Shown one piece after another: positions 1 to 64,000 of a stretch of DNA of 64,000 nt. The translations under genes and the position numbers were made by a program. Source of the stretch: an uncultured Opitutia bacterium (lineage in GTDB: Bacteria > Verrucomicrobiota > Verrucomicrobiia > Opitutales > Coraliomargaritaceae); assembly GCA_937136395.1 (NCBI GenBank), contig CAKZOI010000035.1, positions 1 through 64,000 on the forward strand, given 5' to 3'. The notes beneath the pieces were generated by a model. That model searched no databases, was not told the DNA's origin, and saw only the letters and a list, made by a program, of their open reading frames with translations. Positions within the stretch are counted from its first letter, which is position 1; each line of letters starts with the position of its first letter.

Positions 1-125
1 CAGAAGGCACTCGGCGCTCGGGCAAATCTCACCGCTGCAATTTTTGCAGCTTTACACAAAGCAACAAAACAAACATCAAAACTAAATTACACAAAAAAGG
101 TGTCCAGATTCTTGGGGCAAGACCA
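1..125 (+). mobile_element. right end of an IS3-family insertion sequence (cut by window edge)
   Basis: The first 85 bases encode the C-terminal tail of an IS3-type transposase. They are followed by a terminal repeat whose outer end reads, on the minus strand, TGGTCTTGCCCC-AAGAATC-TGGACA. IS3-family elements end in 5'-TG...CA-3' and often carry a GCCCC-...-GACA pattern; here CA lies at 124-125. The rest of the element lies outside the window, so completeness and target duplication cannot be judged. The insertion lies inside the small lipoprotein gene read on the other strand. Confidence 0.7.
2..85 (+). CDS. IS3-family transposase OrfB, C-terminal fragment
   Basis: Reading frame 2 encodes 27 residues and then TAA at 83-85. 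It begins RRHSALGQISPLQFLQ, which matches the conserved end of the IS3 OrfB DDE integrase domain (family pattern R.HSALG..SP..F). The catalytic DDE residues would be upstream of the window. Reading frame 1 is also open but gives no convincing homology. This is a partial gene only because the window starts here; whether the element is intact cannot be told. Confidence 0.75.
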   Translation, partial: RRHSALGQISPLQFLQLYTKQQNKHQN

Positions 126-353
126 GTCGGGTTGGATTAAATGAGGCTGTTTCTCTGAGCGATTTAGCGTGGTCGACGATGCTCGTGTGAGTGAAGGCAG
201 CGATAGCAGTCTGTCGCCTTCATTTTGTAAGTGGGCGAGTGGTTCTTTTGGTCTTGTGGTGACTTCGAGGGGAGATGTTGTTAGCTCGGGTCCACATCCC
301 ATCAAAAGCAGAGATGCAAGTATAGCTAGTGGTCGAGGGCGAACGATTTTCAT
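87..353 (-). CDS. small lipoprotein, 3' end replaced by IS sequence
   Basis: The 88-residue product starts with a basic-hydrophobic signal peptide and a lipobox ending in LLMGC (Cys20), so the mature protein would be lipid-anchored. No domain is recognisable in the remainder. Host-derived codons run to about residue 76. The last 12 residues (WSCPKNLDTFFV) are encoded by the terminal repeat of the neighbouring IS3-type element, with the first IS codon TGG in frame. The original C-terminus is therefore lost, and the gene is probably a disrupted remnant, although a short lipoprotein could still be made. Confidence 0.5.
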   Translation of the reverse strand: MKIVRPRPLAILASLLLMGCGPELTTSPLEVTTRPKEPLAHLQNEGDRLLSLPSLTRASSTTLNRSEKQPHLIQPDWSCPKNLDTFFV

Positions 354-510
354 GACACTAAGCTATGGCTAGGTATCCAGAAAATACAATTCACATATAG
401 TAGAGTCGGGCCTGCGGACTGTGGTGGATTGCAATTTTTATTCATGATTAATTTTCGAATTCTTTAAGCACTCGGTTGCAGCATGTGCATTCATCCCTTT
501 ACCTACCTAG

Positions 511-1293
511 ATGTTCGCACTTTTATCTCCAGCTAAGTCACTTGATTATGAATCACCGCTTCTCGTAGAGCGGTCCACCCAGCCTCGCCTGAAGTCAGAT
601 ACTGCTGCGCTGATTGATCAGCTCAAAGGCCTGTCCTCTGAAGAGATTGGCAGGTTGATGGGTATTAGCGATAAATTGGCTTTGCTCAATCACGAGCGCT
701 TTCAAAGTCTCACTCCGTCTTTCAGCAAGAAGAACAGTCGCCAGGCGATACTCGCATTTACCGGCGACGTTTATCAAGGCATGACGCTGGCTGACTGGTC
801 GGCAGATGACTTTGCCACTGCTCAAGACAAAGTGCGGATTTTGTCAGGGCTTTATGGGGTGCTTCGTCCGCTCGATTTGATGCAACCGTATCGTCTTGAG
901 ATGGGCACTGGTCTCGAGAATGCCAGAGGTAAAAACCTCTATCAATTCTGGGGTGACACGATCACTGACTTATTAAATAAAGACCTCAAGAAGTCGAAGT
1001 CTGAGGTCGTCGTAAACTTAGCTTCGAACGAATACTTTTCCGCGGTAAATTCGTCTAAGCTCGGCGGCACTTTAGTCAGCCCCGTATTCAAAGATGAAAA
1101 AAAGGGCACTTTCAAAATCATCTCGTTCTACGCTAAAAAAGCACGTGGTATGATGGCTGATTTTATCGTGAAGAATGATTTACAAAAAGCCAGCGACTTA
1201 CTCGAGTTCACCACCGCTGGTTATGCCTACGACCCTGAAAGCTCAACGGATGAGAAACCGGTGTTTCTACGACCCGAGGCTGCGATTGGCTAG
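511..1293 (+). CDS. yaaA: peroxide stress protein YaaA (UPF0246)
   Basis: The product is 260 residues, the usual family length (E. coli YaaA 258). Family landmarks are the N-terminal LLSPAKSLDY, the central LSGLYGVLRPLD, NLASNEYFSAV, and the C-terminal GYAYDPESS. In E. coli YaaA belongs to the OxyR regulon and limits intracellular iron and Fenton damage during peroxide stress; the fold can bind DNA. The start ATG at 511 directly begins the conserved N-terminus. The gene converges with uvrA and the two stop regions overlap by 4 bases, so no terminator separates them. Confidence 0.93.
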   Translation: MFALLSPAKSLDYESPLLVERSTQPRLKSDTAALIDQLKGLSSEEIGRLMGISDKLALLNHERFQSLTPSFSKKNSRQAILAFTGDVYQGMTLADWSADDFATAQDKVRILSGLYGVLRPLDLMQPYRLEMGTGLENARGKNLYQFWGDTITDLLNKDLKKSKSEVVVNLASNEYFSAVNSSKLGGTLVSPVFKDEKKGTFKIISFYAKKARGMMADFIVKNDLQKASDLLEFTTAGYAYDPESSTDEKPVFLRPEAAIG

Positions 1294-4200
1294 AGAAACT
1301 TTGCTGTCACGCTGCCTTTGATTTTCCTGATGCTTGCAAGGTCACCTTGATAAAGTAACTGCCCTCCCGCGTCGCCGCCGTCGGGACCGATCTCAATGAT
1401 GTAATCTGCATCCTTAATCACTTCGAGGTGGTGCTCAATCACGATGACGGTGTGGCCTTTGTCGACGAGACGGTGGAGGAGTTCGATGAGGCGTTCGACG
1501 TCGCTGAGATGGAGTCCGATAGTCGGTTCTTCTAGAATGTAGAGGTTGCCTTGGCCTTTATTATATTGGCGCTCCTTGAAGGAGGGTTGGCCCTTGGCGA
1601 GCTCGCTGACGAGTTTCATACGTTGAGCTTCGCCGCCGGAAAGTGTGGGCGAATATTGTCCGAGTTCTATATAGCCGAGCCCTGTTTCCACCATGAGTTG
1701 CATGAGGCTGCTGAGCTGGGTATGGAAGCTGAAGAATTCGGCGGCTTCCTCAAAGCTCATTTGCAGCACATCGGCGATGCTTTTGCCATTCCATTGGAGC
1801 TCGTCTAGCTCGGCTCCGTAGCGGCGACCGTTGCAGTCGTCACAAGTTACGAAGGTGTCGGGCATGAAGTTCATCTCAAGTTTCACACGGCCCGCGCCTT
1901 TACAAGTTTCGCAGCGACCGCCCTTGGTGTTGAAGGAGAAGGTGCTCTTGGTGTAGCCGTGGATGTTGGCCTCGGGGAGTTTGGCATAGATTTCGCGGAT
2001 GATATCGAAGGCACCGATATAGGTAGCGGGTGTGGAGCGTGTGGTTTTACCTATGGGTGAGTGGTCCACCTCGATCACTTTACGAATGCCTGCGGCATTC
2101 GATAGTGATCTGAAGGAGGTGAACGTCGAACGTCCAACGCCCAACGTTGAATTTTGAATGTTGGATACGTTCTCTTTCTTATTCGACGTTCGACGTTCAT
2201 GCGCGCCCAAGTCTTTTGGAGTGAGCTTAGTTGATTTTTCCACGATTGCTGCCTCAACCAAAGGCTTCAATAAGTCGCGAATCAGGGTGCTTTTGCCGGC
2301 TCCAGAAACGCCGCAGATTGCGGTGAGGCGTTGCTTTGGGATCTGGACATCGAAGTTTTTTAGATTTCTGAGGGCGGCACCTTGGAGAGCGATCCAGTTT
2401 TCGTTACCTTTCTTTTTGCGTGGGCTCCACGGGGCGGGGAGTTTGCGATGGTTGCCGCGGAGTGGGTGCGGCATGGCTTTGCGGAGGTATTGTCCGGTTA
2501 GCGAGCGCTTGGTCTTTTTAATTTGGCTGACTTTTCCACTGGCGACAATCTCGCCTCCGTGGATGCCGGCCTGTGGACCGAGGTCGATGATTTGGTCGGC
2601 CTTGCGCATGGTGGCCTCGTTGTGTTCGACGATGACGAGGGTGTTGCCTCGGTTGCGAAGTTGTTCGAGGGATTCGAGGAGCTTAGCGTTGTCACGTGCG
2701 TGGAGCCCGATGGATGGCTCGTCGAGAACGTAGAGCACACCGGAAAGGTTGGAGCCGAGTTGTGCGGCGAGTCGGATGCGTTGCGCCTCGCCGCCGGAGA
2801 GGGTGGCGGTTGCGCGATTGAGTTGCAGATAGCCGAGGCCGACGCGTTCCATGAAGCGCATGCGCTCTTCGATTTCGGGGAGGAGCTCAGCGAGAATCGG
2901 TTTCGTTCTTGCAGTGGTTTTGACTTGTTTGAGTGTTTGAATCAGTTCGGTGGGTGTTAGGGTCAATAGTTCGGGTAACGAAACGGAGGAGGGAACGTCG
3001 AACATCGAACGTCCAACGTCCAATTTTGAATGGCTCTGATGTTTGTTATTCGACGTTCGATCTTGGACGTTCGATGTTCGGCGTTCTCTATGTTCCCTCA
3101 GCGGAAGCCTGACGTTGCGGCTCAGTTCATTGAGGCGGGCGCCGTTGCATTCGGGGCAAGTCTCTCCGTGTTCTAAACCATCGAGGTGATCTTTGAGCGG
3201 GTTGTCTGTATCGTCTTCTTTGGCCATCCAATCAAAGAGCTGTCCGTAGCCGCGACAGGTGGGGCACCAGCCGCGTGGACTGTTCCAAGAGAAATGCTTG
3301 GGGTCGAGCTCTGGGAAGGCTTCGCCAGTGGTGGGGTCGGTGCGCTTGGTGGAAAGCCAAGAGAGGACCTCGCCTTTGGGAGTGAGGATGAATGCGGAGC
3401 CTTTGCCTAGTTTTAGCGCTTCTTTGAGCTTGGAGGGCGATGCCCCGTCATCGCCGCCGTTCTTGCCCTTTGCGGCTGTGACGGAGCACAGCCCTCCAGT
3501 TAAGTGTGCAACGACCAGATCGATGTCGTGTTCGACGTAGCGGTCTAGTTTTTGGAAGTCGTCGAGGTGGACGAGTGATCCGTCGATGCGGAGTTGCTCG
3601 TAGCCGTGGTCGCGTGCCCAGTTGGCGAGCGGTTCGTGGTGGCCTTTGCGTCCACGAATGAGTGGGGCACAGAGGTGTAGCTTTTTCGATTTTGAATTTG
3701 CGAGGATCGTCTTTAAACGTTTAAGCAATGCGTCTTCGCTTTGGCTGACGACAGCTTCGCCTGTTGTAGGGGAATGTTGGATACCGATGCGGGCATACAT
3801 GAGGCGCAGGTATTGTGCGACTTCAGTGATGGTAGCTACGGTAGATTTGCGGGTGCCTTTGGTGACGCGTTGCTCAATAGCTACGGTAGGCGCGATGCCG
3901 TGGAGCTCGTCGACGTCGGCCCGAGGCATTTGCTCTACGAATTGGCGCGCGTAGGCGGACATGCTTTCCATGAAGCGACGTTGGCCTTCTGCAAAGATGA
4001 TATCGAATGCGAGTGAGGATTTTCCAGAACCCGAAACACCGGTGATAACGGTGGTTTTACCGTGGGGAATTTCGCAGCTGATACTTTTTAGGTTGTGCTG
4101 ACGAGCGCCGCGTATACGGAGGGCATTGGGGGACGTCGAACGCCCAATGTTCAACTTTGAATTTTGACGGAGGTCTGCCAGAGATGACGCAGCAATATTG

Positions 4201-7148
4201 TATGTGCCTTTAGGCTCTGCAGCTAGTAATTCTTGATTATTCGATATTGGACGTTCACCCAGCGCTTCGCGAAGATAGTTGGCGGTTTCGCATTTGGCTT
4301 TGGCGATTTGCTCGGGGGTGCCTTGGGCGATGATTTGTCCGCCGTTAGCACCGGCTTCGGGGCCGAGCTCGACAATCCAGTCAGCGACTTTGAGTATGTC
4401 TAAATTGTGCTCGATAACGATGAGGGAGTGACCCGCTTTGACGAGTTCTTGTAAGACTTCGACTAGGCGCTTAATGTCGGCGCGGTGGAGGCCAGTCGTT
4501 GGCTCGTCGATTAGGATGAGGGTATGGCCTGACTTACCTGCAACTTTTCCGAGGTAGCGAACCAGTTTGAGGCGTTGGGACTCGCCGCCGGAAAGTGTAT
4601 TGAGCGGTTGACCGAGTTTGAGGTAACCGAGTCCGACATCGACAAGCGGTTGCAAAGTATTGATCACTCTAGGGTGGTCGCTGAAGAAGCGGAGCGCTTC
4701 GGCAGCATCCATCTCCTGTATGTCGGCGATATTTCGGTCGTTGTAACTAATCTCTAGAACTTCGTCTTTGAAACGGCGGCCTTCACAGGTCTCGCAGAGC
4801 ACGTCGAGGTCGGAGACGAATTGCATTTCGATGCGTTCGTAGCCGAGGCCGGAACATTTTGGGCAACGTCCACTGCTACTATTATATGAGAAGTAGCCTG
4901 GCTTCACGCCCTGAGCCTTGGCGGCTTCGGTCCGAGTGAAGACCTTGCGAATCTCGTCCCATGCACCAGTGAAACTGGCTGGGGTCGCGCGTGGTGTTTT
5001 ACTAATCGGACTTTGGTCCACAAGCACGACATTTGATAATGGAAGGGTTGATTCGATATCATTGATCGATGCGGGCTCTTCTACTGTGAGCCCTTTTTGA
5101 GCGAGTAAGTTTTGATAGATAACGTTATTTAACAGCGTGCTTTTGCCTGAGCCGGATACTCCGCTTAGGCAGACGAAGCTTTGTTGGGGGATGTGGATGT
5201 CGACCTCTTTGAGGTTATGTTTTGAAGCGCCGTATATGCTGAGTTGGGGGGCGTCGAACTTCGAACTTTGAACATCGAAGGTCGAATTAATAGGGCGGCG
5301 TTCTTTAGGTATTTCGATATCTTCGCGTCCTGAGAGAAAGCGTCCAGTATGTGTATTTGATTTTAGGATACGTTTATAGTCTCCTTGGAAGACGAGCTGT
5401 CCGCCATTGATTCCGGGCTCTGGTCCGATCTCGATAAGGTTGTCTGCGGCGCGCATGACGGCTTCGTCGTGCTCAACGACGACCACGGTGTTGCCTAGGT
5501 CAGTGAGGCGGCGAAGGATCGAAATGAGTCGATCCATGTCGCGTGGGTGGAGCCCGACGGAGGGCTCATCGAGCACGAAAAGGGTGTCGGTGAGGGCCGA
5601 TCCTAGGCAGGATGTTAGACTTACGCGCATTGTCTCTCCACCAGAGAGCGTGCGTGAACTGCGATCAAGTGTGAGATAGCTTAAGCCAACAGTGTCGAGG
5701 AAATGTAAGCGAGATAGGATGCCTTGAAGTGCGGAGTCGTTGTCTGGAGTTGTTGCTTGGAGGGTTGCGCTCTGTCGCAACCGCTGTTTTGTTTGGCGGT
5801 CTGGTAGGCTATGCGGCGACGACGGAGCGTCGCCCTCCAGTATTTCTAGGAGTTCAGCGACGCTTTTCTGGTAAAGTTCGGGGAGGGTGTAGCCTTGCCA
5901 CTTCCAGTGGAGTGATTCTGGTTGGAGGCGTGCGCCGTGGCATTTTGGGCACTCTGTGTAGCTACGGAACTTTGATAGAAAGACGCGGACGTGCATCTTA
6001 TAAAGATTGCTGTTTAGCCAGTCGAAGAAGCGGTGGATGCCATACCACTTGTTAGTGTCGGGCTGGTAGCTAGGTTCGCCGTCCATAACGAATTTGAGCT
6101 CTTTCTTGTTGAGCTTCGACCATGGGATGTTCGTGCGGACTTTGTGTTTCTTGGCGGCGCGTTGAAGATCGCGTAGGCTTTCACTGTAAACTTCGCCTTG
6201 AAAGGCGCGGATGGCGCCATCGTCGATCGACTTGCTGTGGTCGGGGATGACGAGACGGTAGTCAATTTCGATGACTCGTCCAAACCCGCGGCATTCCTCG
6301 CAGGCGCCGATGGGTGAGTTGAACGAAAACATTGCTGGAGCTGCGGGACGAAAAGTGTCACCTGTCACAGGGGATTGAAGCCCGTGAATAAACTCTTTAA
6401 TGAGTTCGCCTTCTGTATCGTAAATCTGAATTCGGCCTTGCCCGAAATTAAAGGCAGTTTGGAGCGCTTCGAGGCTGCGTGCTCCTGCCTTGTTGTTTAG
6501 GCTCGTGATACGATCTTGAATAACAAGGAGTGATGAGTGAAGAGTGGAAAGTGAGGAGTTCGATGAGAGAAGCTTGTCGATTCTTATGACATCGCCGTTG
6601 ATTAAGACACGATTGTATCCTTGAGAACTGAGTGGCTGGAGAATTTCGCTCCATTGGAGGTTTTTCGGTTTGCTAACTGGGAAGGTGATGAGAATGGTTT
6701 GATCTTTCTGCACCTCAATCAGCTCCTTCCAGGCGCTTTGGGGGTTGTCGTCGGTGATCGGTTCGCCGGTGGCGGGGTCGTAGAGCGTGGCGCTATTGGC
6801 AAACCAGACTTTAAAGTAATCGGCGAGCTCGGTGATGGTGCCGACAGTCGAGCGGGATGTTTTTACCGTGTTGGATTGCTGGATCGCGATGGAGGGTCGG
6901 ATGTTTTCCACACTGTCGACCTTGGGGCGATCGAGCAAATCCATGAATTGGCGCGTGTAGGGGGAGAAGGTTTCTACGTAACGGCGCTGCCCCTCGGCGT
7001 GGAGTGTTTCGAAAACGAGCGAGGATTTACCCGCGCCACTCAGGCCTGTGACGACAGTGAGCTGACCAATCGGCAGGTCGAGATCGAAACCTTTTAGGTT
7101 GTTTTGGCGAACGCCTCGCAGGTGAATGTATTCTTTGATTTTGGGCAC
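1290..7148 (-). CDS. uvrA: tandem-duplicated excinuclease subunit UvrA (1952 aa)
   Basis: This is the damage-recognition ATPase of nucleotide excision repair, present as two UvrA units fused head to tail. Four Walker A motifs are visible (GLSGAGKSS at 35, GVSGSGKST near 665, GVSGSGKSS near 1036, GVSGAGKST near 1613), each paired with an LSGGE signature. Four CxxC zinc modules are also visible (for example CEECRG/CPKCHG and CETCKG/CDDCNG). A normal UvrA is about 940 residues. The start is GTG at 7146-7148. Linkers carry at least seven in-frame repeat insertions: residues about 195-207, 437-465, 621-633, 965-1006, 1217-1240, 1355-1386 and 1651-1676, including HSKLDVGRSMFDV and QNSTLGVGRSTF. The gene lies downstream of recD2 on the same strand (82-base gap). 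Confidence 0.95.
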   Translation of the reverse strand: MPKIKEYIHLRGVRQNNLKGFDLDLPIGQLTVVTGLSGAGKSSLVFETLHAEGQRRYVETFSPYTRQFMDLLDRPKVDSVENIRPSIAIQQSNTVKTSRSTVGTITELADYFKVWFANSATLYDPATGEPITDDNPQSAWKELIEVQKDQTILITFPVSKPKNLQWSEILQPLSSQGYNRVLINGDVIRIDKLLSSNSSLSTLHSSLLVIQDRITSLNNKAGARSLEALQTAFNFGQGRIQIYDTEGELIKEFIHGLQSPVTGDTFRPAAPAMFSFNSPIGACEECRGFGRVIEIDYRLVIPDHSKSIDDGAIRAFQGEVYSESLRDLQRAAKKHKVRTNIPWSKLNKKELKFVMDGEPSYQPDTNKWYGIHRFFDWLNSNLYKMHVRVFLSKFRSYTECPKCHGARLQPESLHWKWQGYTLPELYQKSVAELLEILEGDAPSSPHSLPDRQTKQRLRQSATLQATTPDNDSALQGILSRLHFLDTVGLSYLTLDRSSRTLSGGETMRVSLTSCLGSALTDTLFVLDEPSVGLHPRDMDRLISILRRLTDLGNTVVVVEHDEAVMRAADNLIEIGPEPGINGGQLVFQGDYKRILKSNTHTGRFLSGREDIEIPKERRPINSTFDVQSSKFDAPQLSIYGASKHNLKEVDIHIPQQSFVCLSGVSGSGKSTLLNNVIYQNLLAQKGLTVEEPASINDIESTLPLSNVVLVDQSPISKTPRATPASFTGAWDEIRKVFTRTEAAKAQGVKPGYFSYNSSSGRCPKCSGLGYERIEMQFVSDLDVLCETCEGRRFKDEVLEISYNDRNIADIQEMDAAEALRFFSDHPRVINTLQPLVDVGLGYLKLGQPLNTLSGGESQRLKLVRYLGKVAGKSGHTLILIDEPTTGLHRADIKRLVEVLQELVKAGHSLIVIEHNLDILKVADWIVELGPEAGANGGQIIAQGTPEQIAKAKCETANYLREALGERPISNNQELLAAEPKGTYNIAASSLADLRQNSKLNIGRSTSPNALRIRGARQHNLKSISCEIPHGKTTVITGVSGSGKSSLAFDIIFAEGQRRFMESMSAYARQFVEQMPRADVDELHGIAPTVAIEQRVTKGTRKSTVATITEVAQYLRLMYARIGIQHSPTTGEAVVSQSEDALLKRLKTILANSKSKKLHLCAPLIRGRKGHHEPLANWARDHGYEQLRIDGSLVHLDDFQKLDRYVEHDIDLVVAHLTGGLCSVTAAKGKNGGDDGASPSKLKEALKLGKGSAFILTPKGEVLSWLSTKRTDPTTGEAFPELDPKHFSWNSPRGWCPTCRGYGQLFDWMAKEDDTDNPLKDHLDGLEHGETCPECNGARLNELSRNVRLPLREHRERRTSNVQDRTSNNKHQSHSKLDVGRSMFDVPSSVSLPELLTLTPTELIQTLKQVKTTARTKPILAELLPEIEERMRFMERVGLGYLQLNRATATLSGGEAQRIRLAAQLGSNLSGVLYVLDEPSIGLHARDNAKLLESLEQLRNRGNTLVIVEHNEATMRKADQIIDLGPQAGIHGGEIVASGKVSQIKKTKRSLTGQYLRKAMPHPLRGNHRKLPAPWSPRKKKGNENWIALQGAALRNLKNFDVQIPKQRLTAICGVSGAGKSTLIRDLLKPLVEAAIVEKSTKLTPKDLGAHERRTSNKKENVSNIQNSTLGVGRSTFTSFRSLSNAAGIRKVIEVDHSPIGKTTRSTPATYIGAFDIIREIYAKLPEANIHGYTKSTFSFNTKGGRCETCKGAGRVKLEMNFMPDTFVTCDDCNGRRYGAELDELQWNGKSIADVLQMSFEEAAEFFSFHTQLSSLMQLMVETGLGYIELGQYSPTLSGGEAQRMKLVSELAKGQPSFKERQYNKGQGNLYILEEPTIGLHLSDVERLIELLHRLVDKGHTVIVIEHHLEVIKDADYIIEIGPDGGDAGGQLLYQGDLASIRKIKGSVTAKFL
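2121..2198. repeat. interspersed imperfect palindrome, copy 1 (in uvrA)
   Basis: The left arm begins GAACGTCGAACGTCCAACG and ends in AATTTTGAAT. The right arm is ATTCGACGTTCGACGTTC, close to the reverse complement of the left. The copy is translated in frame within uvrA at residues 1651-1676. Confidence 0.8.
2993..3086. repeat. interspersed imperfect palindrome, copy 2 (in uvrA)
   Basis: This is the best-preserved copy. The left arm GAACGTCGAACATCGAACG continues to CCAATTTTGAAT, followed by a loop of about 18 bases and a right arm ending TCGATGTTCGGCGTTC. The reverse complement of the right arm matches the left arm at most positions. In uvrA it encodes residues 1355-1386 (RRTSNVQDRTSN ... 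SKLDVGRSMFDV). Confidence 0.85.
3431..3498. repeat. paired-hairpin element D1 (in uvrA)
   Basis: The outer ends TGGAGGG/CCCTCCA are inverted. Inside are two perfect 7-bp hairpins: GGCGATG-ccccgt-CATCGCC (3436-3455) and GGCTGTG-acggag-CACAGCC (3474-3493). It is read in frame in uvrA at residues 1217-1240. Confidence 0.85.
4131..4256. repeat. interspersed imperfect palindrome, copy 3 (in uvrA, enlarged loop)
   Basis: The left arm GGACGTCGAACGCCCAATG ends in TTTGAATTTTG; the right arm is TTATTCGATATTGGACGTTC. The two are separated by a longer interior of about 70 bases than in the other copies. It lies in the linker between the two fused UvrA units (residues 965-1006) and stays in frame. Confidence 0.7.
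5251..5288. repeat. interspersed palindrome, degenerate copy 4 (in uvrA)
   Basis: Only one arm is recognisable: GCGTCGAACTTCGAACTTTG then AACATCGAAGGTCGAAT. It encodes uvrA residues 621-633 (NSTFDVQSSKFDA), just before the second ATPase module. Confidence 0.6.
5758..5839. repeat. paired-hairpin element D2 (in uvrA)
   Basis: It has the same outer ends TGGAGGG/CCCTCCA as D1. It contains GGTTGCG-ctctgt-CGCAACC (5763-5782) and GGCGACG-acggag-CGTCGCC (5815-5834). The stems differ from D1 but all pairs are preserved. It is read in frame in uvrA at residues 437-465. Confidence 0.85.
6530..6565. repeat. AGTGATGAGTGAAGAGTGG-type short repeat (in uvrA)
   Basis: A purine-rich stretch of GAGTG/GAGTT units (GGAGTGATGAGTGAAGAGTG, then GAAAGTGAGGAG) encodes uvrA residues about 195-207 on the minus strand (SSLSTLHSSLL). 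A similar stretch occurs at 28485-28516. Confidence 0.5.
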
Positions 7149-7230
7149 GATTGTGTAGGGAAAGTGAAACTACGGAAATTGCGAACGCGGCAGAACAAAC
7201 ATAAAAAACGGAAAGTGCACAAGTGTTCAC

Positions 7231-9531
7231 TTATTGTTTTTCATTTCTCAATCGTGCTTGCAAGTGTGTGCGTCGCACCTGTTGCTCGTTGTTGCGGATG
7301 GCCATGCTGTAGGCGTCGGTTTGACCGACGAGGTAGACTTTGCTCTTAGCGCGGGTGATACCAGTGTAGACGAGGTTGCGCTGTAGCATCATAAAATGCT
7401 GTTTTAACAGTGGAATCACGACTACAGGGTATTCACTGCCTTGGCTTTTGTGAATGCTGATCGCGTAGGCGAGTTGGATTTCGGAGAGCTCGCCTTTGGT
7501 GTATTCGACAGGATCGTCTGAGAAGTTTACGGTGATACCTGAGCTGTCTGGGGCGATGCCGGTGATGATGCCAGTGTCACCGTTGTAGATACCTTTGTCG
7601 TAGTTATTTCGCGTCTGGATGACTTTGTCGCCGATACGGTAAGTGACGGCTCCATAGGCAAGTTCTGCGGGGAGTGGCTTGCGGGTCTTTTCGCGGAAAT
7701 GTGATTGGCGCGCAGGCACATAGTCGGGATCAGAGCGTAGGCGAGAGAGTGCTTTCTCTTTACTATTGAGTGCTTGTTGTAGTTCGACATTAAGTGCGCT
7801 GATGCCAGCTGTGCCACGATGCATCGGAGAGAGCACCTGGAGATCTTTGACGGGATCGCATTTGTGCGCTTTTGGAATGTATTCACGAGTTAAATACGAG
7901 ATGGCTTTGGCGCACTGCTCGGCATCTTCGACTTCGACGAAAGTGAAGTCGTCGGTGGCATCGAGGTCACGCAGACTGGTGATGGTTTTTCCAGGGTGGG
8001 ATTCACCTTTCAGAATTGCGTGGGCGGTGGTGATAATGCCGCTGGTTTCACCTTGGCGAAAGATGGTGTCGAGGCGGGTCACTTGAGCGGGTGGAGCTGC
8101 CATGAGATCGCCGAGGACATTACCTGAGCCAACTGAAGGGAGCTGATCGGCATCGCCAACAAGTAGGAGGTGTGCGCCGCTTGGGATTGCTTGGAAAAGG
8201 CTGTCGGCGAGACGCGTGTCTAGCATGCTGGCCTCGTCGACGATCAGTAGATCACAAGGCAATGGATTGTCGGCGTTATAAACAAAGGTGCGCGTGGCTC
8301 CATCGTATTTTAATAGGCGGTGTATTGTGCTGGCGTTTGCCCCCGAGGCTTCGGCGAGGCGTTGCGCGGCGCGGCCGGTGGGTGAGGCGAGTTGGATGCG
8401 GGCTCGTTTGGCGCGAAGTATGTCGACGACCGCGCGCAGAATCGTTGTTTTACCTGTGCCAGGGCCGCCTGTGATGATCCCAACTTTTGAGCTGAGAGCC
8501 TGTTTGAGCGCGGCGGCCTGTTGCTCGGCAAAGGTGAAGCCTGCTTTGTCTTGCGCCCATGCAATCGCGGCATCGAGCTTGATGGCAGGTATTGTTGAGG
8601 CGGTATCGTTGATCCGGTGGAGTGCCTCGGCGATACGTTTCTCTGCGCCAGCTAGTTTGGGGCGCTGGCAGGCGGGGCCGAGGACTTGTTGTTTTTCATC
8701 GTAGGCAATGACGGAAAAAATTTTTTCGCGTTCTATGAGTGCTCGTATGCGCTCCTGTATTAGCTGTGGTTCGACGCCGAGTAGCTGTAGGGCATGCTCG
8801 GTGATCGCTTGCTGGGTGCCGAGGGTGTGGCCGTCGTCTTCGAGTGTTTGCATCGTGTGCACGATGCCTGCGTCGACGCGCTCTTTGGAATTGGTTGGAA
8901 AGCCGAGATTAAGGGCGAGTTTATCCGCAGTCTTGAAGCCGATGCGTTCGATATCCTCTGCGAGCCGGTAGGGCTCGTCTTGTAGGATACGCTTCGCGCC
9001 GCTGCCGTATTTTTTAACCAGACGCACGCATTGGGATGGCGTGACGCCATAAGTTTGAAGGAACATCATCACATCGCGGACGGCGGCTTGTTCCTCCCAT
9101 GCGGCTTTGATTGATTTGGCGCGACTCTTGCCAATGCCTGGCACTTCGTGGAGGCGGCCGGAGTCTTCGCTGATGACGCGTAGAGTGTCGGCTCCGAAAT
9201 GATCGACGATCTTCTTGGCGTAGGATTTACCGATTCCGTGGACCATGCCGCTGCCTAGGTATTTGCGAATACCGTGAATGGAGGCGGGGAGTTGCGATTT
9301 AAAGTTGGCGATTTTGAACTGATCGCCGTGCGTGGCGTGGCGGGTCCATTCGCCATTGAGCTTGAGCGTCTCGCCACATTGCACGCCTGGCAGGTTGCCG
9401 AGGACCGTGATTGGTTGCTTGCCTTCGGCGACAGCGACTTCGGCGACGCAGTAGGCATTTTCTTCGTTAAAGAAAATAATACGCTCTAGCACGCCGGTTA
9501 TTGTCTGGTTACTGTGTTTCTCGAGAGGCAT
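7231..9531 (-). CDS. recD2: RecD2-type ATP-dependent DNA helicase
   Basis: The product is a 766-residue SF1B 5'-3' helicase of the RecD2 class, which acts outside RecBCD in repair. In order it has an N-terminal OB-like domain; helix-hairpin-helix segments (GMVHGIGKSYAKKI, VPGIGKSRAKSI); a Walker A GGPGTGKTT near residue 355; a Walker B LLIVDEASMLD; and a C-terminal UvrD-like domain with AYAISIHKSQGSEY. RecD2 is typically 720-800 residues, so this is full length. A Shine-Dalgarno AGGAG lies 4 bases before the ATG. It is upstream of uvrA on the same strand with 82 bases between, which suggests a repair operon. No recB or recC is in the window. Confidence 0.92.
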   Translation of the reverse strand: MPLEKHSNQTITGVLERIIFFNEENAYCVAEVAVAEGKQPITVLGNLPGVQCGETLKLNGEWTRHATHGDQFKIANFKSQLPASIHGIRKYLGSGMVHGIGKSYAKKIVDHFGADTLRVISEDSGRLHEVPGIGKSRAKSIKAAWEEQAAVRDVMMFLQTYGVTPSQCVRLVKKYGSGAKRILQDEPYRLAEDIERIGFKTADKLALNLGFPTNSKERVDAGIVHTMQTLEDDGHTLGTQQAITEHALQLLGVEPQLIQERIRALIEREKIFSVIAYDEKQQVLGPACQRPKLAGAEKRIAEALHRINDTASTIPAIKLDAAIAWAQDKAGFTFAEQQAAALKQALSSKVGIITGGPGTGKTTILRAVVDILRAKRARIQLASPTGRAAQRLAEASGANASTIHRLLKYDGATRTFVYNADNPLPCDLLIVDEASMLDTRLADSLFQAIPSGAHLLLVGDADQLPSVGSGNVLGDLMAAPPAQVTRLDTIFRQGETSGIITTAHAILKGESHPGKTITSLRDLDATDDFTFVEVEDAEQCAKAISYLTREYIPKAHKCDPVKDLQVLSPMHRGTAGISALNVELQQALNSKEKALSRLRSDPDYVPARQSHFREKTRKPLPAELAYGAVTYRIGDKVIQTRNNYDKGIYNGDTGIITGIAPDSSGITVNFSDDPVEYTKGELSEIQLAYAISIHKSQGSEYPVVVIPLLKQHFMMLQRNLVYTGITRAKSKVYLVGQTDAYSMAIRNNEQQVRRTHLQARLRNEKQ

Positions 9532-9627
9532 CGGACTCCTAGTGCTAAGCGACTGCTGGAGAAGGTCAATGCATGCGTCGGCATCGATCGAAAAATCTAC
9601 ATGAGGTCTGTTCGCAGCTTGGAGCGC

Positions 9628-10263
9628 TCAATTTGCTTTTACGGGGGCCGCTTCAAAAATGCTAGCTTGTGTTCGGCTGAGAGAGCCAGTGGCACTGATG
9701 TTACCAATGCTGCCTTCGCTTTTGATGTCGAAACGAATTAGGATGTAACGAGTTGTGCTTTCAGGAAAGCTCACAGAGGGGATTACGCCGCTGGTGAAAG
9801 AAACCGATTTTGAAAGCGGCATCCATTGTTCGCTATCGACCGCTTCCAATGTATTTGAGGCAAGTAGCGATAGCGCTCCGCCGGCGCTTTGATTGTTTTG
9901 GTAAAATCGTGAAACGGGCAGCGGGCTACCGAGATCAATAATGAAATCATGTGTGCCAGACTGGATCTTATAGCTCAGAGCCGAATTGCTACTCAATAGA
10001 ATAGACGCTTCATAGTTTGCTATTGTTGACATGGTAACACGTTGAAAATCTGCCCCTTGAGTCAACACTAGGGATGCGCTTCGATGCCAGCGCGCTAAGT
10101 TTATTGGAGTGTAGTGGCTATCATCAACTTTCGATTGATGGGGGCTTGCTGCGATGGCGGCATGGATAAATGTGGCTTGGCTGACTCCAGCCACACAGAG
10201 CAGCCCCGCTGTCAGAAGATGGCGAGGTATGTATTTGCTGTATCGTGTCAGAAGTCGGTGCAT
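9628..10263 (-). CDS. exported protein of unknown function, possible discoidin-like fold
   Basis: The 211 residues begin with a signal peptide (basic MHRLLTRYSKY, hydrophobic LLTAGLLCVAG, likely cleavage after TFIHA or AIAAS). The mature part is beta-rich, with DFIIDLGSPLPVSRFYQNN in the middle and TTRYILIRFDIKS near the end, the pattern of F5/8 type C (discoidin-like) modules that bind sugars. That resemblance is only by eye. It is divergent from the O-antigen ligase-like gene across 178 bases. It is probably periplasmic or surface-located; function is not assigned. Confidence 0.65.
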   Translation of the reverse strand: MHRLLTRYSKYIPRHLLTAGLLCVAGVSQATFIHAAIAASPHQSKVDDSHYTPINLARWHRSASLVLTQGADFQRVTMSTIANYEASILLSSNSALSYKIQSGTHDFIIDLGSPLPVSRFYQNNQSAGGALSLLASNTLEAVDSEQWMPLSKSVSFTSGVIPSVSFPESTTRYILIRFDIKSEGSIGNISATGSLSRTQASIFEAAPVKAN

Positions 10264-10309
10264 ATCGAATCGCTGAACAGTTTAGCATGTTTATAAGTCT
10301 TTTACAATA

Positions 10310-10322
10310 GAGTGAGTCACTC
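10310..10322. promoter_or_regulatory. 13-base palindrome between divergent genes
   Basis: GAGTGA-G-TCACTC is a perfect palindrome placed between the divergent exported-protein and O-antigen ligase genes. It could be an operator for a dimeric regulator, but no second copy or regulator is seen here. Confidence 0.25.
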
Positions 10323-10441
10323 ATATATATTGCAATTGGTGATGGTTGCGATGCTTGGCATTTCGTAACTTTACAACGTATCTGCTATTGATTCTGCTGC
10401 TGGGTCCTATTGGTTAGATCGACTTTAGAACGTTATCTAGT

Positions 10442-12907
10442 ATGAATTCAGGCTCAAATAATCGCTCTCGCTCTCGCGGGAGGCAAGGCGGTAAGCCAGC
10501 ATCGCGATCACGCGCTTCAAAACCGAGCCGTCAACCAGTCAGCTCCTCATTTGCGCCACCTCCCACGGGGAGCCGTGCAACGCTGCGTTTACCTGAAGCG
10601 AAGGGGGAGAAGCCCATTTGGAGAGCTTACTTATTTGGATTTTTGGGCACCTGTGTTTTGTTTTTTATGGGTCAGAGCCTGTTGGCGTTGAGTTTCGCAT
10701 TAATACTGCCAGGACTTGCGCTGTGTATCCGCCCACCGGCAAATGGTATCGGCAAGTGGTTTGATTATGGCGTGCTAGGCTTTCTGGGGAGCATCGCATT
10801 CGCATTTGTGCCTCAGTTTTATTGGCCAACTGCGGATTGGCGGATTCAAGCGGTCAATGATTTTGGCATAGATCTGCCTAAGGTATTAAGCGTGCACCCC
10901 TGGATGAGCTTTGAAGCGGCTTCCCTGGTTATTGCTGGAATTTGTTGGTTTTATGTAAGCTCGGGATGGGCGTTGAATGCGCGTGGCCGGAAATACCTTT
11001 ATTTCACAGTGTCGTTGGCGATGGCGACGTTTGCTGCTTTTGTAGTTTGGGGACATTATTACAGCGTGCGTCTATTCATGTTTAATGATCGCGCGCAGCT
11101 AGGTAGTTTATTGTCACTCGGTGGTGTCGTCAGTTTTGGGTATGCGATCGAAGGCTTACGCTTACGCAGTCTGATGCATGCATTTGGGCTGATTTGTAGT
11201 TTACTCTGTGCGATCGCCTTAGTGATGAGTGGATCTATAATCGGTTTGTATGCTTACGTCGCTGGTGTCATTCTGTGGTATTGCATTCGGTGTCGCTCCA
11301 AGGCACTGCCGATTTCTTTCAGAGCTTCATTCTTAATTGTCATCCTTGCTTCGTGCTTATGGCTGTTCGGGAGTGAAGAGTCGCGGGAGCGAGTTGTAGG
11401 GAATATAGCTGTGTCGGCCGAACGACTATCGGTTTACGCCGATTCCATGCAGATGTTTTTGGATGCTCCAATCTTGGGTCATGGGATACACACCTTTGAT
11501 TCGGTCTTTCCCCAATATCGCGATCAATCAAGGAGTGCCGATAGGATTGAGAATGCTCAAAGTGAGGTCTTTTCATTGCTCGCTGAACTCGGAGTGGTCG
11601 GCTTTGTATGTATGCTCATGATCCTTTTTTGCTATTTCAAGCGCTGCCGAGACTTGAGCTTGGGCAGAATCGGTTCCTTGCGAATTATTGCGCTGGTCGC
11701 GGTAATCACTTTTTTATTATTGAGTTTACTGGAAGTGTCTTGGCATCAGCCTGTAACGATTTATTTCGTATTACTTCTTGCTGCATTTGCCTTGCCTGCA
11801 CGCAAGTCAACTTGTGCGACACTCCGGCCAAGTTTTTGGCGCTTTATCGGCGCCTGTTTGATTGTGTTCGGCCTCGCTTGGGGCGTGGCAGGAGTCACGT
11901 CTGCTCCTTTTCATTCAAGCACGGCGATTCTACACCTTGAAAAGAATGCGAGTGAGCATGCCGAGGCGGTGGATTACGGGAGCGCGATTGACAGTTTGGA
12001 TCAGCTATTGGCATGGAATCCGACTTTGTGGCGCGTCTATTTTAAACGAGCGGAGTATGGCCTAGCTCTAAAGGACGATGTGTCCATGGTCGACAAAGAT
12101 TTCAAGCGAGCTCGATTTATGGAGCCGACCTTAGGAGCCTTTTGTGTGGCAGAGGGATTCGCATGGTTGCCAAGATATGTGGACCGCGCTGTTATGGCTT
12201 GGGAGCAGGCCCTTTTACGAGAGTTGGAAGATAAAGTTCAGACCTATGAGTCGATGCTGCAGGCTGGTCTGGAAGACCGCAGGCTGATGGATGCCATGCT
12301 CGTGCTCTCCAATATAAACACTCAATACAGAACAATTGCATTTGGTTATTTTGAAGCCGAATTATTCAATCAGGAGTTCGAAAAAGAGTTGTCGGCGGAC
12401 CCAGGGTTGAAGCAATTCACTCCTCAGCAGCGATTCAAACTTATCGAAAACTGGTTGAAATATGGTGATCTGGATACTGTGGCAGCCTTTCTGGATGCGC
12501 ATGGTGATGACGTGGTCTATGGTTGGTGGCTTCAATCTTTACTGATGAAAGAGCGCACTCATTTCGTAGAAGCGGTAAAGGTCGCACGTGAGGGTTTGGC
12601 GGCTCCTCAATTATCAGATGAGAGCTTTGAGCCATCCGAACTGACACGTATTGCACGCGAATTTAAGGTGTCACCTGACGTTGTAAAAGGGACGCGTCTA
12701 CTGAGTGTGTATCTCAAGGCCGATAATTTGGAAAGAGCCCTGGAAGTGACCGATGCGATATTGGAAGCGGATAATGTGCCCATAAATATCTATTATTGGC
12801 GCGGAGAAATCCTCTACCAAATGGGTGAGGTCACGGAGAGCTGGTATGCCTTCCGAGATTATGTGCTTAAAACACACTCTTTTGATTTCAAGGCGATCGA
12901 GGAGTGA
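10442..12907 (+). CDS. O-antigen ligase/polymerase-like membrane protein with TPR tail
   Basis: The 821 residues have three parts. The first is a basic Ser/Arg-rich cytoplasmic start (about 1-55). The second is a membrane region of roughly ten to twelve helices to about 475. The third is a soluble C-terminal part with helical TPR-like repeats (FKRAEYGLALKDD, YYWRGEILYQMGEVTES). The Wzy_C signature is visible as MQMFLDAPILGHGIHTFDSV followed by NAQSEVFSLLAELGVVGF. Such proteins transfer or polymerise glycan chains on the periplasmic face of the inner membrane, or glycosylate pilin; the substrate cannot be read from sequence. No other glycan genes are adjacent. Confidence 0.8.
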   Translation: MNSGSNNRSRSRGRQGGKPASRSRASKPSRQPVSSSFAPPPTGSRATLRLPEAKGEKPIWRAYLFGFLGTCVLFFMGQSLLALSFALILPGLALCIRPPANGIGKWFDYGVLGFLGSIAFAFVPQFYWPTADWRIQAVNDFGIDLPKVLSVHPWMSFEAASLVIAGICWFYVSSGWALNARGRKYLYFTVSLAMATFAAFVVWGHYYSVRLFMFNDRAQLGSLLSLGGVVSFGYAIEGLRLRSLMHAFGLICSLLCAIALVMSGSIIGLYAYVAGVILWYCIRCRSKALPISFRASFLIVILASCLWLFGSEESRERVVGNIAVSAERLSVYADSMQMFLDAPILGHGIHTFDSVFPQYRDQSRSADRIENAQSEVFSLLAELGVVGFVCMLMILFCYFKRCRDLSLGRIGSLRIIALVAVITFLLLSLLEVSWHQPVTIYFVLLLAAFALPARKSTCATLRPSFWRFIGACLIVFGLAWGVAGVTSAPFHSSTAILHLEKNASEHAEAVDYGSAIDSLDQLLAWNPTLWRVYFKRAEYGLALKDDVSMVDKDFKRARFMEPTLGAFCVAEGFAWLPRYVDRAVMAWEQALLRELEDKVQTYESMLQAGLEDRRLMDAMLVLSNINTQYRTIAFGYFEAELFNQEFEKELSADPGLKQFTPQQRFKLIENWLKYGDLDTVAAFLDAHGDDVVYGWWLQSLLMKERTHFVEAVKVAREGLAAPQLSDESFEPSELTRIAREFKVSPDVVKGTRLLSVYLKADNLERALEVTDAILEADNVPINIYYWRGEILYQMGEVTESWYAFRDYVLKTHSFDFKAIEE

Positions 12908-12928
12908 GAATAAGGGAGTGCCTTATTC
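12908..12928. terminator. stem-loop between convergent genes
   Basis: GAATAAGG-gagtg-CCTTATTC forms a perfect 8-bp stem immediately after the stop codon of the upstream gene. There is no T-run, so intrinsic termination is uncertain. Confidence 0.4.
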
Positions 12929-12944
12929 AGCGGAGTTCACCTGC

Positions 12945-13217
12945 CTATCGGCTCAACATTGCGAGTGCGTTGATACTTTCGTAAACCAACCAGCAAAACC
13001 CTGCGAGAAGTAAGATCATTAGCAAGAATTGCAGCGTGCGCCGCCGTTTCATGGGAAGGTCAAAACGGTCAAAGGTGCGTCCACGCACGGATGTTTGGTT
13101 TAAGTAACTACCTAGGGTCACGCGGCTGTTTCCATCTTGGTTGGCCGGAGAGGGCAACCTAAAGGATTTGGCTCGTTGCGCGCGATTGTAGCGCCACTTG
13201 TAGTAGTATTTAAACAT
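12945..13217 (-). CDS. small single-pass membrane protein, unknown
   Basis: The 90 residues begin with a basic aromatic segment ([17 protein letters not shown]). They end with one hydrophobic helix ([19 protein letters not shown], about 64-82) preceded by the positive stretch KRRRTL, which predicts a cytoplasmic N-terminus. No family is recognised. It converges with the O-antigen ligase-like gene and is divergent from panB. Confidence 0.6.
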
Positions 13218-13327
13218 CGAAGGATTTCATAACCTTGATTGAAGGAAGACTAAGAGTTGTCAAACCGAAGAAGCTTACACAGATTCTTTTTTTCAGATTC
13301 ATTTCTAATTCTCAAACTTCACGACTT

Positions 13328-14104
13328 GTGAGCATTACGACACAAACAATTACTCGCCTAAAAGGGCAGCGGCCGATAGTCGCTGTTACCGCCTACGATG
13401 CACCGATGGCAGGCTATGCTGACGCCGCCGGTGTCGATCTAATTTTGGTGGGAGACTCGGTAGGCACCACTCAATTGGGCTTTGAGAGCACCGTTCCTGT
13501 GACGCTGGATATGATGGTGCACCACACCGCAGCCGTCGCTCGTGCGAAGCCGAAAGCCTTACTTGTTGCGGATGTGCCTTTTGCAATTGCTCACGACGAT
13601 TTTACCGTGCTGCTGGAGGCCTGCCGCCGTCTCATGCAAGAGGGCGGCGCAGAAGCAATTAAGATCGAAGGCGATGCCACGATGGCCCCCACGCTTGAAC
13701 GATTGACACGTGCAGGTATCCCCGTGCTCGGCCATATTGGTTTACTCCCACAAAACTTTCATCAGCTTGGTGGCTATCGCAAGTTCGGTCGTAAGAAGTC
13801 AGAGCAAGCGCAACTCGTTGCCGACGCCTTAGCATTTGAGGCGGCCAACTGTTTTGCCGTGCTCTGCGAAATGACCGATGCCATTGCAACTGCAGCGATT
13901 ACTGCCGCTTTAAAAGTGCCACTTATCGGTATCGGCAGTGGGGTCGACTGCGATGGGCAGATTTTAGTCTCAAATGACCTGCTAGGCTTGAATGCCGGCT
14001 ATGTTCCCACCTTTGTAAAACAATACGCTAAACTTGGAGAGGCGGCACGCAACGCTTTTGCTGCCTATGCCGACGATGTGCGTAATCGTAAATTTCCATC
14101 ATGA
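13328..14104 (+). CDS. panB: 3-methyl-2-oxobutanoate hydroxymethyltransferase
   Basis: This enzyme makes ketopantoate from 2-oxoisovalerate and methylenetetrahydrofolate, the first committed step of pantothenate/CoA synthesis. Landmarks are [21 protein letters not shown] (metal/substrate site), VADVPF, KIEG and [10 protein letters not shown]. With the GTG at 13328 the protein has 258 residues, near the family norm, and starts just before the conserved [16 protein letters not shown]. An ATG at 13235 would add 31 unlike residues and is less likely. The stop overlaps the start of gpsA (ATGA), so the two are translationally coupled. panC and panD are not nearby. Confidence 0.9.
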
Positions 14105-15099
14105 ACTGTTGTATTTTAGGAGCGGGTGCTTGGGGCACCGCAATGGCTCTACACCTCGATCGCTGCGGGCACTCAGTCACTTTAGTGCCGCGACGTATGG
14201 AGCACGCACTGGCGATTGCTTCCTCGCGTGAAAATGCCGATTATCTACCCGGCTACAAATTGCCGCATCGAATTCAAATCGGCTGTGAGATTGCGCCCGT
14301 CCTAATGGAAGCTGAAGTGGTTTTTCTTGCCTGTCCGTCGAAGGCACTGCGCGAACTTTGTGAGAGTCTACGCCCTGGCGTCGTCGAAGCGTGGCAACTG
14401 AAACTATTCGTCGTCATGTGTAAGGGACTGGAGCTAGAAACTTTCAAGACTCCAGCCGAAATCGTAAACGAGATTTTCCCAAGCATTGCTTGCGGTGTCT
14501 TATCGGGCCCCACTTTTGCGGGCGAGGTCGCTGCTGGGAATCCGACCGCCGTTTCGTTCGCGGTCGATGCTGAGTTTGCTGAAGCGGATCGTTACCAACG
14601 GGCATTTAGCAACGAATCTCTGCGCGCTTATCTCTCTCGCGATGTGCGTGGCACCGAACTCGGTGGCACGTTGAAGAATATTTACGCAATTGCCTCTGGT
14701 CTTTGCGATGGCTTGAAATTGGGCGACAACGCCAAGGCAGCCTTACTCACTCGCAGCCTCAATGAGTTGGTTAAGCTAGGCGTTATGCTCGGCGGCCAAA
14801 AGGAAACCTTCTTTGGGCTTAGTGGCTTTGGTGACCTTGTGGCGACTTGTTCTGGAAGCTGGAGTCGCAATCGGACCTTTGGTGAGCGCGTTGGCAAAGG
14901 TGAAGCACCCGCTGAGATTGTTGCTGGTCAGAAAAGTGTGGTCGAAGGTTACCGAGCGACCGAGTGCCTGAAGCGTCTCTGCGTCGAGAAAGATGTCGAT
15001 GCGCCAATTCTCTCACAGATCTATGCCATCTGCTACGAAGCCAAAAACCCACTCGCAGCTTTGCAGGCCTTGATGAGCCGTGATTTGAAAAGTGAGTGA
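14101..15099 (+). CDS. gpsA: NAD(P)H-dependent glycerol-3-phosphate dehydrogenase
   Basis: The product is a 332-residue cytosolic enzyme reducing dihydroxyacetone phosphate to sn-glycerol 3-phosphate for phospholipid synthesis. The dinucleotide-binding start is [14 protein letters not shown]. Other family motifs are [16 protein letters not shown], the catalytic-Lys region [14 protein letters not shown], and [14 protein letters not shown]. Length is typical. It overlaps panB by 4 bases, so it is the second gene of a panB-gpsA unit; the pairing looks like convenience rather than one pathway. Confidence 0.95.
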
Positions 15100-15149
15100 T
15101 TCTAGTCATTATTTATTACCCATTATCTGTTACACCTTCATAATTCAAT

Positions 15150-15992
15150 ATGCCCGAACTCCTTAAAGTATCCGATCTTCACATTGCGTTTCATTCACGC
15201 GGTCAAACTAACGAAGTAGTGAAGGGTATTGATTTCTCTATCGAGAGCGACGGTAAGACCGTCGCGATATTAGGAGAGAGCGGGAGTGGCAAAAGTGTAA
15301 CTTGCTTGTCGTTGACGCGTCTTTTGCCAGAGCCGCCGACCTGCACCGTCAGCGGGCAAATACTTTTTGAGGGCAAAGATATTACTCAAATGGAGCGCAA
15401 AGCGATTCGAGATGTTCGGGGCAGCGGCATTGCTTACATTTTTCAAGAAGCATCCGCATCGTTGAATCCAGTGTTCACTGTCGGCTATCAAATCGCTGAA
15501 GCTGTGCGCCTGCACCGCCCAGATATTTCCGACGTTACAGCGCGGGTCATTGAGTTGCTCGAACTCGTGGGCATTCGCGATGCCGCGAAACGCTTTAAAG
15601 CTTACCCGCATGAAATGAGTGGTGGTATGCAACAACGTGTGATGATCGCCATGGCGCTCGCCTGCGAGCCGAAGCTACTTGTTGCCGACGAACCGACCAC
15701 TGCGCTCGACGTGACGATACAGGCGCAGATCATCGACTTACTACGCGACCTGCGCGAACGACTCGGAATGAGCATCGCTTTGATTACGCACAATTTTGGT
15801 ATCGTCAAAGGCTTCGCTGATGAAGTCATCGTGATGTATCGCGGAGAGATCGTAGAGCAAGGCCCTGTCAATGATGTGCTAAACAACCCGCAGCACCCAT
15901 ATACGAAAGCATTGATAGCCTGTATCCCGAAGTTAGGGGTGAAACAAGATCGCCTAACCACAATCGATAAAGAGATGGCAGCTGTAGACTAG
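15150..15992 (+). CDS. oligopeptide/dipeptide-type ABC transporter ATP-binding protein
   Basis: The 280-residue ABC ATPase resembles the OppD/DppD class. It has Walker A GESGSGKS (about 45-52), Q-loop FQEASASLNP, signature MSGGMQQRV, Walker B LLVADEPTTALD, and the switch His in LITHN. The C-terminal NPQHPYTKALIACIPKL is the oligo_HPY motif typical of peptide/nickel importers. No permease, binding protein or second ATPase is adjacent, so its partners must be encoded elsewhere. It lies 50 bases downstream of gpsA on the same strand. Confidence 0.85.
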   Translation: MPELLKVSDLHIAFHSRGQTNEVVKGIDFSIESDGKTVAILGESGSGKSVTCLSLTRLLPEPPTCTVSGQILFEGKDITQMERKAIRDVRGSGIAYIFQEASASLNPVFTVGYQIAEAVRLHRPDISDVTARVIELLELVGIRDAAKRFKAYPHEMSGGMQQRVMIAMALACEPKLLVADEPTTALDVTIQAQIIDLLRDLRERLGMSIALITHNFGIVKGFADEVIVMYRGEIVEQGPVNDVLNNPQHPYTKALIACIPKLGVKQDRLTTIDKEMAAVD

Positions 15993-16001
15993 TGGGTAGG
16001 T

Positions 16002-16055
16002 TAGGCACTCTTGCCTGACTAAGCACTGGCCAAATCGTGACCGATTCGGCTACGT
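16002..16055. repeat. two adjacent small hairpins between convergent genes
   Basis: TTAGGCA-ctc-TTGCCTGACTAA is followed by GGCCAAATCG-tgac-CGATTCGGC (one mismatch). They sit between the end of the ABC ATPase gene and the end of the DUF4250 gene. They may act as a bidirectional terminator, although no T-run follows, or be another REP-like unit. Confidence 0.35.
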
Positions 16056-16074
16056 TAATAGTTAAGTAATTCGA

Positions 16075-16263
16075 TTACCTGAACTTCTTTTGCTCAGGGA
16101 AGTAGTCGTAGCCAGCTTTTGCTAGATGGGCGACGAGTTCCGGTTCCTCTATGTCGTGCGTGCGACAGAGATCATCGAGGTCGCTACAATTGTTGCGAAT
16201 CTCGGTGTTGACTACACCTACAAGCAAATGTGGATCCATGGCAGCGAAGTTTTCCCAGTTCAT
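16075..16263 (-). CDS. DUF4250 domain protein
   Basis: The 62-residue product matches the small DUF4250 family over its whole length: NFAAMDPHLLVGVVNTEIRN, then LDDLCRTHDIEEPELVAHL, then GYDYFPEQKKFR. The family is helical, cytosolic and of unknown function. A remnant of the interspersed palindrome lies between this gene and the next minus-strand gene. Confidence 0.8.
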   Translation of the reverse strand: MNWENFAAMDPHLLVGVVNTEIRNNCSDLDDLCRTHDIEEPELVAHLAKAGYDYFPEQKKFR

Positions 16264-16326
16264 AATGTATGAAACTTGATTAGAAATAAGCGGTAAGGAA
16301 AGCAGGAAACAGTTGAAAAACCTAGC

Positions 16327-16350
16327 AACATCGAACGTCTAATTCTGAAT
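16327..16350. repeat. interspersed palindrome, remnant copy 5
   Basis: A single-arm fragment AACATCGAACGTCTAATTC followed by TGAAT sits between the DUF4250 gene and the next minus-strand gene. It matches the left arm of copy 2 with few changes. Confidence 0.55.
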
Positions 16351-16389
16351 GAACGAGTGGTATGCGTGGCGTCTGAGCTTGCTCGGGCC

Positions 16390-16923
16390 TTACGAATGAG
16401 GAATCGTCGTATCATCCAGTGCATCCATCCAGAGCGCCGTCTCGTCCGGGTGCCCCCATTTAGTAACTAACGCTTCAATGTCCTGAATCGTTGGTTCGTC
16501 AAAAACTTGCGCAGCGTCCGCAGGTAAACTAGGCCGCACCTTACAAATGAGCGCCCATACGGCCCATGCCCGTGCGCGGCGCAACTCTTGGCGCTCGCCT
16601 TTTAAGCGTGTGGCTTGGTGTTGGAAACTGATGCGCGGATTGCCGGGGAAGTCATCACTCGAGTGATTCTTGATGATCCATGTGAGTGCGGCATAGGGCA
16701 GCGGCCATTCGTTGAGGATCGGTGTGTTAGCCGGGACCTTTGCGTAGAGTGCGCGTGTGATTGCGAGGATGGCACGTCCTGCGTGTCCATTGAGCCAAAG
16801 GTAATGCCCGTATTGAAGGGCTTTGAAATAGAAGGACTCAGGTGTGTCATTGGCGTTAATCTCAGCCAGACAGCGGTGCGACATGGTAGTCTCCGGTGCT
16901 GGAAGGTAGGGGCACAAGGTCAT
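16390..16923 (-). CDS. conserved hypothetical protein, unknown function
   Basis: With the ATG at 16923 the product has 177 residues; a longer frame to 16998 exists, but those extra codons come from the REP-type repeat just upstream. The sequence is helical and rich in Trp and Ala (YFKALQYGHYLWLNGHAGRA, RRARAWAVWALICKV), soluble, with no signal peptide. I do not recognise a named family, though it looks like a compact conserved protein. Its function is not assigned. Confidence 0.6.
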   Translation of the reverse strand: MTLCPYLPAPETTMSHRCLAEINANDTPESFYFKALQYGHYLWLNGHAGRAILAITRALYAKVPANTPILNEWPLPYAALTWIIKNHSSDDFPGNPRISFQHQATRLKGERQELRRARAWAVWALICKVRPSLPADAAQVFDEPTIQDIEALVTKWGHPDETALWMDALDDTTIPHS

Positions 16924-16938
16924 AGTTGAGTTCTTGGC

Positions 16939-17029
16939 GTAGCGGCGCGCGTCCCTGCGCGCCATTTCGTTGTTAGTTCGACCCGAGAGCAGAGCCATAC
17001 CTGTGGCGCGAACGGACGCGCGCCGCTAC
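16939..17029. repeat. GTAG-foot REP pair (BIME-like), element A
   Basis: GTAGCGGCGCGCG at 16939-16951 and its exact reverse complement at 17017-17029 form 13-bp outer ends. The left hairpin is GGCGCGC-gtccct-GCGCGCC; the right one is GGCGCG-aacggacg-CGCGCC. The flank GCCATTTCGTT is shared with element B. Confidence 0.85.
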
Positions 17030-17045
17030 TGGTTAAGGTTAAGGC

Positions 17046-18371
17046 TTAAGGAAACACTCCGCGGACGTTATAGACTTTATCCATATGCTCGATTGCAGAG
17101 GCATAGGAGGCGACGCGCATATTGCAATTGAGGCGCTCGGACATCTTCAGCACGCGTTGTGCGGCGCTGGTCATGATTTTCTTTAGCTTTTCATCGATCA
17201 GTTCCGCGTCCCAGGTTTCGGATTGGCGGTTTTGTTTCCATTCGAAATAGCTGACGGTGACACCGCCGGAGTTACAGAGAATTGCGGGCAGGATTTGCAC
17301 GCCTTTGTCGAGTAGATAGCGCTCGGCGCGTGGCGTTGTGGGGGCGTTGGCAGCTTCGACCAAAACTTTGCAGTTCATGCGTTCGGCGTGTTCGAGGTCG
17401 ACCATTTGCTCAAGCGCGGCGGGGATGAAGAGGTCGACTTCAGCGCTATAGAAGGCTTCGTTGGAAATCGCAGTAGTGCCTTGGAAATTGGCCACACCGC
17501 CGGTTGCTCGCACGTGTTCGGCTAGCGCATCAGCATCGATGCCGTCGGCATTGTAAATCGCTCCGGTATGATCCATTACGGTGAGCAATTTGGAGCCACG
17601 CGCTTTGAGCAGACGGGCGGTCCATGAGCCGACGTTACCGAAACCAATCAGGCTGTAGGTGAGTTGGCTGATATCCATTTGCATGCCTGGTAGGAGCGCA
17701 TCGAGCACGTAGACGAGCCCTTGACCTGTGGCTTTTTCACGGCCTTCGGATCCGCCAAATTCGAGCGGCTTACCGGTGACGACTCCGAGCGCGGTGGCTT
17801 TTTTCGAGTGGTCAGAGAAATTGATGTAGGTGTCGGCCATCCATGCCATGACTTGAGCATTGGTGCCGATATCGGGTGCGGGGATGTCGTGGTCGGGCCC
17901 GATGTTATTACCAAGGGCTGCGGTGAGGCGACGCGTGACACGTTGTAGTTCATTTGCACTGAGTGAGCGCGGGTCGACCCTCAGTGCACCCTTCGCGCCA
18001 CCGTAAGGGAGGCGTGTGAGCGCGCACTTCATTGTCATCAGTAAGGAGAGTGTTTTGACCTCGTCCAGTTTGACTTCAGGGTGAAAACGAATGCCGCCTT
18101 TGTAGGGTCCGAGGACGTTATTATGCTGCACACGATAACCTTTGAAAAGTCGCCATGATCCGTCGTCCATTTGGACGGGGTAGTGAATCATTATTTCGTT
18201 CTTCGGCTGTGTGAGAATGAGCTTCAGCTTCTGTGGAACGTCAAGTGCATTGGCCGCTTCGAGCACGGATCCAATCGTTTGAAAGTAGAGGTTATGCTCG
18301 TCGTAGTGCTCTTCCAGTTCGTGAAAAATATCGCGGGCAGATTGGCAGGCGGGGGTGTCGCAGGAGTCCAT
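17046..18371 (-). CDS. gdhA: glutamate dehydrogenase (Glu/Leu/Phe/Val family)
   Basis: The product interconverts glutamate and 2-oxoglutarate plus ammonia with NAD(P). With the ATG at 18371 it has 441 residues, beginning MDSCDTPACQSA; a further 17 codons upstream give an unlikely N-terminus. Motifs are the catalytic-Lys loop YGGAKGALRVDP, VPAPDIGTNAQVMAWMADTY written as DIPAPDIGTN, and the Rossmann loop IGFGNVGSW. The family includes amino acid dehydrogenases of other specificity, but the length and KMTMKCALTRLPYGG-like region (LMTMKCALTRLPYGGAKG) favour Glu. A single-gene unit. Confidence 0.85.
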   Translation of the reverse strand: MDSCDTPACQSARDIFHELEEHYDEHNLYFQTIGSVLEAANALDVPQKLKLILTQPKNEIMIHYPVQMDDGSWRLFKGYRVQHNNVLGPYKGGIRFHPEVKLDEVKTLSLLMTMKCALTRLPYGGAKGALRVDPRSLSANELQRVTRRLTAALGNNIGPDHDIPAPDIGTNAQVMAWMADTYINFSDHSKKATALGVVTGKPLEFGGSEGREKATGQGLVYVLDALLPGMQMDISQLTYSLIGFGNVGSWTARLLKARGSKLLTVMDHTGAIYNADGIDADALAEHVRATGGVANFQGTTAISNEAFYSAEVDLFIPAALEQMVDLEHAERMNCKVLVEAANAPTTPRAERYLLDKGVQILPAILCNSGGVTVSYFEWKQNRQSETWDAELIDEKLKKIMTSAAQRVLKMSERLNCNMRVASYASAIEHMDKVYNVRGVFP

Positions 18372-18456
18372 ATTGTTAGAATGTAGTATAAAAGCTGAAT
18401 GACAAGGATGGCATTCATACAATGGCTTCTTTTATCGGATGCTTGTCTCTCTATTT

Positions 18457-18930
18457 CTATTCCGAGCCGAGTAACTTTTCGATGTCGCGACGATTTTTTT
18501 TGGTCGGGCGCCCACCACCTTTATGTGTGACGAGGCGTGCATTGGCTTGTTTCTCGCGGGCAGCTTCAAAGTCAGCTTCGGGTGTGCGGTCTTCGTAGAA
18601 TTCTGGCACTCGTGGCGGACCGACTCGTTTCTCAGTGAGCCCAACGACATGGAGGGTCTTGGTGATCGCTTTGGTGCGAGCAATGATTGTGTCGCCAATC
18701 CGGACTTTATTGGAGGGCTTCGCGATGACATTGTTGACGCGCACGGCAGAGCCGCGACAAGCCTCGGAGGCATCACTGCGGGTTTTGTATACGCGCACAG
18801 CCCATAGCCATTTGTCGATGCGAATGGGTGGAACGTCCAAGGTCGAACGTTCAACATCCAATTTTGAATGCGTTTGCTCGGGCTTTGCTTTATTCGACAT
18901 TGGAAGTTCGACGTTCGACGTTCCCTTCAC
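18457..18930 (-). CDS. S4-domain RNA-binding protein, Hsp15 (HslR)-like
   Basis: The S4 domain is RIDKWLWAVRVYKTRSDASE followed by VRVNNVIAKPSNKVRIGDTI, as in Hsp15. In E. coli Hsp15 binds stalled 50S subunits carrying nascent chains. The family is about 130 residues; here the S4 domain starts only at residue 36. The extra N-terminal part (KPEQTHSKLDVERSTLDVP) is encoded by a copy of the interspersed palindrome. Starts at 18930 or 18900 both lie in the repeat, so the native start appears to have been replaced. The basic tail GGGRPTKKNRRDIEKLL is typical. It lies 3 bases downstream of patB-like gene. Confidence 0.85.
   Translation of the reverse strand: MKGTSNVELPMSNKAKPEQTHSKLDVERSTLDVPPIRIDKWLWAVRVYKTRSDASEACRGSAVRVNNVIAKPSNKVRIGDTIIARTKAITKTLHVVGLTEKRVGPPRVPEFYEDRTPEADFEAAREKQANARLVTHKGGGRPTKKNRRDIEKLLGSE
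18831..18923. repeat. interspersed imperfect palindrome, copy 6 (5' end of Hsp15-like gene)
   Basis: The left arm GAACGTCCAAGGTCGAACG runs to AATTTTGAATG; the right arm ATTCGACATTGGAAG is followed by TTCGACGTTCGACGTTC. It covers the first codons of the Hsp15-like gene and supplies its start codon and about 33 N-terminal residues. Confidence 0.8.
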
Positions 18931-18933
18931 GCG

Positions 18934-20091
18934 CTACCTGTTATCCAGTGCAGCCTTCATCTTCTCGAGGCCTTCGACTAAGCGGCTACGTGGGCAACCG
19001 AAGTTGAGGCGCACGTGTTGCTGTCCACCGAAGGGGCCTCCGTCGGTAAGTCCAACGCCGTTGTCTTCGAAAAACTTGATTGGGTTGTCGAGGCCGAGGG
19101 CGTTGACGTCGAACCACGCAAGGTAGGTCGACTCCATTGGGCGGAAGGTAATACCTGAGAGCTCTTCGTTGATGAATTTGTAGAGTAGGCCGTAGTTGCC
19201 ACGCAAATACGTCAGCAATTGCTGGCGCCATGGTTCGCCGCGATTGTAAGCGGCTTCGATGCCAGCATAGCCAAAGCAATTCACTTCGGTGATGATGCCT
19301 CGTATGGTCTTCTGAAATTGGAGGCGTAGCTTGGTGTCTTCGATCACCGAAAAAGCGCAGGCGAGACCGGGTAGGTTGTAAGTCTTGCTCGGTGCCATCA
19401 AAGTGACGGTGCGAGCCGCGATTTGCTCACTCAGTGTTGCTGTGACGGTGTGCTTCTTTGTTTCGTCGAAGACGAGGTCGCAGTGGATCTCGTCGGAGAT
19501 TAGTATTAGGTCGTGGCGCTCGCAGAAGTCGGCGATGCCAGTAAGTTCTTCGCGGGTGAGCACTCGGCCGACTGGGTTATGCGGACTGCATAGCACGAAG
19601 ATTTTTGTCTTCGGTGTGACGGCAGCTTCCATTGCGTCGATATCGAGTGTCCATTGGTCCTCGGTATTCAGACAGAGTGGCACCTTGATCAACTCGCGAC
19701 CTGCATAGTCGGGCGCGGAAAGAAATGGAGGATAGACTGGAGTCGCTGTCATTACGGCATCACCAGGTTCGGTGAATGCGTGGCAGCAGAGGTTGATAGC
19801 AGGCACGAGCCCGGGGAGGAAGTTCAGCCAGTTGGCTTGGGCGCTATAATTGTGAGCGCGATCGAGGTAGTTGAGCACGGCTTCGATCGGTGCTTCGTGT
19901 GGAATGGTGTAACCGAAAATACCGTGATCGAGACGCTTTTGCAGCCCCTCTACGATTTCGGGCGCGGTCTCAAAGTCCATATCGGCGACCCATAGCGGTA
20001 GAATGTCGCGGCCTTTGTATTTGTCCCATTTGAGGCTGCCGTAGCCCGTGCGGTCCGGGCAGGTATCGAAATTGTAGCTGTGTGCGGTCAT
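18934..20091 (-). CDS. PatB/MalY-type PLP aminotransferase (cystathionine beta-lyase)
   Basis: The 385-residue fold-type I PLP enzyme starts YNFDTCPDRTGYGSLKWDKY followed by LPLWVADMDF, the hallmark of the PatB/MalY group of C-S lyases. The PLP lysine is in APSKTYNLPGL; the substrate carboxylate Arg is near NFGCPRSRL. It probably cleaves cystathionine or related cysteine thioethers to thiol, pyruvate and ammonia. Its stop lies 3 bases from the Hsp15-like gene start, so the two are likely one transcript. Confidence 0.88.
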   Translation of the reverse strand: MTAHSYNFDTCPDRTGYGSLKWDKYKGRDILPLWVADMDFETAPEIVEGLQKRLDHGIFGYTIPHEAPIEAVLNYLDRAHNYSAQANWLNFLPGLVPAINLCCHAFTEPGDAVMTATPVYPPFLSAPDYAGRELIKVPLCLNTEDQWTLDIDAMEAAVTPKTKIFVLCSPHNPVGRVLTREELTGIADFCERHDLILISDEIHCDLVFDETKKHTVTATLSEQIAARTVTLMAPSKTYNLPGLACAFSVIEDTKLRLQFQKTIRGIITEVNCFGYAGIEAAYNRGEPWRQQLLTYLRGNYGLLYKFINEELSGITFRPMESTYLAWFDVNALGLDNPIKFFEDNGVGLTDGGPFGGQQHVRLNFGCPRSRLVEGLEKMKAALDNR

Positions 20092-20213
20092 ATGTTTGAA
20101 ACGATCAACATGCTGTGGGGTTCGTGCAAATCATTTTGCGCGATTGTTATTCACAAGGGCTGACAAGTTGATTTCGATTGCCAAAGTGGGTGCGAATCTC
20201 CGAGGTCTTTTGT

Positions 20214-20930
20214 ATGAAACCTAAAATCAAATTGGCCGAAGTGACTCTAGAGAGTGGTGCAGTGATGGCGCTCTATTCACATGATGGGACGTATTCCATG
20301 AGCGTGAATGGGCAGGAACTGATGCACTCAGAGGCCTGTGCTTCGGAGCGATTGATGGGCACGCTGGGGATCGAGCAGGTGCCGCTTGATCAGACGCCTC
20401 GTATTTTGATCGGTGGTTTGGGCTTAGGCTTCACTTTGCGCAGTGTGATCGATGCGGTCGGGCCGGAGGCGTTGATCGATGTGGCTGAGTTGGTGCCCGA
20501 AGTCATCGAATGGAATAAGACCCTTTTAAAAGACTTGAATGGTGAGCTGCTTGAAAAGAAGGATGTGGATGTCTTCGTCGATGACGTCGCGGATGTGATC
20601 AGGAAGGCAAAAGCTATTTACGATACGATCATTGTCGATGTGGATAACGGGCCGATTGCGATGGTGGCAGAGTCGAATGTATCCTTGTATTCCAATACTG
20701 GGTTGAAGCGCGTCTGGGGCGCATTGAAACCAGAGGGGCGTGCGGTTTTTTGGTCGGCTAAACAGGACGTGGCGTTTGAGCAACGTTTGAAGCGTGTCGG
20801 CTTTAAGGTGCAAGCGGTGCCAGCAAAAGTTCATGCACGTGCGAAACGGGCGGCTTACATGCTGTATGTCGCCGATCGACGTAAGGGCACGGGCGAGGTT
20901 GAAGAAGCGCTGAGCTTTGTGGTGAAATAA
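20214..20930 (+). CDS. spermidine synthase-like methyltransferase-fold protein
   Basis: With the ATG at 20214 (GAGG 11 bases before it) the product has 238 residues, starting MKPKIKLAEV. It has a beta-hairpin start (GTYSMSVNGQELM), a glycine-rich nucleotide loop LIGGLGLGFTLRSVIDAVG, an acidic strand end VAELVPEV, and YDTIIVDVDNGP in the position of the catalytic Asp. This matches the polyamine aminopropyltransferase fold, but the usual family loop around the second Asp is different. Many such verrucomicrobial proteins are annotated as spermidine synthase without proof; the substrate is open. Confidence 0.65.
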   Translation: MKPKIKLAEVTLESGAVMALYSHDGTYSMSVNGQELMHSEACASERLMGTLGIEQVPLDQTPRILIGGLGLGFTLRSVIDAVGPEALIDVAELVPEVIEWNKTLLKDLNGELLEKKDVDVFVDDVADVIRKAKAIYDTIIVDVDNGPIAMVAESNVSLYSNTGLKRVWGALKPEGRAVFWSAKQDVAFEQRLKRVGFKVQAVPAKVHARAKRAAYMLYVADRRKGTGEVEEALSFVVK

Positions 20931-20969
20931 GTTCTAGTCTTAATCCTTCTTTCTTTCGTTTTGTGTGCG

Positions 20970-21042
20970 GTAGCGGCGGACGTCCCGACCGCCATTTCGT
21001 TTCGTGAGCGGGTAGCGGCGGACGTCCTGACCGCCATTGCGG
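20970..21042. repeat. two tandem GTAG-foot REP units, element B
   Basis: Two direct copies of GTAGCGGCGGACGTCC followed by (C/T)GACCGCCATT start at 20970 and 21012. Each folds as GGCGG-9 nt-CCGCC. The flank GCCATTTCGTT is shared with element A, but the stem differs. The units fill the space between two convergent genes. Confidence 0.8.
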
Positions 21043-21088
21043 CGTTGTTCGCTTTTTCTGAGACCGGCTAATCTCTAATTGCCCTGTA

Positions 21089-21295
21089 TCACAACTTCCA
21101 GTGATCGCCGCTGAAGTCGATGGGTTTAGCGCCTTTGAAAAACTTAGCTGCTTGAGTCGCCCATTCACAATAGTGCCGACGTGCCTCAGGGGTAGGCATT
21201 ACGAAGCGCGGACTACGTTCTTGGTCGTTTTGCTCCCATCCTCGCTCGGTTAACTCGCGAAAGGCCGCTTTGTCAATTTCACTTAGTTTGGCCAT
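21089..21295 (-). CDS. small hypothetical protein downstream of nucleotidyltransferase remnant
   Basis: This is a 68-residue soluble, charged protein (MAKLSEIDKAAFRELTERGW start; FFKGAKPIDFSGDHWKL end). No family is recognised. Its start overlaps the 3' end of the nucleotidyltransferase gene by 17 bases, so the two were probably co-translated. It may be the partner of that enzyme in a small two-gene unit, but nothing in the sequence proves a toxin-antitoxin role. Confidence 0.55.
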   Translation of the reverse strand: MAKLSEIDKAAFRELTERGWEQNDQERSPRFVMPTPEARRHYCEWATQAAKFFKGAKPIDFSGDHWKL

Positions 21296-21836
21296 GCCAC
21301 TCCTTGAGGGTCGTTAGTTTGTGATTCAAATTGAATAGCTCTAGATACTCATTCAAGAGCTTCCAGTCAATGGATTGCTTATTTTCTGCCGCGGCTTCTA
21401 GAATCATTTGAATGTCGGCCCAATCAGAGACGGCGCGTTTTGGTGAGTTTACCGCTGCTTGAACTTTGAGGCCAATGATGTCTTCGACTTGCACGACAGG
21501 CAGGGTGAGACCTTCGCTGACTGCGATGCGCTCGGCCCTTTTTAGCATGCCGAGTGTCGGACCTCGGAAGGCATGTAAGAGATCAATGCGTCCGAAGGTA
21601 TCGTCTTTTGCCATGTAGTGGAATACGTTCTCACTTTTATAGGCACGCACATAGCCTGCTGATTGAAAGATAGAATCTGCTTTGTCCAAATCATCTAACA
21701 TGAGAATGAAGTCCATATTGATTGTCGCACGCTGGACACCACGTCAGGCCATTGCGAAACCACCGATCAGTGCATAGCGAACGCCCTCGGCATCTAGGCG
21801 ACGGGTCACTTCTTCAATGACTTTAACAAAATTCAT
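21279..21836 (-). pseudogene. nucleotidyltransferase-fold protein with in-frame stop
   Basis: Translation from the ATG at 21836 gives MNFVKVIEEVTRR, then YALIGGFAMA, then TGA (21746-21744), then RGVQRATINMDFILMLDDLD and a continuous frame to 21279. Without the stop it would be a 185-residue protein of the MNT/AbiEii-like fold, with the GG(F/S) helix and a D-x-D strand. The usual sequence after GGFAMA is LRGVQRAT.D.DF, so TGA replaces a Leu codon (one change from TTA), and the first catalytic Asp reads Asn (NMD). Both point to loss of function. An internal ATG at 21716 opens 145 residues lacking the active-site glycines. Confidence 0.75.
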
Positions 21837-21937
21837 TGTCGTGCATTATAGCTTAAGCAATGTATGCATCGAGTTTGAACCCGAATTATATAAATGAGTA
21901 TTCAAACAAGACCGCTATCTACTGTTGCGGCTTATTG

Positions 21938-22615
21938 TTAAAACCCAATCACGTAGATCGCGCCTTGCGAAACCTGCTCTGCTTGTTCCGCTGGAATCCA
22001 GCGCTCAGCATAGGAGGGGCCCCATGAGTCGCTGACTGCAATCTCGTTGGTTTCTTTGTTGTAGCCGATGATTAGGCAGGCGTGTGCGGTTGAGAGGTCC
22101 TGTTGGAGTTCAGTGTTTCGGGATTTGCTCTTGGTAGTCTTTTCCCAGCTGTCCCAATCAGTGACGTCGAGGCGGGCTAAAGTATGTTTATCTGAGTATT
22201 CGTTGTATTCTTTAGTCGAAAACATTGTCCAAATAATCGGTAGACCTTTGTCGATATGTTTTTGCACGGTGCGGATATCGATGGCCGTTTTTTGCTGTTT
22301 CATCGATCGGTTTTGGGAGGAGATAAAACTTTCGATTGATGAGATGATTGCCGAGAGCGAGGTGCCGCCACCGACGCTTGTTTGTCCTGCCATGGCGAGC
22401 ACATACATATCAGCCGGGATTTGCATATAGCTGAGGTAGCGCTCGAATGTGGCAGGCACGCAATAACCCTTGGGGCCTTGGTTCACCATTGGTATGTTGC
22501 CTATGACGACATCGCCGTTTGAGCGTTGTATTAGATTGTCGGTTGTCAGTGTGCGGAGTTTGGCGTCGGATAGTTTTTCGCCACGACCTTTGTTGTTGGC
22601 GGCCTCGGTGCTCAT
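21938..22615 (-). CDS. C39/papain-like peptidase domain, 3' part of a split gene
   Basis: The 225 residues contain a cysteine-peptidase triad pattern: QGPKGYCVPATFERYLSY (Cys), STAHACLIIGYN (His) and IAVSDSWGP (Asp/Asn). No signal peptide is at this start. The frame is open upstream to an in-frame TAA at 22723-22721, beyond which the same frame continues as the exported 204-residue ORF. The intervening 35 codons read FGSGRGIKQSILRWDWKDHA and on. The natural product was therefore probably one exported peptidase of about 465 residues, now broken by one nonsense codon. The ATG at 22615 may permit separate cytoplasmic translation. Confidence 0.7.
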   Translation of the reverse strand: MSTEAANNKGRGEKLSDAKLRTLTTDNLIQRSNGDVVIGNIPMVNQGPKGYCVPATFERYLSYMQIPADMYVLAMAGQTSVGGGTSLSAIISSIESFISSQNRSMKQQKTAIDIRTVQKHIDKGLPIIWTMFSTKEYNEYSDKHTLARLDVTDWDSWEKTTKSKSRNTELQQDLSTAHACLIIGYNKETNEIAVSDSWGPSYAERWIPAEQAEQVSQGAIYVIGF

Positions 22616-22720
22616 GATTTTTAGGTTCGCATATTCGCCGTCTTGTGAGGCGAGTAGGAAGGCATGATCTTTCCAGTCCCAGCGTAAGATGCTTTGCTTG
22701 ATGCCGCGGCCCGATCCAAA

Positions 22721-23335
22721 TTATTGTTTGTCGGGTTCGCCGAGTTGTTCAGTGAGTTTTGCGCGGATGCGTTCGACGTCCGCCTCGATGGCATCTTCCA
22801 TCGCTTCGATTTCACGATCTGTTGGCGCGTAGCTAAACGTGAAATCACCTTTGTTAGCAAAGACGATACTGAGCCGCTGCGCCTTGCCATTTTCACCGTA
22901 AAGTGCTGCGGAGTAGGGGCGACATTCGAGTATGCGATATTCCGGATTAGGGTAACTTCGAAAGCTGGACTGTTTCTCGGTTTGTGATTCCCGTGGCCAA
23001 CCTAGCCGTTCTGCTACGGATACAGGCGTATCATCCCAGAGGTGATTATCGCCCAGTAGAGGAATCGCTAGAAGGGTGTTGATGTCGGCAAATAGGCCCT
23101 TTTCGGCATTTGTTTGAGCGTCTACGAGGGCGTTGCTTTCGTCGGATAGCAGCGCGCGGTCAAACCAAAGTTCTTGCCCATTTGCCATTCGAATTTCGAT
23201 ACGCTCAGTCTCCACTTGTAGAATATCGACTTCGATGACCGTGCCCTGTTTATTGGAAAGCGAAACGGCGTCAGCACGCGAAGTGAGAGCAGCCATAAGT
23301 GCTCCGATCAGACAGCATATGTAGAGTGCTCTCAT
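22721..23335 (-). CDS. exported N-terminal part of the split peptidase gene
   Basis: The 204 residues begin with a signal peptide (MRALYICCLIGALMAALTS, cleavage near ADA). An SHD1-like beta segment follows (GTVIEVDILQVETERIEI, then GQELWFDRALL). Next comes a region with GWPRESQTEKQSSFRSYPN and a helical end TDREIEAMEDAIEADVERI. It stops at TAA 22723-22721 right after EPDKQ, but the same frame runs on through 35 codons into the peptidase ORF. CAA-AAA-TTT to CAA-TAA-TTT would explain the stop by one change. Alone it lacks any catalytic domain. Confidence 0.65.
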   Translation of the reverse strand: MRALYICCLIGALMAALTSRADAVSLSNKQGTVIEVDILQVETERIEIRMANGQELWFDRALLSDESNALVDAQTNAEKGLFADINTLLAIPLLGDNHLWDDTPVSVAERLGWPRESQTEKQSSFRSYPNPEYRILECRPYSAALYGENGKAQRLSIVFANKGDFTFSYAPTDREIEAMEDAIEADVERIRAKLTEQLGEPDKQ

Positions 23336-23344
23336 AGAGAGAAT

Positions 23345-24325
23345 CTAGGCTGCGATGTCTTTAAGTGGAACGAGCTTTTGCTGATCGCTATCCCAGATCT
23401 TTAAGCGCAAGCAGCGGAGCACTTCGATCGGATTGAGCGTTGTGGTCTTGGCATTCTGTAGTTCTGGCATTTTCGCATATACCTCAGGGAGTCGATAGAA
23501 AGGGATCTTCGAGTTAAGGTGGTGAATGTGGTGATAGCCAATGTTGCCAGTGAAATAGTGCATGATGGGGCTCATCTTGCAGTAACTGGAAGATTCCAGT
23601 GCGGCGCCCTCGTAGGTCCAACCATCGTTCTCTTTAAACACGACTGATGGAAAATTGTGCTGTGCGTAGAACAGGTAAGAACCCATTGCGCAGGCCACAA
23701 AATAGGGGATGAAGACTGCGAACACAGCGGTCAATGGACCGAATATGCTGATGATTACTGTATACAGCACGATATGGAGTATGAGTGCGATCAGTGAATC
23801 TTTATGGTCTTTCCTGTCGGATAGGCCTGGGACAATGCACATACCCACTAGGAAAATAGTGAAGTAACCGAAGATAATAGTGAGTGGGTGGCGCATGGCG
23901 AGGTATTGCGCACGTTCTTTTTTCGAGGCTCGTTGGTAGCGCTCTTTGGTCATCACAGGATACGAGCCAATGTGTGCACTACGCAGCTTGGAATTGTGAT
24001 TGTGATGGTGATTATGCGAATGCGTCCAGATGCTGGTCGGTGTAATTGCTATGATGCCCCAAATTTGCATAAAGACTTTGGCGACCTTTGATTTGGTCAA
24101 AATCGCATTATGCTGATGATCGTGGTAGATTACAAATAGCCGCACCATCAGTAGGCCTAGGAGAATCGAGCAAGCGAATTGTGCCAGCCAGTGGAAATTG
24201 TAAAGCGTGCCGCCTGCTGTCAGTGCAAGCAGTATGCAGGTGGAAATGATTGCCCACCAACTTTTTGCGGGATCGTCTTTGGCGAATTCTTTGGTCGCCA
24301 ATATAAGTGTTTTGCCTGTTCTCAT
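23345..24325 (-). CDS. membrane fatty acid desaturase
   Basis: The 326-residue integral-membrane di-iron enzyme has the three His boxes of the FA_desaturase family: YHDHQHN (near 68), HSHNHHHNHN (near 101) and HHIHHL (near 284). Several hydrophobic segments lie between the boxes. It introduces double bonds into acyl chains, or hydroxylates/desaturates carotenoid-like lipids; the substrate is not readable. It lies 9 bases from the exported half of the split peptidase on the same strand. Confidence 0.85.
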   Translation of the reverse strand: MRTGKTLILATKEFAKDDPAKSWWAIISTCILLALTAGGTLYNFHWLAQFACSILLGLLMVRLFVIYHDHQHNAILTKSKVAKVFMQIWGIIAITPTSIWTHSHNHHHNHNSKLRSAHIGSYPVMTKERYQRASKKERAQYLAMRHPLTIIFGYFTIFLVGMCIVPGLSDRKDHKDSLIALILHIVLYTVIISIFGPLTAVFAVFIPYFVACAMGSYLFYAQHNFPSVVFKENDGWTYEGAALESSSYCKMSPIMHYFTGNIGYHHIHHLNSKIPFYRLPEVYAKMPELQNAKTTTLNPIEVLRCLRLKIWDSDQQKLVPLKDIAA

Positions 24326-24526
24326 CGGATGTCGGTTAAAATCTTAGTCACTGAAATGATTGTCGAAGTGATTGCTTTGAAAACGAATCCATCCGGGGGA
24401 AGACAGTTACGCTAGGGTGAACTGATCCCTAAATTTGATTTTTGCAATGCCCGATTGCGACTTGGGATTGATGCATTAGCGGGAATGAGCTTGCGGGGAG
24501 GCGGTCTTATCGTCGAATTCTATGCG

Positions 24527-25510
24527 ATGAATCGCGAAACGAACTCAGAGGAAAAAACATTTTTGGAATGGGCGGTGCGTTTATGCCCGGATTCACCACG
24601 CAAACGAATTAAGGAGTGGATCACGACAGGTCGTTTTTGCCTCGATGGTGTGGTTCTCACGAAAGCAGGCTTGCGAATGCCAGATCCTGGTGAGCGCTTG
24701 ACTATGGGCGCGCCCGATAAGGCACCAGCAAATTGGGGGCACCGGAAACGGATTCACCCCAAATTGGTTTTAGTCCATTTGGATGCGTCGCTGGCAATAG
24801 TCGATAAGGAGGCGGGCTTACTTTCGGTGCCAACCGATGGGCAGGACAAGATTTCAGCGATCGAAGTTCTTGCGAACTATCTAAACGATCCGCGCGGTGA
24901 GGCGACTCGTCGTAGTTTTTTTGGTAAAAAGGATAAGGTGAAGCCCTTGCCTGTGCACCGACTCGATCAGTTTACTAGCGGCTTACTCTGTATCGCGATG
25001 AATGACGATGCGCGCCGACATTTAATTAAGCAGCTTCGCAGTCATGACTTTTTGCGCGAATATATTGCTTATGCAGATGGTGATGCGGAAAGCCCGGAAG
25101 GCACATGGCGCAATTATATGCGCTTGGATGAGTCTGGATTTAACCAGACTGTCGTTGAAGAAGGCACGCAAGACGCGGTGGAAGCCGTGACGCATTACAA
25201 AGTGGAAACAGTTTTTGAGCGTCACCATGTCAGCAAGTTACGTATCCGCCTAGAAACTGGTTTGAAGCATCAGATTCGTATCCAAGCCGCAGAACACAAT
25301 ATGGCTTTACTAGGAGATCGCTCTTATCACGACGGCACGATGAAGGCGATGCGCAAGAAGGGGGCAAAGCTTCCATATCAATTCAAGCGTCAAGCCCTGC
25401 ATGCGGCTGTCATTGGTATCAAACATCCCGATGATGAAAGAAAGGTTCGTTTTGAATCACGCATTCCGGGTGATATGCAGGACCTGGAAGCGCGCCTTGC
25501 TGGAAAGTGA
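24527..25510 (+). CDS. RluA-family RNA pseudouridine synthase
   Basis: From the ATG at 24527 the product has 327 residues. An S4-like RNA-binding start (KTFLEWAVRLCPDSPRKRIK) is followed by the catalytic domain, with the active-site Asp in PVHRLDQFTSGLLCIAMN and the C-terminal GLKHQIRIQAAEHNMALLGD. The enzyme isomerises specific uridines in rRNA or tRNA. Upstream ATGs at 24455 and 24485 keep the frame but add sequence unlike the family. The gene converges with the FAD monooxygenase, with REP element C between them. Confidence 0.88.
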   Translation: MNRETNSEEKTFLEWAVRLCPDSPRKRIKEWITTGRFCLDGVVLTKAGLRMPDPGERLTMGAPDKAPANWGHRKRIHPKLVLVHLDASLAIVDKEAGLLSVPTDGQDKISAIEVLANYLNDPRGEATRRSFFGKKDKVKPLPVHRLDQFTSGLLCIAMNDDARRHLIKQLRSHDFLREYIAYADGDAESPEGTWRNYMRLDESGFNQTVVEEGTQDAVEAVTHYKVETVFERHHVSKLRIRLETGLKHQIRIQAAEHNMALLGDRSYHDGTMKAMRKKGAKLPYQFKRQALHAAVIGIKHPDDERKVRFESRIPGDMQDLEARLAGK

Positions 25511-25563
25511 TACTTGCCGCGACTGTTGCGGAAAAGTCGCAGAACTGAGGTCAGATCTGATGG

Positions 25564-25590
25564 AGTCGCGTCGCTCTGTCCGACGCGACT
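25564..25590. repeat. GTAG-foot REP hairpin, element C
   Basis: AGTCGCGTCG-ctctgtc-CGACGCGACT is a perfect 10-bp stem between two convergent genes. On the minus strand it is preceded by GTAG (GTAGTCGCGTCG), the foot seen in elements A and B. Confidence 0.8.
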
Positions 25591-25617
25591 ACCTTCGCAA
25601 CCCTTGCTCAATAGTCA

Positions 25618-26883
25618 TCAAGCCGCTTCAGTCAGGTGTAGTTGCTTGAGCACTGCCTCGAGCGACTCGCCAGACGCGGGTAGATTACCGACTACATTCT
25701 CATGATGGTCTAGGAGCCAGCGCGCAGTGGCATCATGACCGACAATTCTGTGATCCATGTCCAGTAGACGCCGCCATTCGCCGCTGCGATCTGTGTTGTA
25801 TGCGTTCAGCCGGAATTGGCGCACTTCGTCACTGCGATCCATACTGAGCCTTTCGGCAAGGTCGGCGGCCTCATGCATACCGATGTTCATACTGAGCATC
25901 CCCGCAGGGGGCGTCATGTGTGCGGCATCACCAGCAAGCCAAATACGCTTCTTACCAAACTGATCCACCAGATGTTTTTCGAAGTGCACCATAGCGCGCC
26001 ATTTCACATCGTCGGCTGAGCCGATAAACCATGGCGCATGTCGTTTGAGTAATAGGTTTAAATGACGGTTGCTCAGTTCTGGAACGTGCTGGGCATCGGA
26101 GTCGACCCACTGATGGTCTTTATTGAATGAATGGCGTTGAGCAAAGCCTGGAGGCATTTGGAAACTAAAACGGCAGCGCTGACTTCCCATCGGCCAATAG
26201 ATGTGAGTGCGGCTACCTTCGATGATCATACGCATTTCGGTGAGGAGTCGTGAGTTGGTCTCGAACTCGAATACGGCATAGTCGAGACCTTGGTTGATTT
26301 CGGGAAAAGTGATGCCCGCTGATGTGCGCGCTATCGACTCATGGCCGTCAGCAGCAATCATGTAGTTGGCCTTGTATTCGAATACCTTGTCGATCTCCGT
26401 TTCCATATGCGCCACTGCATAGCCCGTCATGCCTTCAGTTAGACGGTCCACTGTAAACGCCAGATGTGCCGCACTTTGCTCGATACAACGCACACGGTGA
26501 TTCCACATAGGTCGATGCCCCTTATCTGCTAGGGTTTTTACGAGAATTGCTTCCAGTTTGTCCTGCGCAATGACTGCAAGGAAGGGATACTTTACCGGAA
26601 GTTCGCTGTAGTTTATTTCCGCACGCTGTCGGTGATTATCATCAAAAATCGTGGCACGGCTCAAGCGCTGCGCTTTTTTCAGAACAGGTTCCACTATATG
26701 TAGCGAGTCCAGTAGTTCGAGTGTTTCTGGGTGTAGCGCCAGTGCGTAGCTATGGGTGTTGGTGTGTTGTTCACGATCTAGTAGGACGAAGTCCACGCCT
26801 TTATCAGCTAGGGCATGGGCAGCGGTCAGTCCAGCGGGGCCTGCCCCGAGAACTGCGATGTCGATTGTCTTTTTGTTGAACAT
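25618..26883 (-). CDS. FAD-dependent monooxygenase (PHBH-type)
   Basis: The 421-residue class A flavoprotein monooxygenase has FAD-binding AVLGAGPAGLTAAHALADKG (about 8-27), the DG motif YMIAADGHESIAR, and the third FAD motif LAGDAAHMTPPAGMLSMNIG. Such enzymes hydroxylate or epoxidise aromatic or isoprenoid substrates using NAD(P)H and oxygen; the substrate is unknown. No other catabolic or biosynthetic partner is adjacent. A 15-base palindrome lies about 125 bases upstream of its start. Confidence 0.85.
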   Translation of the reverse strand: MFNKKTIDIAVLGAGPAGLTAAHALADKGVDFVLLDREQHTNTHSYALALHPETLELLDSLHIVEPVLKKAQRLSRATIFDDNHRQRAEINYSELPVKYPFLAVIAQDKLEAILVKTLADKGHRPMWNHRVRCIEQSAAHLAFTVDRLTEGMTGYAVAHMETEIDKVFEYKANYMIAADGHESIARTSAGITFPEINQGLDYAVFEFETNSRLLTEMRMIIEGSRTHIYWPMGSQRCRFSFQMPPGFAQRHSFNKDHQWVDSDAQHVPELSNRHLNLLLKRHAPWFIGSADDVKWRAMVHFEKHLVDQFGKKRIWLAGDAAHMTPPAGMLSMNIGMHEAADLAERLSMDRSDEVRQFRLNAYNTDRSGEWRRLLDMDHRIVGHDATARWLLDHHENVVGNLPASGESLEAVLKQLHLTEAA

Positions 26884-27004
26884 TTCAGTGATGGTTGAGG
26901 TGGATGCTTAGGCCTGCGGTATGGCTTTCGCGCTTAACGCCATCCTAGTCCTTAGAAGCACGACCGTCAATCGTGTATTCTGGGTGTTGCTCCCTTACGA
27001 TCTC

Positions 27005-27019
27005 TGGTAATCATTACCA
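27005..27019. promoter_or_regulatory. 15-base palindrome, candidate operator
   Basis: TGGTAAT-C-ATTACCA is perfectly symmetrical. It lies between a small minus-strand gene and the FAD monooxygenase gene, in a position that could regulate the latter. No regulator gene is nearby. Confidence 0.3.
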
Positions 27020-27048
27020 TTAATGCCGCTTGTGGCGGCACCTCCGCC

Positions 27049-27345
27049 TTATTCCGCGTCCGGAACGTCGCGGTTACGGATCAGCACTTTACCCTCGTAG
27101 ACCCAGCGGTAGGGGCGTTCTTTGCCGCGGGTGATCTGCTTGCGAGTAAATTCAATCGTTTTCTGCTTATTATCCACTTTCACCGGGCATACATAGCTGT
27201 CGTCCGGCCAGAGTTCTGCGTCAGGCAGATCCTTTGTCGCAGCTCTCAATTGACTTAAATTCGGAATGAATTTTGGGCTTTTACGCTTGGATTTCGAAGC
27301 GCTTGAACTCGACGAGCGCCTGGATCTGGAAGAGGAAGATTTCAT
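27049..27345 (-). CDS. small basic protein with Ser/Arg/Lys-rich start, unknown
   Basis: The first 26 of 98 residues are almost only Ser, Arg and Lys (SSSSRSRRSSSSSASKSKRK), an unstructured basic tail suited to nucleic acid contact. A compact C-terminal part follows (WPDDSYVCPVKVDNKQKTIE, then RPYRWVYEGKVLIRNRD). I do not recognise the family. Confidence 0.6.
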   Translation of the reverse strand: MKSSSSRSRRSSSSSASKSKRKSPKFIPNLSQLRAATKDLPDAELWPDDSYVCPVKVDNKQKTIEFTRKQITRGKERPYRWVYEGKVLIRNRDVPDAE

Positions 27346-27487
27346 GCTGGAGGGCTGTAAATAGGGATTTTCAAGTTACCTATAAAATCGAACGATACAA
27401 AATCAAAATCGTAAAAGAAGGGAGAAGGTGAATTTTCACTTGATCTCCTGCGCTTCCTGCTTCTACTTGCCGAATCTCATTTTTAAG

Positions 27488-27561
<74 letters not shown>

Positions 27562-27566
27562 TTCTT

Positions 27567-27602
27567 TAAAGCCTGTTATCTCGAAGAGATGCAGGCTTTT
27601 TT
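27567..27602 (+). terminator. intrinsic terminator after tRNA-Cys
   Basis: AAGCCTG...CAGGCTT pairs around an inner CTC-gaag-AGA-like stem, followed by six T. It lies directly 3' of the tRNA. Confidence 0.75.
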
Positions 27603-27629
27603 GTGAGCCTTTTCGATTCAAGAAACCGT

Positions 27630-28481
27630 CTAGCCTGTGTATGCTTGATTCACGAGTTCCTTTAAGCGCACTACGTCCGCAGTCGATGTCTTCGCGATGA
27701 AGCCACGTGCATGCGTGAAGTGGACCTCAGGTTCATCATTGATTAGGGTAAATTCCATGCGTTGGTCGTCGTTGAAGCGGCGCATGCCATAGCCAGTGCC
27801 TCTACTATCGGGGTAGATGAGTGCGAGCACTTCGTCTTGTAGCCCAAGATGCTCTACGTGGTAGCCGAGCCCCGAGGACGCTTCGTCGGGGATGGGGTCG
27901 GTGCGAGGCATGAAGAGGGCCTTGAAGTCCTCAAACTCCCAGACCTCGGCGTGCTCGGCGACGAAGTCGAGGCGTGTGCGTAGCTTGGTCACGTAGTCGA
28001 CGAGGTCTTGCCCGATCATGCGCATGATTTCCCAGATGGGCTCGCCGGGCTTGTGTTCAGTCTGGCTAGCGAAGCGGCGGAGGATGGTGATGTCGAGGGG
28101 AGAGTTGAGCTTGCCGAGTGTTTCACGCTCCATGCCGAGCCATTCAGCTGTATCCACAGGACCCCTACAATCGAACCATTCCGCGACTTCGAGCCAACTG
28201 CAAAATTCGCGTGAATCTTCGTAGATACCGAGGTGTTGCAGCACCAGCGAAAGCGCGCAGGTCGGCACGTGGTCGCGTGGCAATTGATGGTGGTCGAAAT
28301 TGTGTAGCTCTGGGTTGTGCTGGTGCCCGATGTCCAGCACGGCGATGCTCGCATCGTTAAGATCGGCCTCGGTGGGATCACGACGTTCGATGGCGACCGG
28401 TGCCTGCGTGAGCAGCACGGCGCAGGCAAGGAAGTCGTCTTTATGGGCACCGCCCGGATGTGTGACAATCGATGTAAGCAT
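27630..28481 (-). CDS. MYG1 family protein
   Basis: The 283 residues match the MYG1 (UPF0160) family. Landmarks are the N-terminal THPGGAHKDDFLACAVLL, the DHH-like metal site LHNFDHHQLP, and the C-terminal ARGFIAKTSTADVVRLKELV. Eukaryotic MYG1 is a 3'-5' RNA exonuclease; the bacterial role is not established. Bacterial members are often about 300 residues, so this is full length. A purine-rich GAGTG repeat begins just upstream of the start. Confidence 0.75.
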   Translation of the reverse strand: MLTSIVTHPGGAHKDDFLACAVLLTQAPVAIERRDPTEADLNDASIAVLDIGHQHNPELHNFDHHQLPRDHVPTCALSLVLQHLGIYEDSREFCSWLEVAEWFDCRGPVDTAEWLGMERETLGKLNSPLDITILRRFASQTEHKPGEPIWEIMRMIGQDLVDYVTKLRTRLDFVAEHAEVWEFEDFKALFMPRTDPIPDEASSGLGYHVEHLGLQDEVLALIYPDSRGTGYGMRRFNDDQRMEFTLINDEPEVHFTHARGFIAKTSTADVVRLKELVNQAYTG

Positions 28482-28484
28482 CGA

Positions 28485-28516
28485 TTGAGTGGGGAGTGAT
28501 GAGTGGGTAGTGGCAA
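28485..28516. repeat. AGTGATGAGTG-type short repeat
   Basis: GAGTGGGGAGTGATGAGTGG followed by GTAGTGGCAAGTG resembles the stretch inside uvrA at 6530-6565. It sits immediately before the MYG1-family start. Confidence 0.45.
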
Positions 28517-28556
28517 GTGCTTTCTAAGCTGACACAGTGGATAGTAGTTCCCCGTC

Positions 28557-28636
28557 TATCTTAATCATAATCTTACTCTTAATCGTAATCGATTTTTTTG
28601 GGGGATTAAGAGTAGGATTAAGAGTAAGATTAAGAC
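28557..28636. repeat. TTAATC/GATTAAG palindromic repeat
   Basis: The left arm consists of CTTAATC/ATAATC units and the right arm of GATTAAG/AGTA units: GTCT..CTTAATC..CTTACTCTTAATC faces GATTAAGAGTA..GATTAAGAGTAAG. It forms a long imperfect palindrome between the RadD-like and MYG1-family genes. Partial copies are seen at 30440-30478 and 49284-49305. Confidence 0.6.
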
Positions 28637-28642
28637 GATGGC

Positions 28643-30379
28643 TTACAGTTCCTCGCTGAAGATTTTCTCAGTAATCTTCCAGAACTTGCCTTGCTTACGG
28701 GCGATGATATAGGCGGGCATACGGAGCTGGGATTGGATGCGGACGACGTCGCTGACCGATCGAATGTTGAGCTGCGATTCTGGCTTCCGCATGTGCGATC
28801 TTAGAAAGTTGATGCTGAACTTCTTCAGGCTGGTTGGATTGTTGAGGTAGTGCATTTCGCTGAGCGCGTTGGCGTCGTAATCATAATACTTTACCTGCAG
28901 GTAGGCATTCCCGTTTTTGTCGACTCGCTCGAGCATCTCAATCGAATCGGGTGTGAGCACGTGGGCGTCTTTGGAGAGCCTTGCTTGTTTGAGCTTTTCG
29001 TCGGGATCGATCATCACGCTGCCGCAGCGGCCACAGTCGCGGGCGGTGATGTCATTTTCGGTTCCGCATTGGTTGCAGATCTTAAAGCGAAAGCGATAGC
29101 CGCAGGGCCTAAATACTAAAGTCTGCGGATCCGTCTGCCCCCCGCGACACTTGCGACCAAAGTGTTCCAGCAGATTGCCCTCCTCATCGAGCGTGCCCCA
29201 GAAGTCATTTACAAAGCCACATTGAGGGCAGGGGACTTGCACCGCGACCGATTCGGAGGCGGGCTTCTTCTCGCCGATCTCGGGGCTGAAAATACTATGT
29301 CCCATCCCCGTGTAATCGAGCACTAGGCAATCCTTTTTATCGGTATCCAAACGTAAACCACGGCCGATGATCTGCTGATACAAACTTATCGATTCCGTGG
29401 GTCGTAGGATTGCGATCACATCGACATGTGGGGCGTCGAACCCTGTCGTCAACACGGAGACGTTCACCAAGTATTTAAACGCTTTTTCCTTAAAATCTTC
29501 CACAATTTGATCGCGCTCGCTCAGTTCGGTCGCGCCCACGACTAGTCGAGCTTGGCCCTCTGGTAGGTGTTGCAGAATCTCCTCCGCATGTTTCACCGTG
29601 GCACTGAAAATCATCACACCCTGCCGCTGATCACTCTCGGTGATATCAATGATGTTTTTGATGATTAGTGGTGTGAGTCGTCGCTGCCTGTTGAGCAGTT
29701 CTTCCACCTGCGCCATCGTGTAGGTCTGGCCCGCTTCGGTGAGTTCTGAGAAGTCATACGAGGTCACAGGTGTGTCGACCTTGACTGGAGGCGTCAGGTA
29801 GCGGTTCCGGATCATATACTCCAGTGGCAGATCGTAGATGCAGTGTTTAAAGAAGCGCGGCTCCTGAGTTTTCATTTCACCGCGCAGCGCGTAGTTAAAA
29901 ATCCAGCCGAGGCCCAAACGATACGGAGTCGCCGTCAGACCTAAGATACAAATCCGTGGATTGTTCAGCTTGAGCCGCTCGATGACAGTCGCGTATTGGC
30001 TCTCAGAATCGAGGCTGACGCGGTGGCACTCATCGATCACGAGGAGGGTGAAATCTTTAAAGAAGGCATCCTTCGCCTTCGCGACGGATTGGATGCTACC
30101 GAAGATGACCTTTTGCGAGCTATCCTTTTGGTTCAGTCCCGCCGAATAGATCCCCGCTTCCAGCCCATAGCTTTCATATTTTAAATGGTTTTGCTCAACC
30201 AACTCTTTGACATGCGCGAGCACCAGCACGCGGCCCACGGCAATCTTCGCCAACTCAGCGATCACCAAACTTTTTCCCGCGCCTGTCGGCAACACGATCA
30301 CCGCCGGATGCCGTAGCTTCCTAAAGTAATGAAGGGTGCGATCCACTGCTTCTTGTTGGTAGGGTCTAAGTTGATACAT
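28643..30379 (-). CDS. radD: RadD-like DEAD/DEAH-box helicase
   Basis: The 578-residue SF2 helicase is close in length to E. coli RadD (586). It has the Q-like start [15 protein letters not shown], Walker A LPTGAGKS (about 31-38), motif II VIDECH, motif [11 protein letters not shown], and motif [12 protein letters not shown]. The C-terminal third carries cysteine pairs of zinc-ribbon type ([20 protein letters not shown]). RadD supports recombination intermediates and crosslink repair together with SSB and RecA. No accessory nuclease genes are adjacent, so a restriction-system role is less likely. Confidence 0.8.
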
Positions 30380-30488
30380 GAAGTGGAAACGCTATTTCAA
30401 GCACCCTTAGAATGGCTACTGAATTCGAGAGGGTGTTTACTCATAATCATCATCGATTTTCTGCGGGATTAGGAAGTCTCTGGGCGCG

Positions 30489-30521
30489 AAAAAGTCCCCG
30501 CTCTTTCGAGACGGGGACTTT
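30489..30521 (-). terminator. intrinsic terminator of the minus-strand EF-G gene
   Basis: On the minus strand AAAGTCCCCG (reverse of 30512-30521) pairs with CGGGGACTTT, followed by TT and CGC. The stem is 10 bp with an 11-base loop, 52 bases after the EF-G stop. Confidence 0.8.
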
Positions 30522-30572
30522 GATAAATGCTTAGTCGATGGGAGCTATCTTCTCGCTCCTAAATTCTTTTCG

Positions 30573-32687
<2,115 letters not shown>

Positions 32688-32889
32688 GATCTAATCTATT
32701 GTATTTAAGAGTCTGTTTCTAGTTGATTGAGAGGGCGTTTCGGATCGCGAGATCTGCCCACGAATTTCCAAAAAAGAGGCGGAGAATAGGTGTCGTTCCA
32801 AATACTGCAAGGCAAGAAAATTGACGATTTTTTACAGGATCGGACGATTTGCCGTTGAGTGATTCTAATTCATTACAATAGATTTCGTT

Positions 32890-34326
32890 ATGATTCATTA
32901 CTCCAATTATATAAACGGTCAATTCGTCGGATCTGCCCACGGTGAAACGCTTACGGTGATTAACCCTGCGACAGGAGAAGCGATCTCGACGGTTCCGAAT
33001 AGCGATGAGACAGAAGTAGCTGCAGCAATCACAGCGGCAGAGGATGCACAACCAGCTTGGGCCGCGCTGCCAGCGGTCGAGCGAGGGAAGCATCTGCATG
33101 AGTTGGCCGATAAATTGCGAGAAAAGGTTGAGCCACTTGCCCGTTGCATCTCAGAAGAGCAGGGGAAGACACTTGGCTTGGCGCGCGTAGAGGTGAATTT
33201 TACCGCTGATTATATCGATTATATGGCGGAGTGGGGTCGTCGTATCGAAGGTGAGGTGATCGAAAGTGATCGTCCAAAGGAAAACATTTTTCTGTTTCAT
33301 AAACCAATCGGTGTGGTTGCGGGTATTTTGCCTTGGAACTTCCCCTTCTTCTTGATCGCTCGTAAGATGGCACCTGCATTGATTTGTGGTAACTCGATTG
33401 TGCTAAAGTCGAGTGAGGAGACGCCGAACAATGCGTTTGAGTTTTGTAAGATTCTGGATGAGACATCAATACCTGCTGGTCTCATTAATATCGTTTCTGG
33501 GCTTGGTGCCACGGCTGGGTGTGCGTTGACCGAGAGCCCTAAGGTTGGTTTGATTACATTTACTGGTAGCGTTGAGACGGGCTCGCGAATTATGGCCGCC
33601 GCAGCGCGCAATCTCACGAAAGTGAACCTGGAACTGGGAGGTAAGGCCCCTGCGATTGTGACAGCCAATGCCGATCTTGATATGGCCGCTACGGCGATTC
33701 AGGCGTCACGTGTTATTAATAGTGGGCAGGTCTGCAACTGTGCGGAGCGTGTCTACGTGCAGCGTTCCGTGGCGGAGGCGTTTACTGAAAAATTAGTGCA
33801 GAAGATGCAAGCGGCGCGTTTCGGCAATCCGCTGGAGGACGAGACCGTAGACTACGGCCCGATGATTAATCAGGCGGGCTATGATAAAATCGTCAGTTTG
33901 TTGGATAGTTCTGTCGCGGCCGGTGCGAAGGTGCTCTGTGGCGGAAAGCGTGGAGCTGGCGAGAATGGCTATTATTTTGAGCCCACTGTCGTAGTTGATT
34001 GCACGCAAGACATGGATTTGGTGCAGCAGGAGATTTTTGGTCCCGTTGTGCCGATCGTTGTTTTTGATACGCTTGATGAAGCCGTATCGATGGCGAATGA
34101 CACCGAGTATGGGCTCACTTCTTCGGTATTCTCTAATGATATCAACGAAGCACTCGATTTAGTGGACCGATTGAACTTTGGTGAAACCTACGTCAATCGT
34201 GAGCATTTTGAAGCGATGCAAGGCTACCATGCAGGTTGGCGTAAGTCTGGAATTGGTGGTGCCGATGGGAAGCACGGTCTGCATGAATTTATGCAGACTC
34301 AGGTGGTTTATCTGCAGAGACACTAG
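32890..34326 (+). CDS. aldA: lactaldehyde/glycolaldehyde dehydrogenase AldA
   Basis: The 478-residue aldehyde dehydrogenase has family motifs GILPWNFPFFLIARKMAPAL, TGSVETGSRIM, the catalytic Glu in LELGGKAPAIV, the catalytic Cys in NSGQVCNCAERVYV, and EIFGPVVP. The stretches NFTADYIDYMAEW and ESDRPKENI, and the end GIGGADGKHGLHEFMQTQ, are those of E. coli AldA rather than succinate semialdehyde dehydrogenase. It oxidises L-lactaldehyde to lactate, the last step after fucose or rhamnose cleavage. No fuc or rha genes are nearby. It converges with pilC. Confidence 0.85.
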   Translation: MIHYSNYINGQFVGSAHGETLTVINPATGEAISTVPNSDETEVAAAITAAEDAQPAWAALPAVERGKHLHELADKLREKVEPLARCISEEQGKTLGLARVEVNFTADYIDYMAEWGRRIEGEVIESDRPKENIFLFHKPIGVVAGILPWNFPFFLIARKMAPALICGNSIVLKSSEETPNNAFEFCKILDETSIPAGLINIVSGLGATAGCALTESPKVGLITFTGSVETGSRIMAAAARNLTKVNLELGGKAPAIVTANADLDMAATAIQASRVINSGQVCNCAERVYVQRSVAEAFTEKLVQKMQAARFGNPLEDETVDYGPMINQAGYDKIVSLLDSSVAAGAKVLCGGKRGAGENGYYFEPTVVVDCTQDMDLVQQEIFGPVVPIVVFDTLDEAVSMANDTEYGLTSSVFSNDINEALDLVDRLNFGETYVNREHFEAMQGYHAGWRKSGIGGADGKHGLHEFMQTQVVYLQRH

Positions 34327-34412
34327 ATGCGCTTGCTTTGAGTGGCAGCGTTGAAGCGGTTTTACTAAGCTGTTGGCTGCCTTCTTGCAGTCGCGCAAGT
34401 GTGTAAAAAAGA

Positions 34413-34456
34413 AACGCCCCATTTGGTCGAATGTGACCAAGTGGGGCGTTTTTATT
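34413..34456. terminator. bidirectional intrinsic terminator (aldA / pilC)
   Basis: AACGCCCCATTTGGTC-gaat-GTGACCAAGTGGGGCGTT gives a long stem with few mismatches. It has T-runs on the plus side (34449-34454) and A-runs at 34405-34413 for the opposite strand. It serves the two convergent genes. Confidence 0.88.
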
Positions 34457-34488
34457 AGGTGCCGCGAAACGATTCTGTTATTAGAAGC

Positions 34489-35640
34489 TTACGCGATCAC
34501 GTTGGAGAGTTGGAAGATCGGTAGGAACATCGCCATAACGATACCACCGATGACTACGCCCAAAAAGCAGATAAGCAAAGGCTCCATGAGTGATGTCAGG
34601 GCTTTTACCAAGGTGTCGACTTCGGCGTCGTAGAAGTCAGCAACTTTCACGAGCATGCCGTCGACATTACCTGTTTGCTCACCCGCACGTGTCATGTGTT
34701 TCACCATTGGCGGGAAGTAAGGGTCGTCGGATACGATCTCCGAGACTTGGCCACCTTGACTAATATGTTTCGCCACATTCTTACAGGCATCTTCAACAAA
34801 GACATTACTGGAGGCTTGCGCGACAATTTCGAGGGTTCGCAAGATGGGCACGCCGGAACGCATCAGGATGGCGTAGGTGCGGCAGAAACGAGATAGTGCA
34901 ACTTTACGAGTCAACTCGCCGACGACGGGGATCTTTAAGATGACGGTATCTTTGATCACTCGCCCTCTAGGTGTTTTAACAAATTTACCGATTAGCCATA
35001 GGATGATACCTATGCCGACCAGAGTGTATACTGCTTTAAGGGACCCTAAAAATTCGCTGAGCGCGATGAGGAACAAGGTCGGTTTGGGGAGCTCTGCCCC
35101 GAAGTCATTGAACATCTCTGCGAACACTGGAATCACGAAGATGAGCAAGATACTCACGCAGCCCACAGCTAGAGCGATCACAACAGTGGGGTAGACCATG
35201 GCACCTTTAACCTTCTTCATCAACTTCACGGTTTCTTCGAAGTAGGAGGAGGTTTTGTCCAGAATCTCGGCGAGGCTACCACTGGCCTCACCGGCTTCGA
35301 CCATCGAGACGAATAGATTAGGAAATGCCCTTGGGTAATCGCGGCAGGCGTCTGAAAAGGCGCGACCGGCTGACACTTCGTTCTTAACTTTGCCGATGAT
35401 GATCTGAAAAACAGGGCTTTCTGTTTGTTCTTCGAGTGCTTCGAGTGCGCTCACGAGCGGCAAGCCAGCTTCCAACATTGCAGCGAGTTGTTGGGTGAAT
35501 ACCGTCAATTCCGTAAGCTTGATTTTCTTACGCTTACTTTGCTTCTCGTAAGCGCGACGCTTTGCCTGGCGTTGCCCTTCGGCAAAGCCGACTTTCTTTT
35601 TTTGAGTCGGGCCTTTAGTGGATGAATTGAGAGTAGCCAT
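34489..35640 (-). CDS. pilC: type IV pilus/type II secretion inner-membrane protein PilC (GspF family)
   Basis: The 383 residues carry two T2SSF domains. The first (about 48-170) has FTQQLAAMLEAGLPLVSALE and ends in a hydrophobic pair. The second (about 250-375) has RFCRTYAILMRSGVPILRTLE, then MTRAGEQTGNVDGML, and a C-terminal helix. Three membrane segments are predicted (near 147-172, 200-222 and 350-373). The protein forms the platform for pilus or pseudopilus assembly. The basic N-terminus (AEGQRQAKRRAYEKQSKRKK) is cytoplasmic. No pilB or pilT is in the window. Confidence 0.9.
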   Translation of the reverse strand: MATLNSSTKGPTQKKKVGFAEGQRQAKRRAYEKQSKRKKIKLTELTVFTQQLAAMLEAGLPLVSALEALEEQTESPVFQIIIGKVKNEVSAGRAFSDACRDYPRAFPNLFVSMVEAGEASGSLAEILDKTSSYFEETVKLMKKVKGAMVYPTVVIALAVGCVSILLIFVIPVFAEMFNDFGAELPKPTLFLIALSEFLGSLKAVYTLVGIGIILWLIGKFVKTPRGRVIKDTVILKIPVVGELTRKVALSRFCRTYAILMRSGVPILRTLEIVAQASSNVFVEDACKNVAKHISQGGQVSEIVSDDPYFPPMVKHMTRAGEQTGNVDGMLVKVADFYDAEVDTLVKALTSLMEPLLICFLGVVIGGIVMAMFLPIFQLSNVIA

Positions 35641-35843
35641 GTTTTAGTATCGGTAGATAGGTTATGATTATTCTGTTTTTTCTGGGCGCTTGCAAGTTTT
35701 CGAAGGTCCGTGGGGCGTTTTTTTTACTATTTTAGTGTAAAAACAAGCACATCATGCATCTTTACATTTATTCTATGTCCGACAGTTGATTAAAGATTTG
35801 AGGTGAATTTGTTCAAAAAACACTAGGATCGCGCCTTGACAGG

Positions 35844-35854
35844 GCGGGGGACAA
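35844..35854 (+). promoter_or_regulatory. GCGGGGGACAA motif upstream of rpmH
   Basis: The same 11 bases as upstream of rpsM, here 46 bases before the rpmH ATG and directly downstream of a TTGACA-like hexamer at 35836-35841. Confidence 0.3.
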
Positions 35855-35900
35855 GGGTTTTTCTACTCCGTTTTTCTATAATTTCAAAGGATAACACATC

Positions 35901-36041
35901 ATGGGACCTACATACAGACCTTCCAAATTACGCCGTGCTCGCAAATTAGGCTTTCGTGCTCGCAATGCAACACGTAGTGGCCGCAAGGTCCTCGCCGCTC
36001 GCCGCGCTAAGGGCCGCTATCGCCTGTCTGCCTCCGTTTAA
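35901..36041 (+). CDS. rpmH: 50S ribosomal protein L34
   Basis: The 46-residue basic protein reads [20 protein letters not shown], then [19 protein letters not shown]. This is the L34 pattern with the usual RP..RRKR..GFR.R and GR.VL..RR.KGR motifs. It is the first gene of rpmH-rnpA-yidD-yidC, the classical order near dnaA, although dnaA is not in the window. A TATAAT at 35877-35882 is a possible promoter element, but no well-spaced -35 accompanies it. Confidence 0.95.
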
Positions 36042-36065
36042 GGTGGGCTAGCGAAGCAAGATGCC

Positions 36066-36443
36066 ATGGGCGTCCCAGCTTCACAGCGCTTGCGTCAACA
36101 AAGCGATTTTCGACAGATCCGCAGTCAGGGTAAGCGTATCCACTGCGGGTCTTTTATTTTTCAGTGCTTGCGCCGCGATGCGTCCACGTCAGCCGCTTCA
36201 CGGCTCAGTGTGATCGCGAGTCGACGTGTCGGAAATGCGATCAAACGAAGCTACGGCAAGCGTGTCTTGCGTGAAATCTTTCGAAAAAATCAGGAAGCAT
36301 TGCCCACGCATACAGACGTGGTCATTGTCTTGCGCTCTAGCTTCGATACGCAAACATACGATCAACTCGAGGCGCGTTATTTAAAGGCGTGCGCAAACAT
36401 TTGTAAAACGGTGCAGTCTGAAGAAGGTGTGGACTTGAAATGA
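36066..36443 (+). CDS. rnpA: ribonuclease P protein component
   Basis: The 125-residue basic protein helps the RNase P RNA remove tRNA 5' leaders. Visible motifs are the start [18 protein letters not shown] and the helix [22 protein letters not shown]. The canonical RNR box in that helix (usually GNAV.RNR.KR..RE) reads RSY here, an unusual substitution in the RNA-contacting surface. It lies 24 bases after rpmH and overlaps yidD by 4 bases (ATGA). The RNA subunit gene rnpB is not nearby. Confidence 0.92.
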
Positions 36444-36757
36444 AACCGAACCAAGCCAGGCCATCGATTCTCGCACTTATTGCCGCTTTTTGCGTCCGGC
36501 TTTATCAATTGGTGCTTTCGCCAATAAAATATTTAATTTTTGGGCCAAGTTGCGGCTGTCGTTTTCAGCCAACTTGCTCCTGCTATTCACGGACTGCCTA
36601 CCTAGAACACGGATTTTTTAAAGGCACTTATTTAACACTCAGGCGCATTTTGAGATGCCATCCTTGGCATCCTGGTGGATTTGACCCAGTTCCAGGCTTG
36701 AAAAACGATACAAGACAAGGCATCTCAGCACCCCTTAATACACATTTAGATGGATAA
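36440..36757 (+). CDS. yidD: membrane protein insertion efficiency factor YidD
   Basis: The 105-residue product carries the haemolysin-like YidD core: [54 protein letters not shown]. It is amphipathic and membrane-associated, and it assists YidC/Sec insertion. The usual motif has CR(F/Y).PTCS.Y; this one matches. It overlaps rnpA by 4 and yidC by 8 bases, so the cluster is tightly coupled. Confidence 0.93.
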
Positions 36758-38585
36758 AAAGAATACACTGTTAGGCATTACCTTCATTCTAGCCGGCATC
36801 GGCTTCATGTTTTGGCAGGCCAAGGAATTAGAAAAACAGCGCCAGCAGCAGCTCTTAGATGCGCCAGCATCAGTTGAGGAAGTCGATGGCGCATCACCAG
36901 ATGCACCGAACATCGCTTCTTCTGGAGCTGGCGAGAGCACTTCGGCCACGGCCAATTCTCTAAGCGACTTGGTGGCTGAGGATCGTGCTGTTGGCACGGG
37001 GATCGATACAGCAGCTTTCACGGCCCTTGCGGAGGAGCAGTTAGTCACACTATCCAATGACTTTATCGAAGTGGTGTTTACCACGCGCGGTGGTGCAATC
37101 CGCACGGTCTCCTTCCTGCAGACTAAGCGTGGTGGTCGTGACGACTACATTTTCAATGAGGACGGCTATTTGCCTGCATTGAGCCTTAGCTTAGAGAAGA
37201 ATGGAGTGCTCAGTGAATTTGCTCTCGGATACGCAATTGAGTCGCAAACTTCAAATTCGATTACCTTTGCATCCAAAAGCGCTGGGGGACTGGCCGTCCG
37301 TCGCAGCTACACGCTTTCTGAGAATGAGGATGGGCACGATCCGTATACCATCAGCCACAATACAACCTTTGAGAATCAGGGAGTGGCCTGGCAGCCACTC
37401 AAGACGATATTTATCAATCTGGGCACATCGCGTCCGATTTCTAAAAACACCTTACCGACATATTTGAATGTGGGCTACTTCAATGGTGAGGACTCCGAAT
37501 TTATCGCGATCAATAAGTTAACCGGGGGCAAGGGCTTCTTGGGTATTGGCGCAAGCGATCCACGCGATGAAATCAAAGAGCAGGCGCGAGTGGAGTGGTC
37601 CTCTGTGAAGAATCAGTTCTTTGCAGGTGTGCTCTCGTCTGAAGTGGTTGGAGGGGACGTTTATATCTATTCAGTGGAGGCCCCTGTAGTGGAGGGAGCG
37701 CTTACTCCAGGAGCGCCAGGTATTACTGGCAGTGTTGGTTACTCGCTAGATTCTGTTGCTGCGGGGGAAAGCGAGACGCTCAAGTTTGAGTTTTATGTAG
37801 GACCGAAAGAATTTAAGCGCTTGCAGGCGATCGGTAACGAGCAGGACCGTGTCATGCAGTTCGGTTTTCTGTCATTTATCAGTAAGTTGTTACTGTCCTT
37901 TATGTATGCGATTCATTCGCTAGTCCCAAGTTGGGGTTGGTCGATTGTGATTATGACAATTTGTATCAAGCTCTTGTTCTGGCCGCTCACCGCGAAGGCG
38001 AGTCGCTCACAAAAGCGTATGGCAAAGATTCAGGAGCCGATGGCGGAACTGAAGGAAAAGTATAAGGATAACCCGCAGCGTATGCAGCAGGAAACCTTGA
38101 AGCTATTCAAGGAGCACCAGGTGAACCCAGTCGCTGGCTGTTTGCCAATGATCGTTCAAATGCCGATCTTCCTCGGCCTCTTTTACATGTTACGCACCGC
38201 ATCGGAACTACGGCATGAGTCCTTCTTGTGGGTGTCTGATCTGTCGCTGCCTGATACGCTAACAGAGATTGCAGGGTTTCCGCTGAATATCCTACCCCTT
38301 ATCATGGGGGCAACGATGTTTCTGCAAATGAGTATGATGCCGGTCTCTCCAACTGCAGATCCAGCTCAGCAGAAGATTTTTAAGTTTCTGCCGTTTATTT
38401 TCTTAATCTTCTTATATAATTTCTCCTCGGGCTTGGTGCTCTACTGGACGGTGCAGAATATTCTCACCATTGTGCAGCAGAAGATTATTAATAGCCGTCC
38501 AGATGAACCATTAACGCCGGTTACAGTTACTGCAGCCCCCAAAGGAAATGGTGGTTCTCCGCGAACTAAGCCTCGCAAAAAGTAG
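36750..38585 (+). CDS. yidC: membrane protein insertase YidC
   Basis: The 611-residue YidC of Gram-negative type has an N-terminal anchor ([20 protein letters not shown]), an acidic/Ala/Ser linker and a large periplasmic beta-domain (about 95-355). The conserved five-helix core follows ([20 protein letters not shown] through [18 protein letters not shown]). The positively charged groove region [16 protein letters not shown] is present. It inserts membrane proteins alone or with SecYEG. It is the last gene of the rpmH cluster. Confidence 0.96.
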
Positions 38586-38650
38586 AAAATCCTCAAACCT
38601 TATTCAGTTTTCAGCTTTTCAGAATCTAAACTTTCAGCTTTTTCTTAATT

Positions 38651-39400
38651 ATGTCAGGACACAGTAAATGGGCTACAATTAAACGAGCGAAGGGCGCAGC
38701 AGACGCCAAACGCGGTAAAATATTCAGTGTGATCAGTAAAGATCTCACTCTTGCGGCACGCGCTGGCGGCGGAGACCCTGCGATGAATCCTCGTTTGCGA
38801 ACGGTGATTGCCAAAGCGAAGGCAGCAAATATGCCTTCCGACAATGTCGAACGTGCAATTAAGAAAGGCACGGGCGAATTGCCAGGCGTCGTTTACGAAG
38901 AAAATGTATATGAAGGCTACGGCCAAGGTGGTGTTGGGCTGATCGTGGAAGTGACGACCGATAATAAGAATCGCTCGGCCTCGGAAGTGCGTAGCACGAT
39001 GAGTAAGAACGGCGGTAATTTAGCGGGTGTGGGTGCAGTGGCATTTCAATTCGACCGAAAGGGGCAGTTTATCATCGATGCCAAAGCGATTGATGAAGAG
39101 GCCCTCATGGATGTAGCGCTTGATGCAGGTGCTGAAGATATTAAAAATCAAGGGGACCACTTTGAAGTGATTTGCCCGATTAGTGAATACGATACGCTCA
39201 CTCAAGCACTTGCAGATAAAGAAATTGAGACGGAGTCTGCCGAGCTCGCTTATCTGCCGAATGTGATGGTCCCGGTCGAAGATGCGGATACGGCACGCAA
39301 GGTGTTACACCTGATCGAGCTGCTCGATAGCCTCGAAGACGTTAAGGCGGTTCATTCTAATATGGACATCGCAGACGATTTACTCGGTGAAGAGGAATAA
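38651..39400 (+). CDS. yebC: YebC/PmpR family translation/transcription factor
   Basis: The 249-residue YebC/TACO1 family protein starts MSGHSKWATIKRAKGAADAK and contains MPSDNVERAIKKGTGE and a VYENVYEGYGQGGVGLIVE-like stretch (EENVYEGYGQGGVGLIVE). Family members were long described as DNA-binding regulators. Recent work shows that YebC relieves ribosome stalling on proline stretches. It lies 65 bases after yidC on the same strand. Confidence 0.94.
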   Translation: MSGHSKWATIKRAKGAADAKRGKIFSVISKDLTLAARAGGGDPAMNPRLRTVIAKAKAANMPSDNVERAIKKGTGELPGVVYEENVYEGYGQGGVGLIVEVTTDNKNRSASEVRSTMSKNGGNLAGVGAVAFQFDRKGQFIIDAKAIDEEALMDVALDAGAEDIKNQGDHFEVICPISEYDTLTQALADKEIETESAELAYLPNVMVPVEDADTARKVLHLIELLDSLEDVKAVHSNMDIADDLLGEEE

Positions 39401-39496
39401 AGTTTCTATATTTTCTCTGTAAAAAACCGCTTGCAAAAAAGTTACATGGCTTACAGCTTAAACTATTAACAAATAGCAATCCCCCATTTATTTATT

Positions 39497-39751
39497 ATGC
39501 GCACTAAATTCATTGCCCCTCTCTTAATTGCCGCTTCGGCAATCTTTTTCACTGCTTGCGACGGTGGTCGTGCTCAAATGGAGCCTAAAGACGCAAATCT
39601 TTTAGGCATTGCTTCCTATGAGGCTCAAAGCTACAAGCCTGCAGGTCCATCAACTTTTGATGTGAGCACAGACGAGCTGTATGATCGTGACAATGTCAGT
39701 GGTAAGAAGGTGACTCTCCTTTGGGGATTGATTACTTTAACTGATTATTAG
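39497..39751 (+). CDS. small lipoprotein, unknown function
   Basis: The 84-residue product has a signal peptide and lipobox FFTAC (Cys at 21): MRTKFIAPLLIAASAIFFTAC. The mature 64 residues contain LLGIASYEAQSYKPAGPSTF and end GKKVTLLWGLITLTDY. No family is recognised. TTGCAA at 39431-39436 followed by TACAGC 15 bases later is a weak promoter candidate. A strong terminator follows, so this appears to be an independent unit. Confidence 0.7.
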   Translation: MRTKFIAPLLIAASAIFFTACDGGRAQMEPKDANLLGIASYEAQSYKPAGPSTFDVSTDELYDRDNVSGKKVTLLWGLITLTDY

Positions 39752-39771
39752 GATCCTTCCTGACTATTTCA

Positions 39772-39801
39772 AAAAGCCGCTTCTCAGGAAGCGGCTTTTT
39801 T
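39772..39801 (+). terminator. intrinsic terminator
   Basis: AAAAGCCGCTTC-tcag-GAAGCGGCTTTT is followed by further T. It is a perfect stem of 12 bp, 20 bases after the small lipoprotein gene. Confidence 0.93.
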
Positions 39802-39843
39802 CTTGGCAGGAGGCAAACTCTATCGCGAGATGACTTGTAGATT

Positions 39844-41463
39844 ATGCCATATAACGTTGCCCATTATTTAACTGAGCAGGCGCATCGACAACCTGATGTG
39901 GTCGCTGTGCGGGCGCCTGTTCGGAGATTGGCGAGTGGTGCGATTCAGTATCAAGAGCGAAGCTTTGCGGAGCTTGAGTCTGAGGCTTCAGCGGTGGCTC
40001 GCATGCTGGCGGATCGTGGTATCGTGCGTGGTTCGCGAGTGTTACTGATGGTGAAGCCAGGGCTGGACCTGATTCGTATTGTCTTTGCATTGTTTAAAGT
40101 GGGTGCGGTGCCCATCGTCATTGATCCGGGCATGGGATTGTCGAAATTTTTGAAATGTGTGCGTCACTCCAAGCCAAGTGCCGTGGTAGGCATTCCCGCA
40201 GCGATTCTCGTTTCGCATTTATTTCGGCCTAGTTTTCGTGGTGTTTCTGTAAAGTTGTCGGTGGGGCGTCGCTTCTCGCGGCAATTGCTAGAGTATGTCA
40301 GCAGGGGCGTTTATACTGTAGTGGATTCTGCTATCGATGAATTGGCAGCTATCTTGTTTACATCCGGTTCTACGGGACCCGCCAAAGGTGTCTGTTATGC
40401 GCACGGAATGTTTATGGCACAAGTGCAAGCGATTCGCGCTCAATATGGGATTGAGCCGGGGGAGGTCGATTTACCCATGCTTCCCGTGTTCGCGCTATTT
40501 AATCCTGCTCTAGGCATGTGCACCATCGTTCCGGAAATGAACCCGAGTCGGCCAGCGGAAGTCGATCCAGCGGGTATTGTCCAAGCGATTCAGCAGAATG
40601 AGGTGACAAACAGCTTTGGCTCACCAGCTTTGTGGACCAAGATCGCTCGTCATTGCCAGGCGAACTCCATTACTTTGCCCTCGATTCGACGTATTTTGAT
40701 GGCTGGAGCGCCTGTCCCACCTGCCCTCATGAAGCAGATGCAGTTGATTATACCGAATGGTGAAATACAGACGCCTTATGGCGCAACTGAGGCACTGCCA
40801 GTGAGTTCGATTTCGGCCACTGAAGTCCTCTCGGAAACGGCTGAGCGGACTCAGCGGGGAGAAGGCACGTGTGTGGGTAAGCCTTTGCCGAATGTTTCAG
40901 TGCGGGTGATCGAGCCTGTGGAGGGAGCGATTGTGACGATCGATGAAGTTGTTGATTCCACGACTGGTGCGATTGGTGAGATTATTGTGAAGGGCCCCTC
41001 CGTGACAAGCGGATACGACCGGTTACCAGAGGCAGATGCGCTGTCGAAGTTGCGCGATGGCGAGTCGCATTGGCATCGCATGGGAGACATGGGCTGGCTT
41101 GATGAGCTTGGACGCTTGTGGTTTTGCGGTCGCAAAGCAGAGCGTGTGCTGACTGCGAATGGACCCATGTTTACGGATTGTTGCGAAGCTATTTTTAATC
41201 AGCATCCGCAGGTGTTTCGGTCGGCGCTTATTGATTGTGGCGGTGGTGTGCCCGCTATCGTGATTGAGCCAGAAGCGGAGCATTTTCCTCGGAGTGAATC
41301 AGTGAAGGCCGAATTTGTCCGCAGCTTGAAAGAGCTCGCGGCAGCTTATCCGACTACTGCAGTAATTGAACATGTGTTTTTTGACCGATCATTCCCTGTG
41401 GATGTGCGGCATAATGCAAAAATCCATCGCTTGTCACTTGCGCGTAAATACGGGAGGCAGTAA
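39844..41463 (+). CDS. oleC: OleC-type AMP-dependent beta-lactone synthetase
   Basis: The 539-residue ANL-superfamily enzyme has the AMP-binding loop AAILFTSGSTGPAKGVCYAHG (near 173-193), PYGATEALP, and a C-terminal hinge WLDELGRLWFCGRKAERV. The early segments LLMVKPGLDLIRIVFALFKV and IVIDPGMGLSKFLK are typical of OleC. OleC converts the beta-hydroxy acid made by OleA/OleD into a beta-lactone during head-to-head fatty acid condensation. It is followed 12 bases later by oleD. oleA and oleB are not in the window. Confidence 0.85.
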   Translation: MPYNVAHYLTEQAHRQPDVVAVRAPVRRLASGAIQYQERSFAELESEASAVARMLADRGIVRGSRVLLMVKPGLDLIRIVFALFKVGAVPIVIDPGMGLSKFLKCVRHSKPSAVVGIPAAILVSHLFRPSFRGVSVKLSVGRRFSRQLLEYVSRGVYTVVDSAIDELAAILFTSGSTGPAKGVCYAHGMFMAQVQAIRAQYGIEPGEVDLPMLPVFALFNPALGMCTIVPEMNPSRPAEVDPAGIVQAIQQNEVTNSFGSPALWTKIARHCQANSITLPSIRRILMAGAPVPPALMKQMQLIIPNGEIQTPYGATEALPVSSISATEVLSETAERTQRGEGTCVGKPLPNVSVRVIEPVEGAIVTIDEVVDSTTGAIGEIIVKGPSVTSGYDRLPEADALSKLRDGESHWHRMGDMGWLDELGRLWFCGRKAERVLTANGPMFTDCCEAIFNQHPQVFRSALIDCGGGVPAIVIEPEAEHFPRSESVKAEFVRSLKELAAAYPTTAVIEHVFFDRSFPVDVRHNAKIHRLSLARKYGRQ

Positions 41464-41475
41464 TTATGCCGTAGT

Positions 41476-42474
41476 ATGAAGGTTTTGGTTACAGGTGGCG
41501 GTGGTTTTGTTGGCGGCTATGTCATAGAGCGCTTGCTTGAGCGTGGGCATGAGGTTCGTTCGATCGGTAGGTCTGCCCAGCCTGACCTTGAAGCCAAAGG
41601 TGTTGAGGTGATCTGTGGTGATTTAGCTGATGCCAGTGTCGTCGATGATGCGTGCGCAGGGATGGATGCGGTATTTCACGTGGCTGCTAAAGCTGGAGTG
41701 TGGGGGAGTTGGGATTCGTTTTACCAACCGAACGTCGTTGGCACTCGCAATGTTGTAGCCGCATGTAAGAGGCATGGTGTCGGGCGTTTGGTGTATACCA
41801 GCACGCCAAGTGTGGTGTTCAATCGCCAGGCAATTTCGGGAGAGGGCGAAGAAATGCCATATGGTCGAAATTGGCTCTGTCACTACGCGCATACGAAGGC
41901 AATTGCTGAGAAAGAGCTCCTGAGTGCGAACTCTGATGCTTTGCGCATTGTGGCGCTTCGACCTCATCTAGTGTTTGGCCCCGGTGACCCGCATTTGTTG
42001 CCCCGAGTGATTGAAAGTGCGGTTAGTGGGCGGCTTAAGATTGTTGGGGATGGTAGTTGCCGCGTGGATGTCTCTTATGTTGGCAATGTTGCGGATGCAC
42101 ATTTAAATGCCTTGGATGCCTTAGAGGCTCAGCCCAACTTGGTCTCTGGAAAGGCTTATTTTATATCACAAGGCGAGCCTGTCGAGTTGTGGCCATGGGT
42201 GAATCACATCTTAGAGTCGCTGGGGCACAAGCCTTTGGTAAAACGGATATCGCTACCAGTTGCTTTTGCTGTCGGGGCGATACTGGAATTTGTATGGGGC
42301 GTCTCCCGACGAGCTGGAGACCCTCCGTTGACGCGCTTCGTTGCGGTGGAATTAGCTAAAGACCACTATTTCAATATTGAGGCCGCTCAACGAGAGTTGG
42401 GGTATGAGACGCATGTTGATATGGACGAGGCGTTAACCTTGACCATTGATGACCTACGCAAGAGGGGCTATTAG
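41476..42474 (+). CDS. oleD: OleD-type NAD(P)H-dependent 2-alkyl-3-oxoalkanoate reductase
   Basis: The 332-residue extended SDR protein has VTGGGGFVGGYVIERLLERG at the start, the active-site Ser region YTSTPSVVF, and the YxxxK catalytic pair in HYAHTKAIAEKELL. The stretch HVAAKAGVWGSWDSFYQPNV is characteristic of OleD. It reduces the beta-keto acid from OleA to a beta-hydroxy acid, which OleC then lactonises. The tight oleC-oleD spacing supports the assignment over a generic 3-beta-HSD or sugar epimerase. Confidence 0.85.
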   Translation: MKVLVTGGGGFVGGYVIERLLERGHEVRSIGRSAQPDLEAKGVEVICGDLADASVVDDACAGMDAVFHVAAKAGVWGSWDSFYQPNVVGTRNVVAACKRHGVGRLVYTSTPSVVFNRQAISGEGEEMPYGRNWLCHYAHTKAIAEKELLSANSDALRIVALRPHLVFGPGDPHLLPRVIESAVSGRLKIVGDGSCRVDVSYVGNVADAHLNALDALEAQPNLVSGKAYFISQGEPVELWPWVNHILESLGHKPLVKRISLPVAFAVGAILEFVWGVSRRAGDPPLTRFVAVELAKDHYFNIEAAQRELGYETHVDMDEALTLTIDDLRKRGY

Positions 42475-42544
42475 CTTTCATACACCTTCTGAGTTGACGT
42501 GCCCGTAGTATCTGAGTGATTTTGTGCTTGTGCTAGATAACCCC

Positions 42545-42925
42545 ATGTTTCCCGTTAGTCTCTTGGCTGGCCTGCTATTTGTTGCAGTTGCCTGCGTGGT
42601 GCTGCTCTGGTCGCGTCTCGTAAAGGAGAAACAGAAGAATGCAGAACTCTCAGGGCCTAGTGGGTCTAGGGTGAAAGTGATGAAGGGTGTTTCACGTTTA
42701 GACCCTGCGTCGAATGCATTGTTTGCAACTTTATCACATGAATTAAGAACTCCTATGAACGGATTATTAGGGATCGTTCAGATGCTAAATGAGGAGAAAG
42801 AGGACGAGGATTTACAAGCGATCGAAGGCTGTGCGCGCCATATGTTGGCGGTGATCACGACCTTGGTGAATCACTCTAAGATCCAGGAAGAGTGGATGAA
42901 TTGCCTGAATACCGCGAATGGGTGA
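42545..42925 (+). CDS. hybrid histidine kinase, N-terminal fragment (frameshifted)
   Basis: From the ATG at 42545 the fragment has 126 residues: a membrane anchor (VSLLAGLLFVAVACVVLLW), a short linker, and a HisKA domain with the phospho-accepting His in FATLSHELRTPMNGLLG. The frame then reaches EEWMNCLNTANG and stops. Restoring one base before 42892 would join it to the next ORF as KIQEEVDELPEYREW, a smooth dimerisation-helix continuation. This is therefore the front half of a broken, or frameshift-expressed, kinase. Confidence 0.65.
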   Translation: MFPVSLLAGLLFVAVACVVLLWSRLVKEKQKNAELSGPSGSRVKVMKGVSRLDPASNALFATLSHELRTPMNGLLGIVQMLNEEKEDEDLQAIEGCARHMLAVITTLVNHSKIQEEWMNCLNTANG

Positions 42926-43884
42926 GTATCTACGAATTGCTTGAGCAATTGAAAAAGAATATGGCCTTCCGTGCAGGCCTCCGAGGGCTTGATATTGAGT
43001 TGCTACACCAGAATCGTAGCCTCCGATTGAGAGGTGATGGTGACCACCTGAAGACCATTCTTGAGAATGCGCTATTGGGTTCTATCGAAGGCGTGTCACT
43101 TGTAGAAATTCCAAAGCGCCGCCAGAAATTGAAAGTTTCATGGAGTGCGGATGAACAGGGCGTCAAAGTCAGTATAACCAATCCACTGGAAACATTCGAA
43201 TCAGATCGTCGTCGCCGTATTCAAGATGTATTCAATATGACTACTGGGAAGAACCACAGTCGTATTCGCATGGAATATCTTTATTGGGCGGTTTCTGCAG
43301 CCTTACTGGAGAAGTATCAAGGAGCATTGTTTACTTCAAAGACCGATGCCGATGAGGTGAATACACTGATGACCTTCGAAATGGAGCAGATGCAAGCTTC
43401 GCAGAGCGCGAAGCGCCCCGTCGGTGGCCTGAGTTTGGATCAAGGGAAGTTGGTATCGAAGGCCGTTTCGAGCCTTCCAAAGAATTTGAATGTGCTCGTC
43501 GCAGAGGATGACCCTATTTCACGAAGCCTTCTTGGGATGGTTTTCAAGCATATGAATTTGAGTGTCGATTTTGCCACAAATGGGCAAGAGGTTCTCGACC
43601 GTGTCAGTCAGAATCCTACTTATGATGTGGTTCTGATGGATATCGATATGCCGATTATGGATGGTGTCAGCGCATCGATTGCTCTACGCAATGGCGAAGC
43701 TGGTGACCATGGTAAGCAGGTTCCGATTGTGGCAGTGACTGCATTTAACACGCTCTCTGATGAATCAAAATTCAAGCGTACGGGAATGGATTTCTATTTG
43801 CCTAAACCAGTGCGCTTGAAAGAGCTTCGCAAGGTCTTGATCGAAGTGATTCGCGAATCGGATATCGCGCCTGCTCGCGTTTAA
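42892..43884 (+). CDS. hybrid histidine kinase, C-terminal part with receiver domain
   Basis: The 330 residues (GTG start if independent) begin with a degenerate HATPase-like region. The N box reads LKTILENALLGS, and the G1/G2 glycine boxes are absent (SRIRMEYLYWAVSAALLEKY in their place), so ATP binding is doubtful. A normal receiver domain follows from about residue 200: VLVAEDDPISRS, phospho-acceptor Asp250 in VLMDIDMPIMDG, VAVTAF and LPKPVRL. It overlaps the kinase N-fragment by 34 bases in another frame. No output domain follows. Confidence 0.7.
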   Translation: MDELPEYREWVSIYELLEQLKKNMAFRAGLRGLDIELLHQNRSLRLRGDGDHLKTILENALLGSIEGVSLVEIPKRRQKLKVSWSADEQGVKVSITNPLETFESDRRRRIQDVFNMTTGKNHSRIRMEYLYWAVSAALLEKYQGALFTSKTDADEVNTLMTFEMEQMQASQSAKRPVGGLSLDQGKLVSKAVSSLPKNLNVLVAEDDPISRSLLGMVFKHMNLSVDFATNGQEVLDRVSQNPTYDVVLMDIDMPIMDGVSASIALRNGEAGDHGKQVPIVAVTAFNTLSDESKFKRTGMDFYLPKPVRLKELRKVLIEVIRESDIAPARV

Positions 43885-44696
43885 TTTGCTGACATCTCAC
43901 GTTGCCGAGTGGCTTCGTAGAGGCAAACAGCGGCTGCTGCAGCGACATTCAGTGAGTCAGCTCTTCCTCGCATTGGGATGCATATTTGTTGATCGACTTG
44001 ATTCAGCCAGTAGTCGGTCAGTCCGTCGCTTTCGCTGCCTAAGAAAAGCGCGGAGGCTTTTGTGTAGTCGACGTCCCAGTGCATTTGATCAGTATGTGGA
44101 GTGGTCGCGATGCGCTGGACTTGATTTTCTTTTAACCATATCTGTAGGGCGTCGCGAGTTGCGGTGACGATAGGCAGAGCGAAGACCAGGCCCTGCGAAG
44201 AGCGGATTGCATTTGGGTTATAGAGATCCAGCACGCAATCGACTAGAATGACTGCGTGGGCTCCGGCTCCATCTGCGCTGCGTAGAATCGCACCGAGGTT
44301 GCCCGGCTTTTCGATGCCTTCTATTATCAGCAGCAATGGGTTTTTCGTGGATGGAATATCGTTTAGACTGCTTCCTTGTTGCTGGCCGACGCCAATAATA
44401 CCGTCAGGGCTATCTCGGTAGGCTGCTTTGCTAAATGCATCTTCGCTCATGCGCACCAGTTGGTGTTTGCCTTCGCGACGTTGCCCATCGATGAAGAGTC
44501 TGTGTGCTTCAGTAGGAAAAAATTCTGGGCAGTAATAAATCGTTTCGATTGTGAAGCCGGCACCGAGCGCATGCCCTGTTTCCCGCAAGCCTTCAACTAG
44601 AAAGCGTTGCTGGCGGTCGCGGTGTTTGCGTTCGCGTAGCTTGACGAGATTTTTAACCTGCTCATTGTTTCGGCTTTGGATGTAGGCGTCTTCCAT
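43881..44696 (-). CDS. TrmH/SpoU-family RNA 2'-O-methyltransferase
   Basis: The 271-residue enzyme has a substrate-binding domain (LVEGLRETGHALGAG) followed by the trefoil-knot SPOUT fold: IIEGIEKPGNLGAILRSADG, NPNAIRSSQG, FLGSESDGL and IPMRGRADSLNVAAAAAVCL. It methylates ribose in rRNA or tRNA, probably 23S rRNA as RlmB/TsnR relatives do; the target base is not readable. It converges with the histidine kinase fragment and is divergent from the rlmD-like gene. Confidence 0.88.
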   Translation of the reverse strand: MEDAYIQSRNNEQVKNLVKLRERKHRDRQQRFLVEGLRETGHALGAGFTIETIYYCPEFFPTEAHRLFIDGQRREGKHQLVRMSEDAFSKAAYRDSPDGIIGVGQQQGSSLNDIPSTKNPLLLIIEGIEKPGNLGAILRSADGAGAHAVILVDCVLDLYNPNAIRSSQGLVFALPIVTATRDALQIWLKENQVQRIATTPHTDQMHWDVDYTKASALFLGSESDGLTDYWLNQVDQQICIPMRGRADSLNVAAAAAVCLYEATRQREMSAN

Positions 44697-44795
44697 TGAC
44701 TCGAAAGTGGCATGGTCTTCTCAATTGTAGAAGCGAAAAGTGGAGAATTCGTTTTTAGGATTGCAGGATGTCTCTGCTTTGTGGACTGCATAGGT

Positions 44796-46019
44796 ATGCA
44801 AGTGCCAAAGAATTTCGTCGCAGAGCCTTTTGAGTATCATCAAGAGGTCGAGATCACTATTGAGAGCTTAACCAATCTTGGTATGGGGGTCGGTCGTGTG
44901 GATGGCTGGGTCGTCATGGTTCCGTTTGTGATACCCGGAGAAAGGGTGAAGGCGCGTATCTTTCGTAATTTTCAGAACTACTCCGATGCTGATTTGATCG
45001 AGGTGGTGGAAGCCTCGGCAAGTCGAGTCGCGCCGAACTGCGCGCTCTACACTAAATGCGGTGGCTGTCAGTATCAGCATATCGAATACCAGCGTCAGCT
45101 CGAAGAAAAGACCAAGCATGTTAAAGAGCTGATGGAAAAACTTGGCGAGATCGATCACCCTGTGGATCTCGCTCATGGCTCGCCTAAGGTTTATAATTAT
45201 CGTTCAAAGATCACGCCGCATTACAATCGACCAGATCGCGATGGCTCGCAGCCCATTGGTTTTCTGCAGTATGGACGTCGCAACCAGATCGTTGATGTGG
45301 AGCAGTGTCCGATTGCAACCGATGCGATTAATGCTGCTTTGCCAGAAGCGCGTGAGGTCGCTCGTCGAGAAGGTGGTAAGAAAAGACGCCAGCGAGGTGG
45401 CACTTTGTTGATGCGAAATGTGCTGGAGGGGGTGGTCAATAACCCGCAGGAGATCGTCTCGGAAAGGGTCGGTGATGTGACATTTCAATTTAAGGCAGGT
45501 GAGTTTTTTCAAAATAACCCATTCATTCTTCCCGACTTAGTTGAATATGTCGCTTCGGAAGCGTCAGTTTTGGGTGCTCGCTACTTGGTAGATGCCTATT
45601 GTGGGGTGGGGCTCTTTGCCTTATCCACTGCTAGGTCGTTTGAACAAGTAGCAGGAGTGGAGATCAGTGAGCCTGCGGTCCGCTGGGCGCAGGCAAATGC
45701 TACAATTAGTGGAGTGAAGAATGCACGCTTTGTCATTGGTAAAGCGGAAGCTATATTTAATGGTTTAAAGTTTCCGGGGGAGGAGACAGCTGTGGTTATT
45801 GATCCTCCTCGTAAAGGATGTGATGCGAGTTTTCGCGAACAACTCATGCAATTCCGACCACAACGAATCGTTTACGTGTCGTGCGATCCAGCCACACAAG
45901 CGCGCGATTTGAAAGAATTCGTCGGCTCAGGTTATAAGATTACTCGGATTCAACCATTCGACCTTTTTCCTCATACGCGACACATTGAAAATGTCGTTTC
46001 CTTAAGTCTCGCCGATTAG
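44796..46019 (+). CDS. 23S rRNA (uracil-C5)-methyltransferase, RlmD/RlmCD family
   Basis: From the ATG at 44796 the product has 407 residues: a TRAM domain (VEITIESLTNLGMGVGRVDG), a Fe-S cluster motif CALYTKCGGCQYQ plus the later Cys in EQCPI, the SAM loop VDAYCGVGLFAL, motif VVIDPPRKGCD, and the catalytic Cys in VYVSCDPATQARDL. It makes 5-methyluridine in 23S rRNA (U1939 and/or U747). An ATG at 44712 would add 28 residues unlike the family. It lies just upstream of the ribosomal cluster on the same strand. Confidence 0.9.
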   Translation: MQVPKNFVAEPFEYHQEVEITIESLTNLGMGVGRVDGWVVMVPFVIPGERVKARIFRNFQNYSDADLIEVVEASASRVAPNCALYTKCGGCQYQHIEYQRQLEEKTKHVKELMEKLGEIDHPVDLAHGSPKVYNYRSKITPHYNRPDRDGSQPIGFLQYGRRNQIVDVEQCPIATDAINAALPEAREVARREGGKKRRQRGGTLLMRNVLEGVVNNPQEIVSERVGDVTFQFKAGEFFQNNPFILPDLVEYVASEASVLGARYLVDAYCGVGLFALSTARSFEQVAGVEISEPAVRWAQANATISGVKNARFVIGKAEAIFNGLKFPGEETAVVIDPPRKGCDASFREQLMQFRPQRIVYVSCDPATQARDLKEFVGSGYKITRIQPFDLFPHTRHIENVVSLSLAD

Positions 46020-46071
46020 TTCTCAGACCATTTATAGATGTGTATTGCCGTGAATTGCTTATAAATAGCAG

Positions 46072-46109
46072 TTTCAAGCCAGATTTCTCGATGAAACGGC
46101 GGCTTGAAA
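46072..46109 (+). other. long stem-loop downstream of the rlmD-like gene
   Basis: TTTCAAGCC (46072-46080) pairs with GGCTTGAAA (46101-46109), with an inner TTTC-tcgat-GAAA. It is followed by A rather than T. It may be a terminator or processing hairpin before the rpsL promoter region. Confidence 0.4.
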
Positions 46110-46126
46110 AAAATCGAACAAAATCC

Positions 46127-46154
46127 TTGCACAGCAAACCCTAAACGCTACTTT
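46127..46154 (+). promoter_or_regulatory. candidate sigma-70-like promoter of the rpsL cluster
   Basis: TTGCAC, a 16-base spacer, then TACTTT, 36 bases before the rpsL ATG. The location at the head of the ribosomal cluster fits; the -10 is non-consensus. Confidence 0.4.
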
Positions 46155-46189
46155 CGCCGTCTTTCTCTAATTTCAGCGATCAATATTTC

Positions 46190-46564
<375 letters not shown>

Positions 46565-46611
46565 GTCTTTCGATTCCTAATTCGTAATTTAATATTTAAT
46601 TCTTTTTTAAT

Positions 46612-47085
<474 letters not shown>

Positions 47086-47127
47086 TCTTTGACTCCTTCC
47101 AAAACTCGTTCTTTTCCAGTCTATTCA

Positions 47128-49281
47128 ATGTCCGCTATTAAAACAGCCAGTGCTAACTCGTCGAAACGTAAGTTCCCGTTGGAGCATACGCGCAACATCG
47201 GCATAGCTGCACATATTGACGCGGGCAAAACGACTACGACTGAGCGCATTCTCTTCTACGCAGGTGTCGTCCACAAGATGGGCGAAGTGCACGAAGGAAG
47301 CGCAACAACAGACTGGATGGATCAAGAGCGCGAGCGCGGTATCACAATTACCTCCGCTGCGATCTCTTGCAATTGGACAAATCAGCACGGCCCCTACGCC
47401 GGGATTTGTAACCAAATAAACATTATCGACACCCCCGGGCACGTCGACTTTACCGCCGAAGTGGAGCGTTCGCTCCGAGTCCTTGATGGAGCTGTCGGCG
47501 TTTTTTGTGCCGTCGCGGGCGTGCAGCCACAATCGGAAACGGTGTGGCGCCAAATGACGAAGTATAACGTGCCGCGTATTGCTTTCGTGAATAAGATGGA
47601 TCGAGTCGGTGCGGATTATTTCGCCGCGATTGAGTCCATGCGTGAGCGCCTCAAGGCAAACGCACATCCGATCTACATCCCAATCGGAGCCGAAGACGAG
47701 TTTCGTGGTGTGATCGACCTCGCATCTATGGATGCCTTGGTTTACGACCCTGCCGACGAGTCCGGCATGACTTTTGAAAAGACGGAGATCCCCGCGGATT
47801 ACGTCGATTCCGCAAATGATTACCGCGAGCAGCTCATCGAAGCACTTGCTGACTTTGACGACGACCTCGCCAACAAGTATCTCGAAGGCGAAGCACTTTC
47901 CGCCGACGATATCCGCCAGGCGATTCGCACAGCAACGATCTCACTCGACTTCTGTGGTGTGATTCCTGGCAGTGCTTTCAAGAACAAGGGCGTCCAGTCC
48001 GTTCTTGAGTCCGTGGTCAACTATCTGCCATGCCCGCTCGACCTCCCTCCAATGAAGGGTGAAAACGAGAAGGGTGGCGAAGTTGAAGTGAAGCCAGACG
48101 ATAACGCTAAGTTCGCAGGTCTCGCTTTTAAGCTGATGAACGACGGCTACGTCGGTAAACTGGTCTTTATGCGTGTTTACTCAGGCTCTCTGCAGAAAGG
48201 CACCGCGCTCTACAACCCGCGCACCGGTAAGACCGAACGCATTTCCCGCCTTCTGGTGATGAAGGCCAACTCACGCGAAGATATTGACGTTGCATATTCC
48301 GGCGATATCTGCGCCATCGTCGGTGGTCGTGACATCGTAACCGGTGATACGCTCTGCACCAAGGGCTACGACGTGCGCCTTGAGCCACCCACATTCCCTG
48401 AGCCGGTCATTTCCATGTCGATCGAGCCGAAGACTTCCGCCGACCAGGAGAAAATGGCAACCGGCCTCCAGCGCCTTTCCGAAGAGGATCCGACCTTTGT
48501 GGTCAGCTCCGATGAGGAAACCGGCCAGACTTTGATCTCCGGCATGGGCGAGCTGCACCTCGAAATCATTAAGGACCGTCTCTTCCGTGAATTTAAGGTC
48601 GGCGCCGAAGCTGGTCGTCCGCAGATCGCATACCGTGAAACCATCACTGCGAACGCTGAAGGGGAGGGCAAATTTGTCCGCCAAACCGGTGGTAGTGGTC
48701 AATACGGTCATGCTCGCATCAAAATCGAGCCGCTAGAACGTGGTGCTGGTATTGAAATCGTCGACAAGACGGTTGGCGGCGTGATTCCAAAAGAATTTAT
48801 CAAGCCAACACTCGATGGTATCCGCGAAGCGGCCAATAATGGCACCGTCGCAGGCTTCCCAGTCGTTGATTTCAAGGTCGTGCTTTTCGATGGTTCCTTC
48901 CATGACGTCGATTCCAATGAAACCTCTTTCAAAATGGCTGGTATCTTTGCCTTCCGCGATGCGATGGCGAAAGCGTCTGCAATCCTTCTCGAGCCAGTTA
49001 TGGATGTCGAAGTGGAGACACCTGAAGACTATCAAGGTGACATCATGGGCGATTTGAATCGCCGCCGTGGTCAGATTCAGAATGTTTCTGCAAAAACCGC
49101 TTTCGTTTCCGTCTGTGCTTCTGTGCCGCTCGTCGAAATGTTCGGCTACTCGACCATTGTTCGCTCTCTCAGTAAGGGCCGCGCCTCCTTCAGTATGGAG
49201 CCAGCCAGCTTCGAGGAAGTGCCACCCAATATCCTTAACACGATTTTAGAAACCTCCGGCCGTGTCCCGGTCCGTAATTAA
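47128..49281 (+). CDS. fusA: elongation factor G (canonical, str cluster)
   Basis: From the ATG at 47128 it has 717 residues and starts MSAIKTASANSSKRKFPLEH, then [21 protein letters not shown] motifs are DTPGHVDF and NKMDRVGAD; the ribosome-facing domains IV-V include RQTGGSGQYGHARI and [10 protein letters not shown]. This is the housekeeping translocase by location; a FusA2-type copy lies at 30.6 kb. An upstream TTG frame start is unlikely. tuf does not follow, unlike the E. coli str operon. Confidence 0.97.
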   Translation: MSAIKTASANSSKRKFPLEHTRNIGIAAHIDAGKTTTTERILFYAGVVHKMGEVHEGSATTDWMDQERERGITITSAAISCNWTNQHGPYAGICNQINIIDTPGHVDFTAEVERSLRVLDGAVGVFCAVAGVQPQSETVWRQMTKYNVPRIAFVNKMDRVGADYFAAIESMRERLKANAHPIYIPIGAEDEFRGVIDLASMDALVYDPADESGMTFEKTEIPADYVDSANDYREQLIEALADFDDDLANKYLEGEALSADDIRQAIRTATISLDFCGVIPGSAFKNKGVQSVLESVVNYLPCPLDLPPMKGENEKGGEVEVKPDDNAKFAGLAFKLMNDGYVGKLVFMRVYSGSLQKGTALYNPRTGKTERISRLLVMKANSREDIDVAYSGDICAIVGGRDIVTGDTLCTKGYDVRLEPPTFPEPVISMSIEPKTSADQEKMATGLQRLSEEDPTFVVSSDEETGQTLISGMGELHLEIIKDRLFREFKVGAEAGRPQIAYRETITANAEGEGKFVRQTGGSGQYGHARIKIEPLERGAGIEIVDKTVGGVIPKEFIKPTLDGIREAANNGTVAGFPVVDFKVVLFDGSFHDVDSNETSFKMAGIFAFRDAMAKASAILLEPVMDVEVETPEDYQGDIMGDLNRRRGQIQNVSAKTAFVSVCASVPLVEMFGYSTIVRSLSKGRASFSMEPASFEEVPPNILNTILETSGRVPVRN

Positions 49282-49283
49282 TC

Positions 49284-49305
49284 AGTCTTAATCCTAATCC
49301 TTTTC
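49284..49305. repeat. short TTAATCC repeat fragment after fusA
   Basis: CAGTCTTAATCCTAATCC resembles half of the TTAATC palindromic repeat at 28557-28636. It opens the 100-base fusA-rpsJ spacer, which otherwise holds pyrimidine-rich CTAACTTC units. Confidence 0.4.
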
Positions 49306-49381
49306 AGGTCACTTTGGCCTAACTTCTAACTCCTACATTCTAACTTCTTTTCACAACAACATCTCACACAAAACAAATATT

Positions 49382-49690
49382 ATGAGTGCACCACGTATCC
49401 GTATCCGCCTAAAAGGCTTTGATTATCGCGTTATCGACCAGTCTGCTGCAGACATCGTCGAAACAGCTAAGCGCTCCGGCGCACGCGTATCTGGCCCAGT
49501 GCCACTTCCAACTAAGGTTGAGAAGCTGACAGTGAACCGTTCCGTTCACGTTAACAAAAAGTCCATGGACCAATTCGAAGTCCGCACGCACAAGCGTTTG
49601 ATCGACATCGTCGAGCCAACTGCTGCGACTGTTGACGAGCTCAAGAAGCTCAATCTGCCAGCGGGTGTGGACATTTCCATCAACGTTTAA
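49382..49690 (+). CDS. rpsJ: 30S ribosomal protein S10
   Basis: The 102-residue S10 reads [20 protein letters not shown] and ends near [14 protein letters not shown]. It functions in the 30S head and, with NusB, in antitermination. It is preceded by a 100-base spacer and followed by an unusually long 151-base gap with two stem-loops before rplC, so regulation of the S10 part may start after this gene. Confidence 0.98.
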
Positions 49691-49710
49691 AAATAATTGT
49701 CATCTTTTGG

Positions 49711-49750
49711 TTGACGAGCGTCGGAAAAGCCTCTTTTTTCCGTCGCTCGC
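49711..49750 (+). terminator. stem-loop after rpsJ (attenuator candidate)
   Basis: GAGCGTCGGAAAA pairs with TTTTTCCGTCGCTC (one T-T mismatch), loop gcctctt. The T-run is inside the stem, with none after it, so this may be a transcriptional pause/processing hairpin rather than a full terminator. Confidence 0.5.
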
Positions 49751-49794
49751 TTCCCAATTGAGGCGATAAATCACATTTTAATTAACTCTCTAAC

Positions 49795-49830
49795 GCAGGT
49801 CTAGTAAACGGAGCACCCTGTTCCACCTGC
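49795..49830 (+). promoter_or_regulatory. structured leader upstream of rplC
   Basis: The outer stem GCAGGT/ACCTGC encloses a 5'-side bulge ctagtaaac and an inner stem GGAGCA-ccc-TGTTCC (one G-U). It ends 11 bases before the rplC start. Its position suggests autoregulation by a ribosomal protein such as L3 or L4, by analogy with S10 leaders. Confidence 0.5.
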
Positions 49831-49841
49831 CAATTAGTATT

Positions 49842-50486
49842 ATGAACGTAGCCCTATTAGGTAAAAAGATAGGAATGACGCAGGTATTTGACGAAAACAA
49901 TCGTCTGATCCCTGTCACAGTCATTGAAGCAGGACCTTGCCCTGTTACTCAGGTCAAGTCCGAGGAGACAGACGGTTACAACGCTGTCCAGATCGGATAT
50001 CGTCCGCAAAAAGAGCATCGCCTTTCCAAGGCTGCACTCGGCCACTTCAAGAAGGCCGGTGTTGAGCCAATGTCTGAACTTCAAGAGTTCCGCACAAATG
50101 GTGATGCTGAATTGAGCGTTGGTGATGTGCTCACCGTGGAGCGTTTTGAGGCCGGTCAAAAAATTGATGTCATCGGCACCTCTAAGGGACGTGGTTTCCA
50201 AGGTGTCGTGAAGCGTTACGGTTTTGCAGGGGGGCCTGCATCTCACGGTTCGATGTTCCACCGCCGCGGTGGTTCGTATGGTATGTGCCAATGGCCAGGC
50301 CACGTGATCAAGGGCAAGAAAATGCCAGGTCACATGGGTGATGTGCAGCGCACCGTCCAGAACCTAGAAGTTGTTAAGGTTATCGCAGACAAGAATCTTA
50401 TCCTTATTAAGGGTAGTATTCCTGGTTCTCGTGGTGGCTTCGTCACAGTCCGCACTGCGGTTAAAACCAAAAGATCACAGGCATAG
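49842..50486 (+). CDS. rplC: 50S ribosomal protein L3
   Basis: The 214-residue L3 has a short start (LLGKKIGMTQVFDENNRLIP) and the central DVIGTSKGRGFQGVVKRYGF that reaches the peptidyl transferase centre. The GGSYGMCQWPGHVIKGKKMP loop contains the usual methylated Gln region. It is the first gene after the structured leader and lacks a Shine-Dalgarno. Confidence 0.98.
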   Translation: MNVALLGKKIGMTQVFDENNRLIPVTVIEAGPCPVTQVKSEETDGYNAVQIGYRPQKEHRLSKAALGHFKKAGVEPMSELQEFRTNGDAELSVGDVLTVERFEAGQKIDVIGTSKGRGFQGVVKRYGFAGGPASHGSMFHRRGGSYGMCQWPGHVIKGKKMPGHMGDVQRTVQNLEVVKVIADKNLILIKGSIPGSRGGFVTVRTAVKTKRSQA

Positions 50487-50514
50487 CCTCTGATGACGAA
50501 AGGACATACCTACA

Positions 50515-51153
50515 ATGAAACTTAAAGTATTTTCAACCGACGGAAGCTCCAGCAAAGAACAAGAATTTGCTCAGTTTCCGACATTCGAAGGTGATAAGGG
50601 CGTAGCCGCTCTTCGCCAAGTCGTTCTCGCTCACCAAGCGAATGCCCGCCAAGGTAATGCGTCTACTAAAACACGCGCTGAAGTTGCGGGTTCTGGTAAG
50701 AAGCTCTTCCGCCAAAAAGGTAGCGGCACAGCTCGTCAAGGTGACCGTCGCACACCGCACCAACGTCATGGTGGTGTGGCACACGGCCCGAAGCCACGCG
50801 ACTTCTCACAAAAGATCAATCGCAAGATGAAGGCACTCGCTTTTCAGCGTGCACTTTTTGAGCGCGCTAATGAGGGCGGCATCTCTGTAATCGAAGCAGT
50901 CGAAGTGAAAGAGCCAAAGACTAAGCTCTTTAGCAATGTGCTAAACGGCGTGCTTCCAACTCGCGGCAAAGTCTTGATCGTCGATGACGCATTTGAAAAC
51001 AACGCTGCACTCGCTGCTCGCAATATCGAGGGTGTTTCCCTCTCTGAAGCGGGCAACCTCAGCACACTCGACGTCGTCCGCTACCGCCACATCCTTGTGA
51101 GCGCGAAGGGCATCGAAACTCTTATCGCTCGTGCAAATGGAGGTGAAAAGTAA
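50515..51153 (+). CDS. rplD: 50S ribosomal protein L4
   Basis: The 212-residue L4 has the tunnel-lining loop KLFRQKGSGTARQGDRRTPH followed by QRHGGVAHGP. The N-terminal FSTDGSSSKEQEFAQFPTF is rather divergent. In other bacteria L4 represses the S10 operon via its leader, which makes the hairpins before rplC interesting. It overlaps rplW by one base. Confidence 0.97.
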   Translation: MKLKVFSTDGSSSKEQEFAQFPTFEGDKGVAALRQVVLAHQANARQGNASTKTRAEVAGSGKKLFRQKGSGTARQGDRRTPHQRHGGVAHGPKPRDFSQKINRKMKALAFQRALFERANEGGISVIEAVEVKEPKTKLFSNVLNGVLPTRGKVLIVDDAFENNAALAARNIEGVSLSEAGNLSTLDVVRYRHILVSAKGIETLIARANGGEK

Positions 51154-51443
51154 TGATTATCGCCGATACAATTCTTAAAGAATATCGCGTCACTGAGAAG
51201 GCTGCTCTTCTCTCCGCGAATCACAACCAATATACCTTCGAAGTGGCACCGTCCGCAAATCGTATCGAAGTCGCTCGCGCTGTCGCGAAGGTCTTCAATG
51301 TAGAAGTCGTAAAGGTAAACATCCTTAACAAAAAGCCTAAGGTGAAGACCGATCGCTCTCGCAAGGGACGTCCCGGCACTAAAGGCGGCCACAAGAAGGC
51401 CATCGTTACTCTTAAAGAGGGCGACAAGATTGAACTCGTCTAA
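51153..51443 (+). CDS. rplW: 50S ribosomal protein L23
   Basis: The 96-residue L23 reads [20 protein letters not shown] and [20 protein letters not shown]. It lies at the exit of the peptide tunnel, where it docks trigger factor and SRP. A good Shine-Dalgarno GGAGGTG lies at 51139-51145, and the start overlaps the rplD stop (TAATG), so coupling is likely. Confidence 0.97.
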
Positions 51444-51463
51444 GACGCAGGAGAAATAACATC

Positions 51464-52309
51464 ATGCCACTCGTAGATTCCAGACCTTTGACTCCCGGCC
51501 AACGTTTCCTCACACGAAACAAGCAGGACGTCTCCAAGAAGAAGCCAGAGCGCCGTCTTACCACTTACAAGCACAACAAGAAGGGCCGTAATTGCTACGG
51601 TCGTATCACTTCTCGTCGTCGTGGTGGTGGTCACAAACGCGCTTACCGCATTATCGATTTTCGTCGTGATAAGATCGACATCCCTGCAAACGTGCAGGCG
51701 ATTGAATACGATCCAAATCGTTCCGCTAATCTCGCTCTCCTTGCGTATGCAGACGGCGAAAAACGCTACATTCTTGCACCTCGCGGTGTGACTGCAGGCG
51801 ATACACTCGTCAGTACAAACACACGCGCTGAATTCAATGTCGGAGACAGCCTTCCTTTGGCAATCATCCCGCCAGCCACTAAGATTCATGCAATTGAGCT
51901 TCACCCAGGTCGCGGTGCGCAAATCGCACGTTCTGCAGGTCAGTCGGCTCAACTTGTTTCAGTTGATGGTGAACGTGCCACTGTGAAGTTGCCTTCTGGT
52001 GAAATCCGCTTCCTTAACTCTCGTTGCCGCGCAACGATTGGAGAAGTTGGCAATCACGAGCATCAAAACCAAAGCCTTGGTAAAGCGGGTCGTAACCGCT
52101 GGCTTGGTCGTCGCCCACGTGTTCGTGGTGTTGCGATGAACCCTGTCGATCACCCTATGGGTGGTGGTGAAGGCCGCACTTCTGGTGGTGGTCACCCACA
52201 ATCTCCTTGGGGTCAACTCTCGAAGGGCTTCCCGACTCGCAAGAAGTCTAATCCAACCAATTCGCAAATCGTTGTTCGTCGCAACGGTCGTCAATTGAAG
52301 AAAAAATAA
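51464..52309 (+). CDS. rplB: 50S ribosomal protein L2
   Basis: The 281-residue L2 has RGRGTGCYGR-like [31 protein letters not shown], and the conserved His in the [15 protein letters not shown] loop ([20 protein letters not shown]), needed for peptidyl transferase assembly. Shine-Dalgarno AGGAGA is at 51449-51454. 16 bases separate it from rpsS. Confidence 0.98.
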
Positions 52310-52325
52310 ATCAATTCTTTAAGCT

Positions 52326-52595
52326 ATGTCCCGTTCCGTAAAAAAAGGTTTCTTTGTCGATCCACATCTCTCCAAAAAGGTAGTGGTCGCTCAAGCCAAC
52401 AACGACCGCAAGCCGATCCAAACATGGTCGCGCCGTTCGACAATTACTCCCGACTTCGTCGGCCTCAACTTCAACGTTCATAACGGCCGCAGCTTTTTGC
52501 CCGTTTATGTGACTGAGAACATGGTTGGCCACAAGCTTGGAGAGTTCGCTCCAACACGCACCTTCAAGGGTCACCCTGCAGGTAAGGCTAAATAA
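52326..52595 (+). CDS. rpsS: 30S ribosomal protein S19
   Basis: The 89-residue S19 starts [19 protein letters not shown] and contains [19 protein letters not shown] and [20 protein letters not shown]. It sits in the 30S head near the A site with S13. It is followed, unusually, by a gene for an exported protein rather than directly by rplV. Confidence 0.98.
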
Positions 52596-52619
52596 TCCGC
52601 TCAACCGCGATTAACTATT

Positions 52620-52994
52620 ATGCAACATTCGTCCATATCACGTTTTACTAAGCTAGCTAGCTTACTCCTTTGCGGAGTGCTGGTTGCCGGTAGCGTTGTG
52701 TGCGCGAGTGTTCCAGCATTTGTCAAAGAGTCACTCTACACACCATATGAGGCGAAAGTCGCATCCGTGGAATCGTCTCTCTCAGCCGACGTCGTTCTTA
52801 TCGACGGCGGCTTAGAGCAGGGGATACGCCTCGGAATGGTTTGCACTGTGAGTCGTGGATTTAAATCCGTTGGCGAATTGATCATCATCGAATCTCGAAG
52901 CGACCGCGCAGCAGGACTTATCCTCGAGTTGGTCGACGACTCTATCATTCAAGCGGGAGATACTGCCCGCGTAAAAACAATTCAAAACAGCTGA
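52620..52994 (+). CDS. small exported protein inserted in the S10 operon, unknown
   Basis: The 124-residue product has a clear signal peptide (basic SRFTK, hydrophobic LASLLLCGVLVAGSV, cleavage near VCA-SV). The mature part is a small beta-domain: VASVESSLSADVVLIDGGLE, QGIRLGMVCTVSRGFKSVGE, then a repeat-like LIIIESRSDRAAGLILELV and QAGDTARVKTI. This resembles the C-terminal (FlgT-C-like) barrel found in some cell-envelope proteins. It lies 24 bases after rpsS and 5 bases before rplV on the same strand, so it is co-transcribed. No ribosomal protein matches it. Confidence 0.75.
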   Translation: MQHSSISRFTKLASLLLCGVLVAGSVVCASVPAFVKESLYTPYEAKVASVESSLSADVVLIDGGLEQGIRLGMVCTVSRGFKSVGELIIIESRSDRAAGLILELVDDSIIQAGDTARVKTIQNS

Positions 52995-52999
52995 ATCTC

Positions 53000-53335
53000 A
53001 TGCAGGTCCAAGCCTATACAAAATACGCCCGTATGTCGCCCCGCAAGGTGCGTGATATCACCCGTGCCATCCAAGGTCAAAATGCCGCTGAGGCAGTCGA
53101 AATCTTGCGCTTTATTCCGCGCAAGTCGGCACGTCTCGTAAGCAAGACCCTCCAGTCGGCCATTGCGAATGCGGAAAACAATAACAACTTATCTTCGGAT
53201 GCGCTCAAGATCGAGTCCGCTACTGTTGAGCAAGGTCCAGCGTTTAAGCGCTTTCGTCCTGCGGCTCGTGGTTCGGCTCACCCTTACAAGAAGCAGACTA
53301 GCCACATCCGTATCATCCTCACTGACGAGGCTTAA
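53000..53335 (+). CDS. rplV: 50S ribosomal protein L22
   Basis: The 111-residue L22 has YARMSPRKVRDITRAIQGQN, ENNNNLSSDALKIESATVEQ, and the tunnel-loop region KRFRPAARGSAHPYKKQTSH. It lies 5 bases after the exported-protein gene and 23 bases before rpsC. Confidence 0.97.
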   Translation: MQVQAYTKYARMSPRKVRDITRAIQGQNAAEAVEILRFIPRKSARLVSKTLQSAIANAENNNNLSSDALKIESATVEQGPAFKRFRPAARGSAHPYKKQTSHIRIILTDEA

Positions 53336-53358
53336 GATCTAACCGACATTCTTTTATT

Positions 53359-53991
53359 ATGGGACAGAAAGTTCATCCAATCGGCTTCCGCCTTGCAGTA
53401 ACTCGTGACTGGGATTCACGCTGGTATGCTAACAAAAAGCAATACCCTGAATACATTAAGGAGGACCACACCATCCGCACCTTTCTCACAGAAAAGCTTC
53501 GCTATGCATCCGTGCCTCGTATCTTCATCGAGCGTGCCTCTGGTCGTATCCGTGTTAAGATCTTTACTGCACGTCCAGGTGTTGTCATCGGTCGTAAAGG
53601 TGCTGAGCTCGATAAGCTCAAGGAGACACTGAACAAGAAGGTTGGCAAAGAGATCATGCTCGACATCCAGGAAGTGAAACGCCCGGACCTGTCTGCACAG
53701 TTGGTCGCAGAGAATGTTGCGCTTCAACTTGAGCGTCGTATTGCATTTCGTCGCGCCATGAAGCGTGCGGTTCAAACAACTATGGCTATGGGTGCTGACG
53801 GTATTCGTATTCAATGTGGTGGTCGCCTCGGTGGTGCTGATATCGCTCGCACAGAGCAGCAGCGTCAAGGACGTGTGCCTTTACAAACACTTCGCGCAAA
53901 CATCAACTACGGGTTCAGTGAAGCATCCACAGTTTACGGCATCATCGGTGTCAAATGCTGGATCTGCCTTCCTGACGAAGAGTCTGCATAA
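53359..53991 (+). CDS. rpsC: 30S ribosomal protein S3
   Basis: The 210-residue S3 starts MGQKVHPIGFRLAVTRDWDS, has the KH domain ARPGVVIGRKGAELDKLKE, and the C-terminal LGGADIARTEQQRQGRVPLQ followed by GFSEASTVYGIIGVKCW. It lines the mRNA entry channel. The helicase-associated residues RTE are kept. Confidence 0.98.
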   Translation: MGQKVHPIGFRLAVTRDWDSRWYANKKQYPEYIKEDHTIRTFLTEKLRYASVPRIFIERASGRIRVKIFTARPGVVIGRKGAELDKLKETLNKKVGKEIMLDIQEVKRPDLSAQLVAENVALQLERRIAFRRAMKRAVQTTMAMGADGIRIQCGGRLGGADIARTEQQRQGRVPLQTLRANINYGFSEASTVYGIIGVKCWICLPDEESA

Positions 53992-54036
53992 GCGTATTCA
54001 CGTAACTTAATTTTTAACTCTTAAACTGAGCGAACA

Positions 54037-54450
54037 ATGGCATTACTCCCATCACGCACTAAATACCGCAAGGTTCACACCGGTCGCATTTACGGCACCG
54101 CACAAACTTGTAACGCACTCGCTTTCGGCGAATTCGGTATCCAATCCCTCACACGTGGTCGCATGACTTCTCAACAGATCGAAGCTGCTCGTGTGGCGAT
54201 GACTCGTAGCCTGAAACGTAAAGGTAAAGTCTGGATCCGTGTTTTCCCTCACAAGCCTGTGACCAAGAAGCCAGCTGAAACTCGTATGGGTAAAGGTAAG
54301 GGTTCTGTTGAAAAATGGGTCGCTGTGATTCGCCCAGGCACAATGCTTTTCGAAATTGCTGGTTGCTCTGCAACAGCTGCCCGTGAAGCACTTCGCCTCG
54401 CTGACACTAAGTTGCCGTTTCACTGCCGCTTCGTGACTCGCGAAGACTAA
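54037..54450 (+). CDS. rplP: 50S ribosomal protein L16
   Basis: The 137-residue L16 starts [20 protein letters not shown], a variant of the usual (L/S)PK.TK.RK.HRGR, then [40 protein letters not shown], and KLPFHCRFV at the end. It contacts the acceptor stem of A-site tRNA. Confidence 0.97.
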
Positions 54451-54474
54451 ACCACTATTTTAAAGGAATTTACT

Positions 54475-54678
54475 ATGAGCACAAAAGATATCCGCGAAAT
54501 GTCCGAAGTTGAAATCGAAAAGAAACTGCGCGACACCCGTGACGCTCACGTCAATCTTCGTATGCGCAAGCAGACTGGTCAGGTCGAAAAGCCACACGAA
54601 TTCACTAACTTGCGTCGCGAAATCGCACGCCTTGAAACAATTCTCAAAGAAAAGAAGCTGGCTTCGGCCAATGCTTAA
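54475..54678 (+). CDS. rpmC: 50S ribosomal protein L29
   Basis: The 67-residue two-helix protein reads DIREMSEVEIEKKLRDTRDA and ARLETILKEKKLA. It lies next to L23 at the tunnel exit. It has a good leader AAAGGAATTTACT before the ATG. Confidence 0.95.
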   Translation: MSTKDIREMSEVEIEKKLRDTRDAHVNLRMRKQTGQVEKPHEFTNLRREIARLETILKEKKLASANA

Positions 54679-54698
54679 ACGTTTAAGCCGCTACGAAT

Positions 54699-54977
54699 AT
54701 GGAAGCTACTCGCAACTCTCGCAAGTCACTCACAGGAACGGTAACAAGCCGCTCCGGAGATAAGACAATCAAAGTCACTTACTCTTACAAAGTCCCGCAC
54801 CCTCTCTATAAGAAGGAAATTAAGCGTAAGACTGTTGTGCACGCACACGACGAAGCCAACGAGTGTGGTCTCGGCGACAAAGTCGAGATTATGGAAACTC
54901 GCCCGCTTAGTAAACTAAAGCGCTGGCGTGTGACACGTCTACTCGAAGTTGCTCCTAAGATTGGCGACGAAGCGTAG
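54699..54977 (+). CDS. rpsQ: 30S ribosomal protein S17
   Basis: The 92-residue OB-fold S17 has SRKSLTGTVTSRSGDKTIKV, HPLYKKEIKRKTVVHAHDEA and VEIMETRPLSKLKRWRVTRL. It binds 16S rRNA early in assembly. 51 bases follow before rplN. Confidence 0.97.
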   Translation: MEATRNSRKSLTGTVTSRSGDKTIKVTYSYKVPHPLYKKEIKRKTVVHAHDEANECGLGDKVEIMETRPLSKLKRWRVTRLLEVAPKIGDEA

Positions 54978-55028
54978 TTATACGGCAGCAGCCTATTATT
55001 ATTTTAACCGATTAACGGAGATTTAGCT

Positions 55029-55391
55029 ATGATACAGATGAACAGCCGCGTATTTGTCGCGGATAACACAGGAGCCAAGGAAGCGGAGATGATCCGTCGT
55101 ATTGGACAAAACAAGCGCACAGCAGCGGTCGGTGATGTTGTGATCTGCAACGTCAAAGTTGCTTCAACAGACGCGTCTGTCAAAAAGGGTGAAGTGGTTC
55201 GTGGTGTGGTTGTTCGCACTAAAGCACCAGTTCGTCGTGGAGATGGTAGCTATGTCCGCTTCGATAACAACGCTATCGTTATCATCAACACCGATGGTAA
55301 TCCTAAAGGCACTCGTATCTTTGGCCCCGTAGCTCGTGAGCTGCGTGCTAAATTTATGAAGATCATTTCACTTGCACCGGAGGTTCTCTAA
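55029..55391 (+). CDS. rplN: 50S ribosomal protein L14
   Basis: The 120-residue L14 starts [20 protein letters not shown] and contains [20 protein letters not shown] and [14 protein letters not shown]. It is the binding site of ribosome silencing factor RsfS. Shine-Dalgarno GGAG lies 8 bases upstream of the ATG. Only 2 bases separate it from rplX. Confidence 0.98.
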
Positions 55392-55393
55392 TC

Positions 55394-55636
55394 ATGTCCA
55401 AAGCAATTAAACGCGAAGAAGAAGTTGTCGTCATCTCAGGTGCACACAAAGGCAAGCGTGGCAAAGTATTGTCCGTTCAAGCTGGTGAGCGCGTCCTCGT
55501 TGAAGGCGTCAACCTAATCACTAAATATGAGCGTAAGACTCAAGAGAACCCAGAGGGTGGTTCCGTTGAGCGCGAAGCGCCCATTCATTATTCCAACGTC
55601 ATGTTGGCTGCTAAATACGACGCCAAGCAAAAATAA
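55394..55636 (+). CDS. rplX: 50S ribosomal protein L24
   Basis: The 80-residue KOW-motif protein reads VVVISGAHKGKRGKVLSVQA, NLITKYERKTQENPEGGSVE and APIHYSNVML. It is an assembly initiator of the large subunit. Slightly short compared with 100-105 residues in proteobacteria, but complete. Confidence 0.96.
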   Translation: MSKAIKREEEVVVISGAHKGKRGKVLSVQAGERVLVEGVNLITKYERKTQENPEGGSVEREAPIHYSNVMLAAKYDAKQK

Positions 55637-55732
55637 ACGAGCTTGCCTGTCGGTCTAAAAGCCACATTTTCACGCACTTTTTCTAAAATCACATCAAAAT
55701 GTGCCGGGTCAGAAATCCGGCCGATACAAACG

Positions 55733-56314
55733 ATGGCTACATTACTACAAAAACACTACGCTGATACAGTTGTTCCCGCACTTAAAGAAAAGTTCGGTTA
55801 CACAAATGTACACTGTATTCCAGCGATCAAAAAGATCGTAATCAATTCCGGCTTCAATGCGACTGCGGATAAGAACCACATTGCATACGTGCATGAGGAA
55901 ATTGGTAAGATCTCTGGTCAACGCCCTGTCACCACAAAGGCAAAGCTCAGTATCTCGAACTTTAAGTTGCGTGAAGAACAACCAATTGGTTGCAAGGTAA
56001 CGCTTCGTGGAGAGGCGATGTATGACTTCCTCGTGCGTCTTATCAGCATCGCGCTTCCTGCGATTCGTGACTTCCGTGGCGTGCCAACACGCTTTGATGG
56101 TAAAGGTAATTACACATTAGGTGTGAGTGATCACACGATCTTTCCTGAAATCAGTGCAGAAGGCACCAACGCCCAAATGGGTATGGATATCTGCATCAAC
56201 ACCAGTGCGAAAACAGATGAAGAAGGCCGCGAATTACTCGCTCTCTTCGGTGTTCCTTTCCGTAAAACAAGTGCCGAAGTCGAAGCAGCTGAAGCTGCTG
56301 CCGCTACTGCATAA
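55733..56314 (+). CDS. rplE: 50S ribosomal protein L5
   Basis: From the ATG at 55733 it has 193 residues, beginning [20 protein letters not shown]. Motifs are [54 protein letters not shown] and FPEI. It binds 5S rRNA and contacts the P-site tRNA. The frame is open upstream to 55643, but that stretch does not look like L5. The tail [11 protein letters not shown] is extra. A 96-base gap before the start contains the small hairpin GCCGG-gtcagaaat-CCGGC. Confidence 0.96.
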
Positions 56315-56334
56315 GCTTTCAACTAGACTTTCTT

Positions 56335-56640
56335 ATGGCTAAAAAATCCGCTATCCAACGCAACCTAAAGCGCGTTCGTCTCATTGAGAAATACGCAGCA
56401 AAGCGCGCAGAACTTAAAGCAATCCTCGCTAACCCAGAAACTTCAGACGAAGATTTCTACAAGGCACAAGCTAAGCTCTGCAAACTTCCTAAGAACAGCT
56501 CGCCGATTCGCGCACGTAACCGTTGCTCCGTCACCGGTCGTCCTCGCGCTTTCATCCGCAAGTTCGGTCTCTCTCGTATCACATTCCGCGAACTTGCCAC
56601 TCAAGGTAAGATTCCAGGTGTGACAAAATCCTCTTGGTAA
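56335..56640 (+). CDS. rpsN: 30S ribosomal protein S14 (zinc-free type)
   Basis: The 101-residue S14 has [20 protein letters not shown] and [20 protein letters not shown], ending [20 protein letters not shown]. Long form without the CxxC...CxxC zinc site. Confidence 0.97.
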
Positions 56641-56687
56641 GCACTTCTGCTTCTCCAAACCCACTGAAAACCCACTAGTAAAATACT

Positions 56688-57086
56688 ATGGCAGTTCACG
56701 ACACAATCGGTGATTTCCTCACCATCATTCGCAATGCGAGTGCTGCACGTAAAGACGTGTGCACAGCGCCATTTTCAAAAATGCGCCTCGCGATCGCTTC
56801 CATCCTCAAGTCTGAAGGTTACATTAGTGACTACAGTGAAGAGCAAAACGAAAAGGGCTTTAAAGTCATTTCGATTAAGATGAAGTATGTTGGCGGTAAG
56901 CCAGCGATCACAGGTATTCAGCGTCACAGCACGCCTGGTTGCCGTCTTTACTACGGTTGCAAAGAAATCCCACGCGTGCTTAACGGCTTGGGTGTTGCAA
57001 TCCTCACTACTTCCAAGGGCGTTATCCGTGCCCGCGACGCTCGTGAAAAGGGTGTTGGCGGCGAACTCGTCTGCAAGGTCTGGTAA
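56688..57086 (+). CDS. rpsH: 30S ribosomal protein S8
   Basis: The 132-residue S8 starts HDTIGDFLTIIRNASAARKD and ends VIRARDAREKGVGGELVCKV. A central platform protein and, in E. coli, the repressor of the spc operon by binding the rplE region mRNA; here the 96-base rplX-rplE spacer would be the analogous place to look. Confidence 0.97.
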   Translation: MAVHDTIGDFLTIIRNASAARKDVCTAPFSKMRLAIASILKSEGYISDYSEEQNEKGFKVISIKMKYVGGKPAITGIQRHSTPGCRLYYGCKEIPRVLNGLGVAILTTSKGVIRARDAREKGVGGELVCKVW

Positions 57087-57104
57087 TTCAATAGGACATA
57101 TACT

Positions 57105-57641
57105 ATGAGCAGAATTGGTAAACTTCCCATTCCCGTCCTTGATAAGGCAAATGTATCGATTAACGGTCAGACCGTTTCCGTCGATGGCCCCAAGGGTAAA
57201 CTAGAAAAGACTTTCGACAACTCGACTAAGATCGAATTGACCGACGGAGAGATTCGCGTGTCTCCAGCTGATAGCAGCCGTCACGCCCGTGCAATGTATG
57301 GCACTGTCCGCTCCATAATCAATAACATGGTTACTGGTGTTGTTGAAGGTTTCTCTAAGAAACTTGAGATCAAGGGTGTTGGTTTTCGTGCCTCACTACA
57401 GGGCAACCTACTTGATCTTTCTCTCGGTTACTCACACCCAGTTGTGCTGACTGTTCCAGAAGGCATCACTGTGACTGTCACTGAGAATACAAAAATCACT
57501 GTTGAAGGTGCCGACAAGCAGGTTGTGGGCGAACTCGCCGCAACTATTTATTCTTACTTCCCAGCTGAGCCCTACAAGGGCAAGGGTGTTCACATCGTCG
57601 GCCAATACGTCCGCCGTAAGGAGGGCAAGAAGTCCGCTTAA
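57105..57641 (+). CDS. rplF: 50S ribosomal protein L6
   Basis: The 178-residue two-domain L6 starts MSRIGKLPIPVLDKANVSIN and has GKLEKTFDN, KKLEIKGVGFRASLQGNLLD, GYSHPVVLTVPEGI and the end EPYKGKGVHIVGQYVRRKEG. It binds near the sarcin-ricin loop. Confidence 0.98.
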   Translation: MSRIGKLPIPVLDKANVSINGQTVSVDGPKGKLEKTFDNSTKIELTDGEIRVSPADSSRHARAMYGTVRSIINNMVTGVVEGFSKKLEIKGVGFRASLQGNLLDLSLGYSHPVVLTVPEGITVTVTENTKITVEGADKQVVGELAATIYSYFPAEPYKGKGVHIVGQYVRRKEGKKSA

Positions 57642-57664
57642 TTTTCAAGCAGAGGTTATAACAT

Positions 57665-58012
57665 ATGAAACTCGCAAAGAAAAACATACTTTTACAGAAG
57701 CGTCGCTGGCGTATCCGCAAAAAAGTCAAGGGCACTGCAGAGCGTCCTCGTCTTACAGTTCACTTCTCCAACAAAAATATCTACGCACAATGCATCGACG
57801 ATATCAAAGGTCATACTATGGTCTACGTATCTTCGCTTGGTGGCGACGATAAGGCAAACAACGACGGTGCAGTTGCACTCGGTAAAGCAATTTCCGAGAA
57901 AGCTAAGGCAGCTGGTGTTGAGAGCGTGGTCTTCGACCGTGCCGGCCGTCGTTACCACGGTTGCGTGAAATCATTCGCTGAAGCAGCTCGCGAGGGCGGA
58001 CTCAAGTTCTAA
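57665..58012 (+). CDS. rplR: 50S ribosomal protein L18
   Basis: The 115-residue L18 has [40 protein letters not shown] and the 3' part [20 protein letters not shown]. It binds 5S rRNA with L5. 11 bases separate it from rpsE. Confidence 0.97.
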
Positions 58013-58023
58013 GGAATACCCAT

Positions 58024-58542
58024 ATGAGCAGACAAAAAAGATCATTCTCTCAAAAAGACGAGCCAGAAGAGGCACCAGAATTCTCCGAAAAGGTAGTTCA
58101 CATCAACCGTTGTGCTAAAGTTGTAAAAGGCGGTCGCCGTTTCAGCTTCGCTGCACTCGTTGTCGTCGGTAATCAAAAAGGTCAAGTCGGTGTTGGCTAC
58201 GGTAAAGCAAAGGAAGTTCCTGAGTGTATTCGTAAAGGCACTGAGCAAGCTAAGAAGAACCTCGTTACGATCAATCTTCGTGGCGATACAATCCCTCACC
58301 ATGTTCTCGGCGAAGCCGATGGTGGTAAGGTGCTTCTCCGCCCAGCTTCAGATGGAACAGGTGTCATCGCCGGTGGTGGTGTCCGTGCTGTTCTTGAATC
58401 AGTCGGGGTGAAAAACATTCTCTCCAAGTCACTCGGTTCGAATAATCACCTCGCTATGGTGAATGCGACAATGGCTGCGCTTCAGCAGCTTCGCTCGAAC
58501 GAAGAAATCAAGAGCCTCCGCTTCAGCGAAGCAGGCGCGTAA
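58024..58542 (+). CDS. rpsE: 30S ribosomal protein S5
   Basis: The 172-residue S5 has a charged start ([20 protein letters not shown]), the double-stranded RNA-binding-like [20 protein letters not shown] and [20 protein letters not shown], then [20 protein letters not shown]. It takes part in decoding fidelity. rpmD (L30), which normally follows rpsE, is missing; rplO starts 12 bases later. Confidence 0.97.
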
Positions 58543-58554
58543 GGAGTCCATACA

Positions 58555-59028
58555 ATGAATCTCGATAATATTCCAACAATTAAAGGTGCAACACACCCAA
58601 CCAAACGTCTAGGACGTGGTGAAGGTAGTGGACACGGTAAGACCTCCGGTAAGGGACATAAGGGCCAGAAAGCTCGTTCTGGTGGTGGTATCCGTATTGG
58701 TTTCGAAGGTGGTCAAATGCCACTTTATCGTAAGCTTCCACGCCGTGGTTTCAATAACTTCAACTTCAAGGTGTCTTACCAATTGGTAAACGTCGGTCAG
58801 CTCGAAAAGCTGGAAGGCGATACAGTTGACCGTGAGTCGCTAGTGAAGGCTGGTCTCGTCCGTGACAACAAGCAGGGCGTAAAGCTTCTTGGTGACGGTG
58901 AACTGACCAAAGCATTCACAGTAAACGTCTGCAAAGTTTCCGCATCTGCTAAAAGCAAGATCGAAGCTGCAGGTGGCAAGATCGTTGAAGCTGCAGCGCC
59001 TGCTGCAGACGAGAAGGAAGACGCTTAA
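58555..59028 (+). CDS. rplO: 50S ribosomal protein L15
   Basis: The 157-residue L15 has the glycine-rich basic stretch RLGRGEGSGHGKTSGKGHKG followed by RSGGGIRIGFEGGQMPLYRK and LPRRGFNNF. The C-terminus ends in an acidic Ala/Glu tail (VEAAAPAADEKEDA). It precedes secY by 47 bases. Confidence 0.97.
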   Translation: MNLDNIPTIKGATHPTKRLGRGEGSGHGKTSGKGHKGQKARSGGGIRIGFEGGQMPLYRKLPRRGFNNFNFKVSYQLVNVGQLEKLEGDTVDRESLVKAGLVRDNKQGVKLLGDGELTKAFTVNVCKVSASAKSKIEAAGGKIVEAAAPAADEKEDA

Positions 59029-59075
59029 TTTCGGTTCGTATCAACGAACTGAATTGCACAGATACCTAAACGTAT

Positions 59076-60590
59076 ATGCTATCCGCTTTTACCAACTCTC
59101 TGAAGATTCCTGAGCTTCGTCAGAAGATTTTCTTCACACTGGCACTGTTGTTCATCGCTCGTGTCGGTGCGAACATTCCTTTACCTGGAATGAACACTGC
59201 CCCGATCCAGGATTTCATGGCAGATCAAGCTGGTGCAGGTGGTGGTCTGGTTGGCATGTTTAACATGTTTACTGGTGGTGCGCTTCTAAATGGTGCCGTA
59301 TTTGCATTGGGTATCATGCCGTATATTAGCGCATCGATTATTATGCAACTGGTTGGTGCTGTGTTTCCAGCGATTGCACGTTTACAGCAAGAGGGTGACG
59401 TCGGTCGTCAAAAGATTAGCCAATACACCCGTTATCTCACGCTCGGTATTTGCTTAGTTCAGGGTATGCTGTTGCTCACTGCTTTGGCGAAAAACCCAGG
59501 TAGTTTGATCGGACAGGGCTTCAGTGTCGCAGATTATGGTCCAGTGGTGATTATGCCGCAAATGGCCTTCTTGATTACTGGCACCTTGTTCCTGACTGCT
59601 GGCACCATGATCATGGTTTGGCTCGGTGAGCAAATCACAGAGAAGGGCATCGGCAACGGTATCTCACTGTTGATTACAGTCAGTATTATTTCTGGACTTC
59701 CCGGTGCAGTCGCTTCTGCCTACCAAATGTTTGTCGCTCCTGTTGGATCAGAGGGTGCTTCACTCGGCGTGCCGGAAGGTGTATTGATGCTGGCATTGTT
59801 GTTTGCAGTGACTGCTGGTCTGGTTGCCATCACGCAAGCGCAACGCAAGATACCCGTTCAGTATGCTAAGCGTGTTGTCGGACGTAAGGTATATGGCGGT
59901 CAGAGCTCATTCCTTCCGCTCAAGGTAAACTATGCTGGTGTGATGCCGGTTATCTTTGGTAGCGCGATCCTGATGTTCCCCGCGCAGATTCTGAGCTGGT
60001 TGGGGAGTGCGACTGGTATGCGTTTCTTCTCTGACTTTGCCGACACCATTGCGCAGGGGCAACTCGCCTACTACTTGATCTTTGGGTTACTCATCCTGGT
60101 CTTCAGTTACTTCTGGGTCTCCATGATGTTCAAGCCCATCCAAATAGCGGATGACCTGAAGAAGAACGGTGGATACATTCCTGGTGTTCGCCCTGGTGAG
60201 CCCACTGCGAAGTTCCTCGATCACATCATGACCCGCCTGACACTGTTTGGCGCGATCTCATTGACTGTGATTGCAATTTTCCCTGACTTCTTGCTGTTTA
60301 CTTACAACGTTCCATTCAATGTCGCTATCTTCTTTGGTGGCACGGGTATGTTGATTACTGTTGGTGTGCTACTTGACACCATGCGCCAAATCGAAACCTA
60401 TCTTCTTCAGCGTCACTACGATGGCTTCCTGAAGAAAGGTAAGATTCGTGGCCGTTCCGCCGCTCGTAATAAGCAGCTTGTCGATTCCGCTGGTTTGCAA
60501 GACTTCTGGACCGCTTGGCGTCCGCTCTTGTTCATCGCGATCGCTCTTTTCTTTCTGGGTATTATTTCTTGGTTCTTGAACCTCGCATAA
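59076..60590 (+). CDS. secY: preprotein translocase subunit SecY (with extra C-terminal helix)
   Basis: The 504-residue channel protein starts LKIPELRQKIFFTLALLFIA and shows the plug/TM2 region LGIMPYISASIIMQLVGAVF, EQITEKGIGNGISLLI, and the ribosome-binding loops QRKIPVQYAKRVVGRKVYGG and GGYIPGVRPGEPT. The usual SecY ends soon after the ETYLLQRHYDGFLKKGKIRG region (about residue 455). Here 40 more residues follow with a hydrophobic segment (PLLFIAIALFFLGIISWFL), predicting an eleventh helix. adk, which often follows secY, is absent; map is next. Confidence 0.96.
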   Translation: MLSAFTNSLKIPELRQKIFFTLALLFIARVGANIPLPGMNTAPIQDFMADQAGAGGGLVGMFNMFTGGALLNGAVFALGIMPYISASIIMQLVGAVFPAIARLQQEGDVGRQKISQYTRYLTLGICLVQGMLLLTALAKNPGSLIGQGFSVADYGPVVIMPQMAFLITGTLFLTAGTMIMVWLGEQITEKGIGNGISLLITVSIISGLPGAVASAYQMFVAPVGSEGASLGVPEGVLMLALLFAVTAGLVAITQAQRKIPVQYAKRVVGRKVYGGQSSFLPLKVNYAGVMPVIFGSAILMFPAQILSWLGSATGMRFFSDFADTIAQGQLAYYLIFGLLILVFSYFWVSMMFKPIQIADDLKKNGGYIPGVRPGEPTAKFLDHIMTRLTLFGAISLTVIAIFPDFLLFTYNVPFNVAIFFGGTGMLITVGVLLDTMRQIETYLLQRHYDGFLKKGKIRGRSAARNKQLVDSAGLQDFWTAWRPLLFIAIALFFLGIISWFLNLA

Positions 60591-60679
60591 TTCGTAGACG
60601 CTCATTTTTCCGAAGGTGTTTTTCTCACAAGGCTTCTTCGTTCCTAATTGTTCTTTGATCTTTCTCCTCTAGTAGACCG

Positions 60680-61447
60680 ATGAAATCCATTCGCACAGCC
60701 GAAGAAATTCAATCGATCCGCGAAGCCTGCCAAATTGCAGCCAACGTATTACAGCGCTTGGTTGATGTGGTACAAGAGGGGATGACTACCTACGATCTCG
60801 ACCAGCTTGGTCGTAAATACATCGAAGAGTATGGCGCGGAGAGCGCTTGCTATAACTACCGTTCTGGCAACAACATCTTTCCTGCGCATACTTGCCTTTC
60901 TGTGAACGAAGAAATCGTGCACGGTATTGGCGTCATGCGTCGCACGATTCAAGCCGGCGATGTGGTTTCGATTGATGTCGTCGTTCGCTATCGCGGATTT
61001 ATTGGTGACAATGCTAAAACAGTTCTCATCGCGCCTATCGCCGAAGAAAACCAAAAGCTCATTGATGCCACCCGCGAATCGCTCAACTACGCGATCACCT
61101 TTGCCCGAGCCGGAAACCGTGTTGGAGATATCTCCAATGCTGTTGAGCGCTACATCAAGCGTCACAACTTTGGGATCGTTCGCGAATTCGTTGGTCACGG
61201 TGTGGGTGCAACTATGCACGAAGCACCGCAAATTCCAAACTTTGGTCGTCGTGGAGCAGGTGCCTTACTCAAGCCGGGTATGTGTCTCGCCATAGAACCC
61301 ATGATCAACCTAGGAACTGGCAAATTATCCATGTTGGATGATGGCTGGACCGCTGTGACACGCGATGGGAAGACCTCTGCGCACTTTGAACACACTGTTC
61401 TGGTGACAGGCGGCGACCCAGAAATCTTAACAATTCCGAATCTTTAA
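60680..61447 (+). CDS. map: methionine aminopeptidase, type I
   Basis: The 255-residue enzyme removes the initiator Met. Metal ligands are visible in order: Asp in VVSIDVVV, Asp in FIGDNAKT, His in FVGHGVGATMHEAPQI, Glu in CLAIEPMI and Glu in AHFEHTVLV. It has no N-terminal zinc-finger extension. It lies between secY and rpsM, a common place in the spc/alpha junction. Confidence 0.96.
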   Translation: MKSIRTAEEIQSIREACQIAANVLQRLVDVVQEGMTTYDLDQLGRKYIEEYGAESACYNYRSGNNIFPAHTCLSVNEEIVHGIGVMRRTIQAGDVVSIDVVVRYRGFIGDNAKTVLIAPIAEENQKLIDATRESLNYAITFARAGNRVGDISNAVERYIKRHNFGIVREFVGHGVGATMHEAPQIPNFGRRGAGALLKPGMCLAIEPMINLGTGKLSMLDDGWTAVTRDGKTSAHFEHTVLVTGGDPEILTIPNL

Positions 61448-61498
61448 CCTTTTCAAACACACTTAAATCATTATTTTCCACCGTTTTTCCGCAATCCA

Positions 61499-61509
61499 GC
61501 GGGGGACAA
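61499..61509 (+). promoter_or_regulatory. GCGGGGGACAA motif upstream of rpsM
   Basis: An exact 11-base match to the sequence at 35844-35854 upstream of rpmH; each is followed a few bases later by a T-run. It lies 13 bases before the rpsM start. A possible shared leader element of ribosomal protein genes. Confidence 0.3.
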
Positions 61510-61522
61510 ACCTTTTTTTATC

Positions 61523-61885
61523 ATGCCACGTATCCTTGGAGTCGATATCCCTGCAAACAAGAAGCTAGAATTCTCGCTTCGTTATATCTATGGTATTGGA
61601 CCAACACGCGCGAAGCAAATCGTTGAAGTGTCTGGTTTTGATCCTGATCGCCGTGCTGGCGACCTTTCTGAAGAGGAAGTCAATCAGCTCGCATCTATTG
61701 TTGCAGACAAGCAATACATCGTTGAAGGTGACCTCCGTCGCGAGCGCACAGCCAATTTGAAGCGTCTCTCTGCGATTCGTAGCATTCGTGGCATCCGCCA
61801 CATGCGCGGCCTACCAGTTCGTGGTCAACGCACTAAAACAAATGCCCGCACACGTAAAGGTGCAGTAAAACCGGTTCGCAAGTAA
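61523..61885 (+). CDS. rpsM: 30S ribosomal protein S13
   Basis: The 120-residue S13 starts RILGVDIPANKKLEFSLRYI with YGIGPTRAKQIVE, and ends RGIRHMRGLPVRGQRTKTNA, then RTRKGAVKPVRK. It forms the head bridge to the 50S subunit. rpmJ (L36) and infA, often found before it, are not present in the 75-base spacer. Confidence 0.98.
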   Translation: MPRILGVDIPANKKLEFSLRYIYGIGPTRAKQIVEVSGFDPDRRAGDLSEEEVNQLASIVADKQYIVEGDLRRERTANLKRLSAIRSIRGIRHMRGLPVRGQRTKTNARTRKGAVKPVRK

Positions 61886-61902
61886 CCTAACAGGACTTTC
61901 CT

Positions 61903-62406
61903 ATGAGCGAAGAAGAAAACAATTCCGTTGAAGAAGAAGTAAACGTTGCTGCGGCAACAGATGAAGCAGAAGCCCCTGTAAAGAAGGCCGAAACTGCTGA
62001 AGATCTTCTTAAAAGTGATCTTGATGGTGTCAAAATCCGTCGTGCGAAAGGCAGCAAGAACATTACCTCTGGTATTGTGAACGTGCTCGCTACTTTCAAT
62101 AACACTAAAGTAACTTTCTGCGACCCTCGCGGTAACGTCATTTCCTGGTCCAGTGCTGGTAAGTGCAACTTCCGTGGTTCTCGTAAATCCACTGCATACG
62201 CTGCACAGGTTGTCACGCAAGATGCGGGCCGTGTTGCTATGTCACACGGAATGAAGGAAGTCGTTGTCAAGTTGAGCGGTCCTGGTATGGGACGCGATTC
62301 AGCTGTCCGCGCACTCCAATCTTTGGGCATGATCGTAACTGAAATTATTGATGTGACTCCGGTCCCTCATAACGGTTGCCGTGCTCCGAAACGTCGTCGT
62401 GTCTAA
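61903..62406 (+). CDS. rpsK: 30S ribosomal protein S11 with acidic N-terminal extension
   Basis: The 167 residues have a typical core from about residue 43 ([56 protein letters not shown]). S11 is normally 125-130 residues. The first 42 residues are acidic and Ala-rich ([20 protein letters not shown] and on), probably disordered and surface-exposed on the platform. The start at 61903 follows GACTTTCCT, with no later ATG before the core. Confidence 0.95.
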
Positions 62407-62465
62407 TTGTGATTCTGCCACATAGATACATACAACCATAGTTAGCAGATAACCAAATATACATC

Positions 62466-63074
62466 ATGGCCCGTTACACAGGACCCACTACTCGTATCAA
62501 TCGTCGTTTTGGTCAGGCAATCTTTGCTCCGACCAAGGCATTTGAACGCAAGCCACACCCTCCAGGCCAACACGGCCCTCGTCTCCGCCGCAAGTTAAGC
62601 GACTATGCGATCGGTTTGAACGAAAAGCAGAAGCTCCGTTTCATGTATGGCATGACGGAAAAGCAATTCCGCCTCACTTTCGAAAAGGCTAAAGCGACAC
62701 GTGGTGTCACTGGTGAAATTTTCCTTAAGATGCTCGAGTGCCGCCTCGACAGCGTTATCTATCGTTTAGGTTTCGCAAAGTCTCGCGCTGCAGCACGTCA
62801 GTTTGTCAGCCACGGTCACATCGTTGTGAACGGTAAAAAGACAGACATCGCTTCATTTATGGTCCGTGAAGGTTATGAAATCGAAGTTCGTGAGCGCACA
62901 TCTTCTCGCCAACTAGCTACACGTAGTATGGAAGAAAGCCAAGCACGCACCACACCTGAGTGGCTCACGCTTAACGCCGATGCACTTAAAGCTACAGTAA
63001 ACCGCCTGCCTTCCGCGGAAGAAACCGAAGCCGGTATTAATGTTCAACTTATTGTTGAATTCTATAACCGTTAA
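62466..63074 (+). CDS. rpsD: 30S ribosomal protein S4
   Basis: The 202-residue S4 starts MARYTGPTTRINRRFGQAIF, then PPGQHGPRLRRKLSDYAIGL. The S4 domain is RLDSVIYRLGFAKSRAAARQ and VSHGHIVVNGKKTDIASFMV. It lacks the N-terminal zinc cysteines. Primary 16S binder; in E. coli the repressor of the alpha operon. Confidence 0.97.
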   Translation: MARYTGPTTRINRRFGQAIFAPTKAFERKPHPPGQHGPRLRRKLSDYAIGLNEKQKLRFMYGMTEKQFRLTFEKAKATRGVTGEIFLKMLECRLDSVIYRLGFAKSRAAARQFVSHGHIVVNGKKTDIASFMVREGYEIEVRERTSSRQLATRSMEESQARTTPEWLTLNADALKATVNRLPSAEETEAGINVQLIVEFYNR

Positions 63075-63139
63075 TCCGTTATCAAAGGCCACACTGGTCA
63101 GAAGATTACAATTTAAACAGTTAAACAAAAGTCAACATT

Positions 63140-64000
63140 ATGCCAAAGCGCTTAGGAAAATTTGAACTTCCAAACCGACTTGTAAAAGTCGAAGAATCCG
63201 CCACTGATACGTTTGCTATCTTTCAAGCCGAGCCGTTTGAAAGCGGTTACGGTCACACGATTGGTAACTCGCTTCGTCGCGTATTACTGAGCTCTATTGA
63301 AGGTGCATCGATCTCATCGATTAAGATCGAAGGCGTTCAACACGAGTTCCAAAGTATTGATGGTATCGTCGAAGACGTTACTGATATCGTGCTGAATTTG
63401 AAAAAGGTTCTCCTTGTTTCGGAGTCTCGCGAGCCCGTCACTTTGCTCATCGATGTGAACAAAGAAGGCGCTGTGACAGCAGCGGACATCCAAGAAGATG
63501 CCAACTTCAAGGTCATTAACCCAGATCAAGTCATTTGCACTCTCGATAAGCCTATGCGTTTCCTCGCAGAGCTCGAAGTGAAAGTCGGTCGTGGTTACTG
63601 CTCTGGAGAAGATAACAAAAAGGCGGATCAGCCAATCGGTGTCATCGCTATTGATTCTCTCTTCAGCCCTGTTCGTCTCGTGAAATACTCTGTTGAGAAT
63701 ACACGTGTCGGTCAGGACTTGAACTATGACAAGCTCATCCTTGAGATCACTACTGACGGACGTATCACTCCTGACGATGCACTCAAGCAGTGTGCTGCTA
63801 TCCTCAAGCACCACCTCGACGTATTCGACGAAGTATCTCAAGAAGAGATTGAGTTCGAAAGCGAAAGCAAGGAAATTAGCGAAGAGCAAAATCGCCTTCG
63901 TAAGCTCCTTAATATGAGCGTGAACGAAATCGAACTTTCCGTTCGTGCAGCGAATTGCCTCAATAACGCAAACATCACTACTGTGGGCGAATTGGCAATG
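63140..64000 (+). CDS. rpoA: RNA polymerase alpha subunit (partial, cut by window end)
   Basis: 287 codons are in the window and the frame is open at its end. The N-terminal domain is KRLGKFELPNRLVKVEESAT, with the dimerisation segment FESGYGHTIGNSLRRVLLSS, IEGVQHEFQSIDGIVEDVTD and EITTDGRITPDDALKQCAAI. The alpha-CTD begins at the end (MSVNEIELSVRAANCLNNAN), the part that contacts UP elements and activators. The start at 63140 gives the usual N-terminus. Confidence 0.97.
   Translation, partial: MPKRLGKFELPNRLVKVEESATDTFAIFQAEPFESGYGHTIGNSLRRVLLSSIEGASISSIKIEGVQHEFQSIDGIVEDVTDIVLNLKKVLLVSESREPVTLLIDVNKEGAVTAADIQEDANFKVINPDQVICTLDKPMRFLAELEVKVGRGYCSGEDNKKADQPIGVIAIDSLFSPVRLVKYSVENTRVGQDLNYDKLILEITTDGRITPDDALKQCAAILKHHLDVFDEVSQEEIEFESESKEISEEQNRLRKLLNMSVNEIELSVRAANCLNNANITTVGELAM

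Follow-up and report, generated by a model that had tools for sequence, protein, structure and literature searches.

Introduction

Few bacterial gene strings are as strongly conserved as the S10 cluster, and rpsS and rplV are adjacent in most bacteria. An envelope protein encoded within a run of ribosomal genes has a counterpart in SecY, which lies in the spc operon, is presumably made in step with ribosomes and is, to our knowledge, universal and essential. Two other described proteins may be compared with the one studied here: MreC (PF04085; PDB 2j5u, 7eft), which consists of an anchor, a coiled coil and two barrels, and FlgT, whose C-terminal domain (FlgT_C, PF16538) is a small barrel. In the part of it drawn on here, an account of S10 cluster history in Gammaproteobacteria and Bacilli places insertions mainly between operons (PMC8046335).

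We analyzed an open reading frame, given the working name X, that lies between rpsS and rplV in a 64,000-nucleotide stretch of an uncultured Opitutia bacterium (the window). Like SecY, its product would be an envelope protein within a ribosomal gene run; unlike SecY, it is, as far as the sampling goes, restricted to Verrucomicrobiota, and it is sited inside S10. A non-ribosomal gene fixed within this operon across much of a phylum is unusual, and the literature searched held no description of a gene between rpsS and rplV in Verrucomicrobiota.

Results

An intact gene within the S10 operon

X is an uninterrupted reading frame of 124 amino acids with an ATG start and a TGA stop, separated from rpsS by 24 nt and from rplV by 5 nt, in exact agreement with the coordinates of a preliminary description made from the window alone (Table 1). 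The genome of the window carries a single copy. By position X qualifies as an S10 operon gene, being on the same strand, inside the operon and conserved in place, and the gene order of the surrounding run is borne out by tblastn in relatives up to rplX. The preliminary description had not known this arrangement from other phyla; the corresponding gap in E. coli K-12 is 14 bases long and empty, which agrees, the comparison comprising E. coli and sampling within the phylum itself.

Table 1. Positions of gene X, its parts and its neighbors in the window
Feature	Position	Strand	Basis
S10-spc ribosomal gene run rpsJ to rplO, X inside	49382..59028	+	ORF reading
rpsS (S19), 5' neighbor of X	52326..52595	+	ORF reading, tblastn order in relatives
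Gene X, predicted exported 124-aa protein with one six-stranded barrel	52620..52994	+	intact ORF, syntenic homologues, dN/dS 0.13-0.30
Probable Sec signal peptide, residues 1-29 (MQHSSISRFTKLASLLLCGVLVAGSVVCA)	52620..52706	+	KD maximum 2.66; cleavage site by inspection
Predicted barrel domain, about residues 43-120	52746..52979	+	AF2 model, alignments, fold matches
Junction: last six X codons, stop, 5-nt spacer, rplV start	52974..53002	+	almost invariant across family, including most synonymous positions
rplV (L22), 3' neighbor of X	53000..53335	+	ORF reading, tblastn order in relatives
secY, after the S10-spc run	59076-60590		ORF reading

Conservation of the slot across Verrucomicrobiota

A first survey matched X in 42 of 57 genomes. 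At the loci examined X always lay on the same strand directly 5' of rplV, with rpsS preceding it wherever the contig extended that far; for two weak homologues the ORF in the slot was assigned by position and by alignment to other homologues. Within the family, all 34 genomes with a detectable rplV carry X, which is kept in genomes as small as 1.3-1.4 Mb; the three genomes without a match also have no detectable rplV, and we therefore attribute them to assembly gaps. The named records in a separate pattern scan with a narrower alignment, Puniceicoccaceae MAGs and Coraliomargarita sp. SDUM461004, assign the family to Opitutales. Across the order, 191 of 373 genomes matched the family profile, and at 20 additional loci from a wide range of families X always lay between rpsS and rplV.

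The class-wide search gave matches in 313 of 384 genomes, of which weak matches may partly fall outside the operon. Ten strong matches outside the family were read over their full length, and each lay between rpsS and rplV. Phylum-wide, 229 of 388 genomes matched. Among 19 S10-region loci at this level, 12 have an X homologue between the two ribosomal genes, and at the remaining seven X is directly 5' of rplV and rpsS is absent, the operon having been split just before X. Eight more genomes, missed by the profile, have a divergent homologue ahead of rplV. Homologues thus occupy this slot across dozens of families, which supports the claim that X is embedded in the S10 operon, and a check of gene order in relatives, proposed at the outset, finds that this place is kept in family and order and over much of the phylum. 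In three loci of one genus (L130, L151 and L152) the split operon reads tatC-X-rplV, so that the rplV block stands behind Tat export genes: L130 has tatA-tatC-X-rplV, and an upstream ORF reads as TatC in two other genomes of the genus.

In many of the sampled genomes that lack X, rpsS and rplV are 1-31 nt apart, and a search of longer empty gaps (63-179 nt) for relics of X found none. One locus (L135) has a 552-nt gap holding a 127-codon ORF with no barrel or X match, possibly another insert or a decayed one. The absences look like losses because X is present on several deep branches, and the existence of several lineages without it indicates that X is dispensable in some backgrounds and not universally required.

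Vertical inheritance and purifying selection

Inheritance of X is largely vertical, and its gene tree tracks the ribosomal proteins. Over 83 loci, pairwise distances of the barrel domain correlate with those of RpsS plus RplV (Mantel r 0.815, reached in 0 of 2000 permutations); the two trees have 27 splits in common, where shuffled tips give at most 2, and each of them recovers the order as a supported clade. X is also under purifying selection, with dN/dS between relatives of 0.13-0.30 and, in most pairs compared, a mature part less changed than the signal part.

These results bear directly on whether X is a recent chance insertion without function, as its absence from some lineages might suggest. 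Phylum-wide synteny, a vertical tree and dN/dS well below 1 rule out a chance ORF or recent insertion, a reading to which we give practically no credence. The preliminary description had reserved it for a gene both absent from all relatives and not expressed, and conservation in family, order and phylum decisively contradicts such an absence.

A probable signal peptide and a predicted small barrel

The N-terminus of X contains a strong hydrophobic stretch, LLLCGVLVAGSVVC, following R8/K11 and preceding a cleavage-like site (VCA/S). Among 83 X homologues, 80 carry a hydrophobic stretch of this kind at the N-terminus, compared with 0 of 83 RplV sequences, and X is likely exported by Sec, as judged from these sequence features. 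The remainder is modeled mainly as beta strands (residues 44-118), and an AF2 model, usable when built from a 29-row family alignment (single-sequence prediction gave pLDDT 40), shows six strands forming a small barrel with pLDDT of about 89-97 over residues 41-120. The structure prediction called for by the preliminary description is thus confident for the mature domain and, with the hydrophobicity of the N-terminus, upholds its signal peptide and small beta-domain. G64, G72 and I101 are invariant in alignments of diverse members. X is not a ribosomal protein: it has no family match, it has a signal sequence, and its mature net charge is -4.

The long homologues from other families of the class measure 238-292 aa and consist of an N-terminal hydrophobic segment, a helical region that is probably a coiled coil, and the same C-terminal domain as X. 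In further orders and classes of Verrucomicrobiota, too, the slot is filled by longer forms of this kind. One locus elsewhere (L133, genome G397, positions 2378-4017) has two tandem paralogues of 258 and 271 aa, each with anchor, helical region and barrel, flanked by dnaX-like and radC-like genes; no MreC was detected in that genome.

Comparison with known barrels

Sequence searches with the X protein found no match in Pfam at E up to 10 or in NCBIfam, and a PDB sequence search returned noise. For FlgT_C in particular, PF16538 matched neither X at E up to 10 nor anything in the window genome; 7 of 10 long homologues do match it, below threshold (best E 6e-5; the one homologue with a listed score has 14.3 bits against a gathering threshold of 27). 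Foldseek aligned the X model to FlgT of Vibrio (PDB 3w1e) with E 0.016 and TMq 0.47, for a fold that is common. X differs from FlgT in having no flagellar context and in its place within the S10 operon.

The likeness to MreC lies in the long forms, which are similarly exported or anchored, with a probable coiled coil followed by a barrel. Weak NCBIfam MreC matches occur in 3 of 10 long homologues (best E 0.0016), and MreC structures are among the Foldseek matches of the X model. The long homologues, however, have only one barrel-length domain where MreC has two, and the window protein comprises a signal and one barrel. X is not the MreC of this genome, because the sole PF04085 match there is another gene, beside an MreB-type ORF, within a separate mreBCD. 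All 30 sampled genomes that lack X have MreC, as do 30 of the 34 that carry X; this pattern of occurrence does not suggest that X is part of the Rod complex.

In Foldseek and VIA comparisons the model is structurally closest to N-terminal barrels of the HAS type in the alpha and beta subunits of F1/V1-ATPases (Z of about 10 in VIA, with an rmsd of about 2 Å across about 70 residues), at 8-22% identity to X and in domains of cytoplasmic, vacuolar or mitochondrial ATPases. Judging from the model, this likeness would reflect a common fold only. More generally, the predicted barrel is of the type seen in MreC, FlgT and F/V-ATPase subunits, a very common fold that would indicate no single function. 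Another candidate, the "PVC signature protein", is described as small (about 53 to more than 80 aa) and as occurring also in Chlamydiae and Planctomycetes (PMC3444138), a description that sets it apart and makes identity with X unlikely.

The junction with rplV

Across the family the end of X and the start of rplV show hardly any variation (CTTCAAAACAGC TGA ATCTC ATG, with close variants), in contrast to the region 5' of X, which varies. Over the final six codons of X, synonymous mismatch is 0-0.25; the 86 codons before them average 0.44. Most family members have 5 nt between X and rplV; outside the family the distance can be as short as 1 nt or as long as about 100 nt. Since these codons and the spacer are almost frozen, they probably double as the translation start region of rplV, so that the rplV initiation region would overlap the end of X and the two genes would be translationally linked.

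No internal promoter or terminator above chance was found in the rpsS-X-rplV region. Together with the shared strand, the spacers of 24 and 5 nt and the frozen rplV junction, this strongly suggests that X is co-transcribed with the ribosomal protein genes. The codon adaptation index of X is 0.588, average for the window, as against 0.69-0.86 in its ribosomal protein neighbors, which suggests that its output may be modest and its yield below that of the ribosomal proteins. Of the earlier proposal that co-transcription would tie an envelope protein to growth rate, co-transcription is probable and the tie to growth rate putative, and codon usage makes a very high output unlikely.

Discussion

We propose, with somewhat better than even confidence, that X belongs to an ancient Verrucomicrobiota protein family of the S10 operon, of which it is the short form found in Opitutales, and that its product is exported and serves as a scaffold or adaptor whose synthesis keeps pace with growth. 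X would be transcribed together with the ribosomal protein genes and exported by Sec, and ribosomes finishing X would help to start rplV, whose start region overlies its end. Mature X would reside in the periplasm, free in the window family and anchored or equipped with a coiled coil in the long forms, where we infer that it acts as a scaffold or adaptor by means of its MreC/FlgT-like barrel. Siting in S10 would keep this envelope part proportional to ribosome production, as in the spc operon with SecY. Given that the place of X is fixed across much of Verrucomicrobiota, cells appear to tie an envelope protein to ribosome production.

Other functions would account for parts of these data. X could be a periplasmic protein associated with Sec or Tat and thus a partner in protein export, which would explain its co-location with ribosomal protein genes as for secY. 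That X is probably exported or anchored, that secY lies downstream in the same run, and that one lineage has tatA-tatC-X-rplV, with a TatC-like ORF upstream in two genomes of the same genus, all speak for such a role; we nevertheless regard it as unlikely, as the Tat neighborhood was seen in that one genus only and the searches turned up nothing similar, in sequence or structure, to a known translocon component. The MreC-like anchor, probable coiled coil and barrel of the long forms, the weak matches of 3 of 10 of them to an MreC profile and the presence of MreC among the fold matches would suit a one-barrel MreC relative serving as a Rod-complex or peptidoglycan scaffold. Against this stand the separate mreBCD of the window genome, the occurrence of MreC in genomes without X (30 of 30) as well as with it (30 of 34), and the single barrel, here with no coiled coil, and we consider a Rod scaffold slightly more doubtful still.

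The junction raises the question of whether the exported product matters at all. If X were mainly a translational device, its frame would be kept to couple or set rplV translation, in keeping with last codons, a stop and a 5-nt spacer that hardly vary, most synonymous sites included, and with a 5-nt spacing in most family members. However, the barrel core is conserved as protein throughout the phylum while the junction spacing varies outside the family, 80 of 83 homologues retain a hydrophobic stretch at the N-terminus, and the mature part has a low dN; the odds of this reading are, in our estimation, as poor as those of an export partner. X might also tether ribosomal protein mRNA and its polysomes to the membrane: the signal sequence, emerging mid-S10, would dock the message under translation at the translocon, and the last codons of X would start rplV. 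We hold this to be very improbable; if true, it would amount to a phylum-specific way of both placing ribosomal protein synthesis and balancing it against envelope growth.

A scaffold or adaptor made in step with ribosomes would offer a natural case for how envelope growth is matched to ribosome synthesis. The gene marks Verrucomicrobiota genomes and reveals a protein family that has neither a name nor a model. Targeted mutagenesis and a saturated transposon library exist for V. spinosum (PMC12283558), in which X may be testable.

In the ribosomal run of the window, rplO directly follows rpsE with no rpmD (L30) between them (58024-59028), which differs from E. coli, and at the start of the run rpsJ directly follows fusA with no tuf between them (49281-49382). 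Further upstream (39844-42474), an AMP-ligase-like gene is followed on the same strand by an NAD-dependent epimerase/dehydrogenase-like gene, an arrangement that may resemble the OleC-OleD pair of hydrocarbon (olefin) synthesis.
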